64,000 nucleotides of DNA, taken from contig NC_087072.1 of the NCBI RefSeq assembly GCF_026151205.1, positions 20,364,103-20,428,102 of the forward strand. Reading direction: 5' to 3'. This document shows positions 1 to 64,000 of this stretch, in pieces. The position numbers and the translations under genes were made by a program. Numbering within the stretch: position 1 is the first letter of the stretch; every line of letters starts with the position of its first letter. The stretch is from Bolinopsis microptera. Taxonomy: Eukaryota; Ctenophora; Tentaculata; Lobata; Bolinopsidae. The notes beneath the pieces are model-generated. The model had not been told where the DNA came from. It was given only the letters and a program-made list of their open reading frames with translations, and searched no databases.

Positions 1-2354
1 ATGGCAGAAAGAGGTAACATGATATTATATTTTGATCAAAAATGTATCTGTATTCTGTAGTTTCATTAAACTATTTAGAGATGGAACAAAAAATTTATTT
101 AGAGAGGAACAAAAAATGTACAGGTTCTGTGTCCTGACTGGTATGACTGGCATCAAGCAGTCAACCAGCATATTAATAGCATTTTAACTGTTTCCATATA
201 ATATTGGCTATAATGTTCATAAACATAGAGATTAGGCGGAATGACAGGCTGAGCGCCGCCCAATAACCAGCCACCTGCAGAAATACTACCTATCCGGGTC
301 TCGTCAACTTAGCATTTGATTGGAATACACTTTCATGCTACTACTCGTGCTTGTTTTGCAGCCCCTACAATTGTAGTCACCTGATAGGGCGACTGTGCTT
401 CCTAGACCAAAGTATAATTTTCAAATTTTATACAAAATTTGTAGAATTTCTCCAAATGCCGTCCCCTGTAAATAAAGTATACCACTGAGAACAAGCTCAT
501 CCATCCATAATCTTACAAGTTACTGCAAACACCACGTTAAAAGATTGACATGATCATGCTTCTTTTAAGATTTTAGCTTGTGAATGCAGTGTAACGATCG
601 TATCAAACCTTCACATTGGTAAAGTGGACTGTAAAAGTGTAAAGATCGAATAAACTGTTTACGAATATTGGTCTCATCAATCTAAATCAGATTGAGATTG
701 TTTCACATATTTACAAATTGGACGTCGTGCATTATTGATTGTACAGAGCCACCTAGCAAAATAATTGGAGTAAACATCATGCACGCACAATAATAACGTT
801 TTATTAATCAAAGAACGATGTTTAAAAGAGACACCATGACCACACAACAATCCAACTTCTATAAAACTTTTCATTCTGTAAATTGACGTTTCATTCTGTG
901 ACAATTGCATTTAAAAAATTAAAATAGATGAGCAGTGATCACTATATGCTCAGAAAGATCGTGTGTTTATTGCATGGCAACTGTACCTGATTGAAAACTG
1001 GCAAGAAATCATAATTATATCGTCATTAACTCTTGACTTTAAATCAGCCAACACCATCTACTGCGGTTATAATAGTGGTTTAATTGTAAAAGAAAGTCTC
1101 AAGCTGTGGTTAATTTGACGTTTATGGCCACTAACCGACGTGATCGTGCTGAATGTTCGCAAGAAGATGAAACTCATTCCACTGTTATTTTTTAAACTTA
1201 AAACCAATTAGAAACCAAAGGAATGATAGAATCGATTTTCTCATTTTAAAGCCCTAAACTTTAAGTTTTTTTCGACCAGAGAAGCTGACGTCTTTTTTGG
1301 AAAAGCAACGAAAAGTGTCGGAGCGTGAGAAAGTGTACCGGAGTTACATGGAACGAGTTATAGAAAAGTCTGGAGAGTTCCAGGAGCTCAAAGATATATT
1401 AAGAAAGTAAGAGCTGATTATTCATGGTTTACTTTGGTAAAACTTTGTCGCAGAGTTGAACACAACGTGTTTAAAAATAGAAAAATTCCAAAATCGGTCG
1501 TCAACCTTTAAGTACCTACATTATTGAAATTTCACGCATTGATAGAAGACATTTCCTATCAGGCACGACACTCTGTCATCCAATCTGGGAGATATGATAG
1601 AAAAGTCCACAGTTATGACGGATAGGTTGGACTCGATGAAACAGGAGTACTACACCATGATAACGAAGAATGACGAGGCCACCATGAGATACACAAACAT
1701 CATTGCTGATCTTACGGTAAATAACTTAGAAGAAGATATCTTTATTTGATTAAAAACCAACGTGGGTTAAAATATTTAATTTGATGTCAAACTACACGTA
1801 TTTCGGGAACTACCAAGTTCCAATTAATGGGGAGGCAATGATGCAGCATCAAAAGTAAAATATCTAGACAACCCAAAATATCATCGACGTGTTTTCAACA
1901 CTATTCTTAAGCAGTTTTAATCTCAGTGGAGGAAAGAGACAGCGATGTCTAATCACCAGAAGTGGGAAAGTTTGTGGACGCATATCCAGAACACAGCCGC
2001 AAGGAACGTTCTGCTACTCGGCAGAGTCAAGATGGCAACTGAGAATATCTATGTTCAGATATACAAACAAAGGGGGATACCTGCAAAGGTTTGAGGATTG
2101 GACCTGAGCAGATATTATGCAAATTAATTTACACAGCAATAGTTTGAGACTAATATTATTGACGGTAATTACACTTAAAGTTTATCGATATTATACGAAC
2201 TATAACTCATTTTCAGGAAGCAGAAAGTGTCGACGATCAGTTGATAAAGATTAAAACGTACATCAAAGATTTAACCGACATAATAGTCGAGTCTTCAAAA
2301 CAAGAAAAGCAATCTAAAGAAGTATTTGATAGACTAGCAATGCCGGGAAAATAA
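1..2354 (+). CDS. CCDC42/CFAP73-like coiled-coil protein, 3' part
   Basis: Exons I assign: 1-13 (continuing from left of the window), 1280-1406, 1563-1716, 1927-2088 and 2217-2354 (TAA). All junctions are GT-AG, the phases match, and the sum is 198 codons including the stop. The product is helical and charged. It carries the block WTHIQNTAARNVLLLGRVKM, which closely matches the IQNTAAKKTLLLG...KMATLNL signature of CCDC42/CFAP73, and upstream YMERVIEKSGEFQEL matches the family's YLEKVVE...FEEI segment. Family members are coiled-coil proteins of motile cilia and sperm flagella, and CFAP73/MIA2 belongs to the modifier-of-inner-arm complex. Relatives are about 300 residues, so about 100 N-terminal residues lie outside the window. 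The ATG at base 1 is in frame but is probably an internal Met. Whether it is the CCDC42 or the CFAP73 orthologue is unresolved. Assignment of exon 1-13 rests on phase alone. Confidence 0.85.
235..261 (+). repeat. Short dispersed element core (tgacaggctgagcgccgcc)
   Basis: A 20-odd-base CpG-containing motif inside intron 1 of the CCDC42-like gene. The same core appears in the left arm of the TIR element at 3870-4334, inverted in its right arm, and with changes near 34915-34945. It is probably a decayed end of the same MITE family. Confidence 0.6.
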
Positions 2355-3869
2355 TTTAACATTACAATTCCTATACTTGTCGAAAAATGAAGACGTAGGT
2401 CGAAACCTCGGTTTTGCTGGCTGTTGCTGAGGTTGTGGTCGGAGTTTAAAACAAGCACTAAAAACGAGTCGTTAATTCAACCAGATAATCCACGATACTA
2501 TCCGTTTCTTGAGGCTTTCGAAAAGCGAGCACTTGCATATTCGATTAATATTATGTGCTTACTTTCAAGTTTTTAATCTCAAGTTATTAAGTAGATAACA
2601 TTATTTTCAACCTCTTTTCTCAACTACAAGCTGAGTGGCGTTATTAATTTAATTTCAGTCAATGGCTTTCAGTTAAAAGATTTGTGTCCAGTATAATAAT
2701 GACACTTGCGATATCGCTTAGATTCAATTAACTAAAAATGTATGAGAAACTTGATTTTATTTAAAGTTTAACACCAATACACCTGTTTACTTTTAACAAA
2801 TATCACAAAAGGACTTATTACTTCGATCGATGTACAAAATTTATTCAGTTGAAGTTGACCGTAATCCCTATAACTGGTGTTGATTTGTGGCTTTGTCAAT
2901 TATTATCGATATAAATATGCTATGGCCAATCAACAGTTTGATAATTCCCTTGATCTTGGAGTATTTACAGAGCCAAATAATGACATCACTTCTACACCAA
3001 TACCATCATCCACACCATTGTGATCACGAGGGTTACGAGGGTACATCTATGCAGACTAATCTATTATCCCTACTATCCCTCTATATCCCATTCATAATTA
3101 GATGACAAAGCTGATATCCTGTCTGATCTCTCAAAATCCTGCTAAGTGCCACCATTAGCCCAGCACCACTAAGTGCTGCAATATATCGTCCTCAACCATC
3201 GTATACCAATAACACTACAGAGTGAGCCAATCGTGTTTATACAGAATAGTCCGAGTCAGAGCTAGGTTGCTTCAGTATTCATTATACCTCCGCACTATAT
3301 TGAGGACAATATTTCCCCTGCAGTATGAGGTTTTCCATGCTTGAGTCGGGACGCTCCTATGGAAACGACGACTAAAGATCAGCTTGACCATTAGTCCTAT
3401 ATATTTTCAAACACTTTAAATGTGTACTCGTTATTAGTGCAGAATAAAATTTAACAAGATAGGAATAATGGATTCATAAGGGCATAATCGCATTGTTCTT
3501 GTTCGTTTTTCAGCATGCAACGCGACGGATCAATTGTTAATTTGTTTCAATTTTTAGTATTAAAGTAAGTATTAAAATAATAAATAAATCAATCGTATTA
3601 AACTTAAAATTAAAGATATATCTAACGTCAAAATATTATGCCGCCAGGTTTTTGTGCGAGTCCCTGTTTTATTTTGCTTCATACAGAAAACGTTTACTAA
3701 AAGATTTTTGACTTAAGCATTTCAACTATAGTCCTCAATTCACTAGTTCTAAATTAATATTAGAAGTTAATGTCATGTTGAACTTTAAACAAATGAAATT
3801 TTTGGTGTGATCAAATAAAATAGTAAGCAGATCCTAGATTACATCTCACAACATCGTTTCTTTATTTTA
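2355..3869. other. Intergenic spacer, no gene seen
   Basis: AT-rich sequence after the CCDC42-like stop codon. Its open frames are short, lack splice-compatible extensions and show no recognisable protein motif. It probably includes the 3' UTR of the upstream gene. Confidence 0.6.
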
Positions 3870-4334
3870 CCTGGGGACTTCAGGCCTTTGTGTTCATAAG
3901 CACAATTGTAAAAATTCAAGATTGAAGATATGGCCGCCGAATGACAGGCTGAGCGCCGCCAAGTAATTTTTTATTTTGGGATTACTCTAAATTGTAGTTA
4001 ATTGTCATCGCATGTATTGTTTTTGTATATTAGAGCTTTAGCCACATGGGTAGGTTGGTCTTAAATTTAATCGCACAGTACAGCGGAATACAAAGAGATA
4101 AGAAATTTGACTCGCTCCTATGAAATGAACACCGAAAATAGTTCAATCCAATAAACACTGAAGCAGGTGCGGACAATTTACAAAATTCTATAATGAAATT
4201 GAATTTGTATTGTGGACGGATCTTGTTCTACAGATTTGCTATTTTAATATTTTGATTGGGCGGGGCTCCGCCTGTCATTCCGCCATATCTTCAATTGGTG
4301 TTTTATATGAACACAAAAGCCTGAGGTCTCCAGA
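3870..4334. mobile_element. Non-autonomous TIR element (MITE), about 465 bp
   Basis: The left end (ctggggacttcaggcctttg, then ttcat, gaagatatgg and the tgacaggctgagcgccgcc core) recurs as an imperfect inverted copy at the right end, which reads on the minus strand ctggagacctcaggcttttg, ttcat, gaagatatgg, tgacaggcggagccccgcc. The arms are about 75-90 bp and the interior has no coding capacity. No convincing target-site duplication is visible, so the superfamily is not assigned. Related ends occur at 235-261 and 34851-34945. Confidence 0.8.
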
Positions 4335-6780
4335 TAAGACCATTTGACTATTTGGACCAGGTTAAGCTGACATGGTTGCCAATCAAATTTATATATTTGA
4401 TGATGATTTTTTATTCGATATTTTACGGTACTTTTAAAAATCTACAATTAAGTTTTATGATGAACATTTCCGTATCACGGTCGAAATATTACATTATCGA
4501 ATTCTTAAGTCACCGATTCAGCAAACCAGAATAAACAGTTTTGCTTTTGAGTTCAAGTTCAAGTAAACTTTATCAAACTTTGGCATGGCCCTTTTAATGT
4601 GATTTTACTTTTCAAAATAATTGATGAATCAGATTTATGCCTATACTCGTCCGTTGGAATACGACAGTATGTCGAGGTAAGGAATGAAATTATCCAAATA
4701 TTAAATAATCGACGCACAATTCACTCCGAAGTAATGATTTTATCACAAAGTGCCCGAGAACCTGCTAGGGTAATTCTCAAAGTCAAATATTCACGCTTCT
4801 ATGCACGCCTTTTGGTAATTTCATCCGGTATCTACAAACAAGGTCAGCCAGATTATAAGTTCAGATTTTCGATTTTGGTTCGAGTCTTTAGATTTGTGAC
4901 TATTGGAGTTGGACTATGCCGTTCGGTAGATCAAAAATCTGATTACATTGAACGTCTCTCATCTGAAACATAACTTTCCACTTCCAGAAGCTAAGTTTTC
5001 GACTTTTAGTGAATATTTGCCCAAATAAACAGCTAATTCTTATTTGACCAGGTCTTAACTCTTAAGACTTAAGACTGATAATTATCAATATGAATTAGTT
5101 GCCTATTCGAGCAATTCATTGGAAGTATCAAGAACTCTCTGGTTACCTTGCACCCTGATCATTTGTCATTTAACTTTTAACGAAGTACTCCTGCACTTCT
5201 AAAATGATAGAATTTAAATACATTTGAACGGCCATCTGGCGAATCTTTACACTAGATTCATGGAAATCTTTAGCATATTACAGCCACTTTTTAGAAAGTT
5301 ATTTTACCGTCAATCGAGATAAGGTACATTGGATAATCGGTGAGACTATTATAACTATAAGCTTGGTTTGTAATACTAATACTAATACTAATATTATTAT
5401 GAGTAGGACTAGTATTTGCATGATCAGTTTTGTTAATGCAAGCTGTTACCTGAATGGCTGCCATGATGCAGTTTTATTTAAATACACTTTGAGTGCTGAG
5501 TATTAGTATTACTGACAGCTATTTATACACACTCCACCAAGGTACAGCCAGCTTACTCCCTTTGAAGCTGATCCTTTTGGAATTTCTAATACGTTACGCA
5601 ATATCAGAGGTCGAATATAGTTCACTTATTCATCATCATTTATTATTTTGTTTACTGATACTCTGCTGGACTTGGTGAATTTTAAATACGTATTAAGGAA
5701 ATTTCAGAGCTTAAATATATTTGCTAATTCTTAATACTTTATTATTCATAATAATTAATAATATTTATGATAGTTTGTGATTTGCTTAGCTTCATTTTGT
5801 GGATTTATAATACGTTAAGCAATTTTGGGGGTCGAATCTATTTCATTTATTCAAGATAACTTATTATTCTCTGGCCTTTATTTTTCTATGCAGGGTCTCT
5901 CTTAAATGTTGTGCAATGTGCATAACTTTAAAGAGACAATGAGATTGAGACATCCAATTTTAAAATTGCCAAGCTTCGCAACTCAATAATCAATATTATA
6001 CCAAGTATTTGGCTTGCAACTTTTTATAAATCAATTGGGCCATAAAATATCTTGTTAGTAGCTCACATTTCACAGTTTCCTACGTTAACAGTACAATAAG
6101 TTATATCCAGTGAACACTGAACACGGTGAACAGCGACCTTCACTTTCACTTTCAGCTGGTCCCCGTACTAACTAACCTGATCTGTTGACTTGATACACTT
6201 TTCATCGAAAAATAGCTAAATAGTCTTTGTTTTCAAGTTTTATAACTGGGTTTGTAGTGGGTTGCTAGGCCACCAGAGGACTGCTAACTATCTGGCGACC
6301 ATTATGTTAAAGTAGTACTAACTCGAGTTAGAGCACCACTTCTGTTCGCATATGTTAGAATTAGCACTTCAGTTGAATTAGCTATAACATTTCTATTAAG
6401 TTTATTTATAGAGTAGTGATCCAGCTGAGAGAATATTAATTTATCACCGTCCTTTGTTTTCCACTTTGAGGCTCAATAATCTCAAGCAGAGCTCTGCAGA
6501 AGTTAAATTGCATGATATTCCGAGCTCCTTTTAACAATTTAATGTTGGTGATTCAAGAGCACAGGAACGTGTTCATTTATGATACTGTACATGGCATGTA
6601 CTGGATAGTGACAAGCATGGTCCGTTCTAAGTGGTTCATGACGTGAATTATTATTCGCCCTTTGATCGCTCCATTTAGGGGTCATAAGAGTAATTCTAGT
6701 CTATAGGACCGGACTGAGATGGGAGTAAGATTACGAATATTAGTAAGCTTTGTTCTTTTCCCTTAGTCCGACCTCACTGG
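4335..6780. other. Intergenic spacer, no supported gene
   Basis: AT-rich. A frame of about 124 codons at 4599-4973 begins with GTG, lacks an ATG near its start and shows no domain. A small (taatac)n-like run lies near 5371-5395. No RNA gene or splice-linked exon was recognised. Confidence 0.5.
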
Positions 6781-6843
6781 TTTGCAACATTTACCATATA
6801 ACCAGTGGTAATTATATCAGTGGTATATGGTAAATATTGCAAA
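6781..6843. repeat. Inverted repeat with 20-bp arms
   Basis: The arms 6781-6800 and 6824-6843 are reverse complements with one mismatch (tttgcaacatttaccatata). They enclose a 23-base loop in which cagtggta occurs twice. It lies about 300 bases upstream of the GPCR start and could be a small palindromic element. No regulatory function can be claimed. Confidence 0.75.
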
Positions 6844-7131
6844 TTCATTGCAACAGATCATCAACATGTGAACATGAGCGAGCACCAACTATCTTACTAT
6901 TGTAGTGGTGCAGCTTACATCTAAATTTGAATTCCTTTTAGTTACAGTTTTGGGTTATAATTATTTGTAGACTGTTTTCTAACAGTATGTGTAAGATGTG
7001 CAAACTCTTACGTTAAACCATTATTGAATCATTTCGATATAGAATTCAGTCTACGGAAACGATGCTAACCATAACATTTTTATCTCAAGTGGTTTTTAAA
7101 ATTTTACTTCTAATAGTACTACTCCAGATCC

Positions 7132-8301
7132 ATGGTACAAGATCAAGAAGAGGTCGAACATGGCCTGTGGACTGGAACACGTTCCCCAACACCATTCGAA
7201 CCTCTTTACAGCACTGGCTTTGACGCCACCATAGCCGTTCTGATCATCGCTTGTTTCTTGTGTGGCTCCGCGCTCAATGCAATCACCATGTTGTATTTTG
7301 GGAAGCTAGTTAGACGAGATATTTCAGTCAGGAGGGATAAAAGAACCTCCAAAAAGTTGCTCTACAACGGACTTTACTTCCTGAACTCCATCAACGATTT
7401 CCTGATTTGCTTCACCATTTTGCCAGTGTCAGTTAGCTTCTTGAAGGACAGAAACAAAGCCTGGTTCGGGAGCCAAACGTTCTGCACGATCTGGGGCGCA
7501 CTCTGGGAAATCCTGCCGTACCTCTCCATCATGTATGTAATGGTGTTGAGTCTAACCCGAACATTCCACCTTCTCCTCCCTCTCAGACATATCAGGCTGA
7601 GGATTGTAGCACTTATTTTGACTATCTACACCCTGTTCTGTGTCGGCAGATCCTTCATACCCGCCTTCACAAAACTCGGAGTATACACCTTTCATCCTGA
7701 CAGTGTCTACTGTTTTGAGTGGGCTAGACTACGTTACGGGTCTTATGTAAGGTTTGCGGAGTACAGTGACGTGATCCAGCTTGGAGTCCCGATACTACCC
7801 ATACTGACAGCCTGCATCATATCTACTGTCCTCATCTACAGTAGAGCCAGTAGGACAACCACCGCCACCGGTAGTAGAACCTCACAACTACAGAAACACG
7901 CCAGCAACACCATCATATTCTTTACACTCCTCTACATCGTGCTGAACATCCCGGTTGTGGTCCTCTGTGTGCTGTACACGATAGTGTTTGTGAACAATCA
8001 CGTGTATCACCGCGTGTTTAACACCCAGTTCCTGTACTGGTACTCCTGGAGCTGTGTCTATATCCTGGGGGTGGCCCTCAACGCTAACCTCAACCCTGTT
8101 ATCTATATCTGGAGGATGAACAACTTTAGGAGGTTTGTAGTGACTTTAGGAAGGGAAACTCCGGTTCCAGTGGTTAAATCGACTACGTATGCAAATAGAA
8201 GTTTTGCTGGAAACAGTTCGGGAAAGGGACGAGACATTCATATGACCAGAAGTGATCAAGATAATTTAGATCGGAGATCTTTTTCCAGTTCTAGGTTTTA
8301 G
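7132..8301 (+). CDS. Class A (rhodopsin-like) G-protein-coupled receptor, intronless
   Basis: A single uninterrupted ORF of 389 residues starting at ATG, with seven hydrophobic segments at roughly residues 31-56, 78-103, 115-141, 155-180, 208-236, 259-287 and 302-327. Class A landmarks: N49 in TM1, D89 in TM2 (NDFLICF), a probable ECL1-ECL2 disulfide between C118 and C194, P274 in TM6 (LNIP in place of CWxP), and NPVIY at 321-325 in TM7. The DRY position at the end of TM3 reads TRT (142-144), keeping the Arg but losing the Asp and Tyr. The C-terminal tail is Ser/Arg-rich and could be phosphorylated. The protein should be a plasma-membrane receptor signalling through G proteins. The ligand cannot be inferred. 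Retrogene origin is possible but not shown. Confidence 0.9.
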   Translation: MVQDQEEVEHGLWTGTRSPTPFEPLYSTGFDATIAVLIIACFLCGSALNAITMLYFGKLVRRDISVRRDKRTSKKLLYNGLYFLNSINDFLICFTILPVSVSFLKDRNKAWFGSQTFCTIWGALWEILPYLSIMYVMVLSLTRTFHLLLPLRHIRLRIVALILTIYTLFCVGRSFIPAFTKLGVYTFHPDSVYCFEWARLRYGSYVRFAEYSDVIQLGVPILPILTACIISTVLIYSRASRTTTATGSRTSQLQKHASNTIIFFTLLYIVLNIPVVVLCVLYTIVFVNNHVYHRVFNTQFLYWYSWSCVYILGVALNANLNPVIYIWRMNNFRRFVVTLGRETPVPVVKSTTYANRSFAGNSSGKGRDIHMTRSDQDNLDRRSFSSSRF

Positions 8302-8982
8302 TGATTTACATTTTAATTTTGAACAAAAGAAAATGCTGGAATAATAATTTTGAATCGAAATATTGACAATAAATTACAGCGCTGAATTCTATGTACATCT
8401 ACTACAAACGTTAAAAAACCAAAATGTGTGACTTAAATACAGATCTGAAAATAATCTCGCCAATGAATATGACATCAGTATCCCTGTGTAATAAGTAGAC
8501 TATCATTTCGATTTGGAATAATCTACTGCTTCTACCAGTATTCAAATAGTGTAATCTTATAATCGATCTAATGAACAGATTTGACCCTCCTATGACGAAG
8601 TGTGAGTGCAAAGCATATTTTATTTGTTTGCCGTATAATATGCTGCACACTGATGAAGTCAGACTATAAGTCCGAAGTCGGTCTATTTTCGGGGTAAAAG
8701 CATGCAGAAAATTATGTTTGCATCCTAAAGAAGGGCGGTCCAGCATAGGCCATCATGTTTATAACGATAACAATTAATGATTAAGTGTCCTTATTCCATT
8801 AAACTGTGAATATTTTCATTGAAAGCAGTTCTACTGCATATATTTATAAAACTCGATTATCAATGTTTCTGTTAATGTCGATGTTATCATACTATTGTTA
8901 AAATCCGAAGTGTCCCCTTCATTGGTAACCATATATGAGACTGCAAAAAGTGGCACTGTTCTGCAAAGGAGCTCTGGAGCTG
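8302..8982. other. Spacer between convergent genes
   Basis: 3' flank of the GPCR, facing the end of the minus-strand coiled-coil gene. A minus-strand ATG frame of 111 codons (8411-8746) has no recognisable domain and no splice-linked partner, and I treat it as chance. Confidence 0.5.
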
Positions 8983-11243
8983 CTAGTCTGCGGTTTCTCC
9001 AGTGAAGGCTCTAAATCGGTACTCCGTATTCAGTTGTCTCATCTCGTCATGAATATCCTGCGCCTGACGAAGAAGAGAAAATCAAGATGTATTCGTTTTT
9101 TAAAAAGAAAGCAACAATAAATGAAGTTGAGAATTAATACAAAATAGAAAATAATCATTTTAAAACCCACCAGTCACCACTCCCCCATTTTAAAAGGGCT
9201 GTCTGAGGTACCTGGTCGAGATTCAACTGTGCCTCGCTCCGCTTCTTCTTCTCCGAATTATGATACTCTTTAAGGCGGACAGCATGCTCTTTTATCTTAT
9301 TCCTCAGTTCTAGCTCCTTGTTGGTCATTGAGACCGCCTTTTGCTTCTGAAGAGTACAATTTGTCAGAATATAGATAAAAACTCGATACTATAATTTGTT
9401 TAACAGCGCTGATCTAAGATACCAACCTGAAAATATACAGGCAGATGATACTTACAATGGGCTTGATAGAGGCTAAGGTATGGTTTCTCTTCATCGGAAG
9501 AACTTGAGAATTGTCGTCCCTCGCTCCTGAAAATAATAATCAGATAATTGCAATCTTCAAGATCAGTCAGTCGATCTTAATGTTTATATTTCATGATAAG
9601 GTCACGATATCTGGCGAGAAACAAACTTTAAGAATACAGTTCAAAAGACAGTTCAAATGCGTGATATGGGCATCGGGCATAGAGTGGTCTGAAATTATGC
9701 GTTATGCGTGTATAAATTAATATGGTATACAGTAGTAGCAAAATGTAAATGTCCCAACAGGGAAGAGTATAAAATGCCAAAGTATAAACTCTAAAAAGCT
9801 TCAGTGATCTTCGGCAACTGCAGCCAGCAAATCAGCTGAGAATGTCCGCAATTCCAAGTCCCCAAAGTTGAATGAATCCAAATACTCCCAGTTTACAATG
9901 TGACATTGTACTTCACAATAATAGAAACAAAATAGGTGCACTTTAAATATTGGCTATCATGCACACAATACGTCACCACAATAATTGTGCTCTTGTTAAA
10001 CTTTTTTTCCTCATCTCCAACAGTTCAATCTGTTTTCTCTCGATTATTCTTCTCAGCTTCTTCAATTCTGGACCATTAGCATTGTTTATCTCGTAACACA
10101 GTCGTTGTTCACGAAGTTTCAGAGCTTCTATTTGGGTTGTGATATAGCCGATGATATGTTCCAAGTTAGTTTTGCTGGTAGCAGTCTTCTCAAGACGCTT
10201 CAACTTCAATTTCTTTTCACCTGACCTCTCACTTGACCTTGAGGATACTATTCTCGGGATAGTTTGGAGTCGAACGATATTTCAATAATACAATCAAAGT
10301 CAGTTAAATTGAAGAGTTTGATACAAAAAAATAAGGAGCTCACCTATACCAGATTTACGAGATTCGATTTGCCTTATTGACTGTTGCCGCCACATCTTCA
10401 ATGCATCCCTGTCCCTGATGAAAACACTGATTCAAAATACTGGAGTATTTTATTATCTTTTTATATATTTGTTATATATTAAGTCCAAAATAACAAGAGA
10501 AGTTCATCGCATATGCAATGGTGTTGTGAAATGCATTATCATGTTACTCGGAAGAATGGCCAATGCCACCTGTCTTGGGTTTCTACCCCAGCCAATAGGC
10601 TAAGGACCCTGAAGGTGGCCAAAGTGCGCTGAAATACCCGCATATACAAAACCCAGCACATAGAGACAATTAGACAAAACCCCAAAACAAAGCCAGCACG
10701 TGATAATTGTAAATGCCTCTGAAAACCAGGCGTTCAACATATTGACCGTACGTGGATGATGCGCAGACTCTAAGGATCAATGATGCAGCCACTGCGCGCA
10801 CCTGCAAGTTTTATAAACCGCGTGTATGGGCATTGAATTGTTGATTGTGGAGTGCTATGAAGTTGAATATCTAGAATCAGCTATCTTACAGCATACAGGG
10901 TGACAGATACTCAAGAAAAGATTTTACACACCGCATTCTTTGAACCATCATTTCTGTCCGACTATTCTCTTCCTTTCGTATCGCCTGCATTCGCTTTTCC
11001 TCGTAATCTTGAATTGCCTGCGAAATCTAACGTGCCAGATTAGTTTTCATAGATTTTGCGACCACTAACTGAACCAGATAAAAATAGTGACACACATGCA
11101 AGACTTGTCAACTTAATACACGATTGCTCACGAAGTTATCTGAATGTGGAGTAAAGTATGCATACTTTCTGTATGTAATGGTCGGAACGTCTCACTCTTT
11201 CAATTGGATTGGCTGATCTGAATTTTTTCCTCCGCTTTGGCAT
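8983..11243 (-). CDS. Unidentified 249-residue coiled-coil protein, seven exons
   Basis: Exons in transcript order: 11243-11166, 11026-10932, 10414-10344, 10220-10002, 9526-9456, 9346-9212, 9063-8983 (stop TAG). Introns are GT-AG with compatible phases, and the exons total 750 nt, exactly 250 codons. The product starts MPKRRKKFRSANP and is almost wholly helical, charged and rich in Lys, Glu, Arg and Gln, as in a coiled-coil cytoskeletal or axonemal protein. It ends in FRAFTGETAD. The weakest junction is the exon 4 donor (AAAAAAA before gtttaac). If it is not used, that exon runs to a TGA at 9973 and the last three exons would need another parent. The start could also lie upstream, because a possible acceptor (tttcag) precedes the ATG. 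I do not recognise the family, and no enzymatic motif is visible. Confidence 0.72.
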
Positions 11244-12246
11244 CTTTGGCTGAAATTTGGTTTTTTGAAATGTGATACACTTAAAGATAAGAATGATACA
11301 TGCTATATATCTAAATTTGATGAGTCACGTTTGTGACCAGACAAGCACGTTAAAAACGAAATCGTAAAAGTCAGTTTGCGTCCAGGAGCTTTACAGCAAA
11401 TAGACCAAATAATAAAGAACTTATAAAGATTGTTGCATCCCAATAACCTTGGATGTAATGAGCGTGTCACTTGCACTCCATCTAGTTTCTTTCTTGCGAG
11501 GTAACAGAGTGGCGGATCTAAAAATAGTTGATGCTAAAACAAAAGAACAATATTTCATGTTAATTTTAAATAAACATGAAATATTCTTCAATCTTTATGC
11601 AAGATAACATCCGGTAAGTGTAAGTCGATATTTACCACCTACAAGTTTGAGTCACATGAGGCTGTGTGCCTGTTTAATAAGCGGCACAAGAAAGTAGTAT
11701 TATATGTTTCTAGTATGCAATGAAACTAGCTTTTATCATAAAACAAAACAAACAAAGAATCATTCATCTATTTTACTGAAATATTTATATATATATTTAG
11801 GTATTTTCAGTAAAATAAAATAGTACACACAACACTGAAAATTTACGAAAGATTTTAGGATCATAAAAATCAAGAACCTCTGAGTCTAAATCCAAATATT
11901 TCATTGACAAGCTGCTTTTACGAGTGGTTAAAAACCCCATCAGCTTACAAAGTTGCAAGAATTTACACTTTAAAGATGAAAATCTTCAGTTTGGCTCAGC
12001 TACCATGTTCTAAATTTACAAGAATTCACTAGAAAAACTTTAAATTTGATCAATACTCAGTATCAACTATCAGATTTGTATATATATTATATCACAGTTT
12101 GCAAAAAATCACGTACAAATCATACATTTTGGCACAAAACACCTTGTGCATCAACCTTCATAGTTTCAAATTGATAAATCCAATAATTCCTAATATCTAG
12201 ATTCTAGCCAGATAACTAAAATTAATTTATAACATAATTAGATACC
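11244..12246. other. Intergenic region between divergent genes, with a hairpin
   Basis: About 1 kb separating the divergently transcribed coiled-coil gene and the R-SNARE paralogue, so it may contain both promoters. No convincing core promoter motif stands out. An inverted repeat at 11768-11818 has arms reading tattttactgaaat on opposite strands around an A/T-rich centre. Confidence 0.5.
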
Positions 12247-13645
12247 ATGCCGCTCCTATATTCATGTGTCTCGTACGGAACTAAAGTACTAGCAGACTAT
12301 GCGGATGTAACTGGTAATTGGGAGGTAGTGACACAGGAGATTCTGGACAAAACACAGGGTCGTTACCAACAGCACACTTACCGGGGGGAGCAGTGAGTTT
12401 TAGTAATTTAGCAGTATTTAGCAGTATTTCATCCGCTAAATTTTCAGTAAATTATTTAACAAATTGGGCATCCTCCTATTCCTTCAATACAATTGCTTTC
12501 CGAACGGGGCATATTTAACACGTCCTAAAGTGTGTTAGTGTGTATATACTGTATACTGTATACTGTATAACTTCAAACTACACTTTCAGGTACCACTTCC
12601 ATGTACTTATAAGGGGACGGTTCACATTCCTTGTGGTTGCAGACGAAAACTTTCCAACTGAAACATCATTCAGATATCTTGAAAAGGTTCCTTAATTAAT
12701 TTCATGATGTAGAATATCATACGAAATTGGGTCTCAATCACCGTATAAAGCTCAGCTCTTACTTGAAGTTCGCGTTGGCCACAACACTATTACCTTTACA
12801 TTGTTCGTCATGACATACTCCCAAACTATTTCAATCACTAAAAAGGGTTTGCCTAACAGATTGGTGCAGAGTTTATAATAGGAAATCCGCCCAAAAATAT
12901 CAAAGATATCACACCTTATGGACTACGGGGAAAGTTCTCTTCAACAATGTCATCATGTCTCGTGAGTTCAAATACCACATTAAATACCACATGTCTCGTG
13001 AGTTGAAGTACTAAGTTTTGTTGCAGATTTCTATTGGGTAGCGAAATTAGACTCTAACTTCACACGTGACGTCAAACTTTAATTAAACTATTTTAACCAG
13101 GCCGAATACAACAAAACAAAGGAAGTGGTTACAGATTCGGCCCCCAGAGAAACAAGGCTTGACATAGTAAACGAGGAGAGGGAAACAGAGGATAACATTT
13201 CTGAGTTTCAGCTACAAGAAGATTGTGCGATCAAACTGCTACGTGAACAAGTACAAGATATAAAGGGGATCATGTCAAGAAAACTCAGGAGAGTTTTCTC
13301 CAGGGAAGTCTTGATTAAGACCATGGACGTGAAAACAAGAGAACTCCTAGACAACGTGAGTAATTCTTAGTATTTATTTTCTTAGGGGTCATTATTTGTA
13401 CAAATTCCTTAATTCAACAGAACCAAATTAACAAAATCAATATTTTTCACAACGGAAACTATAATACTTCAACCTCAAAGTATAATCCCTCTTGTTTTCT
13501 TCAGACAAAGGATTTTAAGATAGTATCTATTGATGTGAACAAACGAGAGTGGTGGCGAAACCGAAAGATCGTGATATCAGCAATCACAGTGTCGCTGATT
13601 TGTTCTACTGTAATTGTTTTGTTTATATTTTTCTCTCTTCATTAA
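12247..13645 (+). CDS. Divergent longin-domain R-SNARE (VAMP7-like paralogue)
   Basis: Five exons: 12247-12392, 12590-12686, 12860-12961, 13101-13355 and 13505-13645 (TAA), giving 246 residues. Exons 1-3 encode a longin fold starting MPLLYSCVSYGTKVLADYAD, with FTFLVVADENFP in the second exon. Exon 4 begins with about 30 acidic residues not found in the sister gene, then a SNARE motif (VQDIKGIMSRKLRRVFSREV) in which Arg is kept at the presumed zero layer. The LERGExL context of ordinary VAMPs is lost. Exon 5 has a WWRNRK juxtamembrane motif and a C-terminal membrane anchor (VISAITVSLICSTVIVLFIF). Longin VAMPs mediate late endosomal, lysosomal and secretory fusion. Intron positions and phases equal those of the gene at 22335-27038. 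The altered motif suggests changed pairing or loss of fusion activity. Confidence 0.88.
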
Positions 13646-14260
13646 AACTTATATTATATATTATTTCAATGGCGTTAAAGTCTTTTGTCAAATCACGACC
13701 TGTACTGTTAGCGATTGAAACCCAACCAGTTTATACTTTTAATTGATAATTTGTCATTTTTTAGATATTTGTTTTTGAGTTTTTGAGATTTTTGCCGTCT
13801 TATATTTCAGTTGATCTTTTTTCTGTTTCAATGTGAAATTCATCTGGTACAATTCATTTGATTTATATTTGCGTACATTTTGAATCTCATTCTATGTATT
13901 ATACTCATCGATAGTTAAAATCGAAGAGAATCAATCATGCAAAAAATCCTAGAACAAAGCAAGATGTCGTGCATGGAAAACGTTATTAAATATTATTAAG
14001 ATGTAAGAACTGAAGAAAATTACATTCTGTTATCAACATCCCCCAATCTACCATGCACACTGCATAAATCATTAGATATTAACATCTTACAGAACAACTC
14101 ACACGACATAAAAGCTACCATGCAAAATTTTAAGATATTTTATGTCGTTAAAATAAATTTTTTTGCCTAGGTTCAACTTTTTTCTCATGAAACAAAAACG
14201 TATCATTTTGCATGCTTTGGCCCTTATATTTTATTAGGCGGGAGAGCACAAGAAATTATT
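13646..14260. other. Spacer between convergent genes
   Basis: AT-rich 3' flank of the R-SNARE paralogue, with several AATAAA-like A/T stretches. No coding exon or RNA gene was recognised. Confidence 0.5.
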
Positions 14261-14952
14261 CTACATTGAGGCATCTTCCTGTTCCGCTCCTGTACGAGGA
14301 GTACTGCTCATTAACCTCAGACCCTCAATCCCTGGTTCGTTATGTTCCTCATTGTTCCAGTCCTCCGTTATAAAAGTGCTCCCAGTTTCAAGCCCATCTA
14401 AGCCCTTGTCAGAGCGGCAACTCTTGCGTGATATTAGAGTGCGTTCTGTCACTAGACAACCAGACAATTCAGATATCTTGGGACAAGTGTTGGGTCTCAG
14501 ATTCATCAACCGTGAATTCTGGTTGAGCTGTCTTAGCACCTGGTTGTTGCGATGCCATATCACTGACATCTCATTCAGCTCTTTCCTGAGAAATCTGCTG
14601 ATTGGAGATCAGAGCTGAGAAGTTTGACGAGCATGCAGTTTTGTAGTCCTTTTGATAAGATTTAATGTGCACATCCTTTGACGTTAAGCGGGCTTTGGCT
14701 GTTTCTGCTTTTTTCATCTGTCACCAAGCATGAAACTTAGCTCTTGGAACAAAACAAATGTACGAGTCTACAACTTCTTGGTACACATGCACAATCTTTT
14801 GACACAAATTAGATCACCACAAACGAGATGTGTAAAACACGAACCTGTTGTTAAGAGGAGATTGTATTTCCTGCTGTGTCCTGTTCTTTCTCCGACTCAT
14901 CCTCTTAATGGGACCCAGCACGCGGCCGTCTTCATCTTCTCCCGACCCTGCA
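14261..14952 (-). CDS. Exons of an unidentified minus-strand gene
   Basis: The terminal coding segment runs from about 14594 or 14585 down to a TAG at 14261. It contains a helical stretch (RKELNEMSVIWHRNNQVLRQ) followed by a Thr/Ser-rich tail ending EQEDASM. Two upstream segments look exon-like: near 14726-14680 (MKKAETAKARLTSKD before gtgcac) and 14952-14844 (acceptor tttgcag, GSGEDEDGRVLGPIKRMSRR, donor gttcgtg). I could not join all three with consistent phases, so the exact edges are uncertain. It may be a short independent gene, or a distal part or alternative 3' end of the LRRC27-like gene transcribed from the same strand. No domain recognised. Confidence 0.4.
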
Positions 14953-16292
14953 AACAAGCAGCAGTCGGCAATAGAGCAATACCCCACCCAAAAAGGGTAT
15001 AATAGAAACATTTCCCGCCACACCCTACCTAAATTTGGAACAACAAAGGGTTCTATGATAAAATCATAAAAGTAGCTAAAATTTAACCAATTGTTCTTTA
15101 GTACAGAGTACTAGAATTATGTACTAGGTAGGCTTCTGGCTTATGCTAATATGAGGTCACGGGTATAAGGTATTGCAGAGGCAGTTTACATATTTTATAC
15201 TTGAAGTATAGTCATCATGTTATTGCATTCAGATCTGATTCAAGGACCTCGTCAATTTCCATGTTTCATATTAAGTGTGTTTCACTCATGACTCAACCTT
15301 GCCATCTCATAAACCACGCAGATATCTTTCAAACTCATCACGTGGTTCCCTTCGTATTTTATTATGTTTAGCGTTATAACAGTCAGACAGTGTCTGTATA
15401 TAATATACTGATAATACGGGACACCCTTATATAAAACGTTTTTAGAGCCCCTGATTTCTTCCCTCGCTCATTCAAGAATCAATATTAATCATTCAGGTGC
15501 TCATTTCTAGAATTAGCCTATTCTAGGATTACGACGTTAATAACACGGTCCTTATCTCAACTTTCTTTCCACCAGAAAGGCAATATTTACAGGGAGGCAA
15601 TATTTATAGGGACATTTTTTTTGATAGACATCGGGGTAAAATATATTTTGTGGACTAAGCGAATATGTTTAAACATTGGGCATGAAATGGCAGGGTTGGT
15701 CAGGTGAAACTTTGGCCATATTTTCCAATCCATTTTTAGAATTATTTTGACAAACTTACTTAACTTTGAAATCAGTAATTTCTCGAAGCATGCTATCTAA
15801 ATTCTAATTATAAATTCTTAACGTGCGTAAGATTGTATTGTCACGCAGCAACAACATGGAGAGTAAATATTTCATTTAAAATGATATTGTCATTTTAATA
15901 TTGAATGATACTCGAGTGAATACATTAAAACTCATATTTAGAAAAATTATGAAAATCAACATTTATATAGTCACTTTACAACTCAATTACAAACGATGAA
16001 AAAATACATAATATTTATTATTTAATAATTCACATTTCTTTAAACTGATTCTATGATATTTACACGTTTCATTTTTTGACTCCATACACATTCCACTACA
16101 TCAAAGCTTACTAAAAAAGTCATGTTCAAAAAATTAGGGTCATACAATACAGGGTTTATATTACAAGAATGTGATATTTACAAAATTTTACTGGTCGTTT
16201 TACAAATAATATTAGGTAAACTTAAATAAAATCACAGCAAATCAAGTGCGTCACATCAGATAGCAGTAACCACGTGTTATTCGTTAATTAAT
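14953..16292. other. Spacer or possible 3' flank of the LRRC27-like gene
   Basis: AT-rich DNA without recognisable exons, RNA genes or inverted repeats long enough to report. The portion next to 16293 is expected to include the minus-strand 3' UTR. Confidence 0.5.
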
Positions 16293-19228
16293 TTACATAG
16301 ATCGTCGTATGACATGACTATCAGACCAGGCATTGTTATAGTTATACTGGTTATTAATACCATTTCCATTGTTCACAACATGTTTACTGCCACTGCTTTT
16401 AAATCCGTTCCCATTGTGAACAAATCCATTCCCATTTCTGGTTTGAAATCCATTCCCTTTTTTGTCGTATCCATTCACATTGCTATGGAATACATTTCCA
16501 CGTGAATTTCTGGCGAGAGATCGAGAATTTGATGGGTTGGGCAAAGTCTCCAAACTGGTCTTAGGTCGAGGTTGTACATACAAATCCTGGGTCGGGAAAC
16601 TCAAGTCACTACTCCTACTTCGAGTGTCATTGTTAATGTTGGTACATCTGCTCTTCTTGGGTTTTATCATGGGAACAAACTCGAACAATCTGCCCGTGCT
16701 CTCTGGTCTCCGAGGAATGGGGCGCTGGTTCCTGACTGGACGATCTGGTGACAGTGGTCGGTCTGGACTGGGGCTCCGTACCGCACCCCTCATTCTCATG
16801 ATGGAAGCTTGTGATCGGGCACGGCGGGGCATGCCCAGCCGGGATGGAGATGCAAGACGAGGATTAGTTAAGGAGGGTGGTGGGTCTGATGGGAGGTAGG
16901 AGAGCTCCCAGGTGGGTGGTTTCTGGGGGGAAATGTTATGGTTTTTAGAGCTGCTTATCTTCCTACCTAGATATCCTTCATTCTCCGTGATGTGTACCTC
17001 CTCCAGTGCATCTATCAACTCTGTGGTGGTAAGGGGTGTTAAGAAGAACCTTAATTTTATAATAATATCGTATTTTATAATACTTTTAAAAACCTTAAGA
17101 ATTGCTGTGAAATGCTTCACATTTCCATGGTGCGTCATGCAGTACATTCAAAGTAAAATTGTGATCTTATAATTATTACAGGCTTTACCTACTGAGGTAC
17201 TGAAATACCACTCATATATTTAGTCGGCTGAAATTTTCAATTAAAATGACAGAAATTTAGGACAGTCATATCTAAATACTTCTAAACCATAAACCTAAAA
17301 CTTTATCCTATGAAAAACAGATGAGAAGTAGAATTATTGTTTGGGATCATTTATTTTAAAATCTTTAAAATTGAAGAAGATTGAAAAAGGATACACTTGT
17401 TCTTTTAACGAAATGTAATACTCGACGTTTTATTGTAACTAATTTCATCTCATCATTCAGGTTCTAAACGATTTTATCAAAAATTAAAAACGTTAAATGT
17501 AAAAGTCATTAATTATCAAGTTTAATTTAACAGATAAGCTTAGAGATAAGCTAAAAGATACCGGGTATGAGCTGACTTTCGCTCTGTAACTCTAGTCGGA
17601 GATATTTTAGGATTTCCTGTGTCCCCTCTTGTAACACGGTTTTTGGCGGGTATTCTATAGGATTATCCGCTATGTTCAGTCCAGTTAATGTTGGCACATT
17701 TCCTGGGGAGATACATTAAGTTCTAGGAATAACAGTGTCTTGGTCACAGATGTTAGTTTGTTTAACTGTTAAAGTTCCATTTAAATTATAATCCCTAACA
17801 TAATCTCAGGATCACTCCATGCATTCGATTAGTTGCTATGGAGCCATGGTAATTTGATAGGGTAATATGAGTTCAGTTATTGTCACTTAGTAATTTTAAA
17901 AATTACTGATATTAAAGACCTGTCAGGCTTAACATAGCTATTATATAGATAATTCCAAAGATTTAGAAATTAAGTTATTTTAACGTTGTAGTTATTTAAA
18001 CGTTTTGAATAAATGCTGACCCAACGAATAAGGCTACAAAACGGAAATTATTTAATATGTGATTTGCTTCTAAGTCCAATCATTACATTTTGATTGCAAT
18101 AATTTGTTATTGATTACAAGTATTATAATGGACGATATTGTGCACAGCGAAGTACGGTATTTTCTTAGAAACACAAATTTCAAAGCTGTGGAGCTAGCTT
18201 ATTTAAAGGTAGGTAATCTGATAGGAAATATGATACAATTTCTAGGGTACCAAAATGTGACTTTACGTAATATTATTAATTGGATGATTTGTGTAATACG
18301 AATCAGTCTTGGTGTATCATGTATGAACACGTACAATACTATAATATACTTAAAAGTGAAAGTCACACTTCACAGGCGCATTGTAAAAAACATTATTCTC
18401 ACCCAGTTCAACAGGAAGTGTGGCCAGCTGGTTTCCTTGCAACAGTAATGTTCTCAACTGTCTGAAATAAGGTTTATATTAATGTTTTTCGTACAAGTTA
18501 CAACAAGTCTTCATGTTTTTATCCTGGGTTTGGACAGGATATTATACCCGCTTAAAACATTACCATCACGATACATAATAGTCAATAAATGTAATAGATT
18601 TGTACATGTAGTGTTGTAATTAGTTTAAATTAGTTATGTTAATAATATCCAAAAGAAATACAAAAAATTTTACCTCAAAGTAATAGCTTGTTCCACCAAA
18701 CTAAGAAAATAATAAACTGGTAATTAGTAATAAAATAAGCTGTATCAAAGCAAGAAGTGTAAGTGTAAACACACCTGTGTTCACCAATGGAAGTGGGTAG
18801 GGTGGTGAGGAGGTTATGTCTGAAATCCAACCACTTCAGTTGGGGTAAACTTGTGAAGAAATGATCAGGAATTGACTTTATGTCATTTGTGCAGAGGTAC
18901 AGGAACTGAAAGAAACACACTAATATATCAGATTCCAGATAGTATAGTAGTTGAAAACAAGGCCAAGGGACCCTCTACATTTATTTAATAAGTAGTAAAA
19001 TATAGTTTTAAATCAAACAATCGGTCGTAAACACCACAGTCTACCATAATATGCTATTCGTTCAGTGTGTTCTTTTTCCTTAAAAAACAGAACAATTCTA
19101 ACCTCTATATTACTAAAGTTTTTAATAGTCTTTGGAACTTCTTTAAGATGCTTGTTGCTGATGTCCAGTGTGATGGTGGTAATGATCGCATTACGCTGCT
19201 CCTCCTCCGTTATGTCACTCTCACTCAT
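16293..19228 (-). CDS. LRRC27-like leucine-rich-repeat protein
   Basis: Exons in transcript order: 19228-19103, 18905-18775, 18461-18403, 17702-17562 and 17020-16293. They total 1,185 nt with matching phases, giving 394 residues. The N-terminal half holds about four LRRs: LDISNKHLKEVP; LYLCTNDIKSIP to LKWLDFRHNLLTTLPTSIG; LRTLLLQGNQLATLPVELG; and LTGLNIADNPIEYPP, capped by a helix (TQEILKYLRLEL). The order and the xLPNLxWLDxRxN...LLLxxNxxxxLPVELG pattern fit LRRC27, a poorly characterised LRR protein. The large last exon encodes a Pro/Ser/Arg-rich disordered tail with SPSPDRPLSPDRP and Asn/Gly-rich GNGF repeats, ending RRSM. Human LRRC27's long coiled C-terminal region is not evident here, so orthology is likely but not certain. 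A donor-like gtaagg/gtagga site inside the last exon allows an alternative ending. Confidence 0.8.
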
Positions 19229-22200
19229 TACTAACTATTCATCTGGCACCATCTTACTAGAGTAAACGTCACATTGTTAGCTTATAAGCTGTAATTAGAT
19301 ACATTTATTATCTTATTATCATATTGCTTACTTCCAATTATGTTGTTATGATATTAATACGATAATCTTGTATATTTACTATCAAGTGCTATTTAACATA
19401 AATAATATATATAGCAGTAAGAAACAACTTTTAGACATTAATTGTTTATAGTACTTTTAAAGTAGCTCGGTAATGCTAACAACAGTAAAGATAAAATGGC
19501 GAAGCAGAGCAGTTACAACCAAGTATACAGATAAAGACATTTCTAAAGACCTGGCGGACTGGTTCGGTTGTCATGGAAACTACTATTACAACAATTAGAT
19601 TCAGCCTGCACTTTAAGAGGATATTGTAATTGTTGCACTTGTTTTAGAATACAACTTTTAAAGATGTCTTGCTTGACACTTTGAAAGAGGGTGGTACTAG
19701 ACGCTAGTGCTTGTGGATATTATCCACTAGATAATAGTTACTCGCATATCAACTTATTGTTCAATTAATGACAACTATTGCCCTAAATTACAATATTTAT
19801 ACACGTATGTCGGATAACATGACAGTCATTTCCTCCAATATACAAATTGTATTCAGTATATTCTATTCATTAGACAATAAACACTAATAGCCTTGTTAGT
19901 TAAGAACTGTTTTTTCGCTAGGCTTACACAGGGCTAATTAGCTTTGTCTACAAAATGATATAATTTGTATTTAATTATAATTAATCAACTACTGGACTGT
20001 TGAGAACATGACTGCCAACATTTTTGCTAGTTTGCAAAATTTAAGTAAAACTTAACATGTGACAACGTGTTCTATTAATGTGGTTTAAAACATATGCTAT
20101 CATATTAAACTAAGCAAATAAACCACAGAAAAAAGCCACAAGTAAGTACAAGTTACAAGTAACACAAGATCTCCTGATCTCTCAGAGCTGTCCGCGTCTG
20201 ACGCCGATCACTCTTCTGTTTTTGTGATATCTTAATGTAGCAAGTAGAAATCTTAATAAGTGACGTGCCACGTGACATGCATAGAATTAACAAATAGTAA
20301 GTAAGTTGTTGTTTGCGTAAGTCAAGATGCCGTCAAAAGGTCTGGTTAGTTGGCGATTCAACTGGAGCTGCTTACTTGTTATCCAGAACGTCTAGACTAT
20401 AATGAGTATCTTCAAGTGCAGTGATACGGGACAGTGCGTTTGAGAAAGTTATTACTAGCTCTTATTATATATAGATATAAGACGTAAAAGATGCTCTGAG
20501 TGGATTATTCGCTCAGACATTTCTTATTATCATACAACTTTCTGAGTTTAGGGCTATTGCCTAAACATCATGATAATCATACCTCAACCTCTCATATATC
20601 AATTAAGATGACGGTGGTGCTTTTTGCTAAACTAGATGCATATTATAATATAATAATGTCATTCTCACCAACCTCAATGATTGGTCACTGGTCATAATTT
20701 CAATCAAAACCGCGAAATTTCGGTCAAGGTGACGGCAGAAACGCTCCTCTTCAAAAAATCTTCCAAAGTTTCTTTTTATATTCTGACAATTTTCCGTTTA
20801 TCAAAGCTTTCTTTGGGAATAGAACTTTGAGTACTACCTCAATCGTGTCTTGTGCCATTCTCAGTGACCTTCCAAGTTGGTCATTCAAGAAAAATGCAGT
20901 CAAAACAGTTCAAAATTTTAATTGCATCAAAGTTTTCTCCGGAAAATTTTTTCTAATTTCAGTCAAAATAATACATATAATACATTACGTTATATATCTA
21001 TTACCATTTTACTGACACCACGTCATCAACTTTAACAGTTTAACGCGACTTCCCGCAAAAACCGTGAGAGATACCATATCATTCAAACATTTTTGACTGG
21101 GTCGAATGCTTTTATAATGGCCTTTTGACTAGTATGAAGAAATTACAAATTCGCCAGGGAATAAGAATTTTAGGTCCCAAAATTTGGACCCCCAAGTGGT
21201 GTCAAAAGATAGTTAATGACAAGAATATGTTTGAATAATATTTGAATACACCGAGAAAAACATGCGAAATTAAATAACAAATTGTTTTCTTGTCATGAAA
21301 TGTACAATGTAATCAGCCCGTTTAGTGTCATACATCAATCATTAAATCGTTCAGAAAAATCTTCATAACAATATTTTAAGAGCTGGTCAAAACATAAGCT
21401 TCACGAAAATAACAAAAATAAATTCAGATCGAACAAAATAGCATGTTAAATCACTATGCGACACTGGTGCTATTTTACCACATAACCACTGAGTCACTAA
21501 GTTCAATGATCATTCTATATTGTATTCACTCTATTTATTAACCAACAACACAAAATCCGGATAAAACCCTGACATTAAAGGGTAGTATGATATTTCAAGG
21601 CCCATGTCTTGTAGTTTGGAATGGTCAAAAGATTATATCTTAGTCTTAATCTACGATCGTCAATTGATCAAATATTTATGACCATGAAAAACAAATTGCT
21701 TTGCTTTTCATTGCCACAACTTACAAAATGTCCCACATACTGCTCAAATCTAGTTCAGTTTCGTGTCACGTGAGCATGCGAATTAAATTATATGTACTTT
21801 AGAAGCAACGCCCTATTTCTTAGCAAATAGAGCAGAGTGCAGACGCTTAGTTCAAATGTCTGACCGCGCTTGATACAATGGAATCGAACAACTAATATCT
21901 AACCTAATAATAACGTACTCTATGACATCAAGTGAATAAGTTATAGGAGTACTGGGAACTTAAAATCCGCTGTAACTACAGTATAAACAGGATTACAGTA
22001 CTGTTCACAAATAGAACGCTCGCTCCAGGATAGCTATGTGCGTGTTACCATGCTGTCAAATGATCAGGGTAAGCATTATGTGACGTGTGTATAACAGATC
22101 GTTGCACTGTAACCCTCTTTAAACACTCAACTGGGATACTCTCTTTTTAAAAAACATACAAATCTTAGCCAAAATGCGATTCAAAACGTCAAATATAATA

Positions 22201-22334
22201 TAACAATAAACATTGAAAAGCCAACACGGTAACATTTAAAAAATCCATTAACACAAAGTCCACAAAACCTCAGAAGGAATAATCATTTGGGGCATAAAAA
22301 TCTGTTTCAAGGTTTCAAAGAATCATTCAACTGT
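19229..22334. other. Intergenic spacer with one dispersed repeat
   Basis: About 3.1 kb, AT-rich, upstream of the LRRC27-like gene and downstream of the VAMP7-like gene. Short frames at 20500-21015 lack any domain. The only structured content seen is the dispersed repeat at about 20990-21230. Confidence 0.5.
20990..21230 (+). repeat. Dispersed repeat copy A
   Basis: Shares an extended, gapped similarity with 40966-41210: actgacaccacgtcatcaa, then ccgcaaaaaccgtgagagat, gaatgcttttataatggc and caagg/cagggaata with taggtc, in the same order and orientation. It is an old interspersed repeat. Neither copy shows terminal repeats or coding capacity. Confidence 0.7.
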
Positions 22335-25300
22335 TTATTTCTTTTTGAAGACCCCCTCTTGCCAGCAGATGATAAGAGATACGATCCCTACTATTAAAAG
22401 TGAAACCACCACCAGAGAAATTACCACCTTTTGGTTTTGCCACCACATCTTCCTTCGCAATCGTACAGCTTGTGATTGAAATCTGTCAGCCTGAGGAGAA
22501 ATTTGATAGAATTAATTATCATTGTGAAATTAAATGAGTTATGTGTCTGAAGCTTGGACGACGAATTTCATGATCATTGCATATTGTGTACAAGACCGTG
22601 GCGTGGACTAATTTGGCAGTTGTAATCGCTTCATATTATACACTGCACTGTAGGCTCTCTTTTAGTGGCTAATAAGTGCACATGTACAGCGTGGATTGGA
22701 GGTAGAATATGTGGGCTAGCCACTACATTCCTAAGGTATAGGATATAATATGTCGATAAAATCTCATAGCTAAGAACATTAAAACTGTAATGTTTGAAGA
22801 AACAAGGTTTTACATTAAGATTAAGCTGAGTAGTTCTCTCCTGCAACTGCTCTAAGTTTTCTCCACGTTCTAGAATTTTCTCAATATTCTGATTCATCAC
22901 TCCCTTAACATCTTCAACTTGTCCATGTAGTTCTGCCATGTTATCTACCTCCCTTGTCTTGTTAAACTGAACCTGCAAAGTGGAAAGTTTTGGTAAGTTG
23001 ATGTTTCACAATTTCAAGTTAATTATTAAACTTTGTTATTAATATGATGATTATAATATGATGACCTAATGATTAAATCATAATATGATGTCCTAAAGCA
23101 TGTGAGTAAATTATAAATAAGTGTGACATGTACATAGTGTGAATGTTTGTATTTCCATTAACATAGTTTAATACTTTCAATTACTACTATATAACTGTTT
23201 CAGGAGATATGTTCCCTGTTTATGTGTCTTAGGCTAGTGGAGCCTTGTTTGATATCCCTTCCCTTATACCCTTGGTGTTTCATTGCTTTCACTGGTACTT
23301 GCCATTTCACATTGGTAGCAAGGAAGTGAACCTGCTGATTTGAGATCTACCGTGATGACAGGTGAAAACTCAGAGGAGACACCTGCACCAAGCTTGGGTA
23401 ACAATAGGACTGGATACAAGGCTCCACCGGCTTACAAGGAAGGTCGCTGCTATGAAGACTGGAGGTTGGACATTGATCTGTGGAGTGAGTTTACAGCTCT
23501 TCCCAAGAAGAGGAGGGCAACTGCGTTTCTTTTGGAGCTGAATGAAGGAAAAGTCAAGAACCATGTTAGATCCTTGGGCAAGGAAGTGCTCATAGCTGAG
23601 GATGGCTTGGAGCAGATAATAGCTCGATTAGATAAGATCTACAAGGAAGACTCGTCACATATAGCATATAAAATATACTGTAAGTTCGAACAGTATGAAA
23701 GGCGCGATGAAATGAATCTGCAGAGTTATATATCTGAGTTCGAGAAGTTGTACGACGATCTGAAAAAGCACAAGATCGAGCTGCCAGAAGAAGTACTTGC
23801 ATATAGAGTATTGAACAGTGCCAAGCTGGCACCAGAGAAAGTCGATCTTGCATTGGCAACTGTGAAGAGTATGACCTATGCAGAGATGGCAAAAACGATA
23901 GGGAAAATCTTCACACGACTCCCAAACACCGACAGTCAGCAACACGGAAGTGAAACTACTGTGATAAAGAGTGAGCCAGAAGAGTGTAACTTTACCTACA
24001 ACAACAACTGGAGACGAGACTCTAGAGGAGGTTCAAGAGGTTCAGGGAGTTACAGTGGTCCGTACAGAAATAACCGAGGAACCAACAGAGGAACTTCATT
24101 TCCATATAATTCAGGAGATGCTAGAACCAGGTTCAATAGCGGCTGTTTTGAGTGTGGAGAAAAGGGCCATATTGTTCGTTTTTGTCCAAAGAAAGCAAGA
24201 GGTGCTCAGTACTTCGCGGAGGAAGAAATGGAATCAGAGAACTCTGGAAGCGCCTACGTGACTCTGATGGTAGAAGAAACCACCTGCACCCTCATTCAGG
24301 AGAAGCCCGATTTCAGCTCCCTAGTGTTCGAGACACTATCGTGTGCAGTCATTGATTCTGGCTGCACAAAGACTGTGGTTGGAAGAAACTGGGTTGAACA
24401 GTATGCAGAAACATTGGGAGAAGAAGAAAGACGGATGATGACTCCAACTGAATGTGCAACCCCTTTCAAGTTCGGAGATGGTAAGAAGGTGACCTCAGTT
24501 GAAAAGATAAAGATACCAGGGAGGATAGGGACGCAGAAAATACTCATCGATGCAAATGTTGTGAGTTGTGACTTACCCCTACTATTGAGCAAACCCTCTT
24601 TGAAGAAGGCAGGAGCAGTAATTGACTTAACCAAAGACATAATGATGTTCAACGGAGAACAGGTCAAATTGCTTGAGTGTAAGTCAGGACATTACTGTGT
24701 ACCCCTGTGCAACAGAAGGAGATGTCTCAGCGACTCAAGTGTGCAGTTGGTATTGACAGTTACTGAAGATACTATGGGTGGCACAGATGAAAAAGAAATG
24801 AAAAAGAAAGCCTTGAAACTGCATAGGCAGTTTGCTCATGCTCCAGCATACAAGCTGCAGAGTATGTTGAGGAATGCAGGCTTCACTAAGAAAGAGTTTA
24901 TGAAGGCTCTAGAGATAGTATGCAGTAACTGCGAAGTGTGCCAAAGATATGCTAAGCCAAAACCAAGACCGGTTGTCGGGCTGCCAAGGGGAACTGTCTT
25001 CAATGATTGTGTGGCAATGGACTTGAAAACTGTGCAAGGACAGATGTCAGGAGGATATTCCCCGTACCAGCTTGTCTTGGGAAAGAACCCGCCATTGCCA
25101 AATGTGGTAGATAATCATCTTCCTTCCTTGGAGGAGAAAGTTGCCAGTAGACATCTGGAAGACAATCTAAGAGCAATGAGGACTGCACGTGAGGAGTTCA
25201 TAAAAGCAGAGAATAGTGCTAAAATCAAACGTGTCTTGCGGTCACAGGTCCGTACCTGTCAAGACACTGTGCTGGAGATGGGTGAAAAGGTTTTCTATAA

Positions 25301-27038
25301 GAGAAACAATTCTGACAGATGGAGTGGACCTGGTGTTGTGATAGGACGTGAGAAGACGACCCAAGATCAAGAGAAGCATCAATTTGTTTCACCCGAAAGT
25401 AATGATGGTACAGAAAAAAGGATGGTTGACGAAGATCAGACTCCAAGATACTTTTCTGAAGAAGTTTCACTTGAGCAGAGAGCTTCTAGAGAGAAAGAGT
25501 TGAGAATTCCTACGACAAGCACGGTAGTAACTGCTGACACCCGAGAGTTGGTAACTCAAGTCATAGTGCCTACGGCAAGTAGACAACAAGAGTCTGTAGA
25601 AAAGATAGAGCTCTATCACAGTAGAGCAGGAAAAGCCTCTGGAAAATATGCTAAGTGTCTGAACATTCAGCTCGATGGGGAAAGCACTACCCAATGTGTG
25701 GACTGGTCTGAGCTTGCTTCCGAGTGGCACGCTGATCCAGAACAAGAGCAAGAACAAGAGCATGAAGTCATGTTCACCAATGGAGAGATGTCTGAGGCAA
25801 CGTTTTAACCTACGTGGGACTATTGAGGATGGGAAACTTCCCAAAGCTGTATCAGCTTTATTGTTCAATGGAATTTAGAACGCTTATTTGTTATATATCT
25901 GAGTTCGAGAAGTTGTACGACTTTGAGCTGCCTAGCACATGGACCAGTCTTTCTCTTTTGTTTAATGCTAAGTTTTGAAACTGGTTTTAATTAGCTTTGG
26001 CAACAGCCGGTTTATTTCATGGCACAATGCCACAATTCCTGAAGGGCATTCTTTAATTTATTTGATTTTCTGTTAAAGGAACATTTCCTAAAAAACCTAA
26101 ATAAATATACTCACGATGCAGGAGGAGAGAATGGGTGAAAAGTCTCTTCGAAACTCATATGGTTTAGCATTGCTCGCTCGCTGGGGTAAGGTTCCTGAGA
26201 AAAACTTCTCCCCAATCTGTAGTATAAAAGTGTTTAAGGAGTATATTGTTGTTTTGCAGCAACAGATTTTATTGTGGAAGTTTAAACTATCATGATGAAA
26301 AATAAAAGCTGATCTGAATATCCAGTTTTTATACTATTAAGACCTCTTTGAATTTTTAAAGATAACAGGTCACAGTGAAAATACAATTAATTTTACCCAC
26401 AGAATTTGATTTGTCTTCCACATTATTTTGCTTACCAAATTTTGCATAAAATTAAAAAGATAAAATGTTATTATTTACAAGCTAATGTGCTTTTAATAAG
26501 GTGAACAAACCTTTTCCAGATAAGCAAATGAAATTCGCATAGGAAATTCTTGGTCAGCAATTGCAAGAAAGGTGAATCCTTTTTTTGTTAAAACATGATA
26601 GTTGTACCTGAAAATTATGCAATAGAGCACAATTATTATAATATGGTTTAAAATAATAAACACAGAACCTCAGCCAACTTCATTACCTATCGAGCAATAA
26701 CAATATCAAGATCAAATTCAGTTATACAGACATGGATACTGCAACTGGGGAGGCAAGCCAGATTTGTTGTGACAAATGAAATTTATTCAATTTTTCAGAA
26801 AAACCAAGGTTTATCTTTTTTGTTTGTCAAAGTCGATTAGTAGCCATATATACCAAAAAGTCAAACAGCTGTAAAGATGTAAAACTTACTGGTTGACACT
26901 GTATGTGTGCCTTGAAAACTTAGAGCTATCTGTCCTGTCCAATATTTGTTGAGTGGCAGCTTCAAAGTTACCAACGACATCAGCATGGTCTGCAAGCACA
27001 ACAGAATCACAGGCAACACAGGAGTACAACAGAGGCAT
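22335..27038 (-). CDS. VAMP7: VAMP7-like longin R-SNARE, complete
   Basis: Exons in transcript order: 27038-26890, 26607-26511, 26216-26115, 22972-22814 and 22490-22335 (TAA). They encode 220 residues, the usual VAMP7 length. Residues 1-116 form the longin domain (MPLLYSCVACDSVVLADHAD start; GFTFLAIADQEFP in exon 2). Exon 4 carries a canonical R-SNARE motif (HGQVEDVKGVMNQNIEKILE, RGENLEQL) with the zero-layer Arg. Exon 5 supplies the end of the coiled coil, RRKMWWQNQK, a single transmembrane anchor (VVISLVVVSLLIVGIVSLII) and a short KKK tail. By family knowledge it is a tail-anchored vesicle SNARE for fusion with late endosomes, lysosomes and the plasma membrane, and its longin domain is autoinhibitory. 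Intron 3 is about 3.1 kb because a copia-like element occupies it in antisense. Symbol assigned by family likeness only. Confidence 0.93.
23355..25808 (+). mobile_element. Defective copia-like (Ty1/copia) gag-protease-integrase ORF
   Basis: A single ORF of about 817 codons from the first ATG (MTGENSEETP). It encodes a copia-type Gag (LxxKIYKEDSSHIAYKIYCK region), a CX2CX4HX4C zinc knuckle (CFECGEKGHIVRFC), a retropepsin-like active site (AVIDSGCTKTVVG) and an integrase HHCC zinc finger (LHRQFAH and CSNCEVCQ). The integrase core starts (FNDCVAMDLKT) but jumps directly to the core's distal end (GGYSPYQLVLGKNPP), so the central DDE residues are missing. No reverse transcriptase or RNase H follows before the stop. 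This is therefore an internally deleted, non-autonomous copy. It lies antisense in intron 3 of the VAMP7-like gene. No convincing LTR pair was found; tggtagcaaggaagtgaa near 23313 could be a primer-binding-site remnant. Confidence 0.85.
25889..25932 (+). repeat. Duplicated gag fragment with deletion
   Basis: The stretch ttatatatctgagttcgaga, agttgtacgac and gagctgcc repeats bases 23728-23790 of the element's gag region, but with about 20 intervening bases replaced by ttt. It lies about 80 bases after the element's stop codon and is probably a rearranged internal fragment marking an element boundary or deletion junction. Confidence 0.7.
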
Positions 27039-28003
27039 ACCTAAGTATTGGGTAAGATTATACACTTGAAATTGCTAGGAAATTTCAACTGGGTTATACA
27101 CAGATATTGAATTGTCACTTTAGGGGGGAAGTTTTCAACAGAATATAATAATAATAATGATTTAAACTTTTAGAATATAGTGGCACAATAACTTAAAATA
27201 CACAGGTGCCACAAAAAACAAGTCAGAAAAACAGAAAAGCAATCCATGGTTAGGTTCCAAACCATGAAAAAATCGTTAAGCCTTAATACAGTTAATTACA
27301 AGATAAAGGGTATGCAATTACCAGTAAAAACATTGAAAATTAAAAAAAAAGATTAATTAATATCATAAGCACGTTTAAAAAAATATATGCATGACTTAAT
27401 TTATTGAATTTGGTCTTTCCATAACTTGTTTCTTATGAACATCCTAAATACAGTAAAATGTCAATGACCACCCGCACCCCCCCCCCCCCCCCCCCCCCCC
27501 TGCTTGACGTCCCTCCCCTTCTTAAAGTAGAAACGTAAAATTGGACAAATTAGGTGAATTTAGTCATTCTGTAGCAGTATTGTAAAAGAGTTTCAGAACA
27601 CACTATGCTATCCATTATTATAGCGGCAAACGAAATCATTTGTAATTGCCAAAACAGTCAAATATATTGCACTGTCATTGAGAATCGAGATTTAGTGCCT
27701 AAGATTAAGCTTACATCTTTGTTTTACAAAAAATTTCGAATTTGGGGTAAAGTTAACCTCATATTTCAAGAAAAAAGGCAAAAATCAAAATTCTAAAACA
27801 TAACGTTTTTGCGCAACACCCCAAAGAACACTTTTGCCAAGTTTCAGCTTCTGGGTGTGGCCAGTCTTTTCAAGTTAAGGTTTTAAAAGTTTTTACAGTT
27901 TAAGTTATTTAGTTTTACATGTAATTGCAGGTAAACCTCAATATTTGGCGCGCTGATCAAATTGGATAATCAGTAACATCAATAAAATCCACAATCACTA
28001 ATC
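27039..28003. other. 5' flank of the VAMP7-like gene, with a poly-C tract
   Basis: Contains the presumed promoter side of the minus-strand VAMP7-like gene. The ORF at 27605-27796 has no recognisable domain. The only structured element seen is the C24 run at 27477-27500. Confidence 0.45.
27477..27500 (+). repeat. Homopolymer tract C24
   Basis: Twenty-four consecutive C residues (G24 on the minus strand), preceded by cccgca. It lies about 440 bases upstream of the VAMP7-like start codon on the transcribed strand and could form a G-quadruplex. Homopolymer length is often misassembled. Confidence 0.95.
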
Positions 28004-28154
28004 ATGTTTTCGATGGGCAAGCACTCGCAACTGGATGCTGAAACAAACGGCGCAAGTCTTGCACCGTTCATGCAGCATACGTCGCGAGATATCATGAGCT
28101 CCGCTAACTCTGCGATTCTAACGGATGAATTAGGCTACCCCGACAGAAACACAG
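28004..28154 (+). CDS. Possible orphan first coding exon
   Basis: An ATG-initiated frame of 50 codons (MFSMGKHSQLDAETNGAS...) with balanced, non-repetitive composition ends at a plausible donor (aacacag before gtaaca). No downstream exon was identified before the transposon-rich DNA, so it may be a 5' exon of a gene broken or stretched by insertions, or a chance frame. No domain recognised. Confidence 0.3.
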
Positions 28155-28855
28155 GTAACAGGGGGTTGTGGAAGGACACGAACACTGTTCGTTAACTCGT
28201 ACCCGGGTTCCCCCTATATAGATCTATGTCCCGCCGGAGACAGCCCACCACCAGTCATATCGAAAGCAGCTTTTAATTCTGCATTATAAATATAATGATT
28301 ATATGTGAAAACTGGAAAAACGAATCCGTATTCGAACAAACTCCCTCCGGACTTCATAGTCTATGACAGAGGCGGCTATTGAGGGCGTCCAGGCGTCAGT
28401 GGACGCCCTAAAATTATCATCTGGTGTCTGGTGCTTAAAAATAGAAATAGTGCTTGGTAATAGTTTTTTTTAAACTGTAGTTGACGAAGTGAGAGTCTCC
28501 ACTCAGTGTGTTAATTTGTCGACGTTTCGGCTACATGCCTTTGTCAACTACAATTCAAAATAAATGATTGACCCACTCACAAGAGCGAAAAAAGATTACA
28601 AGCTTGGTAATAGTGTTCGGAAATATCTAATCGTAATATAAAGCTCTTTATTCACTCAAACGTTCGAATGAAAGCGCACGCATGATCTTAATTGTGAAAT
28701 TTTGTGTTTTTGGTCGTCCAATCCTACGTTTGGACGACTAAGCCGCGCAGTTTTAACACATAGTTTATTGTAAACGGGTACAAAGCACATCAAGCGCATC
28801 TACTACAGGTAATCTATTATATGATTAGCTCGTCCAGGACACCTTGCAATTTGAA
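28155..28855. other. Spacer with repeat fragments
   Basis: No gene seen. A short inverted repeat (tgtagttgac at about 28478 and gtcaactaca at about 28543) brackets cgacgtttcggctacatgcc, suggesting a decayed mobile-element end. Confidence 0.4.
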
Positions 28856-29176
28856 CTATTGGCGGGGGAGTACCAACGGACATTAATGTGCATTAATGGG
28901 CATTAATAGGCATTAATAGCAACGGCAGTCTGAGCAAAATTTTAAAATACTGCCATTAATGCCTTGCTCTAACCAGAGCTCTCTCGCTTGCAGTAACGTG
29001 AAACAAGCGCGTGAAACAAGCAAATCACGCAGTACACATATACACATTGCTATGTGAAATTAATGCCCATACTTTTTAATGGGCTTTAATGTGCATTTAT
29101 GGGCAATGGCAGTCTGAGCAAAAATTTAAAATACTGCCATTAATGTCCGTCGGTACCTCCCCCCCCTCCTATTGGC
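28856..29176. mobile_element. hAT-like MITE with 8-bp target-site duplication
   Basis: The direct repeat ctattggc at 28856-28863 and 29169-29176 flanks a 305-bp insert. The insert's ends are inverted repeats: gggggagtaccaacggacattaatg on the left, and the same with one or two differences read on the minus strand at the right. The subterminal cggcagtctgagcaaaa.. and atactgccattaatg segments also recur in both halves, and ttaatgggcattaat-like motifs are repeated inside. An 8-bp duplication is typical of the hAT superfamily. The insert is non-coding. Confidence 0.85.
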
Positions 29177-29189
29177 TGCTATCATACTG

Positions 29190-30686
29190 CCCGGCTGAGA
29201 TCGTACACGTGTGGTGTCTTGTTTCAACCATATCTGGGCTGACGATCTTGTCCTACTTGCCCTAAGTCCCAAGTCCTTGCAAGTCAATATAAACATCCTA
29301 TTCGACTTCTGTAACTCTATGGGCCTCGAAGTAAACATTAAAAAAACCAAGATTCTCATATTCTGCCCTCCTAAAAGAAAACAATCCTATGAAACATTCA
29401 TTTTGGGAGGCCAGCCCATCCAACACACCGAAAAATACTGCTATCTTGGCATTATATTCCACAGAAATGGATCTTTTACAGCAGCAAATACTGAACTGAG
29501 GGCCAAGGCTCTCCGTGCTCTCTATGGCCTCAAAGGCAATATCGTCAAAGATGCCCTCTCTCACCGTTCCCTAAACATTCTATTTGACTCTCTAATAAAA
29601 CCGATACTGCTCTATGGCTGCCAAATCTTATGTCCTCACTCAAAAACCATGAGATACCTCTCCAAAACAGATAGCAAAGCCAACCCCCAGCATACTCTCA
29701 GGTACATCTCACAAGACCACTATGAAAGATTCCACCTTAAGTTTATCAAGTGGTCCTTGTCTGTCCATTCAAAAGCATCAAATATAGGCTGCTGGGGCGA
29801 AAGTGGGCGCCACCCCCTCTTCTTTGAAGCCTGCAAACTTGCAATAGATTTCTATAGTCGCCTTGAAAGCACTGAAAATGAACTTCTCTCCGCTGCATTT
29901 CATGAGCAGATTATGCTGGGCCTTCCTTGGTACACCAACATCTCTAATCTTCTCACCAAATATAACTTCCCCCACTCATCCTCTTCAAAATCCAAGCTCT
30001 CTACCCAAATCAGTCACAACATGAGGGAAGAATTTGTGGATACCTGGAAATCTGCCAAGGCATCCTCACCTAAATTAGAATTCTACAATCAAATTAAACA
30101 TGATTTTGAACCAGAAACATACTTAGGAGTGGTTAAGATCCCCGATGCTCGGAAAAGCTTAACAAGGTTTCGTATTAGCTGCCACAATCTTTACATTGAG
30201 AGGGGCCGTTACGAAACCCCCCTAGTACCAAGAGAACATCGATGGTGCACTTTTTGCTTTTTCAGCAAGGGGCTTAAGCCTATTGAGGACGAAATTCATG
30301 TTCTAACTGACTGTTTACTCTACTCCTCAGTTAGAGAAAAATTTAACTTCCATCCCAAAAATATTACTGACCTAGCCGGTTTGCTATCCGATAAAACACT
30401 AGACCCTACAAAATTTACTGCCACAGCAAGAGCAATCCATTCAATTCTCTCTGTGAACGAAATTTTACAGCCTACTATAAGAGCCCAGATTTCCACTCAA
30501 ATACTGGCCAATGCATAATGCTATAGGACCTCAAAAATAGTATTATAAAACATTTCTATTTTATCCCTACACATTTGTAAATAACTAGAATTGTGTAACC
30601 TTAAATTATTTCAGAATTATAACTATTGTGAATCCAATAAAATAATTATCACTTTTGTATCCTTGTATCCTTGTATCCTTGTATCC
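29190..30686 (+). mobile_element. 5'-truncated non-LTR retrotransposon (LINE) with intact 3' ORF
   Basis: The ORF at 29211-30518 (435 residues) opens just before the reverse-transcriptase catalytic motif, here WADDLVLLA, followed by the thumb region (LEVNIKKTKILIF, YCYLGIIFHRNGSF) and ILLYGCQIL. Near its end it has a C-x2-C...H-x4-C zinc-binding pattern (CTFCF, IEDEIHVLTDC) of the type found at the C-terminus of many LINE ORF2 proteins. Endonuclease and most of the RT are absent, as expected for a 5'-truncated insertion. The element ends in four TTGTATCC repeats. Such short tandem 3' tails are known in CR1/L2-type and related clades, but the clade is not certain. The left end lies about 14 bp from the hAT-like MITE. 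Confidence 0.85.
30655..30686 (+). repeat. LINE 3' tail, (TTGTATCC)4
   Basis: Four perfect tandem copies of an 8-mer follow the LINE's 3' UTR, replacing a poly-A tail. They mark the 3' terminus of the element. Confidence 0.9.
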
Positions 30687-31170
30687 TACGTTTTTGTTTT
30701 TGTTTGCTGTCGTCTGTGAAGTGTGATACATTACATACATGAGGCCTTGTGTGTAATGTAATCGGTAGTTTGGTAGTTGCGTCTGACTAATATAAGCTTA
30801 TTACGATCCTGTAAAAATCATTTCAAAGTATTTGATACTTAAGGAGTTATAGGCATTTTAAGCAAGAAATTACCTATTACATTTCCCGTCCTTTTTACAG
30901 TTTTGCAATGCACAGGAGGCCCATTTACAGCTCGACGTTATCGTGCTACACGGTGAATTTGCATTATTCACACTTAGAGGTACAAAATTTATTAAAATCA
31001 GAGACAAAAAATTGTGTGCCAACTCAAATATTTATATTTATATAAATAAATATTTATTTGGAATTTGTTTAATATGGATTTAAAGTTATTTTATTATGTA
31101 ATAAAATATTTTCTTTCACAGGTTTTGTGTACTTACAACAATACTTACTTGTACTTGAAAAAATCTCCTC

Positions 31171-33444
31171 CTAGTCGTTGGAGTGGCCTGCACCACAAAG
31201 TAACTCCTTTCTCCGGTGTATTAGACCTCTCCAGTGAACCCTGTCTGTAGCTTGTTGTTCTGCATCTTCTATCGTGATGTTATCGACACCTGTGAAGATT
31301 GCTGCATCCTCCCGGACACATGACAACCAGTTTTTCCGAGGTCTACCTCTTGACCTTTTACCATGCTTTGGGATCCAGTGCAGAAGATAGTTGGGTATTC
31401 TTTCTTCTGGCATCCTCACCACATGGCCAAACCATCGGAGTCTAGCTGCTCGTACGAAAGTATCAACAGGGGCGATGTTAGCCCGCTTAAGTACATCAGC
31501 ATTAGATACATGATAAAACCATTTTATTTTCAGGATTCTCCTGAGACATCTATGATGGAACACCTCAAATCTTTTCATCTGCGTCTGTGTGGTATTCCAT
31601 ACCTCACTTCCATAAAGCAGTATAGTGAGAACAGCCGCTTTGTAAATCCTGATTTTAGTTGGAGTCTTGATGTTGCGACTGTACCATATACTGCTGAGCT
31701 GATAGAATGCCCCTGAGGCCTTTTGAATTCGAGCTGAAAGTTCTTTGTCAATTGTTCCATTCGCACTGATGATTGCACCCAAGTAAGTGAAATTGCTGAC
31801 CTGCTGTATTGGGAGACCTTCCACATTGATGTCCATAGTGTCGTCTTTAGAATACGGCCTCTGCGATGCACTTTTGCTGACAACCATGCTCTGTGTCTTG
31901 CCAGCATTAATCTTCAGACCCGCATAGGCACTGTATTTGCAGAGAAGGTCAGTGGTTTCCTGCAGCCCCTCTTTTGAGTTATCTAACATAGCCATGTCAT
32001 CAGCGTAATCAGTGTCCAAAAGATGTTTCTCTTCTACCCCGGGGGCTGGCAGCTGTAATAAAGCCCCTTTGCTAATGACCTTGTTCAGTTCCATAAGGTA
32101 TGCCGAAAAATTCAAACAAAAGTTGAAGACTGGTGGTCCCTGTATATCACCTTGCCCAGTCCCCGAGTTGACATCAAACCAACCTGTAACCTCTCCATTG
32201 ACCCTAACAGCACTAACTGTGTGAGTGAAGAACGCCTTCATAATTCTAATGTACTTGTCAGGTAAGCCGTAGTGCTGCATACTTCTCCAAATGAACTGCC
32301 TGTCAATTGAATCAAAAGCTGCTTTGAAATCAACAAACTTAATATACAGAGGGATATTATACTCAATGCATTGGTGTATAATACAGCGGAGTGAATAAAC
32401 CTGGTCAATACATGAGCGATTCTGTCTAAAACCACTTTGATTTTCCCGTAGGAATCTTTCCATGCCATTGCTAAGTCTCCGCAGGAGTATCATCTGCAGG
32501 AGCTTCGAGGCTGCGGATCTTAATGTAATGCCTCTGTTGTTAGCGCAATGAGAGGTGTCACCTTTCTTTCCAACGATGATAATAACACCTTTGGACCAAT
32601 CCTCAGGAATCTTCTCATCTTCCCACACTTTCTTGAACAACACAACTAGTTGATCGACCAACCCATCCTGTCCATACTTAAGTTGCTCGTTGGTGATACC
32701 ATCCACTCCTGGACTTTTGTGATTCTTGAGTTTTTTGAGGGCATCAACAATCTCGTTTCTTGTAGGAGCTTCATCCGAATCGGAAAGGTCGTCAAAACTG
32801 GGTTGCGGAGGGATGTTGTCTAGGTCAGAAATATTGGCCTCTTGCGGGGGAGGGTTCAATAGCCTAGAGAAGTGCTCTTTCCACCTTTCTTTCTGGGCAT
32901 GTGGGTCGGCAATCAACTGGCCAGATACGTCTCTAACTGCAGTTGACTGCTTCTTCTTCTTTCCAGATATGACATTGATCTTCTGCCATACCTCACGTTG
33001 CTGACCTTTTCTCGCAGCTTCTTCCAAGTCATTGGCCATTCTACGTGCCCAGTTGTTATCGTCCACCTTGCTACTTTTTTTAAAGAGCTTATTCAATCTA
33101 GAATACTCTGACCTGTTAGCGTTCGAATTAGGGTCTTTACGCTTAAATTCCTTACGGTTCTTCAATAATTCTTTTGTCTTCTGAGATTGGTGCCTGTCCT
33201 TCTTTTTTCGAGGTCTTTGCCCAAGGATTTCCATGGAAACTTGTTGGACAGTTGTCTTGAAGTTGTCCCACATAGATTCCAGGTCAACCTCAGGTTCCAA
33301 ACAGTCAAATTTGTTTCTCAGAACAATATTGTATTCGGAAACAAGTGAATGATCACGCAGATGCTCAATAGCAGGAATCTCAAGCTTACGTTCCTGCTTC
33401 TTTTTCACTGACATAAGCTTCATTCTCAGTCGTGCTCTTACCAA
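31171..33444 (-). mobile_element. RTE-like non-LTR retrotransposon, reverse-transcriptase ORF
   Basis: An uninterrupted minus-strand ORF of about 757 codons. RT motifs in order: KSPGVDGITNEQLK; GVIIIVGKKGD; NRGITLRSAASKLL; NQSGFRQNRSC; motif A VDFKAAFDSIDR; motif B SGTGQGDIQGPPVF; motif C TDYADDMAML; then FTYLGAIISANG, ILLYGSEVWN, LRWFGHVVRMP and KRSRGRPRKNW at the C-terminal end, and GAGHSND before the stop. All RT catalytic Asp residues are present. The ORF begins without a good Met (TTG context), and the usual AP endonuclease is not seen upstream, so the copy is 5'-truncated. The WFGHV/GRPRK tail resembles RTE-clade elements often mis-annotated as craniofacial development protein 2. The open frame suggests a young insertion. 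Confidence 0.9.
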
Positions 33445-33950
33445 AATACAACAATACGTGTATTAATTGGTCTTCTTACAATAATAACTATAGCTTTTCG
33501 TTATTTAATCTGTACGTATTATATGATGAAGGTTTATAATTCACCTATAACCATGTGCTTTCGCGCCACTGCGGGCGCGGTTGTTTCACATAGTCAAAAT
33601 ATCCTCGGATATGAGGACAAAAGCGCGGGTAATTTTGGCATCACTATATAGTGGTGCCAAAATCGTTGGGTGGGTTTTTTACCGCCGTGAGGCGGGCGCG
33701 CGCCACTGCAAGCGCAGGTCTCTGGATAGAGCAAGGTTTAGAACATATTTTGTAATTCCAATGTTCCATACACTACTGGGCCGCGCCGCGCATCAAAATT
33801 GTTTATCGCAACCACAGATTGCGATTTTAATTGTAAATTTAATTACTAAGCGCACCTTTCCCTGTGCACGACACTTTTAGCTTTTTAACATTAAAGCTTT
33901 TTGTATAAGTGATAAAATCGAGCAATAGTGAATAGACTAGCAAGTTAAAT
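33445..33950. repeat. CpG-rich repeat block with hairpins
   Basis: In sharp contrast with its AT-rich surroundings, 33560-33790 is rich in CG dinucleotides. It contains a near-perfect palindrome at 33632-33662 (attttggcatcactata and its complement, one mismatch), the short hairpin ccgccgtgaggcgg, and a gcgccactgc motif repeated at about 33563 and 33699. Open frames here show no domain. It is probably a fragment of a GC-rich mobile element. Confidence 0.6.
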
Positions 33951-34515
33951 TTGTCATACGTTGTATGACCCGCCGCGCACGAAGTGCGCGGCTCCCCCTG
34001 TATCGTCACCATAGTGAAACGACCGTGGGGGTCGCAACTGGCAACGTGATACAAAGTTAAATATAATCGTAAATACATGTAAATTGTAAATGTGAAGCAT
34101 AAACTCAAAATAATACACAAATATAATAATATAATAAAACAAACATTAATAAAACAAATATTTTAATCCGTTAAATACACTACATGTCACGATCGAGTGC
34201 AAAGTTCAACGAACGATGCAATATAAATTCATTTCTTCCTTAACGGGTGATACTCGTAAAATATCTAGTCTGTTCTGCATATATTGGACCCTCGACGAGT
34301 CCAACTCGGCGCGCATCCTGGTAGGTTGTAAACCTACAATTTCTTTCCAGCTTGTAGCACGAGCGCGAGCGATCGAAACAATATTGCTACAATTTTGCAA
34401 AGCTCTTAACAGTTAATTGTATCACATTGTGACCCCCCACAGTCGTTTCACTATCGTCCTGACGATACAGGGGGCCGCGCACTCGTGCGCGGCGGGTCAT
34501 ACAACGTATGTCAAA
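33951..34515. mobile_element. MITE with arms of about 100 bp and CpG-rich ends
   Basis: The left arm (catacgttgtatgacccgcc, gcgcacgaagtgcgcgg, ccctgtatcgtca, agtgaaacgac, gtgatacaa) recurs inverted at the right end with few differences. The tip catacgttgtatg is itself palindromic, and gcgcacgaagtgcgc forms a hairpin inside each arm, so the ends can fold into cruciforms. The interior of about 360 bp is non-coding. I see no clear target-site duplication. Confidence 0.85.
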
Positions 34516-34702
34516 CAGTTAGGTGATACTTGTTAACATTTGTGCCAAATACAGAATACTACAAAAAAGCTGGTGTGCAGTGTGATAGCGATGAAAGTTA
34601 TTTAATGCGCGGTGCGATTCAGCTCACAACTCAATAGAATATAGAATGAAACAAATATTTTGAAAGCAATGCATTCTTTAATTTACGATGTCAATCCATC
34701 GA

Positions 34703-34733
34703 GATCGTTGCTCTGCGAAGCAGAGCAACGATC
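34703..34733. repeat. Perfect hairpin, 14-bp arms and 3-base loop
   Basis: gatcgttgctctgc, gaa, then the exact reverse complement. It sits in a gatgcgaagc/gcggcgcg-rich block (to about 34830) that resembles the CpG-rich repeats to its left. It could be a mobile-element end or transcriptional stem-loop; no function is implied. Confidence 0.85.
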
Positions 34734-34850
34734 GATGCGAAGCAAGAATGCTAGTTTTGTAGTTTGCGCGGCGCGTCGAAGCGGCAAAGTCCTCCATTGA
34801 TGCATTGTGTACTACAAGCGCAAACTTCAAAAAATGTTCATATGATAATT

Positions 34851-34945
34851 TTTACTAGGGGACCCCATGCAGGCCATTATATTGATGTTAATAAACATAC
34901 CAAATAGAAATTTGGTGGAATGCAATGACAGGCTGAACGGCGCTC
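34851..34945 (+). repeat. Solo end of the 3870-4334 MITE family
   Basis: actaggggaccccatgcagg, then taataaacata, ttggtgga and tgcaatgacaggctgaacgg follow the same order as the left arm of the element at 3870 (ctggggacttcaggcc ... ttcataa ... gaatgacaggctgagcg), but diverged. The opposite arm was not found, so this is a broken copy. Confidence 0.55.
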
Positions 34946-35639
34946 AGTAAAATAATTTTATCGAAATAATTTGCAATTTGTAAAAACAAAAAATACTTTT
35001 CAAGCAATTATAATTTTAATTTGAAAATACAAATTTTTTCAAGTGAAACGACAAAAAAGTAGTTTTGCACAATTAATAATAAATCAACTGGCACACTAAT
35101 CCTTACATAACTTTCTGGATAGAATGGACATGCAGTTAGAGACTAGAAATCTACGTAACCCCTACGCCACTGGGCAAAGTTGAAAGGGAATGTTTGCTTT
35201 TTGCTTTCGTGTGAAACTGCATTTTTGATAGGTTTTGAGAGTAAGTGTGGGTCATAACTGATAATGTGATGGTATAACTGCTTGCCTTTTGGCTAGAACT
35301 GCTGTTTTTATAATTCAATGTTATACAAGGATGTGAGTAAGCTCGGCAAGGATAACCGACTCTGGGCGGGAGGGGTGAAAGGTTTATAAAAGCGGATCAT
35401 CTGACTCGACTTTGCTAAAGAAAGCTTTTTTTCTAGCCACGTTTTGACCATTTTAAATGAAACCCCCTCCTCCCTTTTAATCAATTTTATACCTTGATTT
35501 TGTGTAGAGATATAGATACATGAAAGAAATGAAAAGAAAAAGATAGATATGTACGCAAACAGTATTATAATGTTGAGGAGCCATTTATAACCTCCTAACC
35601 CAAACGAAGACCACACCCCCTCCTCAACTTAAACCTAAC
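34946..35639. other. Spacer, no gene seen
   Basis: AT-rich. A minus-strand frame at 35308-35616 has a hydrophobic stretch but no domain or splice context. Confidence 0.45.
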
Positions 35640-35930
35640 ACTATCTACGAGATATCCTGCTCACAGTGCCCTTCTAAATAAAACGGTCAGACCTACAGAC
35701 CCTTGATTCACCACATAAAATAACACAATCGATGTTGCAGACTCAGTCAGTTAAACAAAACCACAGACTTGGTCAAATCCGCCCCTGCTCATCATGTCCT
35801 GACTATTGGACACAACATAGCAGTCCTCAAATCCATCACATCATGCTCTCACCTTGATCTGCCAGGAAATGCTGTGATACAGATAGGACAACCCTCCATA
35901 AACAGAACCGACTGTGCCTTTAAAATCTGA
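35640..35930 (+). pseudogene. Decayed GIY-YIG endonuclease tail (Penelope-like retroelement relic)
   Basis: One reading frame gives TIYEISCSQCPSK, a stop, NGQTYRPLIHHIK, a second stop, then about 65 open codons including HHVLTIGHNIAVL and QPSINRTDCAFKI before a final stop. This follows the GIY-YIG layout used by Penelope-like elements: C-x2-C, YIGQTxR, an H-ending helix, HxxxTGHNI, and a final PSINRD-like motif. The YIG is destroyed by the first stop. Both breaks and the lack of an upstream RT mark it as a relic. The GIY-YIG reading is from motif order only. Confidence 0.6.
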
Positions 35931-35953
35931 AATTCACTCTGGGATCCCATCCC

Positions 35954-36300
35954 GGCCAGGTAGCGCAGTTGGTTAGAACGCCTGTCTTACAATCGTTAGG
36001 TTGCGAGTTCGAAACCCACTGACTGCCTGGTCGTGGGGTGAGCGTCGTCGACGTTCAGCTAAGGATCATGAGTGGTCTATGCAGCCCCCCGGTCTACTCA
36101 GCCGAATACTCGAGAAATCGGGTGTGAGGGTTAAATGAGGAGCTGCACATTGCAGCAAAGTCTCGGACGAAGAAAGTATGGTACACACTACCTTAACCGT
36201 CACTGGCCAAAAAGATCCTTCGGCTTCCTGTAATTGGCTGGTTGCACTTGTGTAACATTGTGGCTGTTGGAATACACCGAAGTAAAATAAGTGTCTAGAT
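35954..36300 (+). mobile_element. tRNA-derived SINE
   Basis: The head (about 35954-36031) folds like a tRNA. A ccagg/cctgg acceptor pair brackets a perfect polymerase III A box (tagcgcagttgg) and a near-consensus B box (gagttcgaaaccc). A non-tRNA body of about 270 bp follows, ending near gtaaaataagtgtctagataa. A functional tRNA is unlikely because the anticodon arm is irregular and the 3' body continues. It lies directly after the GIY-YIG relic. Confidence 0.75.
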
Positions 36301-37150
36301 AAAAATCCTTCCTAAGATTGCTTCCTCCCTAAAGTCCATTTCGTTCCCCTCTACCTCAGAAGCCTAGTTTGACACCACTTATCATCTATTATAATCATAA
36401 ATCACCTCTTCACCTCATTATCCCCTGCTGAACACGTTTATATTCTTGAATTACGCCACTTGCATTCTTAACAACAACAAGAAGATAGTTATGAGTCTCC
36501 TGATTTCTTGAAATTGTTGTTTTCTTGATAGTGTCCTGAGAGTCTCCGGAGAGAATGTTAACATAATAAAATGACTTTGTGAGAACCAAGGATGCTTGTG
36601 ACACAGTGAACCTTGTGTTAAAACTTACTACCATTCGATTCCATTATACCCTAAGAACCTCATGGATATTGACATTATACCAAACATTTCACCTGGCTGC
36701 TTTGTAAGTTATCAATCTCAATTATCTTGGGTTCCAAAGAGAAATTTCTCTCATAACAAAATCTTCATAATCACCCCCTGGTGGCAATCAGGTATTCATG
36801 ATCAGGTATTCATGCGCATTTTGAAAATGTCTCAAACTCATCACTGTAAGCATAATAATCATACCCGAAATATTTTCTAGTGTACATCTTGTAGAGAATC
36901 ATTGTGGCTATACGTACAGCTGAAAACAAACGGCTTAACTGCAACACAGCTCACTCTACCTACCTCCAAAGATACTTATTTATTTAGATTAAAAATTGTC
37001 ACTCAGTTCCGTGAAGTAAAAACAAGAGCCTAATTAAAAATGCCTACCAACAAACTAGGGCCAGTGGCCAAACTTTTGAGGGGGTTCCAACTTTTGAGGA
37101 ATCTGGGCATTCGCTGGTGCCTGCGGGGTAGTCATGCCCGTATCAGGATT
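36301..37150. other. Spacer, no gene seen
   Basis: Short frames only; no recognisable motif, splice-linked exon or RNA gene. Confidence 0.45.
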
Positions 37151-37769
37151 CAGGCACGTATCCATGATTTTTCTTTGGGGGGGGGGGGGGGGGGCCCTCA
37201 GCGAGCGAAGCGAACTGCCGCGTCCAACCCAGCTGCGAAGCGAGCATGCCCCGGCAGGGGTCTGGGCGCGCAGCCCCCAGCGGGGGAAAATATTGAGAAA
37301 TAGGGTGTTTTAGACGACATTTGACATTAAAGAAATTTTTAGGACAGCAATAAACTGCACTGGGACTAAAAGAATCAAGTACTCACGTAAATTTGGTAAC
37401 TTCACAACAGCAATCTGCATTCTCCAATCAGAGAATCAGAATTTACGACTTACTCAAGTGTGGTACTACTGCTCTTTAATTTTTCGCTGGAAATTAAGCA
37501 CTAAGCAAATGCCAAAATGTCTTACTAGTCCCTACCGAACTCAGTACTTGCCACATTGAATGGAATAAGTACATGTATAGTGGGATTTGGGAACAATTTA
37601 CGAAATTCTGAAGTCAATTGCCTGCCGTTTAAACAAACAGTACAGACTGCAGTCATAAACACAGCCCAGTTACCAGGCGAACATGGGGACTTATTTTTTT
37701 CTGGGGTTCAATTTTTTCCGGGGAGGCTGCAGCCCCCCTGCCCCCCCCCCCCCCCTTGCTACGTGCCTG
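37151..37769. mobile_element. TIR element with poly-G and poly-C ends
   Basis: Begins caggcacgta and ends tacgtgcctg, exact inverted repeats. Just inside the left end is a G18 run (37177-37194); just inside the right end, tgc followed by C15 (37741-37755), so the tracts are also mirrored. After the G-run comes cgagcgaagcgaactgccgc and ggtctgggcgcgcagccccc, CpG-rich sequence of a kind I associate with invertebrate MITEs. No protein is encoded. No target-site duplication is clear. The homopolymers could be inflated or collapsed in assembly. Confidence 0.7.
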
Positions 37770-38521
37770 GCCCATATTTTATCAAATTTTGGCTCAATCA
37801 TACCAAATCACCTAAACATGCTCACAATTGAAGTTACTAGTCTTCTGAACACGTATATAATAAAGTTTGATCAAAATTGGACACAAATTGGCTGAGTTAT
37901 GAGCAAAAATCTCTATGTCCATATTTGGGCATACATATCCATTTTCGTAGATTTCAGCCCATAAATTGGTCAAATATCTATGTTTTGAATTACCATCCTT
38001 TGAATTACCATCCTGTGAATTATCATCCTGTTCTTGATTAATCTGGAATAAACCATTATCTCAACGCTGGAAATGCTGACAGTTAATTAATTCTTATAAC
38101 GAAATTCAATCAAAAATATTAATGTTATCATCTTTTGTACAGACAATTATTCGTTTTTGGTATAGCTGCAGTAAACATTTAGATAAGACATTTCTAAAGC
38201 AATTTTAACTAAGTAATCATCACCTAATTTCTTGATATTACGTATAGTAGGATTGAGATCATCTCTTCTGAAGAACTGTCCTGTGTACAATGATCATCGT
38301 GTACTATATTACTCATGACAGAGTTCTCAGAACGTTGTTACTCAGAACGTTCTTACTGATTGGAGATCACATCATCTTAAGTAGAGTCATATTTGGGTAT
38401 AAAATTAGAGGATACAAGTCTCATGAGACCTGTGTCCGCTTGCACAAGATGTGTAGATGTGGAGATTGAGGCTTGTTCCCACGTTATACAAGTGCAATTA
38501 ACAATTTTGCATTGCCAACTG
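37770..38521. other. Spacer, no gene seen
   Basis: AT-rich with small direct repeats (gaattaccatcctttgaa-like, ctcagaacgttctt-like). No exon or RNA gene recognised. Confidence 0.4.
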
Positions 38522-38768
38522 TCATCCCGGCGCTGACAAGTCTATGATTCTACTGTTTGTTCTTGTTGAACAGTTTTCGAGCCTTTCTCGGTTCTTATCA
38601 AAATCGTTATGTACCTCGGATTTGTAAGTTAATGATTTTTTAGATGTCACTGATCTGTGCGGTGATGGATATCTCTTGTAATACGTTTGTAATGATGACA
38701 AGTCCGGACCAGCGGGTACCAAGCTGTTCAGCCTCCTGTATGTACGGTTCTCAGGTCTGCTAACTTGC
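38522..38768 (-). CDS. Possible terminal exon of an unidentified minus-strand gene
   Basis: A frame closed by TGA at its left end could start at an acceptor (gtaagtag) near 38768. It encodes about 80 residues rich in Arg, Ser and Tyr (RPENRTYRRLNSLVPAGPDL, then SLQTYYKRYPSPHRS). The composition looks like coding sequence rather than AT-rich chance translation. No upstream exon was found and no domain is recognised, so the call is tentative. Confidence 0.25.
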
Positions 38769-39358
38769 CTACTTACATCATCTCCGAACAACTATTGCTG
38801 TCCAATATATTCTATACTTATGCACTGATCTGATGAAGTTTTACAGCCACACCATAGTAGACGTACTATTTTTGACGATATCACACGCCCAGTTTGATCG
38901 CCATTTGGTTTGGTGTCGGTTATTTATTCGGTCCTGCAGGAGCGGTGGTTCTTCTATATTTCTGTCAGGATCTCTTCCATTTTACTGGTTTTAATTTTAA
39001 TGCTTTCAATGAAAAAACACCTGACCCCCTTCATAGAGTCTATTTTCTCTGCGGAAAGTTCAATTTGCATTTTAAATATGCCTTTTAAATACGACCAAGG
39101 TTTCCCAGTTCTACATTTACTAGATGTTAATAATATGTTCTAACATCAACATTCAACATTCGTTCATTGCTAGAAGTAAAGTGTTGTTCTCATATCAACA
39201 CGTTCAGTTTCGTATTATATAGCATTGTTATACAGCACGAGCCACAATCTGGGAAGGCAAAAGTCTCCACAGTTTATATAAGGCTTCTTCGATAAAGTCG
39301 TTAAAATTGTGAGGTCTTCATCAACACGACCAGAAGTTAAAATAGGTCACTATTAAAG

Positions 39359-39402
39359 AGGGAGGGATGGGAGTGGGTGGGAGGGGGTGGGCGGGGGTGG
39401 GG
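39359..39402 (+). repeat. G-rich tract with G-quadruplex potential
   Basis: At least five runs of three to five G separated by one to three bases (gggtgggagggggtgggcgg), within otherwise AT-rich DNA. The sequence satisfies the usual four-run quadruplex pattern. Confidence 0.85.
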
Positions 39403-40965
39403 TATTTTGATTTGTTCATCCCCTATTTCATTTTGGCCACATACTCGCACTGGAAAGTAGACCGCTGATTTATTCCTTTATAACGTAAAGCGATAGTCGT
39501 CGATAATCTTAGGAATTATCAAAGGTAATCGAAAATAATCAAAGATAATCTTAGAAATAAATAAAATCATGAAATACCGCTTACCAAAACTGTAGATTTA
39601 ATAATGAACAAATTAAAAATGGAATCGTCGCAGTCCGTTCAAATATCATAAATTGTAATTGCTAGAATATTCTAACGATCGATGTTCTGAGCCAAAATCA
39701 TTCGTACATGCTGAATGTCAAGATAAATAACTGATTAAAGATTAGAAAACAGTCAACTCTGATATAACGTTCTCATTTTATAACTTTCTCATTTTAACTG
39801 ATCCGTTTCGGTCGTTAAAGTCAGGTTTTGTAGCTAGGATTGACGGTGCTTCTTAAAATCTCTTTTTTTTATTCACTTGATACTTTAACCTAATAAATAT
39901 AATATTATTACACATATCACGTAAAACGCACTCAACGAACTTTCAAAAGCAATTACTGCACTTTTGCCGAACTTTTAGCCGATAAAGTAAAGATAACTTA
40001 CTGTATTGAATATTTTAATGAGCTCAACTAATTCTAATGTCCATAAATCATTTAGTAGTCATTATTAACAAGTTGGTCACACGTTTTGTACTATTTGTCT
40101 CAAACTGTACTCGATTACATTCAGTGAATTAGCTAATTAGAAAAGGTAGCAGCCGAATTTTTCCCAAACTGAAAATTGCCGAATTCAACAAACTTTTTAC
40201 AAAATCTTGCTGAGCTGCCCAACTATAATATATATTGAACGGTTTACCAAGGCAGCTAACAACAGCAGTCGGCACATTAAACGGAAAGAAAGCAATCAAT
40301 TTCTCTTACAAAATTCCACTGTTTCTGACCACAAAACATATAATAATTTATCACCTGTATGGCTGAATTGTAAAATGTTATGTTTTTGTCCTCTCATTAC
40401 CGCACACTGAAGCAGTTGATACGCTGATATGATTTTTCTGCCTCTGTCAAATAGTCCTTTGCCGGGCTCTTCTTGCCGTTTCTTCCTTAGTCACTGAAAA
40501 CTTTACGCTGAGATCTGCACTCCCACGTCATGTTAATATCAGGAGCAATAAAACATTTAAATATTGCTCCGAGTCCTTCAAATAACTACTCTCAAAATTA
40601 TAAAAACGTGAACTGATCTTCCAACGGTGACTTTGGTTGATCAGACAATGTTTGAATTGAAGTGTACAGATCATAATACCCTTGTACAGTGTACAGTACG
40701 TCAGCCTCATCTTGTGTCTGACTCCAATACTCCCAAGCACCGTAACAACCAGTTTGAAAGTGCCCTCTTTTTGTCAGAAATTAGCTTTAGTAATTCAACA
40801 AAAGACCATATCTTGATTCCTGAAGTGAAAGAATATGGTTCATAGCTATGGTGCATACCTAAAGTTAAGTTCAGGCAACCTCGTTAAAAGTGGCATCTGG
40901 AACTCGTGTCATCAATAACCCGTTAAAACAGTTAGCATTACTATCTTACTATATTTAAAGCGAAA

Positions 40966-41210
40966 CGATAGATACATATAATTTATCCGTTGCTATTTCA
41001 CTGACACCACGACATCAATTTTAACACTATTTTCCGCGAAAACCGTTAGAGATATACCATAGAAATTCTTTTGACCGTGTTGAATGATTTGATGGCTTTT
41101 TTTACCAGTATGTAGAGAATAAAAATTGGCCAAGGAATAGGAACTTTAGGTCTCGAAATTTAGACACCATGTCAAATTTAGACACCAAGTCATAAAATAA
41201 ATAAATAAAG
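40966..41210 (+). repeat. Dispersed repeat copy B
   Basis: Partner of the repeat at 20990-21230, colinear and in the same orientation, sharing actgacaccacg.catcaa, ccg.gaaaaccgt.agagat, ttgaatgatttgatggc and ggaataggaactttaggtc. It is followed by a short duplication of aagtcataaaataaataaat. Confidence 0.7.
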
Positions 41211-41974
41211 TCATAAAATAAATAAATATTGTGGTCTCCTGAGGGTTAGAGGGGTTCCTGCTAGTATAATATAAATTATAATGTGGTTATCTGATATGGA
41301 CAGTTTTTAACTCGTATTTGCGACGTACAGTCTACAAATGGCCGTAACGGCACAGATCAATTTCGTAGTTTGAAGATCGTGTCGTATTTACAAACTTTCT
41401 AGAATTGTTGTGATCCCCGTTTGATATCTGCGATATTCTGGAATCTGGTGCACTCTCTGCTGGCACCAGATTTAGATCGAACTTGAACCTAGGAACACTC
41501 GACCCAACACCAAGACTGCATTGTATAGTAAGAAAAGCAATTCATTAGGTTTCCAAGTTACCAAACTTTCCAGCTTCTGAATATAATCTCAGTGCATTTG
41601 AGAAATGAGGAATGAAAACAGCCGTTCCGTTAACTTTGTACTGTATTTTTTGTTCTTTAAAAATTACAAAACAAAATTTATGATAATTCTGTTCAATGTC
41701 GGTTGATCGTGATATCAAATATTTACTATCGACTTTTTATATTTATATCAATATGTCACATTTTTATAGTATATTTAATTCTCACATGAATTAACTCGAG
41801 CGCCATGTGAACCTTTGTTATTTTTCTACATTCCGCATGACTACCTGCTCAGTCTGGAAAGTTCGAGCGGCCTGCCAGGTAGTCTGGCTGCCAAGTAGTC
41901 TGGTATACTCTATAGTGAGGAGGATTTTCCGTTGCTTCCCAATCAAACCTGTAACAGTCATTCCGTTAACACCA

Positions 41975-42052
41975 TCTTTTATTTTATTTTATTTTATTAT
42001 CTCTTGTCTTTCTTATTTTATTTTATTTTGTTATCTCTTGTCTTTCTTATTG
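41975..42052 (+). repeat. T-rich tandem duplication
   Basis: Two copies of a unit of about 35 bp composed of (tttta)n followed by ttatctcttgtctttctta. Confidence 0.8.
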
Positions 42053-42880
42053 CTTTATTGTAAGATTATTTTTCAATCTTATAATATTGAAAAAGTATGT
42101 TTCTTCAACCGAATTTTCGCACCACACATGAACAAATCTGAGAATTACATGAACCTTGACCTAGACTGTGAAATCATTTACCTTAAATACAATAACAAAC
42201 GTATGTGTTATAAACATATTAAAACTGTTAATATGTTTCAGTGATTATCTCATACTACCAGTACATTTCAAAAGGTCGTCGCTAGGCTTTTGTATTAAGT
42301 CATGCAGGTGACGACAAACCGATCAGTGGTCTCATCATACGTCACACAATATGCGTTTTGATGCTGTAACCATGGTATGTAGCAGCATCTTTCCGCGTGA
42401 AGCTGCTTCCGACTGAAAGGATAGTAGAGTGATAATTTAATGAAAAAGGTAAAAATTATAATAAACAATGCGACAGAACTGTAACAATAGGAGAAGGTTG
42501 ATTTACATCAACCTCAGTCATCCCTTCAAAGATTCCACCAGATTATACAACACGGTGTCTCAAGTATTTGCTCTAACTATTTGCAGTTCTGTTGAAATTA
42601 GATCTCACTCCTTCTTTCTTATTAATTTGTTATCCCTGAACCCTGGCACAACATTTAGAATATAAACTTTAAATTTTGTCAACGCATGATTTCTCCATAT
42701 TCACAATGAGACTATCACATAAAACTAATAAATCTCACAGTTCAACTATCCTCTGGAACGTGCAGGTGCAGTGTGCTTAATTCTTATTTTACTCGTATTT
42801 TATTATCCTGCTACATTAATATCCTGCATAATATTTATAATATCCACTCACAATATTTAAATAACATCCCCCAACAACTC

Positions 42881-43297
42881 CTCCACTAAGCATTATTATT
42901 ACCTCCACAACACCTCCACAACACCTCCACAACACCTCCACAACACCTCCACAACACCTCCACAACACCTCCACAACACCTCCACAACATCTCCACAACA
43001 CCTCCACAACACTTCCACAACACCTCCACAACACCTCCACAACACCTCCACAACACCTCCACAACACCTCCACAACACCTCCACAACACCTCCACAACAC
43101 CTTCACAACACCTCCACAACACAGTCACAACACCTTCACAACACCTCCACAACACCTCCACAACACCTCCACAACACCTCCACAACACCTCCACAACACC
43201 TCCACAACACCTCCACAACACCTCCACAACACCTCTACAACACCTTCACAACACCTCCACAACACCTTCACAACACCTCCACTAAGCATTATTATTA
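42881..43297. repeat. 11-bp satellite (ctccacaacac)n between matching flanks
   Basis: About 34 tandem copies of an 11-base unit with scattered substitutions (cttcacaacac, agtcacaacac). Because 11 is not a multiple of 3 and the unit lacks stops on the minus strand, long frames translate as an 11-residue repeat (EVLWRCCGGVV) over each 33 bp; these are artefacts, not genes. The array is bounded on both sides by ctccactaagcattattatt (42881-42900 and 43277-43296). Confidence 0.95.
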
Positions 43298-43356
43298 TTA
43301 ACGTGTACTCTCCTGCACAGATATAGGACTGTATAGCATGTCAATAAGAGTCTGTG

Positions 43357-43420
43357 ATGGGTGACGAACAGCAATACGATGAAACCCAGACTGGGGACGC
43401 TAAGATCCGGGACCTTGGCT
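43357..43420 (+). CDS. Possible first coding exon (MGDEQQYDETQ...)
   Basis: ATG in an acceptable context (tctgtgATGG) opens 21 acidic/polar codons (MGDEQQYDETQTGDAKIRDL), ending in a strong donor (ttggct before gtgagtacc), phase 1. It is the nearest exon-like segment upstream of the giant repeat gene on the same strand. I could not find a phase-1 acceptor that joins it convincingly to the ATG at 47409, so an unseen intermediate exon or another gene is possible. Confidence 0.35.
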
Positions 43421-46400
43421 GTGAGTACCGACTTTTAAACTTTTTAGCATGATTAGTTTCCTAAACGATCAGAGTTTTGTTATTCGTGATGGAAGGTATG
43501 GTTATGTTTAAAGGTTATTAAAAAGTAAACAAAGGTTGATCCTGGCAAACAAAGGTTTTCTGGTTAAAAAAATAATTATTTTCTCTCCTATTTTTCCTCG
43601 TATCATGTGTAAACCAGTTAGACTAGTTGAGAAAAAGAACGCTGAGTGTGTAGGTTGTCAGAGTTGAGTAACTTTAATTAAAGTTAAATTAACAGCTGAC
43701 CTTATAATGTGGAAAAATAAGACCTGAACGGTAATGTAATTGAATAATATCCCAAAATAATATAATGCGAGTATTATGCTGGAATATATGCGAGAATATG
43801 TCGGTACACTAATTATACCACAAGAAGCATCAATGAACTTGTCAACTCCCTCTTTTGATTGCCATGCTGTCAGATAACCACGTGACCGCGACGTTGTTTA
43901 CGTCACAGTGCAGGGTATGCAACTTGCAAGGAATCCTTACTGTGCTGTTCCAGTTAGTTCGGTTCTAGCGACGTTCACGGTGCGGGTACGCTGGGTGCAT
44001 GTCGTAACTGAAAACAGACTGGCACGCACGTCTGAAATAACACACGAAGCAATACCGCGATATTGTCGCTGTGATCACAGAACTCTTCAAAGAGCACCAT
44101 TACTTCACGAAGACACTTAAAGTGCCAAATTGTTGCGGAGTGGAATTGTTGCGGAGTGTGGAATGCTTGCGGAGTGGTGGAAGCAGCAGCAGCTCTTACC
44201 ATGCTGCATACTATTCCAGGGTGCTCACGATCTGGGATAACGGACGTTGTTTTTGAGAACCCCTACTGTAATACTATGCTGGGTTGGTGTCCTTATTTGA
44301 AGACACGGACATTCTTTACTTGTCGTGCTGCACTCTTACATGAAACCTAAGTAACTCAACTAACTTGAGAAACAAATATAGCGGAGATCAAGGAGTAGAA
44401 TCTGTTTCGGTATCAGCTCAGCTTGTTAGGCTTGCTACTCAGTGTGGTATTAAGAATATCGATTATATATTATGGAACATGGCGCCCTGTGGAACGGCTT
44501 CCACATTAGACTCCTTCTACGTATAGATCTTCAAGACACATACTGTACTGCTGGACAATATCTCAAGCTGAATTTCCCTTTACTCCAACATCTGTAACTT
44601 TCTAGACAGTCTCAAAGACTTGTCAAATTGGTGTCCAACGAGTTACCCCTTTTCTCGTTTGAAACTGTGCGTTTCTCATCCCCCGGGGAGAAATAAAAAT
44701 GATTACGGTGTGAAGAAGCACTCTAAGCCCTGTCCAGCGCAGTAAGGAGTACCTGGCATCTTCTACACTTGTACTGATTCTTCACGCTAATTAGAGTGAA
44801 AATATCCTGTCTTACAACCTGCACACACTCCTCTCACCAGTTAAAAAACAAGCTTGCTAGTCTCGTGGGAGCAACTGCTTGAAATAAAGAACACAACAAT
44901 ATTGCACATTTAAATCACCAGTTATTAAATCACTGACTGTACTTCTTATTTAAGTCCCACCTTATGACACTAGGCTCAATTATTCTAGTCATTTATGTAA
45001 AACACGCCTGGTTTGCTTCAAGGGCACCACGTGGTACGTCACGTGACAGTCCCGTCACCCAGTCAGGTTTCCCCTGTCCGCCCACGTGACCCCACTGCGA
45101 CCAACCAGTACCCCGAATCAACGCTCCTAACTTAAAGTTGAAAGGAATGTTAGGGCTGTCAACGCTTAGTTTTCTAGCGATGACATGATATATCGGCCTA
45201 GTGCTCCTGTTTTCAGCTACTGTTTTTCTGAGCAACATAATGCTTTACCAAATGTTTCCCACTTCGCTCTAGATTGAGGGAGAGTATATTCTGCGTCATC
45301 CGTTGTACCTTTCTTCAAGTTTATAGCTGGCCTGTTTGTTGATGCTTTACTGCTGGCTATGTTTTGGAATTTTAGTTCGCTTGAAATCTCAACGTTCCTT
45401 GTTCTATTTATGCGTACAGACACTGTCTTTATGTCCGTTTATAGCACATATCTCTTTATTTTAGTTTCTACATATTATATCTAATGGTTTCTTGGAATAG
45501 TAGAAGCAAACTTTCCAAGTTCCCATGCAGTCTATCATCGTCGTTATTATCTTATTCATAGGTTTACCTGTCATTAAAATTGCAGGCTGTTAAGTTGCAC
45601 AGAATGCAATATCAGCTAGCTTTTTTGGATTGAGAACACCCAAGCGGTGCTAAGCACAATTATCATTGTTAGCTTGAATTTCACGATGAAAAGTTGTCAG
45701 GCCTGAGCTACCTGCAAGGTTAATTAAGTGTAATTAAACGATATCGCAAATCTTATTTTCCTGTGTAGCTGTAATGTGGATTAATTTAGAAAAACACCCC
45801 AGCCCTGATGTTAATGATGTCGGTCCAGGAAATAGAGATATCAAAATTGCCCTGCTGACTCAATCGTGTAGATTAAAATACACGTTAAGAGTAAAGACGT
45901 AATTTAGTCTTGGGCCGAATTTAACCAGAAGAATTGTTGGCTCATTCGTAGATTAAAATACATGTAAATTGTAAAGACGTAAGTTAATCCTGAGCCGAAT
46001 TTGACCAGAAGAGTTATTAGTCTTCATATCATCCAATTAATCAACCTTCAAGTTATCATGTGAGATAAATAATGTGAGACCGCATCAAAATAATATTATG
46101 GTATGTACTGTTTTTAACAAATATTTATGTAAGGAACATCATATAATAAATTGGGACTCAGGAACCTCATATTGTACACAACACATGGTGTTTTTCCTGA
46201 AAACTTATTTCCGGTTTGTAGTTGTATTTCGGTGATAAATTTACGAACAGTTCATTGCAAGGTGCTCCAAAAAGATTCCAAGTCTTAGAATAGAATGATA
46301 GAATATTCTGTGGAATTTTTTAGAATTCTAGACTCTTCCTCAGACTAAGACAGTCCAGGCACACGTTACGTTTTATTCCTTTAATCGGACCACTATGAGA

Positions 46401-47408
46401 AAAGGTTTGTAGCCTTTCACCACATAATTTGTCGAATTAACAGAAAAGAGTATGGCCTATATTAACCTATATATTAGCCTATATATTAGCCTATGAACGT
46501 TAAAACCTAGTTACGTTGGTAACTGTGCTTACTTTCATTGACCGTTCTAATCGCTCCGTCCCACCAACCTTCTCGTCGCCGTTGACAGCTTTCCGTTGTA
46601 GTGTTTAGTAGGGAGCAACACGGCTCTCGGCAGACAAACTGAAACAAGGCAAACGAGTGGTGAAACCAAAATGAAATAATCAACGTTTCGGCACTCATTG
46701 GCTTTTACTCAGATATAAAGTAATGTAGACCCCAACTTGGCTAAACATACACGGTAGTTATTATAAAATAATATGCTGCTCTAACCAGAGCTGACACTGG
46801 AAATTAATAATGTCATGAGACATGAGGGCAGTTGTAGACGGTATAACCATTACGTACTGTTAGTAGCTGGTAGAGTAGTAGCAGGAGGGAGGAAGCCGTA
46901 TGGTGACAAACAGGCAGCAGTTACCCGGGGACCGAGTAGACTGTCTACCTGCTGGGTTTACCACCCGCATAATAATATGTGTAACTGTGGTTACTTTGGT
47001 TACTTTGGTTACTGTTTTCCCTGCCAAGCTTGTTGCACAGATTCTCCAGCTCCTTCTTTAAAATTTCCGTTTAGACAGTGCTTCATATTCGAGCTGACTC
47101 TGCCTCTTTTGTCTGTATTTCATTGTGGTTTAGTTTTTCGATTCTACCAGTTCTTGTGGTACATTATTACACTACATATTATATCACGGTCGTCTTAAAC
47201 ATTGTGTTTCAGTGTACTAGTTCGGCAGTACAGTACACAATGATAATGATTGATAACTGTATAAGTATTGTTTATGTGCATTATTTCTATATTCTATCTT
47301 GTTTTGTTTAGATAAGGATGAACACTGATAGTAGATGTCTCAGCTAACTGCAAGTTGATGCAGTAAAGATCCCAACAGCAGCTAAGTTTTTTATTGAGAC
47401 AGTTAAAT
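43421..47408. other. Spacer, or 5' intron/UTR of the giant gene
   Basis: About 4 kb with no convincing coding exon. Overlapping minus-strand frames at 44993-45423 and a plus frame at 46815-47198 show no domain. Contains the tandem duplication at 45868-46020 and a small (ttactttgg)3 near 46988. A 5' UTR exon and promoter of the giant gene should lie here, but no definite motif can be named. Confidence 0.45.
45868..46020 (+). repeat. 80-bp tandem duplication
   Basis: gtagattaaaatacacg... and gtagattaaaatacatg... repeat at an offset of 80 bases, sharing gtaaagacgtaa, gccgaattt and accagaag with roughly 80% identity by eye. Confidence 0.8.
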
Positions 47409-50400
47409 ATGTCCTTCAACAAGGATACCGGCATTCCGACTAGGTCAGTTTCTCTTGCGGGCAAGGGAAGCGTGGGGGTACCTAGAGGTAAATTAGTAGA
47501 TTCATGGCAGAAGAAAACAGCAACCACATCTGAAGAGACAGCTCCAAAACCAGCACTCAAGCCCTGGCAACAGTCGTCCTCAAAGGCAGCGGGTCTCGGC
47601 TCCATAGCCAGTAAGTTTGGAGGAGCTGGTAATGGCGGACCGTCCAAGTTTGGACCGTCTAAGTTCGGAGGTAGTCAGTCAGGCTCCAATACTCCTCCGG
47701 AACCTAGCACAACCTCTTTTAAAAGAACTTCTCCTACTGGCTCTAAAGGAGCTTCTCCATTTGGTTCGAAAGCAGTATCACCCAGCGCCTCGAAGGCAAC
47801 ATCGCCCTTTGGCTCGAAAACAGCATCTCCTAGCGCCTCGAAAACAGCATCACCCGGTACCGCAAAGCGATCCATTCCCGTGAGGAACAGCCCAAGATCA
47901 AGTCCGAAGTCTAGCCCTGTTACGAAGCGAAAGTCTCCTAAGACAAGTCCTAAATTTGGCAGGAAGAGTCCACCTAAAAGTCCTGCAAAGAAGTCCCCAA
48001 AGATTCCAAGAGCCGGTGGATCCCGATTTGGTGCACTGAAAGCCAAGGGCTTCAAAGGAGTGCTCAAAGAGCATGGGTTGTTGAAACAGAGAATCGAGAG
48101 AGTCAAAGAATTCATCAAAAAGCACAATAAAATTTCAGAAATCCAAAAAGAGCTTCTTATCAGTGCAATCGATAATGAAAGTTACACCTGCAGAGATCTT
48201 CAGCTGTGTATTTTCGCTGGTTCTGATCTTCAGGCTAAGTTTACCCTTCCTGGAAAGGATCCCAATAACCCCAAAGTTCTCCACAAGTCAACAAAACAGT
48301 TCATTCAACTTGCTGTTTCAAAGCTTAAGTTCCCCCAACATGTCAAAGACAAGCTCTCTCAAGCGATCGTCGATGACAATTGCGAGATTGGTCTCAGCAA
48401 AGTTACCATTCTGATTAAATCTGGTACCACAACCCAGAACATAACCTTGAATCTCCCTGGTGTGCTTTATCCACAGATCATTCAGCGAGAGACTAACATT
48501 GCAACTTCTTCCCTCATCGAAATCGTGGACAAATTCACTGTGGAACAGTCTATGAACGCTGATGAAAGGAACTCTGTGTTGTCCTCAATTTACAACAACA
48601 ACTATTCGCTGGACGGTCGTAGACTGTCAGTGCTAGTGAAGGACGGTGAAAAACGTAAGTCAGTAGACTTTGATATCGATCCTGCCAAGTTGACCGAAAA
48701 TGAAAGTGTCCCACCTGGCACTAGCCTACCATATTTCTACGTACCTGAGGATGTATCCGACGATGAGATCAAAGAGATCATGATCAAGACCATATCCTCT
48801 TCAACAATTGACACTGAAAGTATGGAACTTGCCATCAAAGCAATAAAACATGGCAGATATAGACGTGAGGGAAATAAGATCCTTATCGAAGGGTTCAAAC
48901 GTGATAGTCTGACATCGTCTGACGAGTGTGCCTCATCCCCTGAACTAGCTATCAAAATCCGCAAGAAAAAGGAGGAGGAACCCAAACCTTTCAGTGCAGT
49001 TATCGAGGCAACAACAGTTATGGAACAACAAGGCTTGAACGAACTTGAGAGCTTCAAATTCAACATTGGCCCTCTTAGCAATGAACTGATACAGCTTAAG
49101 CATAAGATAATCAAGGTCATCACCATGCTCAGCATCGAAGATAGGATAAAGATAGAACTCATTAACAAGCTCATCGATGACAATTTCAAGATTGATGGTA
49201 ATATTATAACTATTAAATCAACGACCTTAACGTTGTTCTTCATGACTACTGATTATGAGATTACGGATGTGAAGATTTCGTATAACAATAAAGTCCAATT
49301 CTGCAAATATATTCCTATTCGCATCGTTATTCTGGGTACAGATGCTATCAAGCAGTCCAAGTTTAATGAAGAAAAGAAAAAACTTCTGGTCGAGAAGTTC
49401 TACACTGGAGATTACGTTGAAGAACGAGGATCTGTTAAAATTGCCATCGCTTACAACAGAATCCCTGTTCGTTTCTCCTTTGGCATTCCAAAACCTGTTG
49501 CAACAATTCCTGATGTTCCTAAGGACGAACTCAAAGTTAAGGTCATCAACGACTTGTCCACAAGTGATCTTACCAAGGTTGAGCAAGATCAAGTGTTGCA
49601 GTCGCTTCTGGATGAGGACTATACACTGGTGAATACTGATGTTGTCTTCAAAATTGGTGTTCCGGTAAGATCTTACAGAGTTCGTTTGATAGTGGATAAC
49701 TCCTCCACCAGTACACCCAACACAGGGTCTCCTGCAGCTGTTAGAACTCCTGTAATGAAGGTTATCTCGAAACAGGATGATGTTGTGTTAGAGGAAATAG
49801 GACCCTCTAACTTCGATCAGCGACCTATTGACGGTGCCGTGAGGGAAAAACTGAGGGCGGTCATCATGATGAGTGATTTCGACGATGAGACTAAAACCAT
49901 TCTTTTAGCTCAGTTAGAACAGCTTTCCTACTTCACGGGTGATACAGTGACGATAGATTCAACAAAAGCTGACGGCACACCCGTTAGGTTCACTATCAAC
50001 GCTAAATTCACACACGAAGTGTTGTTTGTTGACTCTGGTGAAGGTGCACATAAAAACAAGAAGCAAAAAGTGGTAGTAGCTGGCGTCGAATCTGAAGATG
50101 TTGCTATGGTTGATGTAGAGGATTCGGAAATCCCAGACATTCAAGCTTTTTCTTCGAAGCCTGTTGAGCAAGCTCCAGAGAGTACAAAAGACGATGAGCC
50201 GACTGGAGCAAAAGTTCCCGTTACATCAGAAATACGAGTGTACCTGATCGACTCTGTGAAGAACAGCCAATTTGATCAAGAGATAAAAGACTTGCTCATC
50301 GGTGAGCTTACTGAACTTTCCTACATAACTGGTGATGCAGTCGAACTTAACGTTACCAAGAGTGATGGGACACCAGTAAAGTTAACTCTAAATTACTCCA

Positions 50401-53400
50401 CATCGTCGGAGACATACCCTCAGACTGCCGAGAAAATAGTGCCTAGCCCTGAGGACACTGTTTCTTCAAAGAAAGCTAAATTACCCGAAGATACGCCGTC
50501 ATCTGAGAAGGCTCCTGAGCAACCACTAACATTGGAAGAAGAGAATGTTGTTATGACCGAAGAAATGGTCCCGCTTGAAGATGAGGACATTCCAATGCAA
50601 GAGCCTGAGAAGGTATCAACAAGAGAGTCAGCACCTGATATCTCTATCAAACCTGAAAAGATAGCACCTAAACAAGATGCTCCTCAAGAACCTGATAGAC
50701 CTATAACACATTTAGATGACGTCAGTGTAAAAAGGCTAAAGGAAAGCTCGGAAGGAGTTCCTGCAGCGATCCCTGTAACAGATGAGATCAGAGATCAGCT
50801 GTTACGGTCTATTGATGCTAGTAATCTTGATGATGAGACCAAAGAACTGCTGAAAAAAGAAATACTGAAGCTGGAAGTTCTGGATGGCGACACAATAAAA
50901 TTGAAAACTGTAAAGAAGGATGGCACTCCAATAGAACTTACTATTAATGTTAAGAACATTGTTGAAGCAGCACAACCACCAACCACAAAACCAGTCAAGA
51001 AGCCCGAAGATGTTCGCAAAACTGCTGTTCCATCCTTAGATGAGGAAGATGTCCCCATGCCTGAAGAAAGCAATGCTACTGAGGTTGATGCCCCGATTCC
51101 CGTGCAAGAACCAGAGAAAGTTGCTCAAGATAAGTCTAGTCCTGACGCTCCTACAAATGTTACCAGTCCCGAGGCTGAACCAACTGTGTCAATTCCCATG
51201 ACAAACGAAATCAGGGATCAACTGACTCAATCGATTCGTGCACTTAATGTAGACGATGAAACTAAGGACCTTCTAGTAGATGAGATTAACAAGCTTGAAA
51301 CCTTGGATGGTGACACTATCAAGTTGAAAACGACCAAAAAAGATGGTACACCTGTAGAGCTTACAATCAACGTCAAAAACATAATTGAGGCAGCAGCTCC
51401 CAAACAAAAACCAGATAACAAGCAGGCAACTGCAGCAGCAGCTTCATCAAAACCCACTGTTACGGAAGAAGATGTTCCAATGTCTGACGAGGAGGTTTCC
51501 CTGCAAGTTGATGAAGACATCCCAATGCAGGAGGAACAGAAGGTAAATGAAAGGGAGTCTCAGCCGGATGCCCCCAAGGGAACAGCAAAAATCTTACCTG
51601 CTACAGGAACTCCTAAGAAGGCTGATCAGCCAGTCACTCATTTGGATGACGGATCAGAACCTTCTGTGTCTGTGCCTATGACTGACGACATCAGGGATCA
51701 ACTGACTCAATCGATTCGTGCACTTAATGTAGACGATGAAACTAAGGACCTTCTAGTAGACGAGATTAATAAGCTTGAATCTTTGGATGGTGACACTATC
51801 AAGTTGAAAACGACCAAAAAAGATGGTACACCAGTAGAGCTTACAATCAACGTCAAGAACATAATTGAGGCAGCAGCACCCCAACAAAAACCAGATAAAA
51901 AGCAGGCAGCTCCAGCAGCAGCTTCTTCAAAACCCACTGTTACGGAAGAAGATGTTCCAATGTCTGACGAGGAGGTTTCCCCACAAGTCGACGAGGACAT
52001 CCCAATGCAGGAGGAACAGAAGGTAAAAGAAAGGGAGTCTCAACCGGATGCCCCCAAGGGAACAGCGAAAGTATTACCTGCTACAGGAACTCCCAAGAAG
52101 GCTGACCAGCCAGTCGCTCATTTGGATGATGTCAGTGTAACAAGAAAACTAGCCAGCCCTGCATCAGAGCCTTCTGTGTCTGTTCCAATGACTGACGACA
52201 TCAGAGATCAGCTAATTCAATCTATTGAAGGTAGCAATCTGGATGATGAGACTAAAGATCTGCTCAAAGACGAGATTAACAAGCTTGATGCTTTAGATGG
52301 TGACACCATTAAGTTGAAAACGACTAAAAAAGATGGTACTCCAGTAGAGCTTACAATCAACGTCAAAAACATCATCGAGGCAGCAGCTCCCCAACAAAAA
52401 ACAGATAAAAAGCAGGCAGCTCCAGCAGCAGCTTCATCAAAACCCACTGTGACGGAAGAAGATGTCCCAATGTCTGATGAGGAGGTTTCTCCACAAGTTG
52501 ACGAAGACATCCCAATGCAGGAGGAACAGAAGGTAAAAGAAAGGGAGTCTCAACCGGATGCCCCCAAGGGAACAGAGAAAATCTTACCTGCTACAGGAAC
52601 TCCTAAGAAGGCTGATCAGCCAGTCACTCATTTGGATGACGGATCAGAACCTTCTGTGTCTGTGCCTATGACTGACGACATCAGGGATCAACTGACTCAA
52701 TCGATTCGTGCACTTAATGTAGACGATGAAACTAAGGACCTTCTAGTAGACGAGATTAATAAGCTTGAATCTTTGGATGGCGACACTATCAAGTTGAAAA
52801 CGACTAAAAAAGATGGTACACCAGTAGAGCTTACAATCAACGTCAAAAACATAATTGAGGCAGCAGTTCCCCAACAAAAACCAGTTAAAAAGCAGGCAGC
52901 TCCAGCAGCAGCTTCTTCAAAACCCAATGTTACGGAAGAAGATGTTCCAATGTCTGATGAGGAGGTTTCCCCACAAGTCGACGAGGACATCCCAACGCAG
53001 GAGGAACAGAAGGTAAAAGAAAGGGAGTCTCAACCGGATGCCCCCAAGGGAACAGAGAAAATCGTACCTGCTACAGGAACTCCTAAGAAGGCTGACCAGC
53101 CAGTCGCTCATTTGGATGATGTCAGTGTAACAAGAAATCTAGCCAGCCCTGCATCAGAGCCTTCTGTGTCTGTTCCAATGACTGACGACATCAGAGATCA
53201 GCTAATTCAATCTATTGAAGGTAGCAATCTGGATGATGAGACTAAAGATCTGCTTAAAGACGAGATTAACAAGCTTCATGCTTTAGATGGTGACACCATT
53301 AAGTTGAAAACGACTAAAAAAGATGGTACTCCAGTAGAGCTTACAATCAACGTCAAAAACATCATCGAGGCAGCAGCTCCCCAACAAAAACCAGTTAAAA

Positions 53401-56400
53401 AGCAGGCAGCTCCAGCAGCAGCTTCTTCAAAACCCAATGTTACGGAAGAAGATGTTCCAATATCTGATGAGGAGGTTTCCCCACAAGTCGACGAGGACAT
53501 CCCAACGCAGGAGGAACAGAAGGTAAAAGAAAGGGAGTCTCAACCGGATGCCCCCAAGGGAACAGAGAAAATCTTACCTGCTACAGGAACTCCTAAGAAG
53601 GCTGATCAGCCAGTCACTCATTTGGATGACGGATCAGAACCTTCTGTGTCTGTGCCTATGACTGACGACATCAGGGATCAACTGACTCAATCGATTCGTG
53701 CACTTAATGTAGACGATGAAACTATCAAGTTGAAAACGACCAAAAAAGATGGTACACCAGTAGAGCTTACAATCAACGTCAAGAAAATAATTGAAGCAGC
53801 AGCTCCCCAGCAAAAACCAGTTAAAAAGCAGGCATCTCCAGCAGCAGCTTCTTCAAAACCCAATGTTACGGAGGAAGATGTTCCAATGTCTGACGAGGAG
53901 GTTTCCCCACAAGTCGACGAGGACATCCCAACGCAGGAGGAACAGAAGGTAAAAGAAAGGGAGTCTCAACCGGATGCCCCCAAGGGAACAGAGAAAATCT
54001 TACCTGCTACAGGAACTCCTAAGAAGGCTGACCAGCCAGTCGCTCATTTGGATGATGTCAGTGTAACAAGAAATCTAGCCAGCCCTGCATCAGAGCCTTC
54101 TGTGTCTGTTCCAATGACTGACGACATCAGAGATCAGCTAATTCAATCTATTGAAGGTAGCAATCTGGATGATGAGACTAAAGATCTGCTTAAAGACGAG
54201 ATTAACAAGCTTCATGCTTTAGATGGTGACACCATTAAGTTGAAAACGACTAAAAAAGATGGTACTCCAGTAGAGCTTACAATCAACGTCAAAAACATCA
54301 TCGAGGCAGCAGCTCCCCAACAAAAACCAGTTAAAAAGCAGGCAGCTCCAGCAGCAGCTTCTTCAAAACCCAATGTTACGGAAGAAGATGTTCCAATATC
54401 TGATGAGGAGGTTTCCCCACAAGTCGACGAGGACATCCCAACGCAGGAGGAACAGAAGGTAAAAGAAAGGGAGTCTCAACCGGATGCCCCCAAGGGAACA
54501 GAGAAAATCTTACCTGCTACAGGAACTCCTAAGAAGGCTGATCAGCCAGTCACTCATTTGGATGACGGATCAGAACCTTCTGTGTCTGTGCCTATGACTG
54601 ACGACATCAGGGATCAACTGACTCAATCGATTCGTGCACTTAATGTAGACGATGAAACTAAGGACCTTCTAGTAGATGAGATTAATAAGCTTGAATCTTT
54701 GGATGGCGACACTATCAAGTTGAAAACGACCAAAAAAGATGGTACACCAGTAGAACTTACAATCAACGTCAAAAACATAATTGAGGCAGCAGCTCCCCAA
54801 CAAAAACCATTTGAAAAGCAAGCAGCTCCAGCAGCAGCTTCATCAAAACCCACTGTTACGGAAGAGGATGTCCCAATGTCTGATGAGGAGGTTTCTCCAC
54901 AAGTTGACGAAGACATCCCAATGCAGGAGGAACAGAAAGTCAAAGAAAGGGAGTCTCAGCCGGATGCCCCCAAGGGAACAGAAAAAATCTTGCCTGCTAC
55001 AGGAACTCCTAAGAAGGCTGATCAGCCAGTCACTCATTTGGATGACGGATCAGAACCTTCTGTGTATGTGCCTATGACTGACGACATCAGGGATCAACTG
55101 ACTCAATCGATTCGTGCACTTAATGTAGACGATGAAACCAAGGACCTTCTAGTAGACGAGATTAATAAGCTTGAATCTTTGGATGGCGACACTATCAAGT
55201 TGAAAACGACCAAAAAAGATGGTACACCTGTAGAGCTTACAATCAACGTCAAAAACATAATTGAGGCAGCAGCTCCCCAACAAAAACCAGATAAAAAGCA
55301 GGCAGCTCCAGCAGCAGCTTCATCAAAACCCACTGTCACGGAAGACGATGTCCCAATGTCTGATGAGGAAGTTTCCCCACAAGTCGACGAGGACATTCCA
55401 ATGCAGGAAGAAAAGAAGGTTAAAGAAAGGGAGTCTCAACCAGATGCCCCCAAGGGTACGCAGAAAATTTTACCCGCTACAGGAACTCCGAAGAAGGCTG
55501 ATCAGCCAGTCGCTCACTCAGCAAAACCTACTGTCACTGAAGAAGATGTCCCAATGTCTGATGAGGAAGTTTCCCCGCAAGTCGACAAGGACATTCCAAT
55601 GCAGGAAGAAAAGAAGGTTAAAGAAAGGGAGTCTCAACCAGATGCCCCCAAGGGAACGGAGAAAATCTTACCCGCTACAGGAACTCCCAAGAAGGCTGAT
55701 CAGCCAGTCGCTCATTTGGATGATGTCAGTGTAACAAGAAAATTAGCCAGCCCTGGATCAGAACCATCCGTGTCTGTTCCAATGACTGACGATATCAGAG
55801 ATCAGCTAATTCAATCTATTGAAGGTAGCAATCTGGACGATGAAACTAAAGATCTGCTGAAGGACGAGATTAACAAGCTTGATGCTTTAGATGGTGACAC
55901 CATTAAGTTGAAAACGACTAAAAAAGATGGTACTCCAGTAGAGCTGACAATCAACGTCAAGAACATAGTTGAAGCAGCAACTCCAGTCCATCAGAAACCA
56001 GTCGAGGACAAACCAACTTCAGAACCTTCTGAAACACCGTCTAAACCATTACGAGCAGTGGAGAAGACAACAAAATCGCCACAAGTTGTGGAGGAGGATG
56101 TTTTAATGTCTGAAGACGAAATCAGTCCCCAAATCGACGAAGATAATATACCATTGCAAGAAGAAAAGAAGGTCAAGGAAAGGGAATCGCAACCAGATGT
56201 CCCCGAGGGAACAAAGGAAAGTCCCAAGAAGGCTGATAAGCCAGTCGCTCATTTGGATGATGTTAGTGTAACAAGGAAACTAGCCAGCCCTGGATCAGAG
56301 CCTTCTGTGTATGTGCCTATGACTGATGACATCAGAGATCAACTCAACCAGTCAATCGATGGTAGCAATCTTGACGATGAAACTAAAGATCTGCTTAAAG

Positions 56401-59400
56401 ACGAGATAAATAAGCTGGACAATTTAGATGGTGATACCATCAAGTTGAAAACGACTAAAAAAGATGGTACACCAGTTGAGCTTACAATCAACGTCAAGAA
56501 CATAGTTGAAGCGTCGAAGCCACTCCAGCAGAAGCCAGCTGTTGAGGAGCCAACCTCTATAACTCCTGAACGACCGTCTAAACCATCACGAGCAGCAGAT
56601 AAGGTGACCAAATCACCGGAAGTTGTTGAAGAGGATGTCCCAATGTCTGATGAGGAGGTTTCCCTACAAGTTGACGAGGACATCCCAATGCAGGACGAAC
56701 AGAAGGTAAAAGAAAGGGAGTCTCAACCGGATGCCCCCAAGGGAACAGAGAAAATCTTACCTGCTACAGGAACTCCTAAGAAGGCAGATCAGCCTGTTGC
56801 TCATTTGGATGATGTCAGTGTCACAAGAAAACTAGCAAGCCCTGGATCAGAACCATCTGTGTCTGTGCCTATGACTGACGACATCAGAGATCAGCTAATT
56901 CAATCTATTGAAGGTAGCAATCTGGATGATGAGACTAAAGATCTGCTCAAAGACGAGATTAACAAGCTTGATGCTTTAGATGGTGACACCATTAAGTTGA
57001 ATACGACTAAAAAAGATGGTACTCCAGTTGAGCTTACAATTAACGTCAAAAATATAGTTGAAGCATCGAAGCCACTCCAGCAAAAACCAACTGTCGACAA
57101 GCCAACCTCTGTAGCTCCTGAACGACCGTCCAAGCCATCACGTGCAGCAGATAAGGTGACCAAATCACCAGAAGTTGTTGAGGAGGATGTCCCAATGTCT
57201 GATGAGGAGGTTTCCCCGCTAGTTGACGAGGGCATTCCAATGCAGGAGGAGCAGAAGGTAAAAGAAAGTGAGTCTCAGCCGGATGCCCCCAAGGGAACAG
57301 AGAAAACTTTACCTGCTACAGAAGCTCCCAAGGAGGCTGATCAGCCAGTCGCTCATTCAGCAAAACCTACTGTCACGGAAGAAGATGTTCCAATGTCTGA
57401 TGAGGAGGTTTCCCCGCAAGTTGACGAGGACATTCCAATGCAGGAAGAAAAGAAGGTAAAGGAAAAGGAGTCCCAGCCGGATGTCCCCAAGGGAACAGAG
57501 AAAATCTTACCTGCTACAGGAACTCCTAAAAAGGCTGATCAGCCAGTAGCTCATTTGGATGATGTCAGTGTAACAAGAACACTAGCAAGTCCTGGATCAA
57601 AGCCTGTTTCTATTCTTATGACTGATGATATTAGAGATCAGCTTACTCAGTCTATCGATGCTAGCAACCTTGATGATGAGACAAAAGATCTTCTAAAAGA
57701 TGAAATAAACAAACTTGAAGCTTTGGATGGCGACACCATAAAGTTGAAGACCGCCAAACAGGATGGCACTCCGATAGAGCTCACTATAAACGTCAAAAAC
57801 ATAATCGAGGCATGTCAGCCTGATCCTTCAACACCGTCAAGAGCAGTTGAGAAACCTGCCGAAAGTTCACTAGCTGAGCCTGTCAAGGTACCATCATTAG
57901 AGGAAAGTGATAAACCAATGTGTGATGAGGAGATTGCTCCTGAAGTTGATGAGGATATTCCAGAGCAAGTGTCACAAGAGGTGACTGGACGAGAGTCTGC
58001 ACCTGATGTGCCAAAGGAATCTTCTAAGCCAGTCACAGAGTCCGAACCAAGTGTTCGCAAACAACCAGAAGACGTCGTGCTTAGCAAAGATGCTCCCGAA
58101 GACATCGCTCAGTCTCCAACTCATTTAGATGATGTAAGTGTGACAAGAAAAATAGCTAGTCCTGAATCGAAACCTGAACCCATTCCCATGACAGATGACA
58201 TGAGAGACCAACTGATTCAATCAATCCGGGCAAGCAATCTTGATGATGAGACAAAGGATCTTCTAGAAGATGAGGTTAATAAACTTGACACTTTGGATAG
58301 TGAAACTATCAAGCTTTCAACAGCTAAAAAAGATGGCACCCCTATAGAACTAACTATCAACGTGAAACACATTATTGAAGCATCGCAGCCTGCATCAAAG
58401 GAGGCAGTAGAGCCAATGGACACTGCCCCTGTTATTAGCGAATCTTCTGACCCTGTGACGAAAGTGGTAGCAGATCCTAAATCACCTAAATTGGAGGAAG
58501 AGGATGTTCCTATGCCTGTTGAGGAGATAGCTCCCCAAGCTGACGAAGATATTCCAATGCAAGAACCTCAAAAGGTTTCAGGAAGACAATCGGAACCTGT
58601 CCTCGCAAAAGAACCAGAGGACAAACCCGAAGTTGATCTGCCAAAGGAGTCCCCAGTTAGTGCTCCAGTTTCTACACCTCAGAAAGAAGACAAAACTGAG
58701 CCTGAACCTATACCAGATGATGAACCAGCGAGAGAAATAACGACGTCTGATGAGGAAGGAGAAAGTCGCGTTTTACCTGCTATTTCTGCGCCAAAGCCTA
58801 TACCCACAGTTGTTGTTGAACCCTGTACTCCTGTTGGAAGCCAACCTAAAATACCCGGTGTTACAGTTAGTGAAGAAGAGTCGCCAGAAGTCACTCAGCT
58901 TGAGGATGTGACTATCACTGAAGTACAAGCAGCTCCTTCTGAAGAAAACGAACCCCTCCCAATCACTGATGATTTGAAAGAACAGCTCATCAAATCAGTA
59001 CAAGCTAGTCCTCTTGATGAGGAAACTGTTTGTCTATTAGAAGATGAAATAAAGAAGTTGGAAAATCTAGAAGGTGACACTATGACACTCAGTGCCACAA
59101 AGGAGGATGGTACACCTGTAGAACTTACCATCAACATCAATCAAATGATCAAATCCGCTGATGAAGGGTCTTCTGATGAGGAAGACGGTGGTTCCTCATC
59201 TTCATCATCATCATCATCAGACTCTTCTGTAGAGTCCGATAAAGAGGATGATGTTCAGCATCTGGGTGATGTCTGTTTGGTGGTCGCACCTATTAATCAA
59301 TCCAGTAGACGAATTTCAACTCCAATGACTGATGAGTTACGGTCCCAGCTTGTTGAGGCCCTGAAATGTGGTGACTTAGATAGTGAAACTGTGGAAATCT

Positions 59401-62400
59401 TCACAAAGGAAATCGAAAATCTTAAGGAAATTGAGGGAGATCAGGTTAAGCTTAAATCAAAGAAACCTGATGGCAGTCCAGTTGAGTTAACTATCAATGT
59501 TGCAAATATTCTTCGCAACAATTCTTCGCCTGACCAAGTTCCCGTTGAGCCTCTGAAGCCAGTTTTGGTTTATCCTATCAAGATCAGCCAAGAAATAACT
59601 GTTGAAGGTGCCCCTGAAACTGCCACATATGTCACTGATGAAACCAAGGATAAGATAAAAGATTCCTTACCATCGTGTGAAATCGACGATGAAGCAATCA
59701 AGCTACTTAGTGATGGTATTGATAAATTGACACAACTTAAAGATGATGTTGTAACGATAAATGCTGTCAAGAAGGACGGTACTCCAGTAGAGTTGATTTT
59801 GAATGTCAAACACGTGCCAAAGGAGGTGATCCCAGCCTCAAGTGATGAGGCTGCTGCTCTACCTGATCTTTCTAAAAATGACGTCTCCCCCAAGAAGGTG
59901 AAAGTTAAGCCAATGAAATCCATTGAAGTGGAACCAATAAAACTCCACGAAGCTGTTAAAGTTATGTCTAGCTCAGACATTCAGAAGCCTGTCACTCCGC
60001 TTACTGATGATATAAAAGCTCAGATAGTTGCTTCTTTGAAAGAAGGAAACGTAGATGATGAGGTGATTGCTATGATGGTCGATGAACTGAACAAGCATAA
60101 AGACCTTGAAGGAGACTCAGTAACGTTGAAAGCCAAAAAGAAAGATGGTACACCTGTTGAGCTTACTATAAACATCAAACATGTCATGAAAAACTTGTTT
60201 CCTGCGATTCCTTCTGATGGAAGTGATGGTGTTGGCGACAGTGGAGATGATCAGGATGTATCGGACGTAGAGTCAGTTCCAGAACAGATTGTTGTCGAAC
60301 CTGCCAAACCAACCGAGGTTGCTCCACTGAAGGTACAACCATTGTCTAGTGAAGATGTCGAAGATATAACCCCGACTAATGATGATGCTACTCCAACTAA
60401 CGATTCTCCTGTCATAAAAGAAGAACCAGATGTTGCCGAATGCGAGTCTGCACCAGCTACTGCTGTTCCTATGACAGATGATATCAAGAAGCAAATCCTG
60501 GACGCCTTGAAAGGTGCTAATCTCGACGATGAAACATTGGAACTTCTCAGTGACGAGATTGACAAGGTGCCTGAATTAGATGGAGAGAAGATGCATCTGA
60601 CTGCAAAGAAGAAGGATGGTACTCCAATTGATCTGACTATCAACATCAGCCATATCACCAAGATTGTTTCTCCTGCTAGTAGTGATGATGGTTTTGAAAT
60701 GGTTGAAATGCCAGTAGAAGAACCTGAGGTTTTAGAGGCACCTGTTATTTCTTCCGAGGAAAAATCTGTGACGGAGTCATCCCCAGAAGTTCAGCCTATA
60801 GAGGTAAAACTTTCTCTCCAAATGGAGGGCTCGCCTGACAAAGATTCCGATAAACCCAGTATACCAATCTCCGAGGAGGTTCGTTCTAAGATTGTGGATT
60901 CATTGAAGAAAACAGGTCTAGATGACGAAGCAACCGAACTATTAGTGAAAGAAGTTGCTAAATTGGACACTTTAGAGGGAGACCAGGTCATAGTCAATAC
61001 TCAAAAGGAAGATGGTACTCCAGTTCATTTAACAATAAATGTGTCTCATTTAACTCGTCACATCGTTCCTATTCCTGCTGGAGATGATGATGGTTATGAG
61101 TTGGTTGAAGCAGCAGATAAACCTGTCGATCAATCTGCCCCAACAATTACTGTCGAAGAAATAGCACTGACAGAAGAGGTTCCTCCCGAAGAGAGTGGTA
61201 TTGAGGATATCAACGTTGAGATGGATGAGGCACCTGAAGTTGAAGAAATGCCTGAAGAGCCAGTTGAAAAGAAGATGATTCCAGTCACCGTAGACATCAA
61301 AGCTCAGATCATGGATTCATTGAAAGGAGCAGATCTTGATGATGAGACACTCGCTCTGCTAGAGAAAGAGGTCGACAAATTGGACAATCTTGAAGGTGAT
61401 CAGATTAAGCTTGATGCTAAGAAAAAAGATGGCACACCGATATCTTTGGCAATAAACATCTCTCATATCACCAGACATATTGCTCCAACACCTGTCTCAG
61501 ATGAAGAGGGATATGAACTAGTTGAGGCTGCTGAGGTTCCTAAAAAAGCACCTAGTATTGAAGAATTACCTCTTATGGAAGAAATTCCTACTGATGAAAG
61601 TGGCATTGAGGATATCAGCGTTGAAAGGGATGAGCTTCCTGAAGTTGAAAAACTACCTGAAGAGCCAGTTCAACACAAGAAAGTTCCAGTTACTGAAGAC
61701 ATCAAATCTCAGATTTTAGATTCATTGAAAGGAGCTGATCTTGATGAAGAAACACTCGATCTTTTGGAGAAAGAGGTCGACAAATTAGATAATTTGGAAG
61801 GTGACCAAATAAAACTGGATACGAAAAAGAAGGACGGGACTCCGATATCTTTGACGATCAACGTGTCCCATATCACCCGGCATATTGCTCCAACACCAGT
61901 TGAAGAGGATGAAAGCTACGAGTTGGTAGCCTCAGATGATGTCACTCCTGTTGAAAAGGAAGAGCCCGCCAAAACGGAACAAGAGCCAGTTGCGACTCCA
62001 ATAACTGATGCTATAAAGGCACAGATCATTCTTTCTTTACAATCTGGTGATTTCGATGATGAAACCATGAAAATTCTCGAGGAAGAACTCGAAAAGATTG
62101 ACTCTGTTGATGATGGTAAGATGGAAATCGCTGCTACAAAGAAAGATGGTACACCGATTAACTTGACGGTTAACATCAACAACATTGTCAAGAATATTGT
62201 CCCTGTTCCTATGGATGAGGAAGAGGGTTACGAGCTCATTGAAAGTGCGCCAGTTCCAGTCCAATGTGATCTCAAAGTCGCCCTAGAAAGCCCGACTGAT
62301 ATCACGGATATCCCTGTTACCGACGATATAAAGTCACAGATTGCTGATACTTTGAAATCGTCAGGTCATGATGAAGAGACGATTGATCTCTTACGAGAAC

Positions 62401-63764
62401 AACTCGGCAAGTTGTTGAACTTAAATGGTGATACTGTTGAGCTGTCGACGTACAAAAAGGATGGAACTCCAATTGATTTTACGATCAATATTCATCGTAT
62501 CACAAAAATAACTGTGCCAGTTTCCCTAAAAGAAGAGCCCCAAGAGGAGAGTCCTGACTCCAAAAAAGTTATCCCAATAACACTTGAAATCAAGGCTCAG
62601 ATCGTAGACTCGTTAAAATCTGCTGATCTTGACGAGGAGACACTTGATCTGCTTGAAAAGGAAGTAGAGAAGCTCGACAATCTGGAGGGTCATAGCATCG
62701 ACTTAAACATCGCTAAGAAAGACGGAACTCCGATCAGCCTTACTATCAACTTGGAGAACATTACCAAAAACATTGCTCCAACAACCCTTGAAAGTGAGGA
62801 TGCTCCTGAGCTCCTGGAGTCTGTAGATATGGATCCGTGTGAAGATATAACTGTTGAGCAAGATATCAAAGAGAAGGTTCATCGTGCCCCTCTTGCACTT
62901 GATATCCCTGTTTCACTTGCTTGTATCGGTAAAGACATTAAAGCTGTTCCAATTGGTATGGATGATTACGGATATGCCTTGGAATATCCCAAAGCTAAGA
63001 AAGAGGAACCCCTGGAGCCGCTTGGACAATTCTTGGCAGTCCATACTGAGATAACTGACAAGATTAAAGAAGCAATCATTGCATTGGATATTCCCAAACC
63101 TGCAAAAGAAGATCTGATCAAGGAGCTTGATAACGGAAATATGATGGCTTGTGGTGCAAATGGTCTTATAAAGACTACACTCGAAATTATTGAGCCTGTC
63201 GCTACGCTCGTCAACTTGACTCTTCCTGATACTCCTGTGAACCCAGGTGATATTGTCGTAGACTTTTCTCAGCCCAAAGAAGATACAGCTGAAATACCTT
63301 TGAAAGAAGAGGTTGCTCCTGAAGAGGGTGGTATTGAGGATATTCACGTTGAATCAGAGAAGGTACCCGAAGTTTTAGAAGAGCCTGGTGAGAAGAAGAT
63401 GGTTCCAGTTACCGAAGATATAAAAGCCCAGATCATGGATTCACTGAAAGGAGCAAATCTTGATGGTGAAACCCTTGATCTACTGGAGAAAGAAGTCGAC
63501 AAATTGGACAATCTTGAAGGTGACCAGGTCAAACTTATTACTGAGAAAGAAGACGGCACACCGATAGCTTTGACAATAAACGTATCGCATATTACCAAAC
63601 ATATTGCTTCAATACCTGTGTCAGATGAAGAGGAATATGAACTAGTAGAGCCTGCAGAAGAACCGAAAAAAGAAACCGGCGTCGAAGATTTACCCCTGGT
63701 GGAGGTGGTTGTTGATGTCTTAGATTACTGCAACATCGACGAAGATTGTAAGTTTATTAGCTGA
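47409..63764 (+). CDS. Giant 5,451-residue modular repeat protein, single exon
   Basis: One uninterrupted frame of about 16.4 kb from ATG (aaatATGTCC; MSFNKDTGIPTR) to TGA. Residues about 75-210 are basic and Ser/Pro/Lys-rich (SPKSSPVTKRKSPKTSPK). From about residue 218 a module of about 60 residues recurs some 37 times. The first seven copies and one near residue 5220 are strongly diverged; about 29 are clear, with consensus IxxQLxxSIxxxNLDDETxx LLxxEIxKLxxLDGDTIKLK followed by KKDGTPVELTINV. I infer two amphipathic helices, then a beta hairpin with the DGTP turn. Linkers are acidic and PEST-like (EEDVPMSDEEV, DEDIPMQE, HLDDVSV). A Ser/Asp/Glu tract lies near residues 3918-3945. No signal peptide, transmembrane segment or catalytic motif is visible, suggesting an intracellular scaffold or elastic/structural protein. 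The family is unknown to me. An upstream exon may exist. Confidence 0.9.
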   Translation: MSFNKDTGIPTRSVSLAGKGSVGVPRGKLVDSWQKKTATTSEETAPKPALKPWQQSSSKAAGLGSIASKFGGAGNGGPSKFGPSKFGGSQSGSNTPPEPSTTSFKRTSPTGSKGASPFGSKAVSPSASKATSPFGSKTASPSASKTASPGTAKRSIPVRNSPRSSPKSSPVTKRKSPKTSPKFGRKSPPKSPAKKSPKIPRAGGSRFGALKAKGFKGVLKEHGLLKQRIERVKEFIKKHNKISEIQKELLISAIDNESYTCRDLQLCIFAGSDLQAKFTLPGKDPNNPKVLHKSTKQFIQLAVSKLKFPQHVKDKLSQAIVDDNCEIGLSKVTILIKSGTTTQNITLNLPGVLYPQIIQRETNIATSSLIEIVDKFTVEQSMNADERNSVLSSIYNNNYSLDGRRLSVLVKDGEKRKSVDFDIDPAKLTENESVPPGTSLPYFYVPEDVSDDEIKEIMIKTISSSTIDTESMELAIKAIKHGRYRREGNKILIEGFKRDSLTSSDECASSPELAIKIRKKKEEEPKPFSAVIEATTVMEQQGLNELESFKFNIGPLSNELIQLKHKIIKVITMLSIEDRIKIELINKLIDDNFKIDGNIITIKSTTLTLFFMTTDYEITDVKISYNNKVQFCKYIPIRIVILGTDAIKQSKFNEEKKKLLVEKFYTGDYVEERGSVKIAIAYNRIPVRFSFGIPKPVATIPDVPKDELKVKVINDLSTSDLTKVEQDQVLQSLLDEDYTLVNTDVVFKIGVPVRSYRVRLIVDNSSTSTPNTGSPAAVRTPVMKVISKQDDVVLEEIGPSNFDQRPIDGAVREKLRAVIMMSDFDDETKTILLAQLEQLSYFTGDTVTIDSTKADGTPVRFTINAKFTHEVLFVDSGEGAHKNKKQKVVVAGVESEDVAMVDVEDSEIPDIQAFSSKPVEQAPESTKDDEPTGAKVPVTSEIRVYLIDSVKNSQFDQEIKDLLIGELTELSYITGDAVELNVTKSDGTPVKLTLNYSTSSETYPQTAEKIVPSPEDTVSSKKAKLPEDTPSSEKAPEQPLTLEEENVVMTEEMVPLEDEDIPMQEPEKVSTRESAPDISIKPEKIAPKQDAPQEPDRPITHLDDVSVKRLKESSEGVPAAIPVTDEIRDQLLRSIDASNLDDETKELLKKEILKLEVLDGDTIKLKTVKKDGTPIELTINVKNIVEAAQPPTTKPVKKPEDVRKTAVPSLDEEDVPMPEESNATEVDAPIPVQEPEKVAQDKSSPDAPTNVTSPEAEPTVSIPMTNEIRDQLTQSIRALNVDDETKDLLVDEINKLETLDGDTIKLKTTKKDGTPVELTINVKNIIEAAAPKQKPDNKQATAAAASSKPTVTEEDVPMSDEEVSLQVDEDIPMQEEQKVNERESQPDAPKGTAKILPATGTPKKADQPVTHLDDGSEPSVSVPMTDDIRDQLTQSIRALNVDDETKDLLVDEINKLESLDGDTIKLKTTKKDGTPVELTINVKNIIEAAAPQQKPDKKQAAPAAASSKPTVTEEDVPMSDEEVSPQVDEDIPMQEEQKVKERESQPDAPKGTAKVLPATGTPKKADQPVAHLDDVSVTRKLASPASEPSVSVPMTDDIRDQLIQSIEGSNLDDETKDLLKDEINKLDALDGDTIKLKTTKKDGTPVELTINVKNIIEAAAPQQKTDKKQAAPAAASSKPTVTEEDVPMSDEEVSPQVDEDIPMQEEQKVKERESQPDAPKGTEKILPATGTPKKADQPVTHLDDGSEPSVSVPMTDDIRDQLTQSIRALNVDDETKDLLVDEINKLESLDGDTIKLKTTKKDGTPVELTINVKNIIEAAVPQQKPVKKQAAPAAASSKPNVTEEDVPMSDEEVSPQVDEDIPTQEEQKVKERESQPDAPKGTEKIVPATGTPKKADQPVAHLDDVSVTRNLASPASEPSVSVPMTDDIRDQLIQSIEGSNLDDETKDLLKDEINKLHALDGDTIKLKTTKKDGTPVELTINVKNIIEAAAPQQKPVKKQAAPAAASSKPNVTEEDVPISDEEVSPQVDEDIPTQEEQKVKERESQPDAPKGTEKILPATGTPKKADQPVTHLDDGSEPSVSVPMTDDIRDQLTQSIRALNVDDETIKLKTTKKDGTPVELTINVKKIIEAAAPQQKPVKKQASPAAASSKPNVTEEDVPMSDEEVSPQVDEDIPTQEEQKVKERESQPDAPKGTEKILPATGTPKKADQPVAHLDDVSVTRNLASPASEPSVSVPMTDDIRDQLIQSIEGSNLDDETKDLLKDEINKLHALDGDTIKLKTTKKDGTPVELTINVKNIIEAAAPQQKPVKKQAAPAAASSKPNVTEEDVPISDEEVSPQVDEDIPTQEEQKVKERESQPDAPKGTEKILPATGTPKKADQPVTHLDDGSEPSVSVPMTDDIRDQLTQSIRALNVDDETKDLLVDEINKLESLDGDTIKLKTTKKDGTPVELTINVKNIIEAAAPQQKPFEKQAAPAAASSKPTVTEEDVPMSDEEVSPQVDEDIPMQEEQKVKERESQPDAPKGTEKILPATGTPKKADQPVTHLDDGSEPSVYVPMTDDIRDQLTQSIRALNVDDETKDLLVDEINKLESLDGDTIKLKTTKKDGTPVELTINVKNIIEAAAPQQKPDKKQAAPAAASSKPTVTEDDVPMSDEEVSPQVDEDIPMQEEKKVKERESQPDAPKGTQKILPATGTPKKADQPVAHSAKPTVTEEDVPMSDEEVSPQVDKDIPMQEEKKVKERESQPDAPKGTEKILPATGTPKKADQPVAHLDDVSVTRKLASPGSEPSVSVPMTDDIRDQLIQSIEGSNLDDETKDLLKDEINKLDALDGDTIKLKTTKKDGTPVELTINVKNIVEAATPVHQKPVEDKPTSEPSETPSKPLRAVEKTTKSPQVVEEDVLMSEDEISPQIDEDNIPLQEEKKVKERESQPDVPEGTKESPKKADKPVAHLDDVSVTRKLASPGSEPSVYVPMTDDIRDQLNQSIDGSNLDDETKDLLKDEINKLDNLDGDTIKLKTTKKDGTPVELTINVKNIVEASKPLQQKPAVEEPTSITPERPSKPSRAADKVTKSPEVVEEDVPMSDEEVSLQVDEDIPMQDEQKVKERESQPDAPKGTEKILPATGTPKKADQPVAHLDDVSVTRKLASPGSEPSVSVPMTDDIRDQLIQSIEGSNLDDETKDLLKDEINKLDALDGDTIKLNTTKKDGTPVELTINVKNIVEASKPLQQKPTVDKPTSVAPERPSKPSRAADKVTKSPEVVEEDVPMSDEEVSPLVDEGIPMQEEQKVKESESQPDAPKGTEKTLPATEAPKEADQPVAHSAKPTVTEEDVPMSDEEVSPQVDEDIPMQEEKKVKEKESQPDVPKGTEKILPATGTPKKADQPVAHLDDVSVTRTLASPGSKPVSILMTDDIRDQLTQSIDASNLDDETKDLLKDEINKLEALDGDTIKLKTAKQDGTPIELTINVKNIIEACQPDPSTPSRAVEKPAESSLAEPVKVPSLEESDKPMCDEEIAPEVDEDIPEQVSQEVTGRESAPDVPKESSKPVTESEPSVRKQPEDVVLSKDAPEDIAQSPTHLDDVSVTRKIASPESKPEPIPMTDDMRDQLIQSIRASNLDDETKDLLEDEVNKLDTLDSETIKLSTAKKDGTPIELTINVKHIIEASQPASKEAVEPMDTAPVISESSDPVTKVVADPKSPKLEEEDVPMPVEEIAPQADEDIPMQEPQKVSGRQSEPVLAKEPEDKPEVDLPKESPVSAPVSTPQKEDKTEPEPIPDDEPAREITTSDEEGESRVLPAISAPKPIPTVVVEPCTPVGSQPKIPGVTVSEEESPEVTQLEDVTITEVQAAPSEENEPLPITDDLKEQLIKSVQASPLDEETVCLLEDEIKKLENLEGDTMTLSATKEDGTPVELTININQMIKSADEGSSDEEDGGSSSSSSSSSDSSVESDKEDDVQHLGDVCLVVAPINQSSRRISTPMTDELRSQLVEALKCGDLDSETVEIFTKEIENLKEIEGDQVKLKSKKPDGSPVELTINVANILRNNSSPDQVPVEPLKPVLVYPIKISQEITVEGAPETATYVTDETKDKIKDSLPSCEIDDEAIKLLSDGIDKLTQLKDDVVTINAVKKDGTPVELILNVKHVPKEVIPASSDEAAALPDLSKNDVSPKKVKVKPMKSIEVEPIKLHEAVKVMSSSDIQKPVTPLTDDIKAQIVASLKEGNVDDEVIAMMVDELNKHKDLEGDSVTLKAKKKDGTPVELTINIKHVMKNLFPAIPSDGSDGVGDSGDDQDVSDVESVPEQIVVEPAKPTEVAPLKVQPLSSEDVEDITPTNDDATPTNDSPVIKEEPDVAECESAPATAVPMTDDIKKQILDALKGANLDDETLELLSDEIDKVPELDGEKMHLTAKKKDGTPIDLTINISHITKIVSPASSDDGFEMVEMPVEEPEVLEAPVISSEEKSVTESSPEVQPIEVKLSLQMEGSPDKDSDKPSIPISEEVRSKIVDSLKKTGLDDEATELLVKEVAKLDTLEGDQVIVNTQKEDGTPVHLTINVSHLTRHIVPIPAGDDDGYELVEAADKPVDQSAPTITVEEIALTEEVPPEESGIEDINVEMDEAPEVEEMPEEPVEKKMIPVTVDIKAQIMDSLKGADLDDETLALLEKEVDKLDNLEGDQIKLDAKKKDGTPISLAINISHITRHIAPTPVSDEEGYELVEAAEVPKKAPSIEELPLMEEIPTDESGIEDISVERDELPEVEKLPEEPVQHKKVPVTEDIKSQILDSLKGADLDEETLDLLEKEVDKLDNLEGDQIKLDTKKKDGTPISLTINVSHITRHIAPTPVEEDESYELVASDDVTPVEKEEPAKTEQEPVATPITDAIKAQIILSLQSGDFDDETMKILEEELEKIDSVDDGKMEIAATKKDGTPINLTVNINNIVKNIVPVPMDEEEGYELIESAPVPVQCDLKVALESPTDITDIPVTDDIKSQIADTLKSSGHDEETIDLLREQLGKLLNLNGDTVELSTYKKDGTPIDFTINIHRITKITVPVSLKEEPQEESPDSKKVIPITLEIKAQIVDSLKSADLDEETLDLLEKEVEKLDNLEGHSIDLNIAKKDGTPISLTINLENITKNIAPTTLESEDAPELLESVDMDPCEDITVEQDIKEKVHRAPLALDIPVSLACIGKDIKAVPIGMDDYGYALEYPKAKKEEPLEPLGQFLAVHTEITDKIKEAIIALDIPKPAKEDLIKELDNGNMMACGANGLIKTTLEIIEPVATLVNLTLPDTPVNPGDIVVDFSQPKEDTAEIPLKEEVAPEEGGIEDIHVESEKVPEVLEEPGEKKMVPVTEDIKAQIMDSLKGANLDGETLDLLEKEVDKLDNLEGDQVKLITEKEDGTPIALTINVSHITKHIASIPVSDEEEYELVEPAEEPKKETGVEDLPLVEVVVDVLDYCNIDEDCKFIS
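51180..57600 (+). repeat. Homogenised tandem array inside the giant gene
   Basis: Module-plus-linker units are nearly identical at DNA level. Type A (SIRALNVDDET, linker ending HLDDGSEPS) spans 480 bp and type B (SIEGSNLDDET, linker with HLDDVSVTRKLASP) 510 bp, alternating as dimers of about 990 bp from 51.2 to 54.6 kb, then A-A and variant copies. One A copy at about 53.70 kb lacks 54 bp (18 codons) between two acta motifs. Near 55.4-55.7 and 57.2-57.5 kb the linker is doubled without a module between (AHSAKPTVTEEDVP). All changes keep the frame. Confidence 0.92.
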
Positions 63765-64000
63765 TCATCATTAACTGAGAGCATTTTTACGGCCTTGATT
63801 GCCGAGTTTTAAGATATTTATTTATTGCCCGTACACTTATATTTTTAACATCTTTACGACGCAATAGTAAGTTATCAAGCTTTAGTTTAGTACGTGTTAA
63901 ACTTATCTTACAATTTGAGCTAGTCGTGCTCACTTTTCTGAGGTTCACAATCGTCTGAAAATAGGAATCTCCGCTATTTCTATTATCACCAAGGGTCCCG
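63765..64000 (+). other. 3' flank of the giant gene
   Basis: AT-rich sequence following the TGA, presumably 3' UTR. No clear AATAAA signal or further exon within the window. Confidence 0.5.

Follow-up and report, generated by a model that had tools for sequence, protein, structure and literature searches.

A giant ctenophore protein built from a repeat module absent from the tested family libraries

What is a protein of 5,451 residues that is encoded in one uninterrupted frame and assembled from copies of a module matching no named family, and what could it do? The question is raised by a window of 64,000 nucleotides from Bolinopsis microptera (the whole stretch of DNA that was analysed; RefSeq assembly GCF_026151205.1, contig NC_087072.1, positions 20,364,103 to 20,428,102). 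A first-pass annotation of this DNA described a giant single-exon protein with about 37 modules, acidic linkers and a basic head. Continuous translation of the plus-strand frame (Table 1) confirms the length claimed, and the frame is kept in relatives; the size of the protein is roughly 600 kDa. Relatives were sought among 5.8 billion proteins, of which only the best candidates by word sharing were scored (1,198, 7,990 and 1,105), and five were found, all of them 'ena' records (P0002 to P0006). P0002 is 94% identical over residues 3550-5450, P0003 and P0004 are 66% identical each, P0005 is 31% identical overall and 59% over the head, and P0006 is 44% identical over the head (a record of 1,297 residues from a contig of 34 kb, it is perhaps cut short). 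Searches of viral contigs and of bacterial and archaeal contigs gave no confirmed relative. Because the frame is intact in all five relatives, which lie on other contigs, and because dN/dS between adjacent modules is low (0 to 0.16 in the 13 pairs, out of 27, that gave a value; another 13 are saturated at synonymous sites and one is identical), neither the frame nor the modules can be put down to chance. The ratios suggest that the modules are under purifying selection, although homogenisation may affect the values.

Table 1. Features of the giant-protein locus in window coordinates
Feature	Position	Strand	Remark
Giant-protein open reading frame	47409..63764	+	5,451 codons plus stop; relatives P0002-P0006
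Basic Ser/Pro/Lys-rich head, residues 1-224	47409..48080	+	net +36, pI 11.7; holds W33, W53
Seven degenerate modules, residues 225-764	48081..49700	+	best conserved block of the protein; one match in genome
First three hallmark modules (residues 807-1190) and linkers	49827..50978	+	
Central array, residues 1264-3661	51198..58391	+	13 complete hallmark modules and a truncated copy (2085-2131)
C-terminal block, residues 3852-5125	58962..62783	+	11 individually distinct hallmark modules
LC3/Atg8-docking-like motif 1	60687..60704	+	residues 4427-4432, DGFEMV
LC3/Atg8-docking-like motif 2	61089..61106	+	residues 4561-4566, DGYELV
LC3/Atg8-docking-like motif 3	61506..61523	+	residues 4700-4705, EGYELV
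LC3/Atg8-docking-like motif 4	61911..61928	+	residues 4835-4840, ESYELV
LC3/Atg8-docking-like motif 5	62223..62240	+	residues 4939-4944, EGYELI
Degenerate tail module, residues 5212-5276	63042..63236	+	by-eye sequence assignment only
Last hallmark module, residues 5334-5401	63408..63611	+	
LC3/Atg8-docking-like motif 6	63630..63647	+	residues 5408-5413, EEYELV
Probable splice donor GTAAGT	63748..63753	+	conservation with P0003-P0005 ends there

Translation probably starts at the ATG at 47409. The frame stays open for five more codons upstream (to a TTG at 47394), and the ATG is preferred because all five relatives begin with M at the matching position and the aligned GIPT motif is kept in P0002 to P0005. 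At the other end, the earlier description as a single exon has become doubtful: conservation with P0003 to P0005 ends at DYCN[IL]DED or its like, where a GTAAGT starts 14 bases ahead of the stop codon, and past this break the three relatives run on with sequence unlike that of the window. The whole frame holds four GTAAGT (about as many as expected with equal base frequencies), so that one lying exactly at the conservation break is unlikely by chance. The residues of the three relatives at the break (CK or GK) are compatible with GTAAG, as judged from protein alone. P0002 ends identically to the window, which does not discriminate because the two are 94% identical. We think that an intron starts at 63748 and that the protein has a further exon; this exon was not found. 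The giant frame is probably one very long exon, and its last codons may be intron that has been read through.

The modules can be counted from their hallmark. DG[TS]P[IV] occurs inside it at 29 sites: 28 belong to complete modules, each about 60-68 residues long, and one to the truncated copy, which is without its middle. The consensus, from an alignment of 20 rows of which one is out of register, is TDDIRxQLxxSLKxxxLDDETxDLLxxExxKLxxLxGDxxKLxxxKKDGTPIxLTINV. A profile built from the 29 copies re-finds 28 of those that trained it at 75-106 bits and meets the truncated copy, itself in the training set, as two pieces of 21 and 37 bits. Together with the seven degenerate modules of the head and the one near the tail the total is 37, in agreement with the number first proposed, the seven head ones being weak by sequence. 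In a local profile comparison with the hallmark module, head modules 4-7 give E-values of 1.6e-4 to 2.7e-3 and HH probabilities of 11-51%, and head modules 1-3 show no sequence relation (E 0.09-0.19). Around the tail module, residues 5140-5279 are 75.7-99.3% identical in P0002 to P0004. For the head, it is the structure model that supplies the link to the hallmark module: in the AlphaFold2 prediction for residues 221-874, eight helix-helix-strand units follow one another, and the eighth is the first hallmark module. That model is weak (pLDDT 59.5, pTM 0.35), so only the order of its elements is used and not their packing. The single-module model, predicted from an alignment of 33 window module sequences, has moderate confidence (pLDDT 75.7, pTM 0.55) and places helices at 3-15 and 20-32, strands at 40-46 and 52-58 and a short helix at 63-66. 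This alpha-alpha-beta-beta order, together with the helix-helix-strand units of the head model, supports the helix-helix-hairpin module proposed in the first-pass annotation.

Does the module belong to a known family? Pfam was searched with the whole protein in three pieces and with 33 modules singly, and no single stretch passes a curated cut-off. Pap_E4, ExoU_mid_dom, RNA_pol_Rpb1_6, Ntox35, Phage_30_8, CsgE, VbhA and Cuticle_1 exceed the whole-protein cut-off; Pap_E4 and the seven others, which are mutually incompatible, are rejected, as none has a stretch that passes alone and the scores add up over near-identical repeats. For CcmH, a single stretch passes E 1 by itself, but with 13.2 bits against a cut-off of 25. 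PAS calls for more attention: P0005 carries precomputed PAS labels in the protein database, and the hairpin KKDGTP[IV]xLxINV aligns with a segment from the C-terminal half of the PAS profile. P0006 reaches 20.0 bits against a cut-off of 22.6, over profile positions 56-97 of 113 and with no stretch passing alone; of the 33 modules taken from the window, a single one matches PAS, at a best E of 0.14, and a single one PAS_9, at 0.1. For P0006 and the window modules a PAS domain is rejected since the matches are below cut-off and cover a partial profile, and since the module model runs H-H-E-E without strands ahead of the helices. An extremely unlikely derivation would make the module a freed and amplified distant relative of subdomain IIB of the Hsp70 nucleotide-binding domain, which might bind Hsp70 nucleotide-exchange factors. 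Unlike that subdomain, the module is free-standing, without an ATPase core. No sequence relation was found by hhalign, which scores 8.4 against an Hsp70 profile of five sequences (of which that of human HSPA8 was confirmed), below the reversed profile (9.2) and the best of 100 column-shuffled controls (14.4). With no credible match in Pfam or PDB sequence searches, the earlier statement that the module could be matched to no named family is supported. It is a repeat family absent from all libraries tested, and giant modular scaffolds with disordered linkers are already known as a kind. That a domain building a protein of this size, and found in at least five other protein records, has no family model in the tested libraries is an annotation gap. 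A search of the whole genome (264.65 Mb in 232 contigs, the window sitting on a 26.2-Mb contig) with the module gave 29 matches, every one inside this gene, and a search with the head gave one; the gene is single-copy.

How the array evolves can be read from module-by-module comparison. Complete hallmark modules number 28 in the window and 27, 23, 22, 33 and 4 in P0002 to P0006 (P0006 being possibly incomplete), and in the central array nine of the 12 spacings between complete modules measure 160-190 residues. Set against P0003, each of modules 3-16 has its nearest counterpart not in P0003 but among its paralogues within the window protein (14 of 14); modules 13 and 15 nevertheless count among the reciprocal best matches. 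Among the remaining 14 modules, 12 are reciprocal best matches (1, 2, 17-22 and 24-27), in an order that is not always strict, and modules 23 and 28 are without one; within the C-terminal block, 10 of 11 modules have such a match. At greater distance such one-to-one matching is lost: reciprocal best modules number 4 of 28 for the distant P0005 and 1 of 28 for P0006 (P0004 was left out of the comparison). Because modules 3-16 are closest to their own paralogues and all but two of the remaining 14 have a reciprocal best match in P0003, the middle of the array grows and homogenises with its ends kept; by this sequence comparison, the central array is recently expanded and homogenised. Such a protein, with kept ends and a freely expanding middle, would be a natural case for the growth of giant scaffolds. 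In the C-terminal part, modules are more alike than linkers (78.7% vs 64.2% identity in P0003, 79.4% vs 64.7% in P0004 and 96.7% vs 93.6% in P0002), and the head is present in all five relatives, with 80-100% identity over residues 211-370 in P0002 to P0005 and 57-69% in P0006. A rather unlikely reading is that the length of the array counts and not specific binding, the protein being an elastic or volume-filling spacer of folded beads between acidic disordered linkers. Complete modules that vary from 4 to 33 (P0006 maybe incomplete) and a homogenised array nearly free of aromatics (three across residues 1004-3997) would suit a spacer, whereas conserved linker motifs, C-terminal modules that differ from one another and a modular head so strongly conserved would be unexpected in a mere one. 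The spring and the phase-separating protein suggested in the first-pass annotation are without positive evidence; conservation peaks in the modular head and not in the spacers.

Charge and composition point to where the protein might reside. The basic, SPK-rich head described earlier is supported by its composition (Table 1) and carries 15 SP/TP sites; it holds the only two tryptophans of the protein, of which W53 is conserved in all five relatives and W33 in P0002 to P0005. Residues 225-872 have a net charge of -5, and the remainder is strongly acidic. The linkers, described as acidic and PEST-like, are indeed acidic (net -331 across 2,804 residues, with 13.7% Pro and 13.5% Glu), but that description was incomplete, as they also carry conserved short motifs. 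Counted in the window and then in P0002 to P0006, [DE]D[IV]PM occurs 22, 20, 14, 14, 12 and 0 times, LDDVx[VI] 9, 8, 9, 8, 2 and 1 times, and [DES][GSE][FWY]E[LIMV][VIL] (typically DEEGYELVEAAE) 6, 6, 4, 5, 4 and 2 times; shuffled sequences lead one to expect at most 0.07 of each. [ST]PKK (14 copies in the window, 0.72 in shuffles) is not a conserved motif because it is confined to the window and P0002, with five copies in the latter and none in the four other relatives. TPKK has twelve sites in residues 1401-3372, about one per central-array linker, and is a possible lineage-specific phosphorylation site. Since hydropathy gives no transmembrane-like segment across the protein (highest 19-residue mean 1.24), cysteines are few (19 among 5,451 residues) and no signal peptide is seen by eye, the sequence suggests a soluble protein of the cytosol or nucleus.

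A recurrent linker motif hints at a binding partner. In LC3-docking motifs, acidic residues precede a core [W/F/Y]xx[L/I/V], an example being the YEVL of FUNDC1 (PMC7297954). All six window copies of the third motif above have that core with preceding acidic residues and fit [DE][DE]x[GSE][YF]E[LM][VI]; they are confined to the C-terminal side, from residue 4427 onward, and between residues 4265 and 5186 five of them supply the sole aromatics outside modules. Of 27 copies across the six proteins, 20 have the Tyr or Phe 28 residues past the hairpin DG and four more have it 26 or 29 residues past, a near-fixed distance, so that the motif may structurally extend the module. P0005 has copies at 5685, 5722 and 5743, between modules at 5582-5645 and 5817-5877 with no module in between, so the motif can also stand free. 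Both observations bear on a reading that we hold to be rather unlikely, a multivalent nuclear or chromatin protein whose SPK-rich head binds DNA or RNA, whose modules recruit regulators and whose YELV-type motif extends the module: the common 28-residue distance would fit it, as would the pI and the SP/TP sites of the head (DNA-binding proteins also can have SP-rich basic heads), and the three free copies of P0005 argue against it, as do Pfam and PDB sequence searches without a credible nucleic-acid-binding domain. The motifs might instead be tyrosine-phosphorylation sites that recruit SH2 proteins. The pattern Y-E-x-[VIL] presumably resembles Src-type SH2 ligands, a likeness for which a literature search found no source, but Phe replaces Tyr in one of six window copies and two of four in P0005, which disfavours a phosphotyrosine site and suits an LC3-type pocket; we regard recruitment of SH2 proteins as very unlikely.

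Put together, these results lead us to favour, with a probability of only about 0.35, a soluble multivalent tether: the basic head would serve as its anchor, the acidic array could expand, and Atg8-family proteins may be recruited by the C-terminal block. We infer anchoring, multivalency, Atg8 docking and tethering from what is directly seen: the frame, the modules, the predicted fold, the charge pattern, the conservation, the recurrence of motifs and a hydropathy without transmembrane-like segments. The Ser-Pro-Lys head would most likely anchor the protein to a negatively charged polymer (a cytoskeletal filament or nucleic acid), and the eight conserved head modules would form a core interaction surface. 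With its near-identical modules and acidic linkers, the central array could serve as an expandable multivalent spacer that sets length and valence. The distinct C-terminal modules, with their six motifs, would most likely dock a partner of the Atg8/LC3/GABARAP type, and membranes or vesicles bearing such proteins would thereby be tethered to the anchored end. A narrower form of this tether is distinctly doubtful: a new family, its module nowhere else in its own genome, that is a giant polyvalent Atg8 (LC3/GABARAP) tether and a filament- or nucleic-acid-anchored rod. Such a rod, in our estimate just as doubtful, would have adjustable length, would carry as many as six docking motifs at its distal end and would be independent of ankyrins and MAP1. 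If the motif binds Atg8 proteins, a giant tether for autophagy or trafficking would have arisen here independently, and the locus would offer multivalent binding peptides.

Two known systems invite comparison. Futsch/MAP1B is of similar length, with a long exon, basic and acidic regions, many repeats and a historical link to LC3. Unlike it, the giant protein has repeats predicted to be folded alpha-alpha-beta-beta domains and no MAP1 match: Pfam gave no MAP1/futsch domain at E up to 1 for residues 1-964 and 3532-5451, or at E up to 0.1 for residues 965-3531. Giant ankyrins have long disordered stretches. They may be the nearest functional parallel, without kinship, as they too combine a very long protein, a short Atg8-family motif (proven there, a candidate here) and a scaffold role. 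The docking motif for LC3/GABARAP is proven in AnkB and AnkG according to PMC7564214. The giant protein differs in its six motif copies, its unrelated repeat module and the lack of any ankyrin-type Pfam match in the three pieces.

The surroundings of the gene hold further repeats. Downstream on the same strand, at the window-equivalent positions 80484-89901 (L010 and L011), the next gene-like frames have N-terminal PWKxxLKKT-like repeats, and several of them a second repeat of about 50 residues (about YVxxLTxEQWxxxxxxxxFAGLxIxYTMxxGxYVVxLTxEQYExYKK); none matches a Pfam family above cut-off. Two Trp motifs also occur in the head of the giant protein. Two large opposed frames within that region (84332-88403, in L011; 765 and 671 residues) share a long stretch and look, by eye, like an inverted retroelement pair. 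Inside the window, retroelement frames lie at 23340-25808, 29211-30518 and 31171-33444, with a copia-type gag and a zinc knuckle both below cut-off and RVT_1 once above and once just below it. An 11-base minisatellite, ACCTCCACAAC, occupies 42901-43282 in 34.7 copies (95% matches), with several frames open. Positions 7132-8301 hold a single-frame gene of 389 residues that resembles rhodopsin-type GPCRs (29.9 bits, cut-off 30.5), and 18678-18974 on the minus strand is a leucine-rich-repeat exon (LRR_8, 38.5 bits vs 27); both, like the many cysteine-protease genes of the genome, fit an animal. Elsewhere, the genome has at least 154 matches to the cysteine-protease family Peptidase_C1, many within one open frame; four of twelve such loci (L018-L029) have a readable frame by search pattern, and two of these four end in a short Cys-rich tail that we take to be ShK-like.
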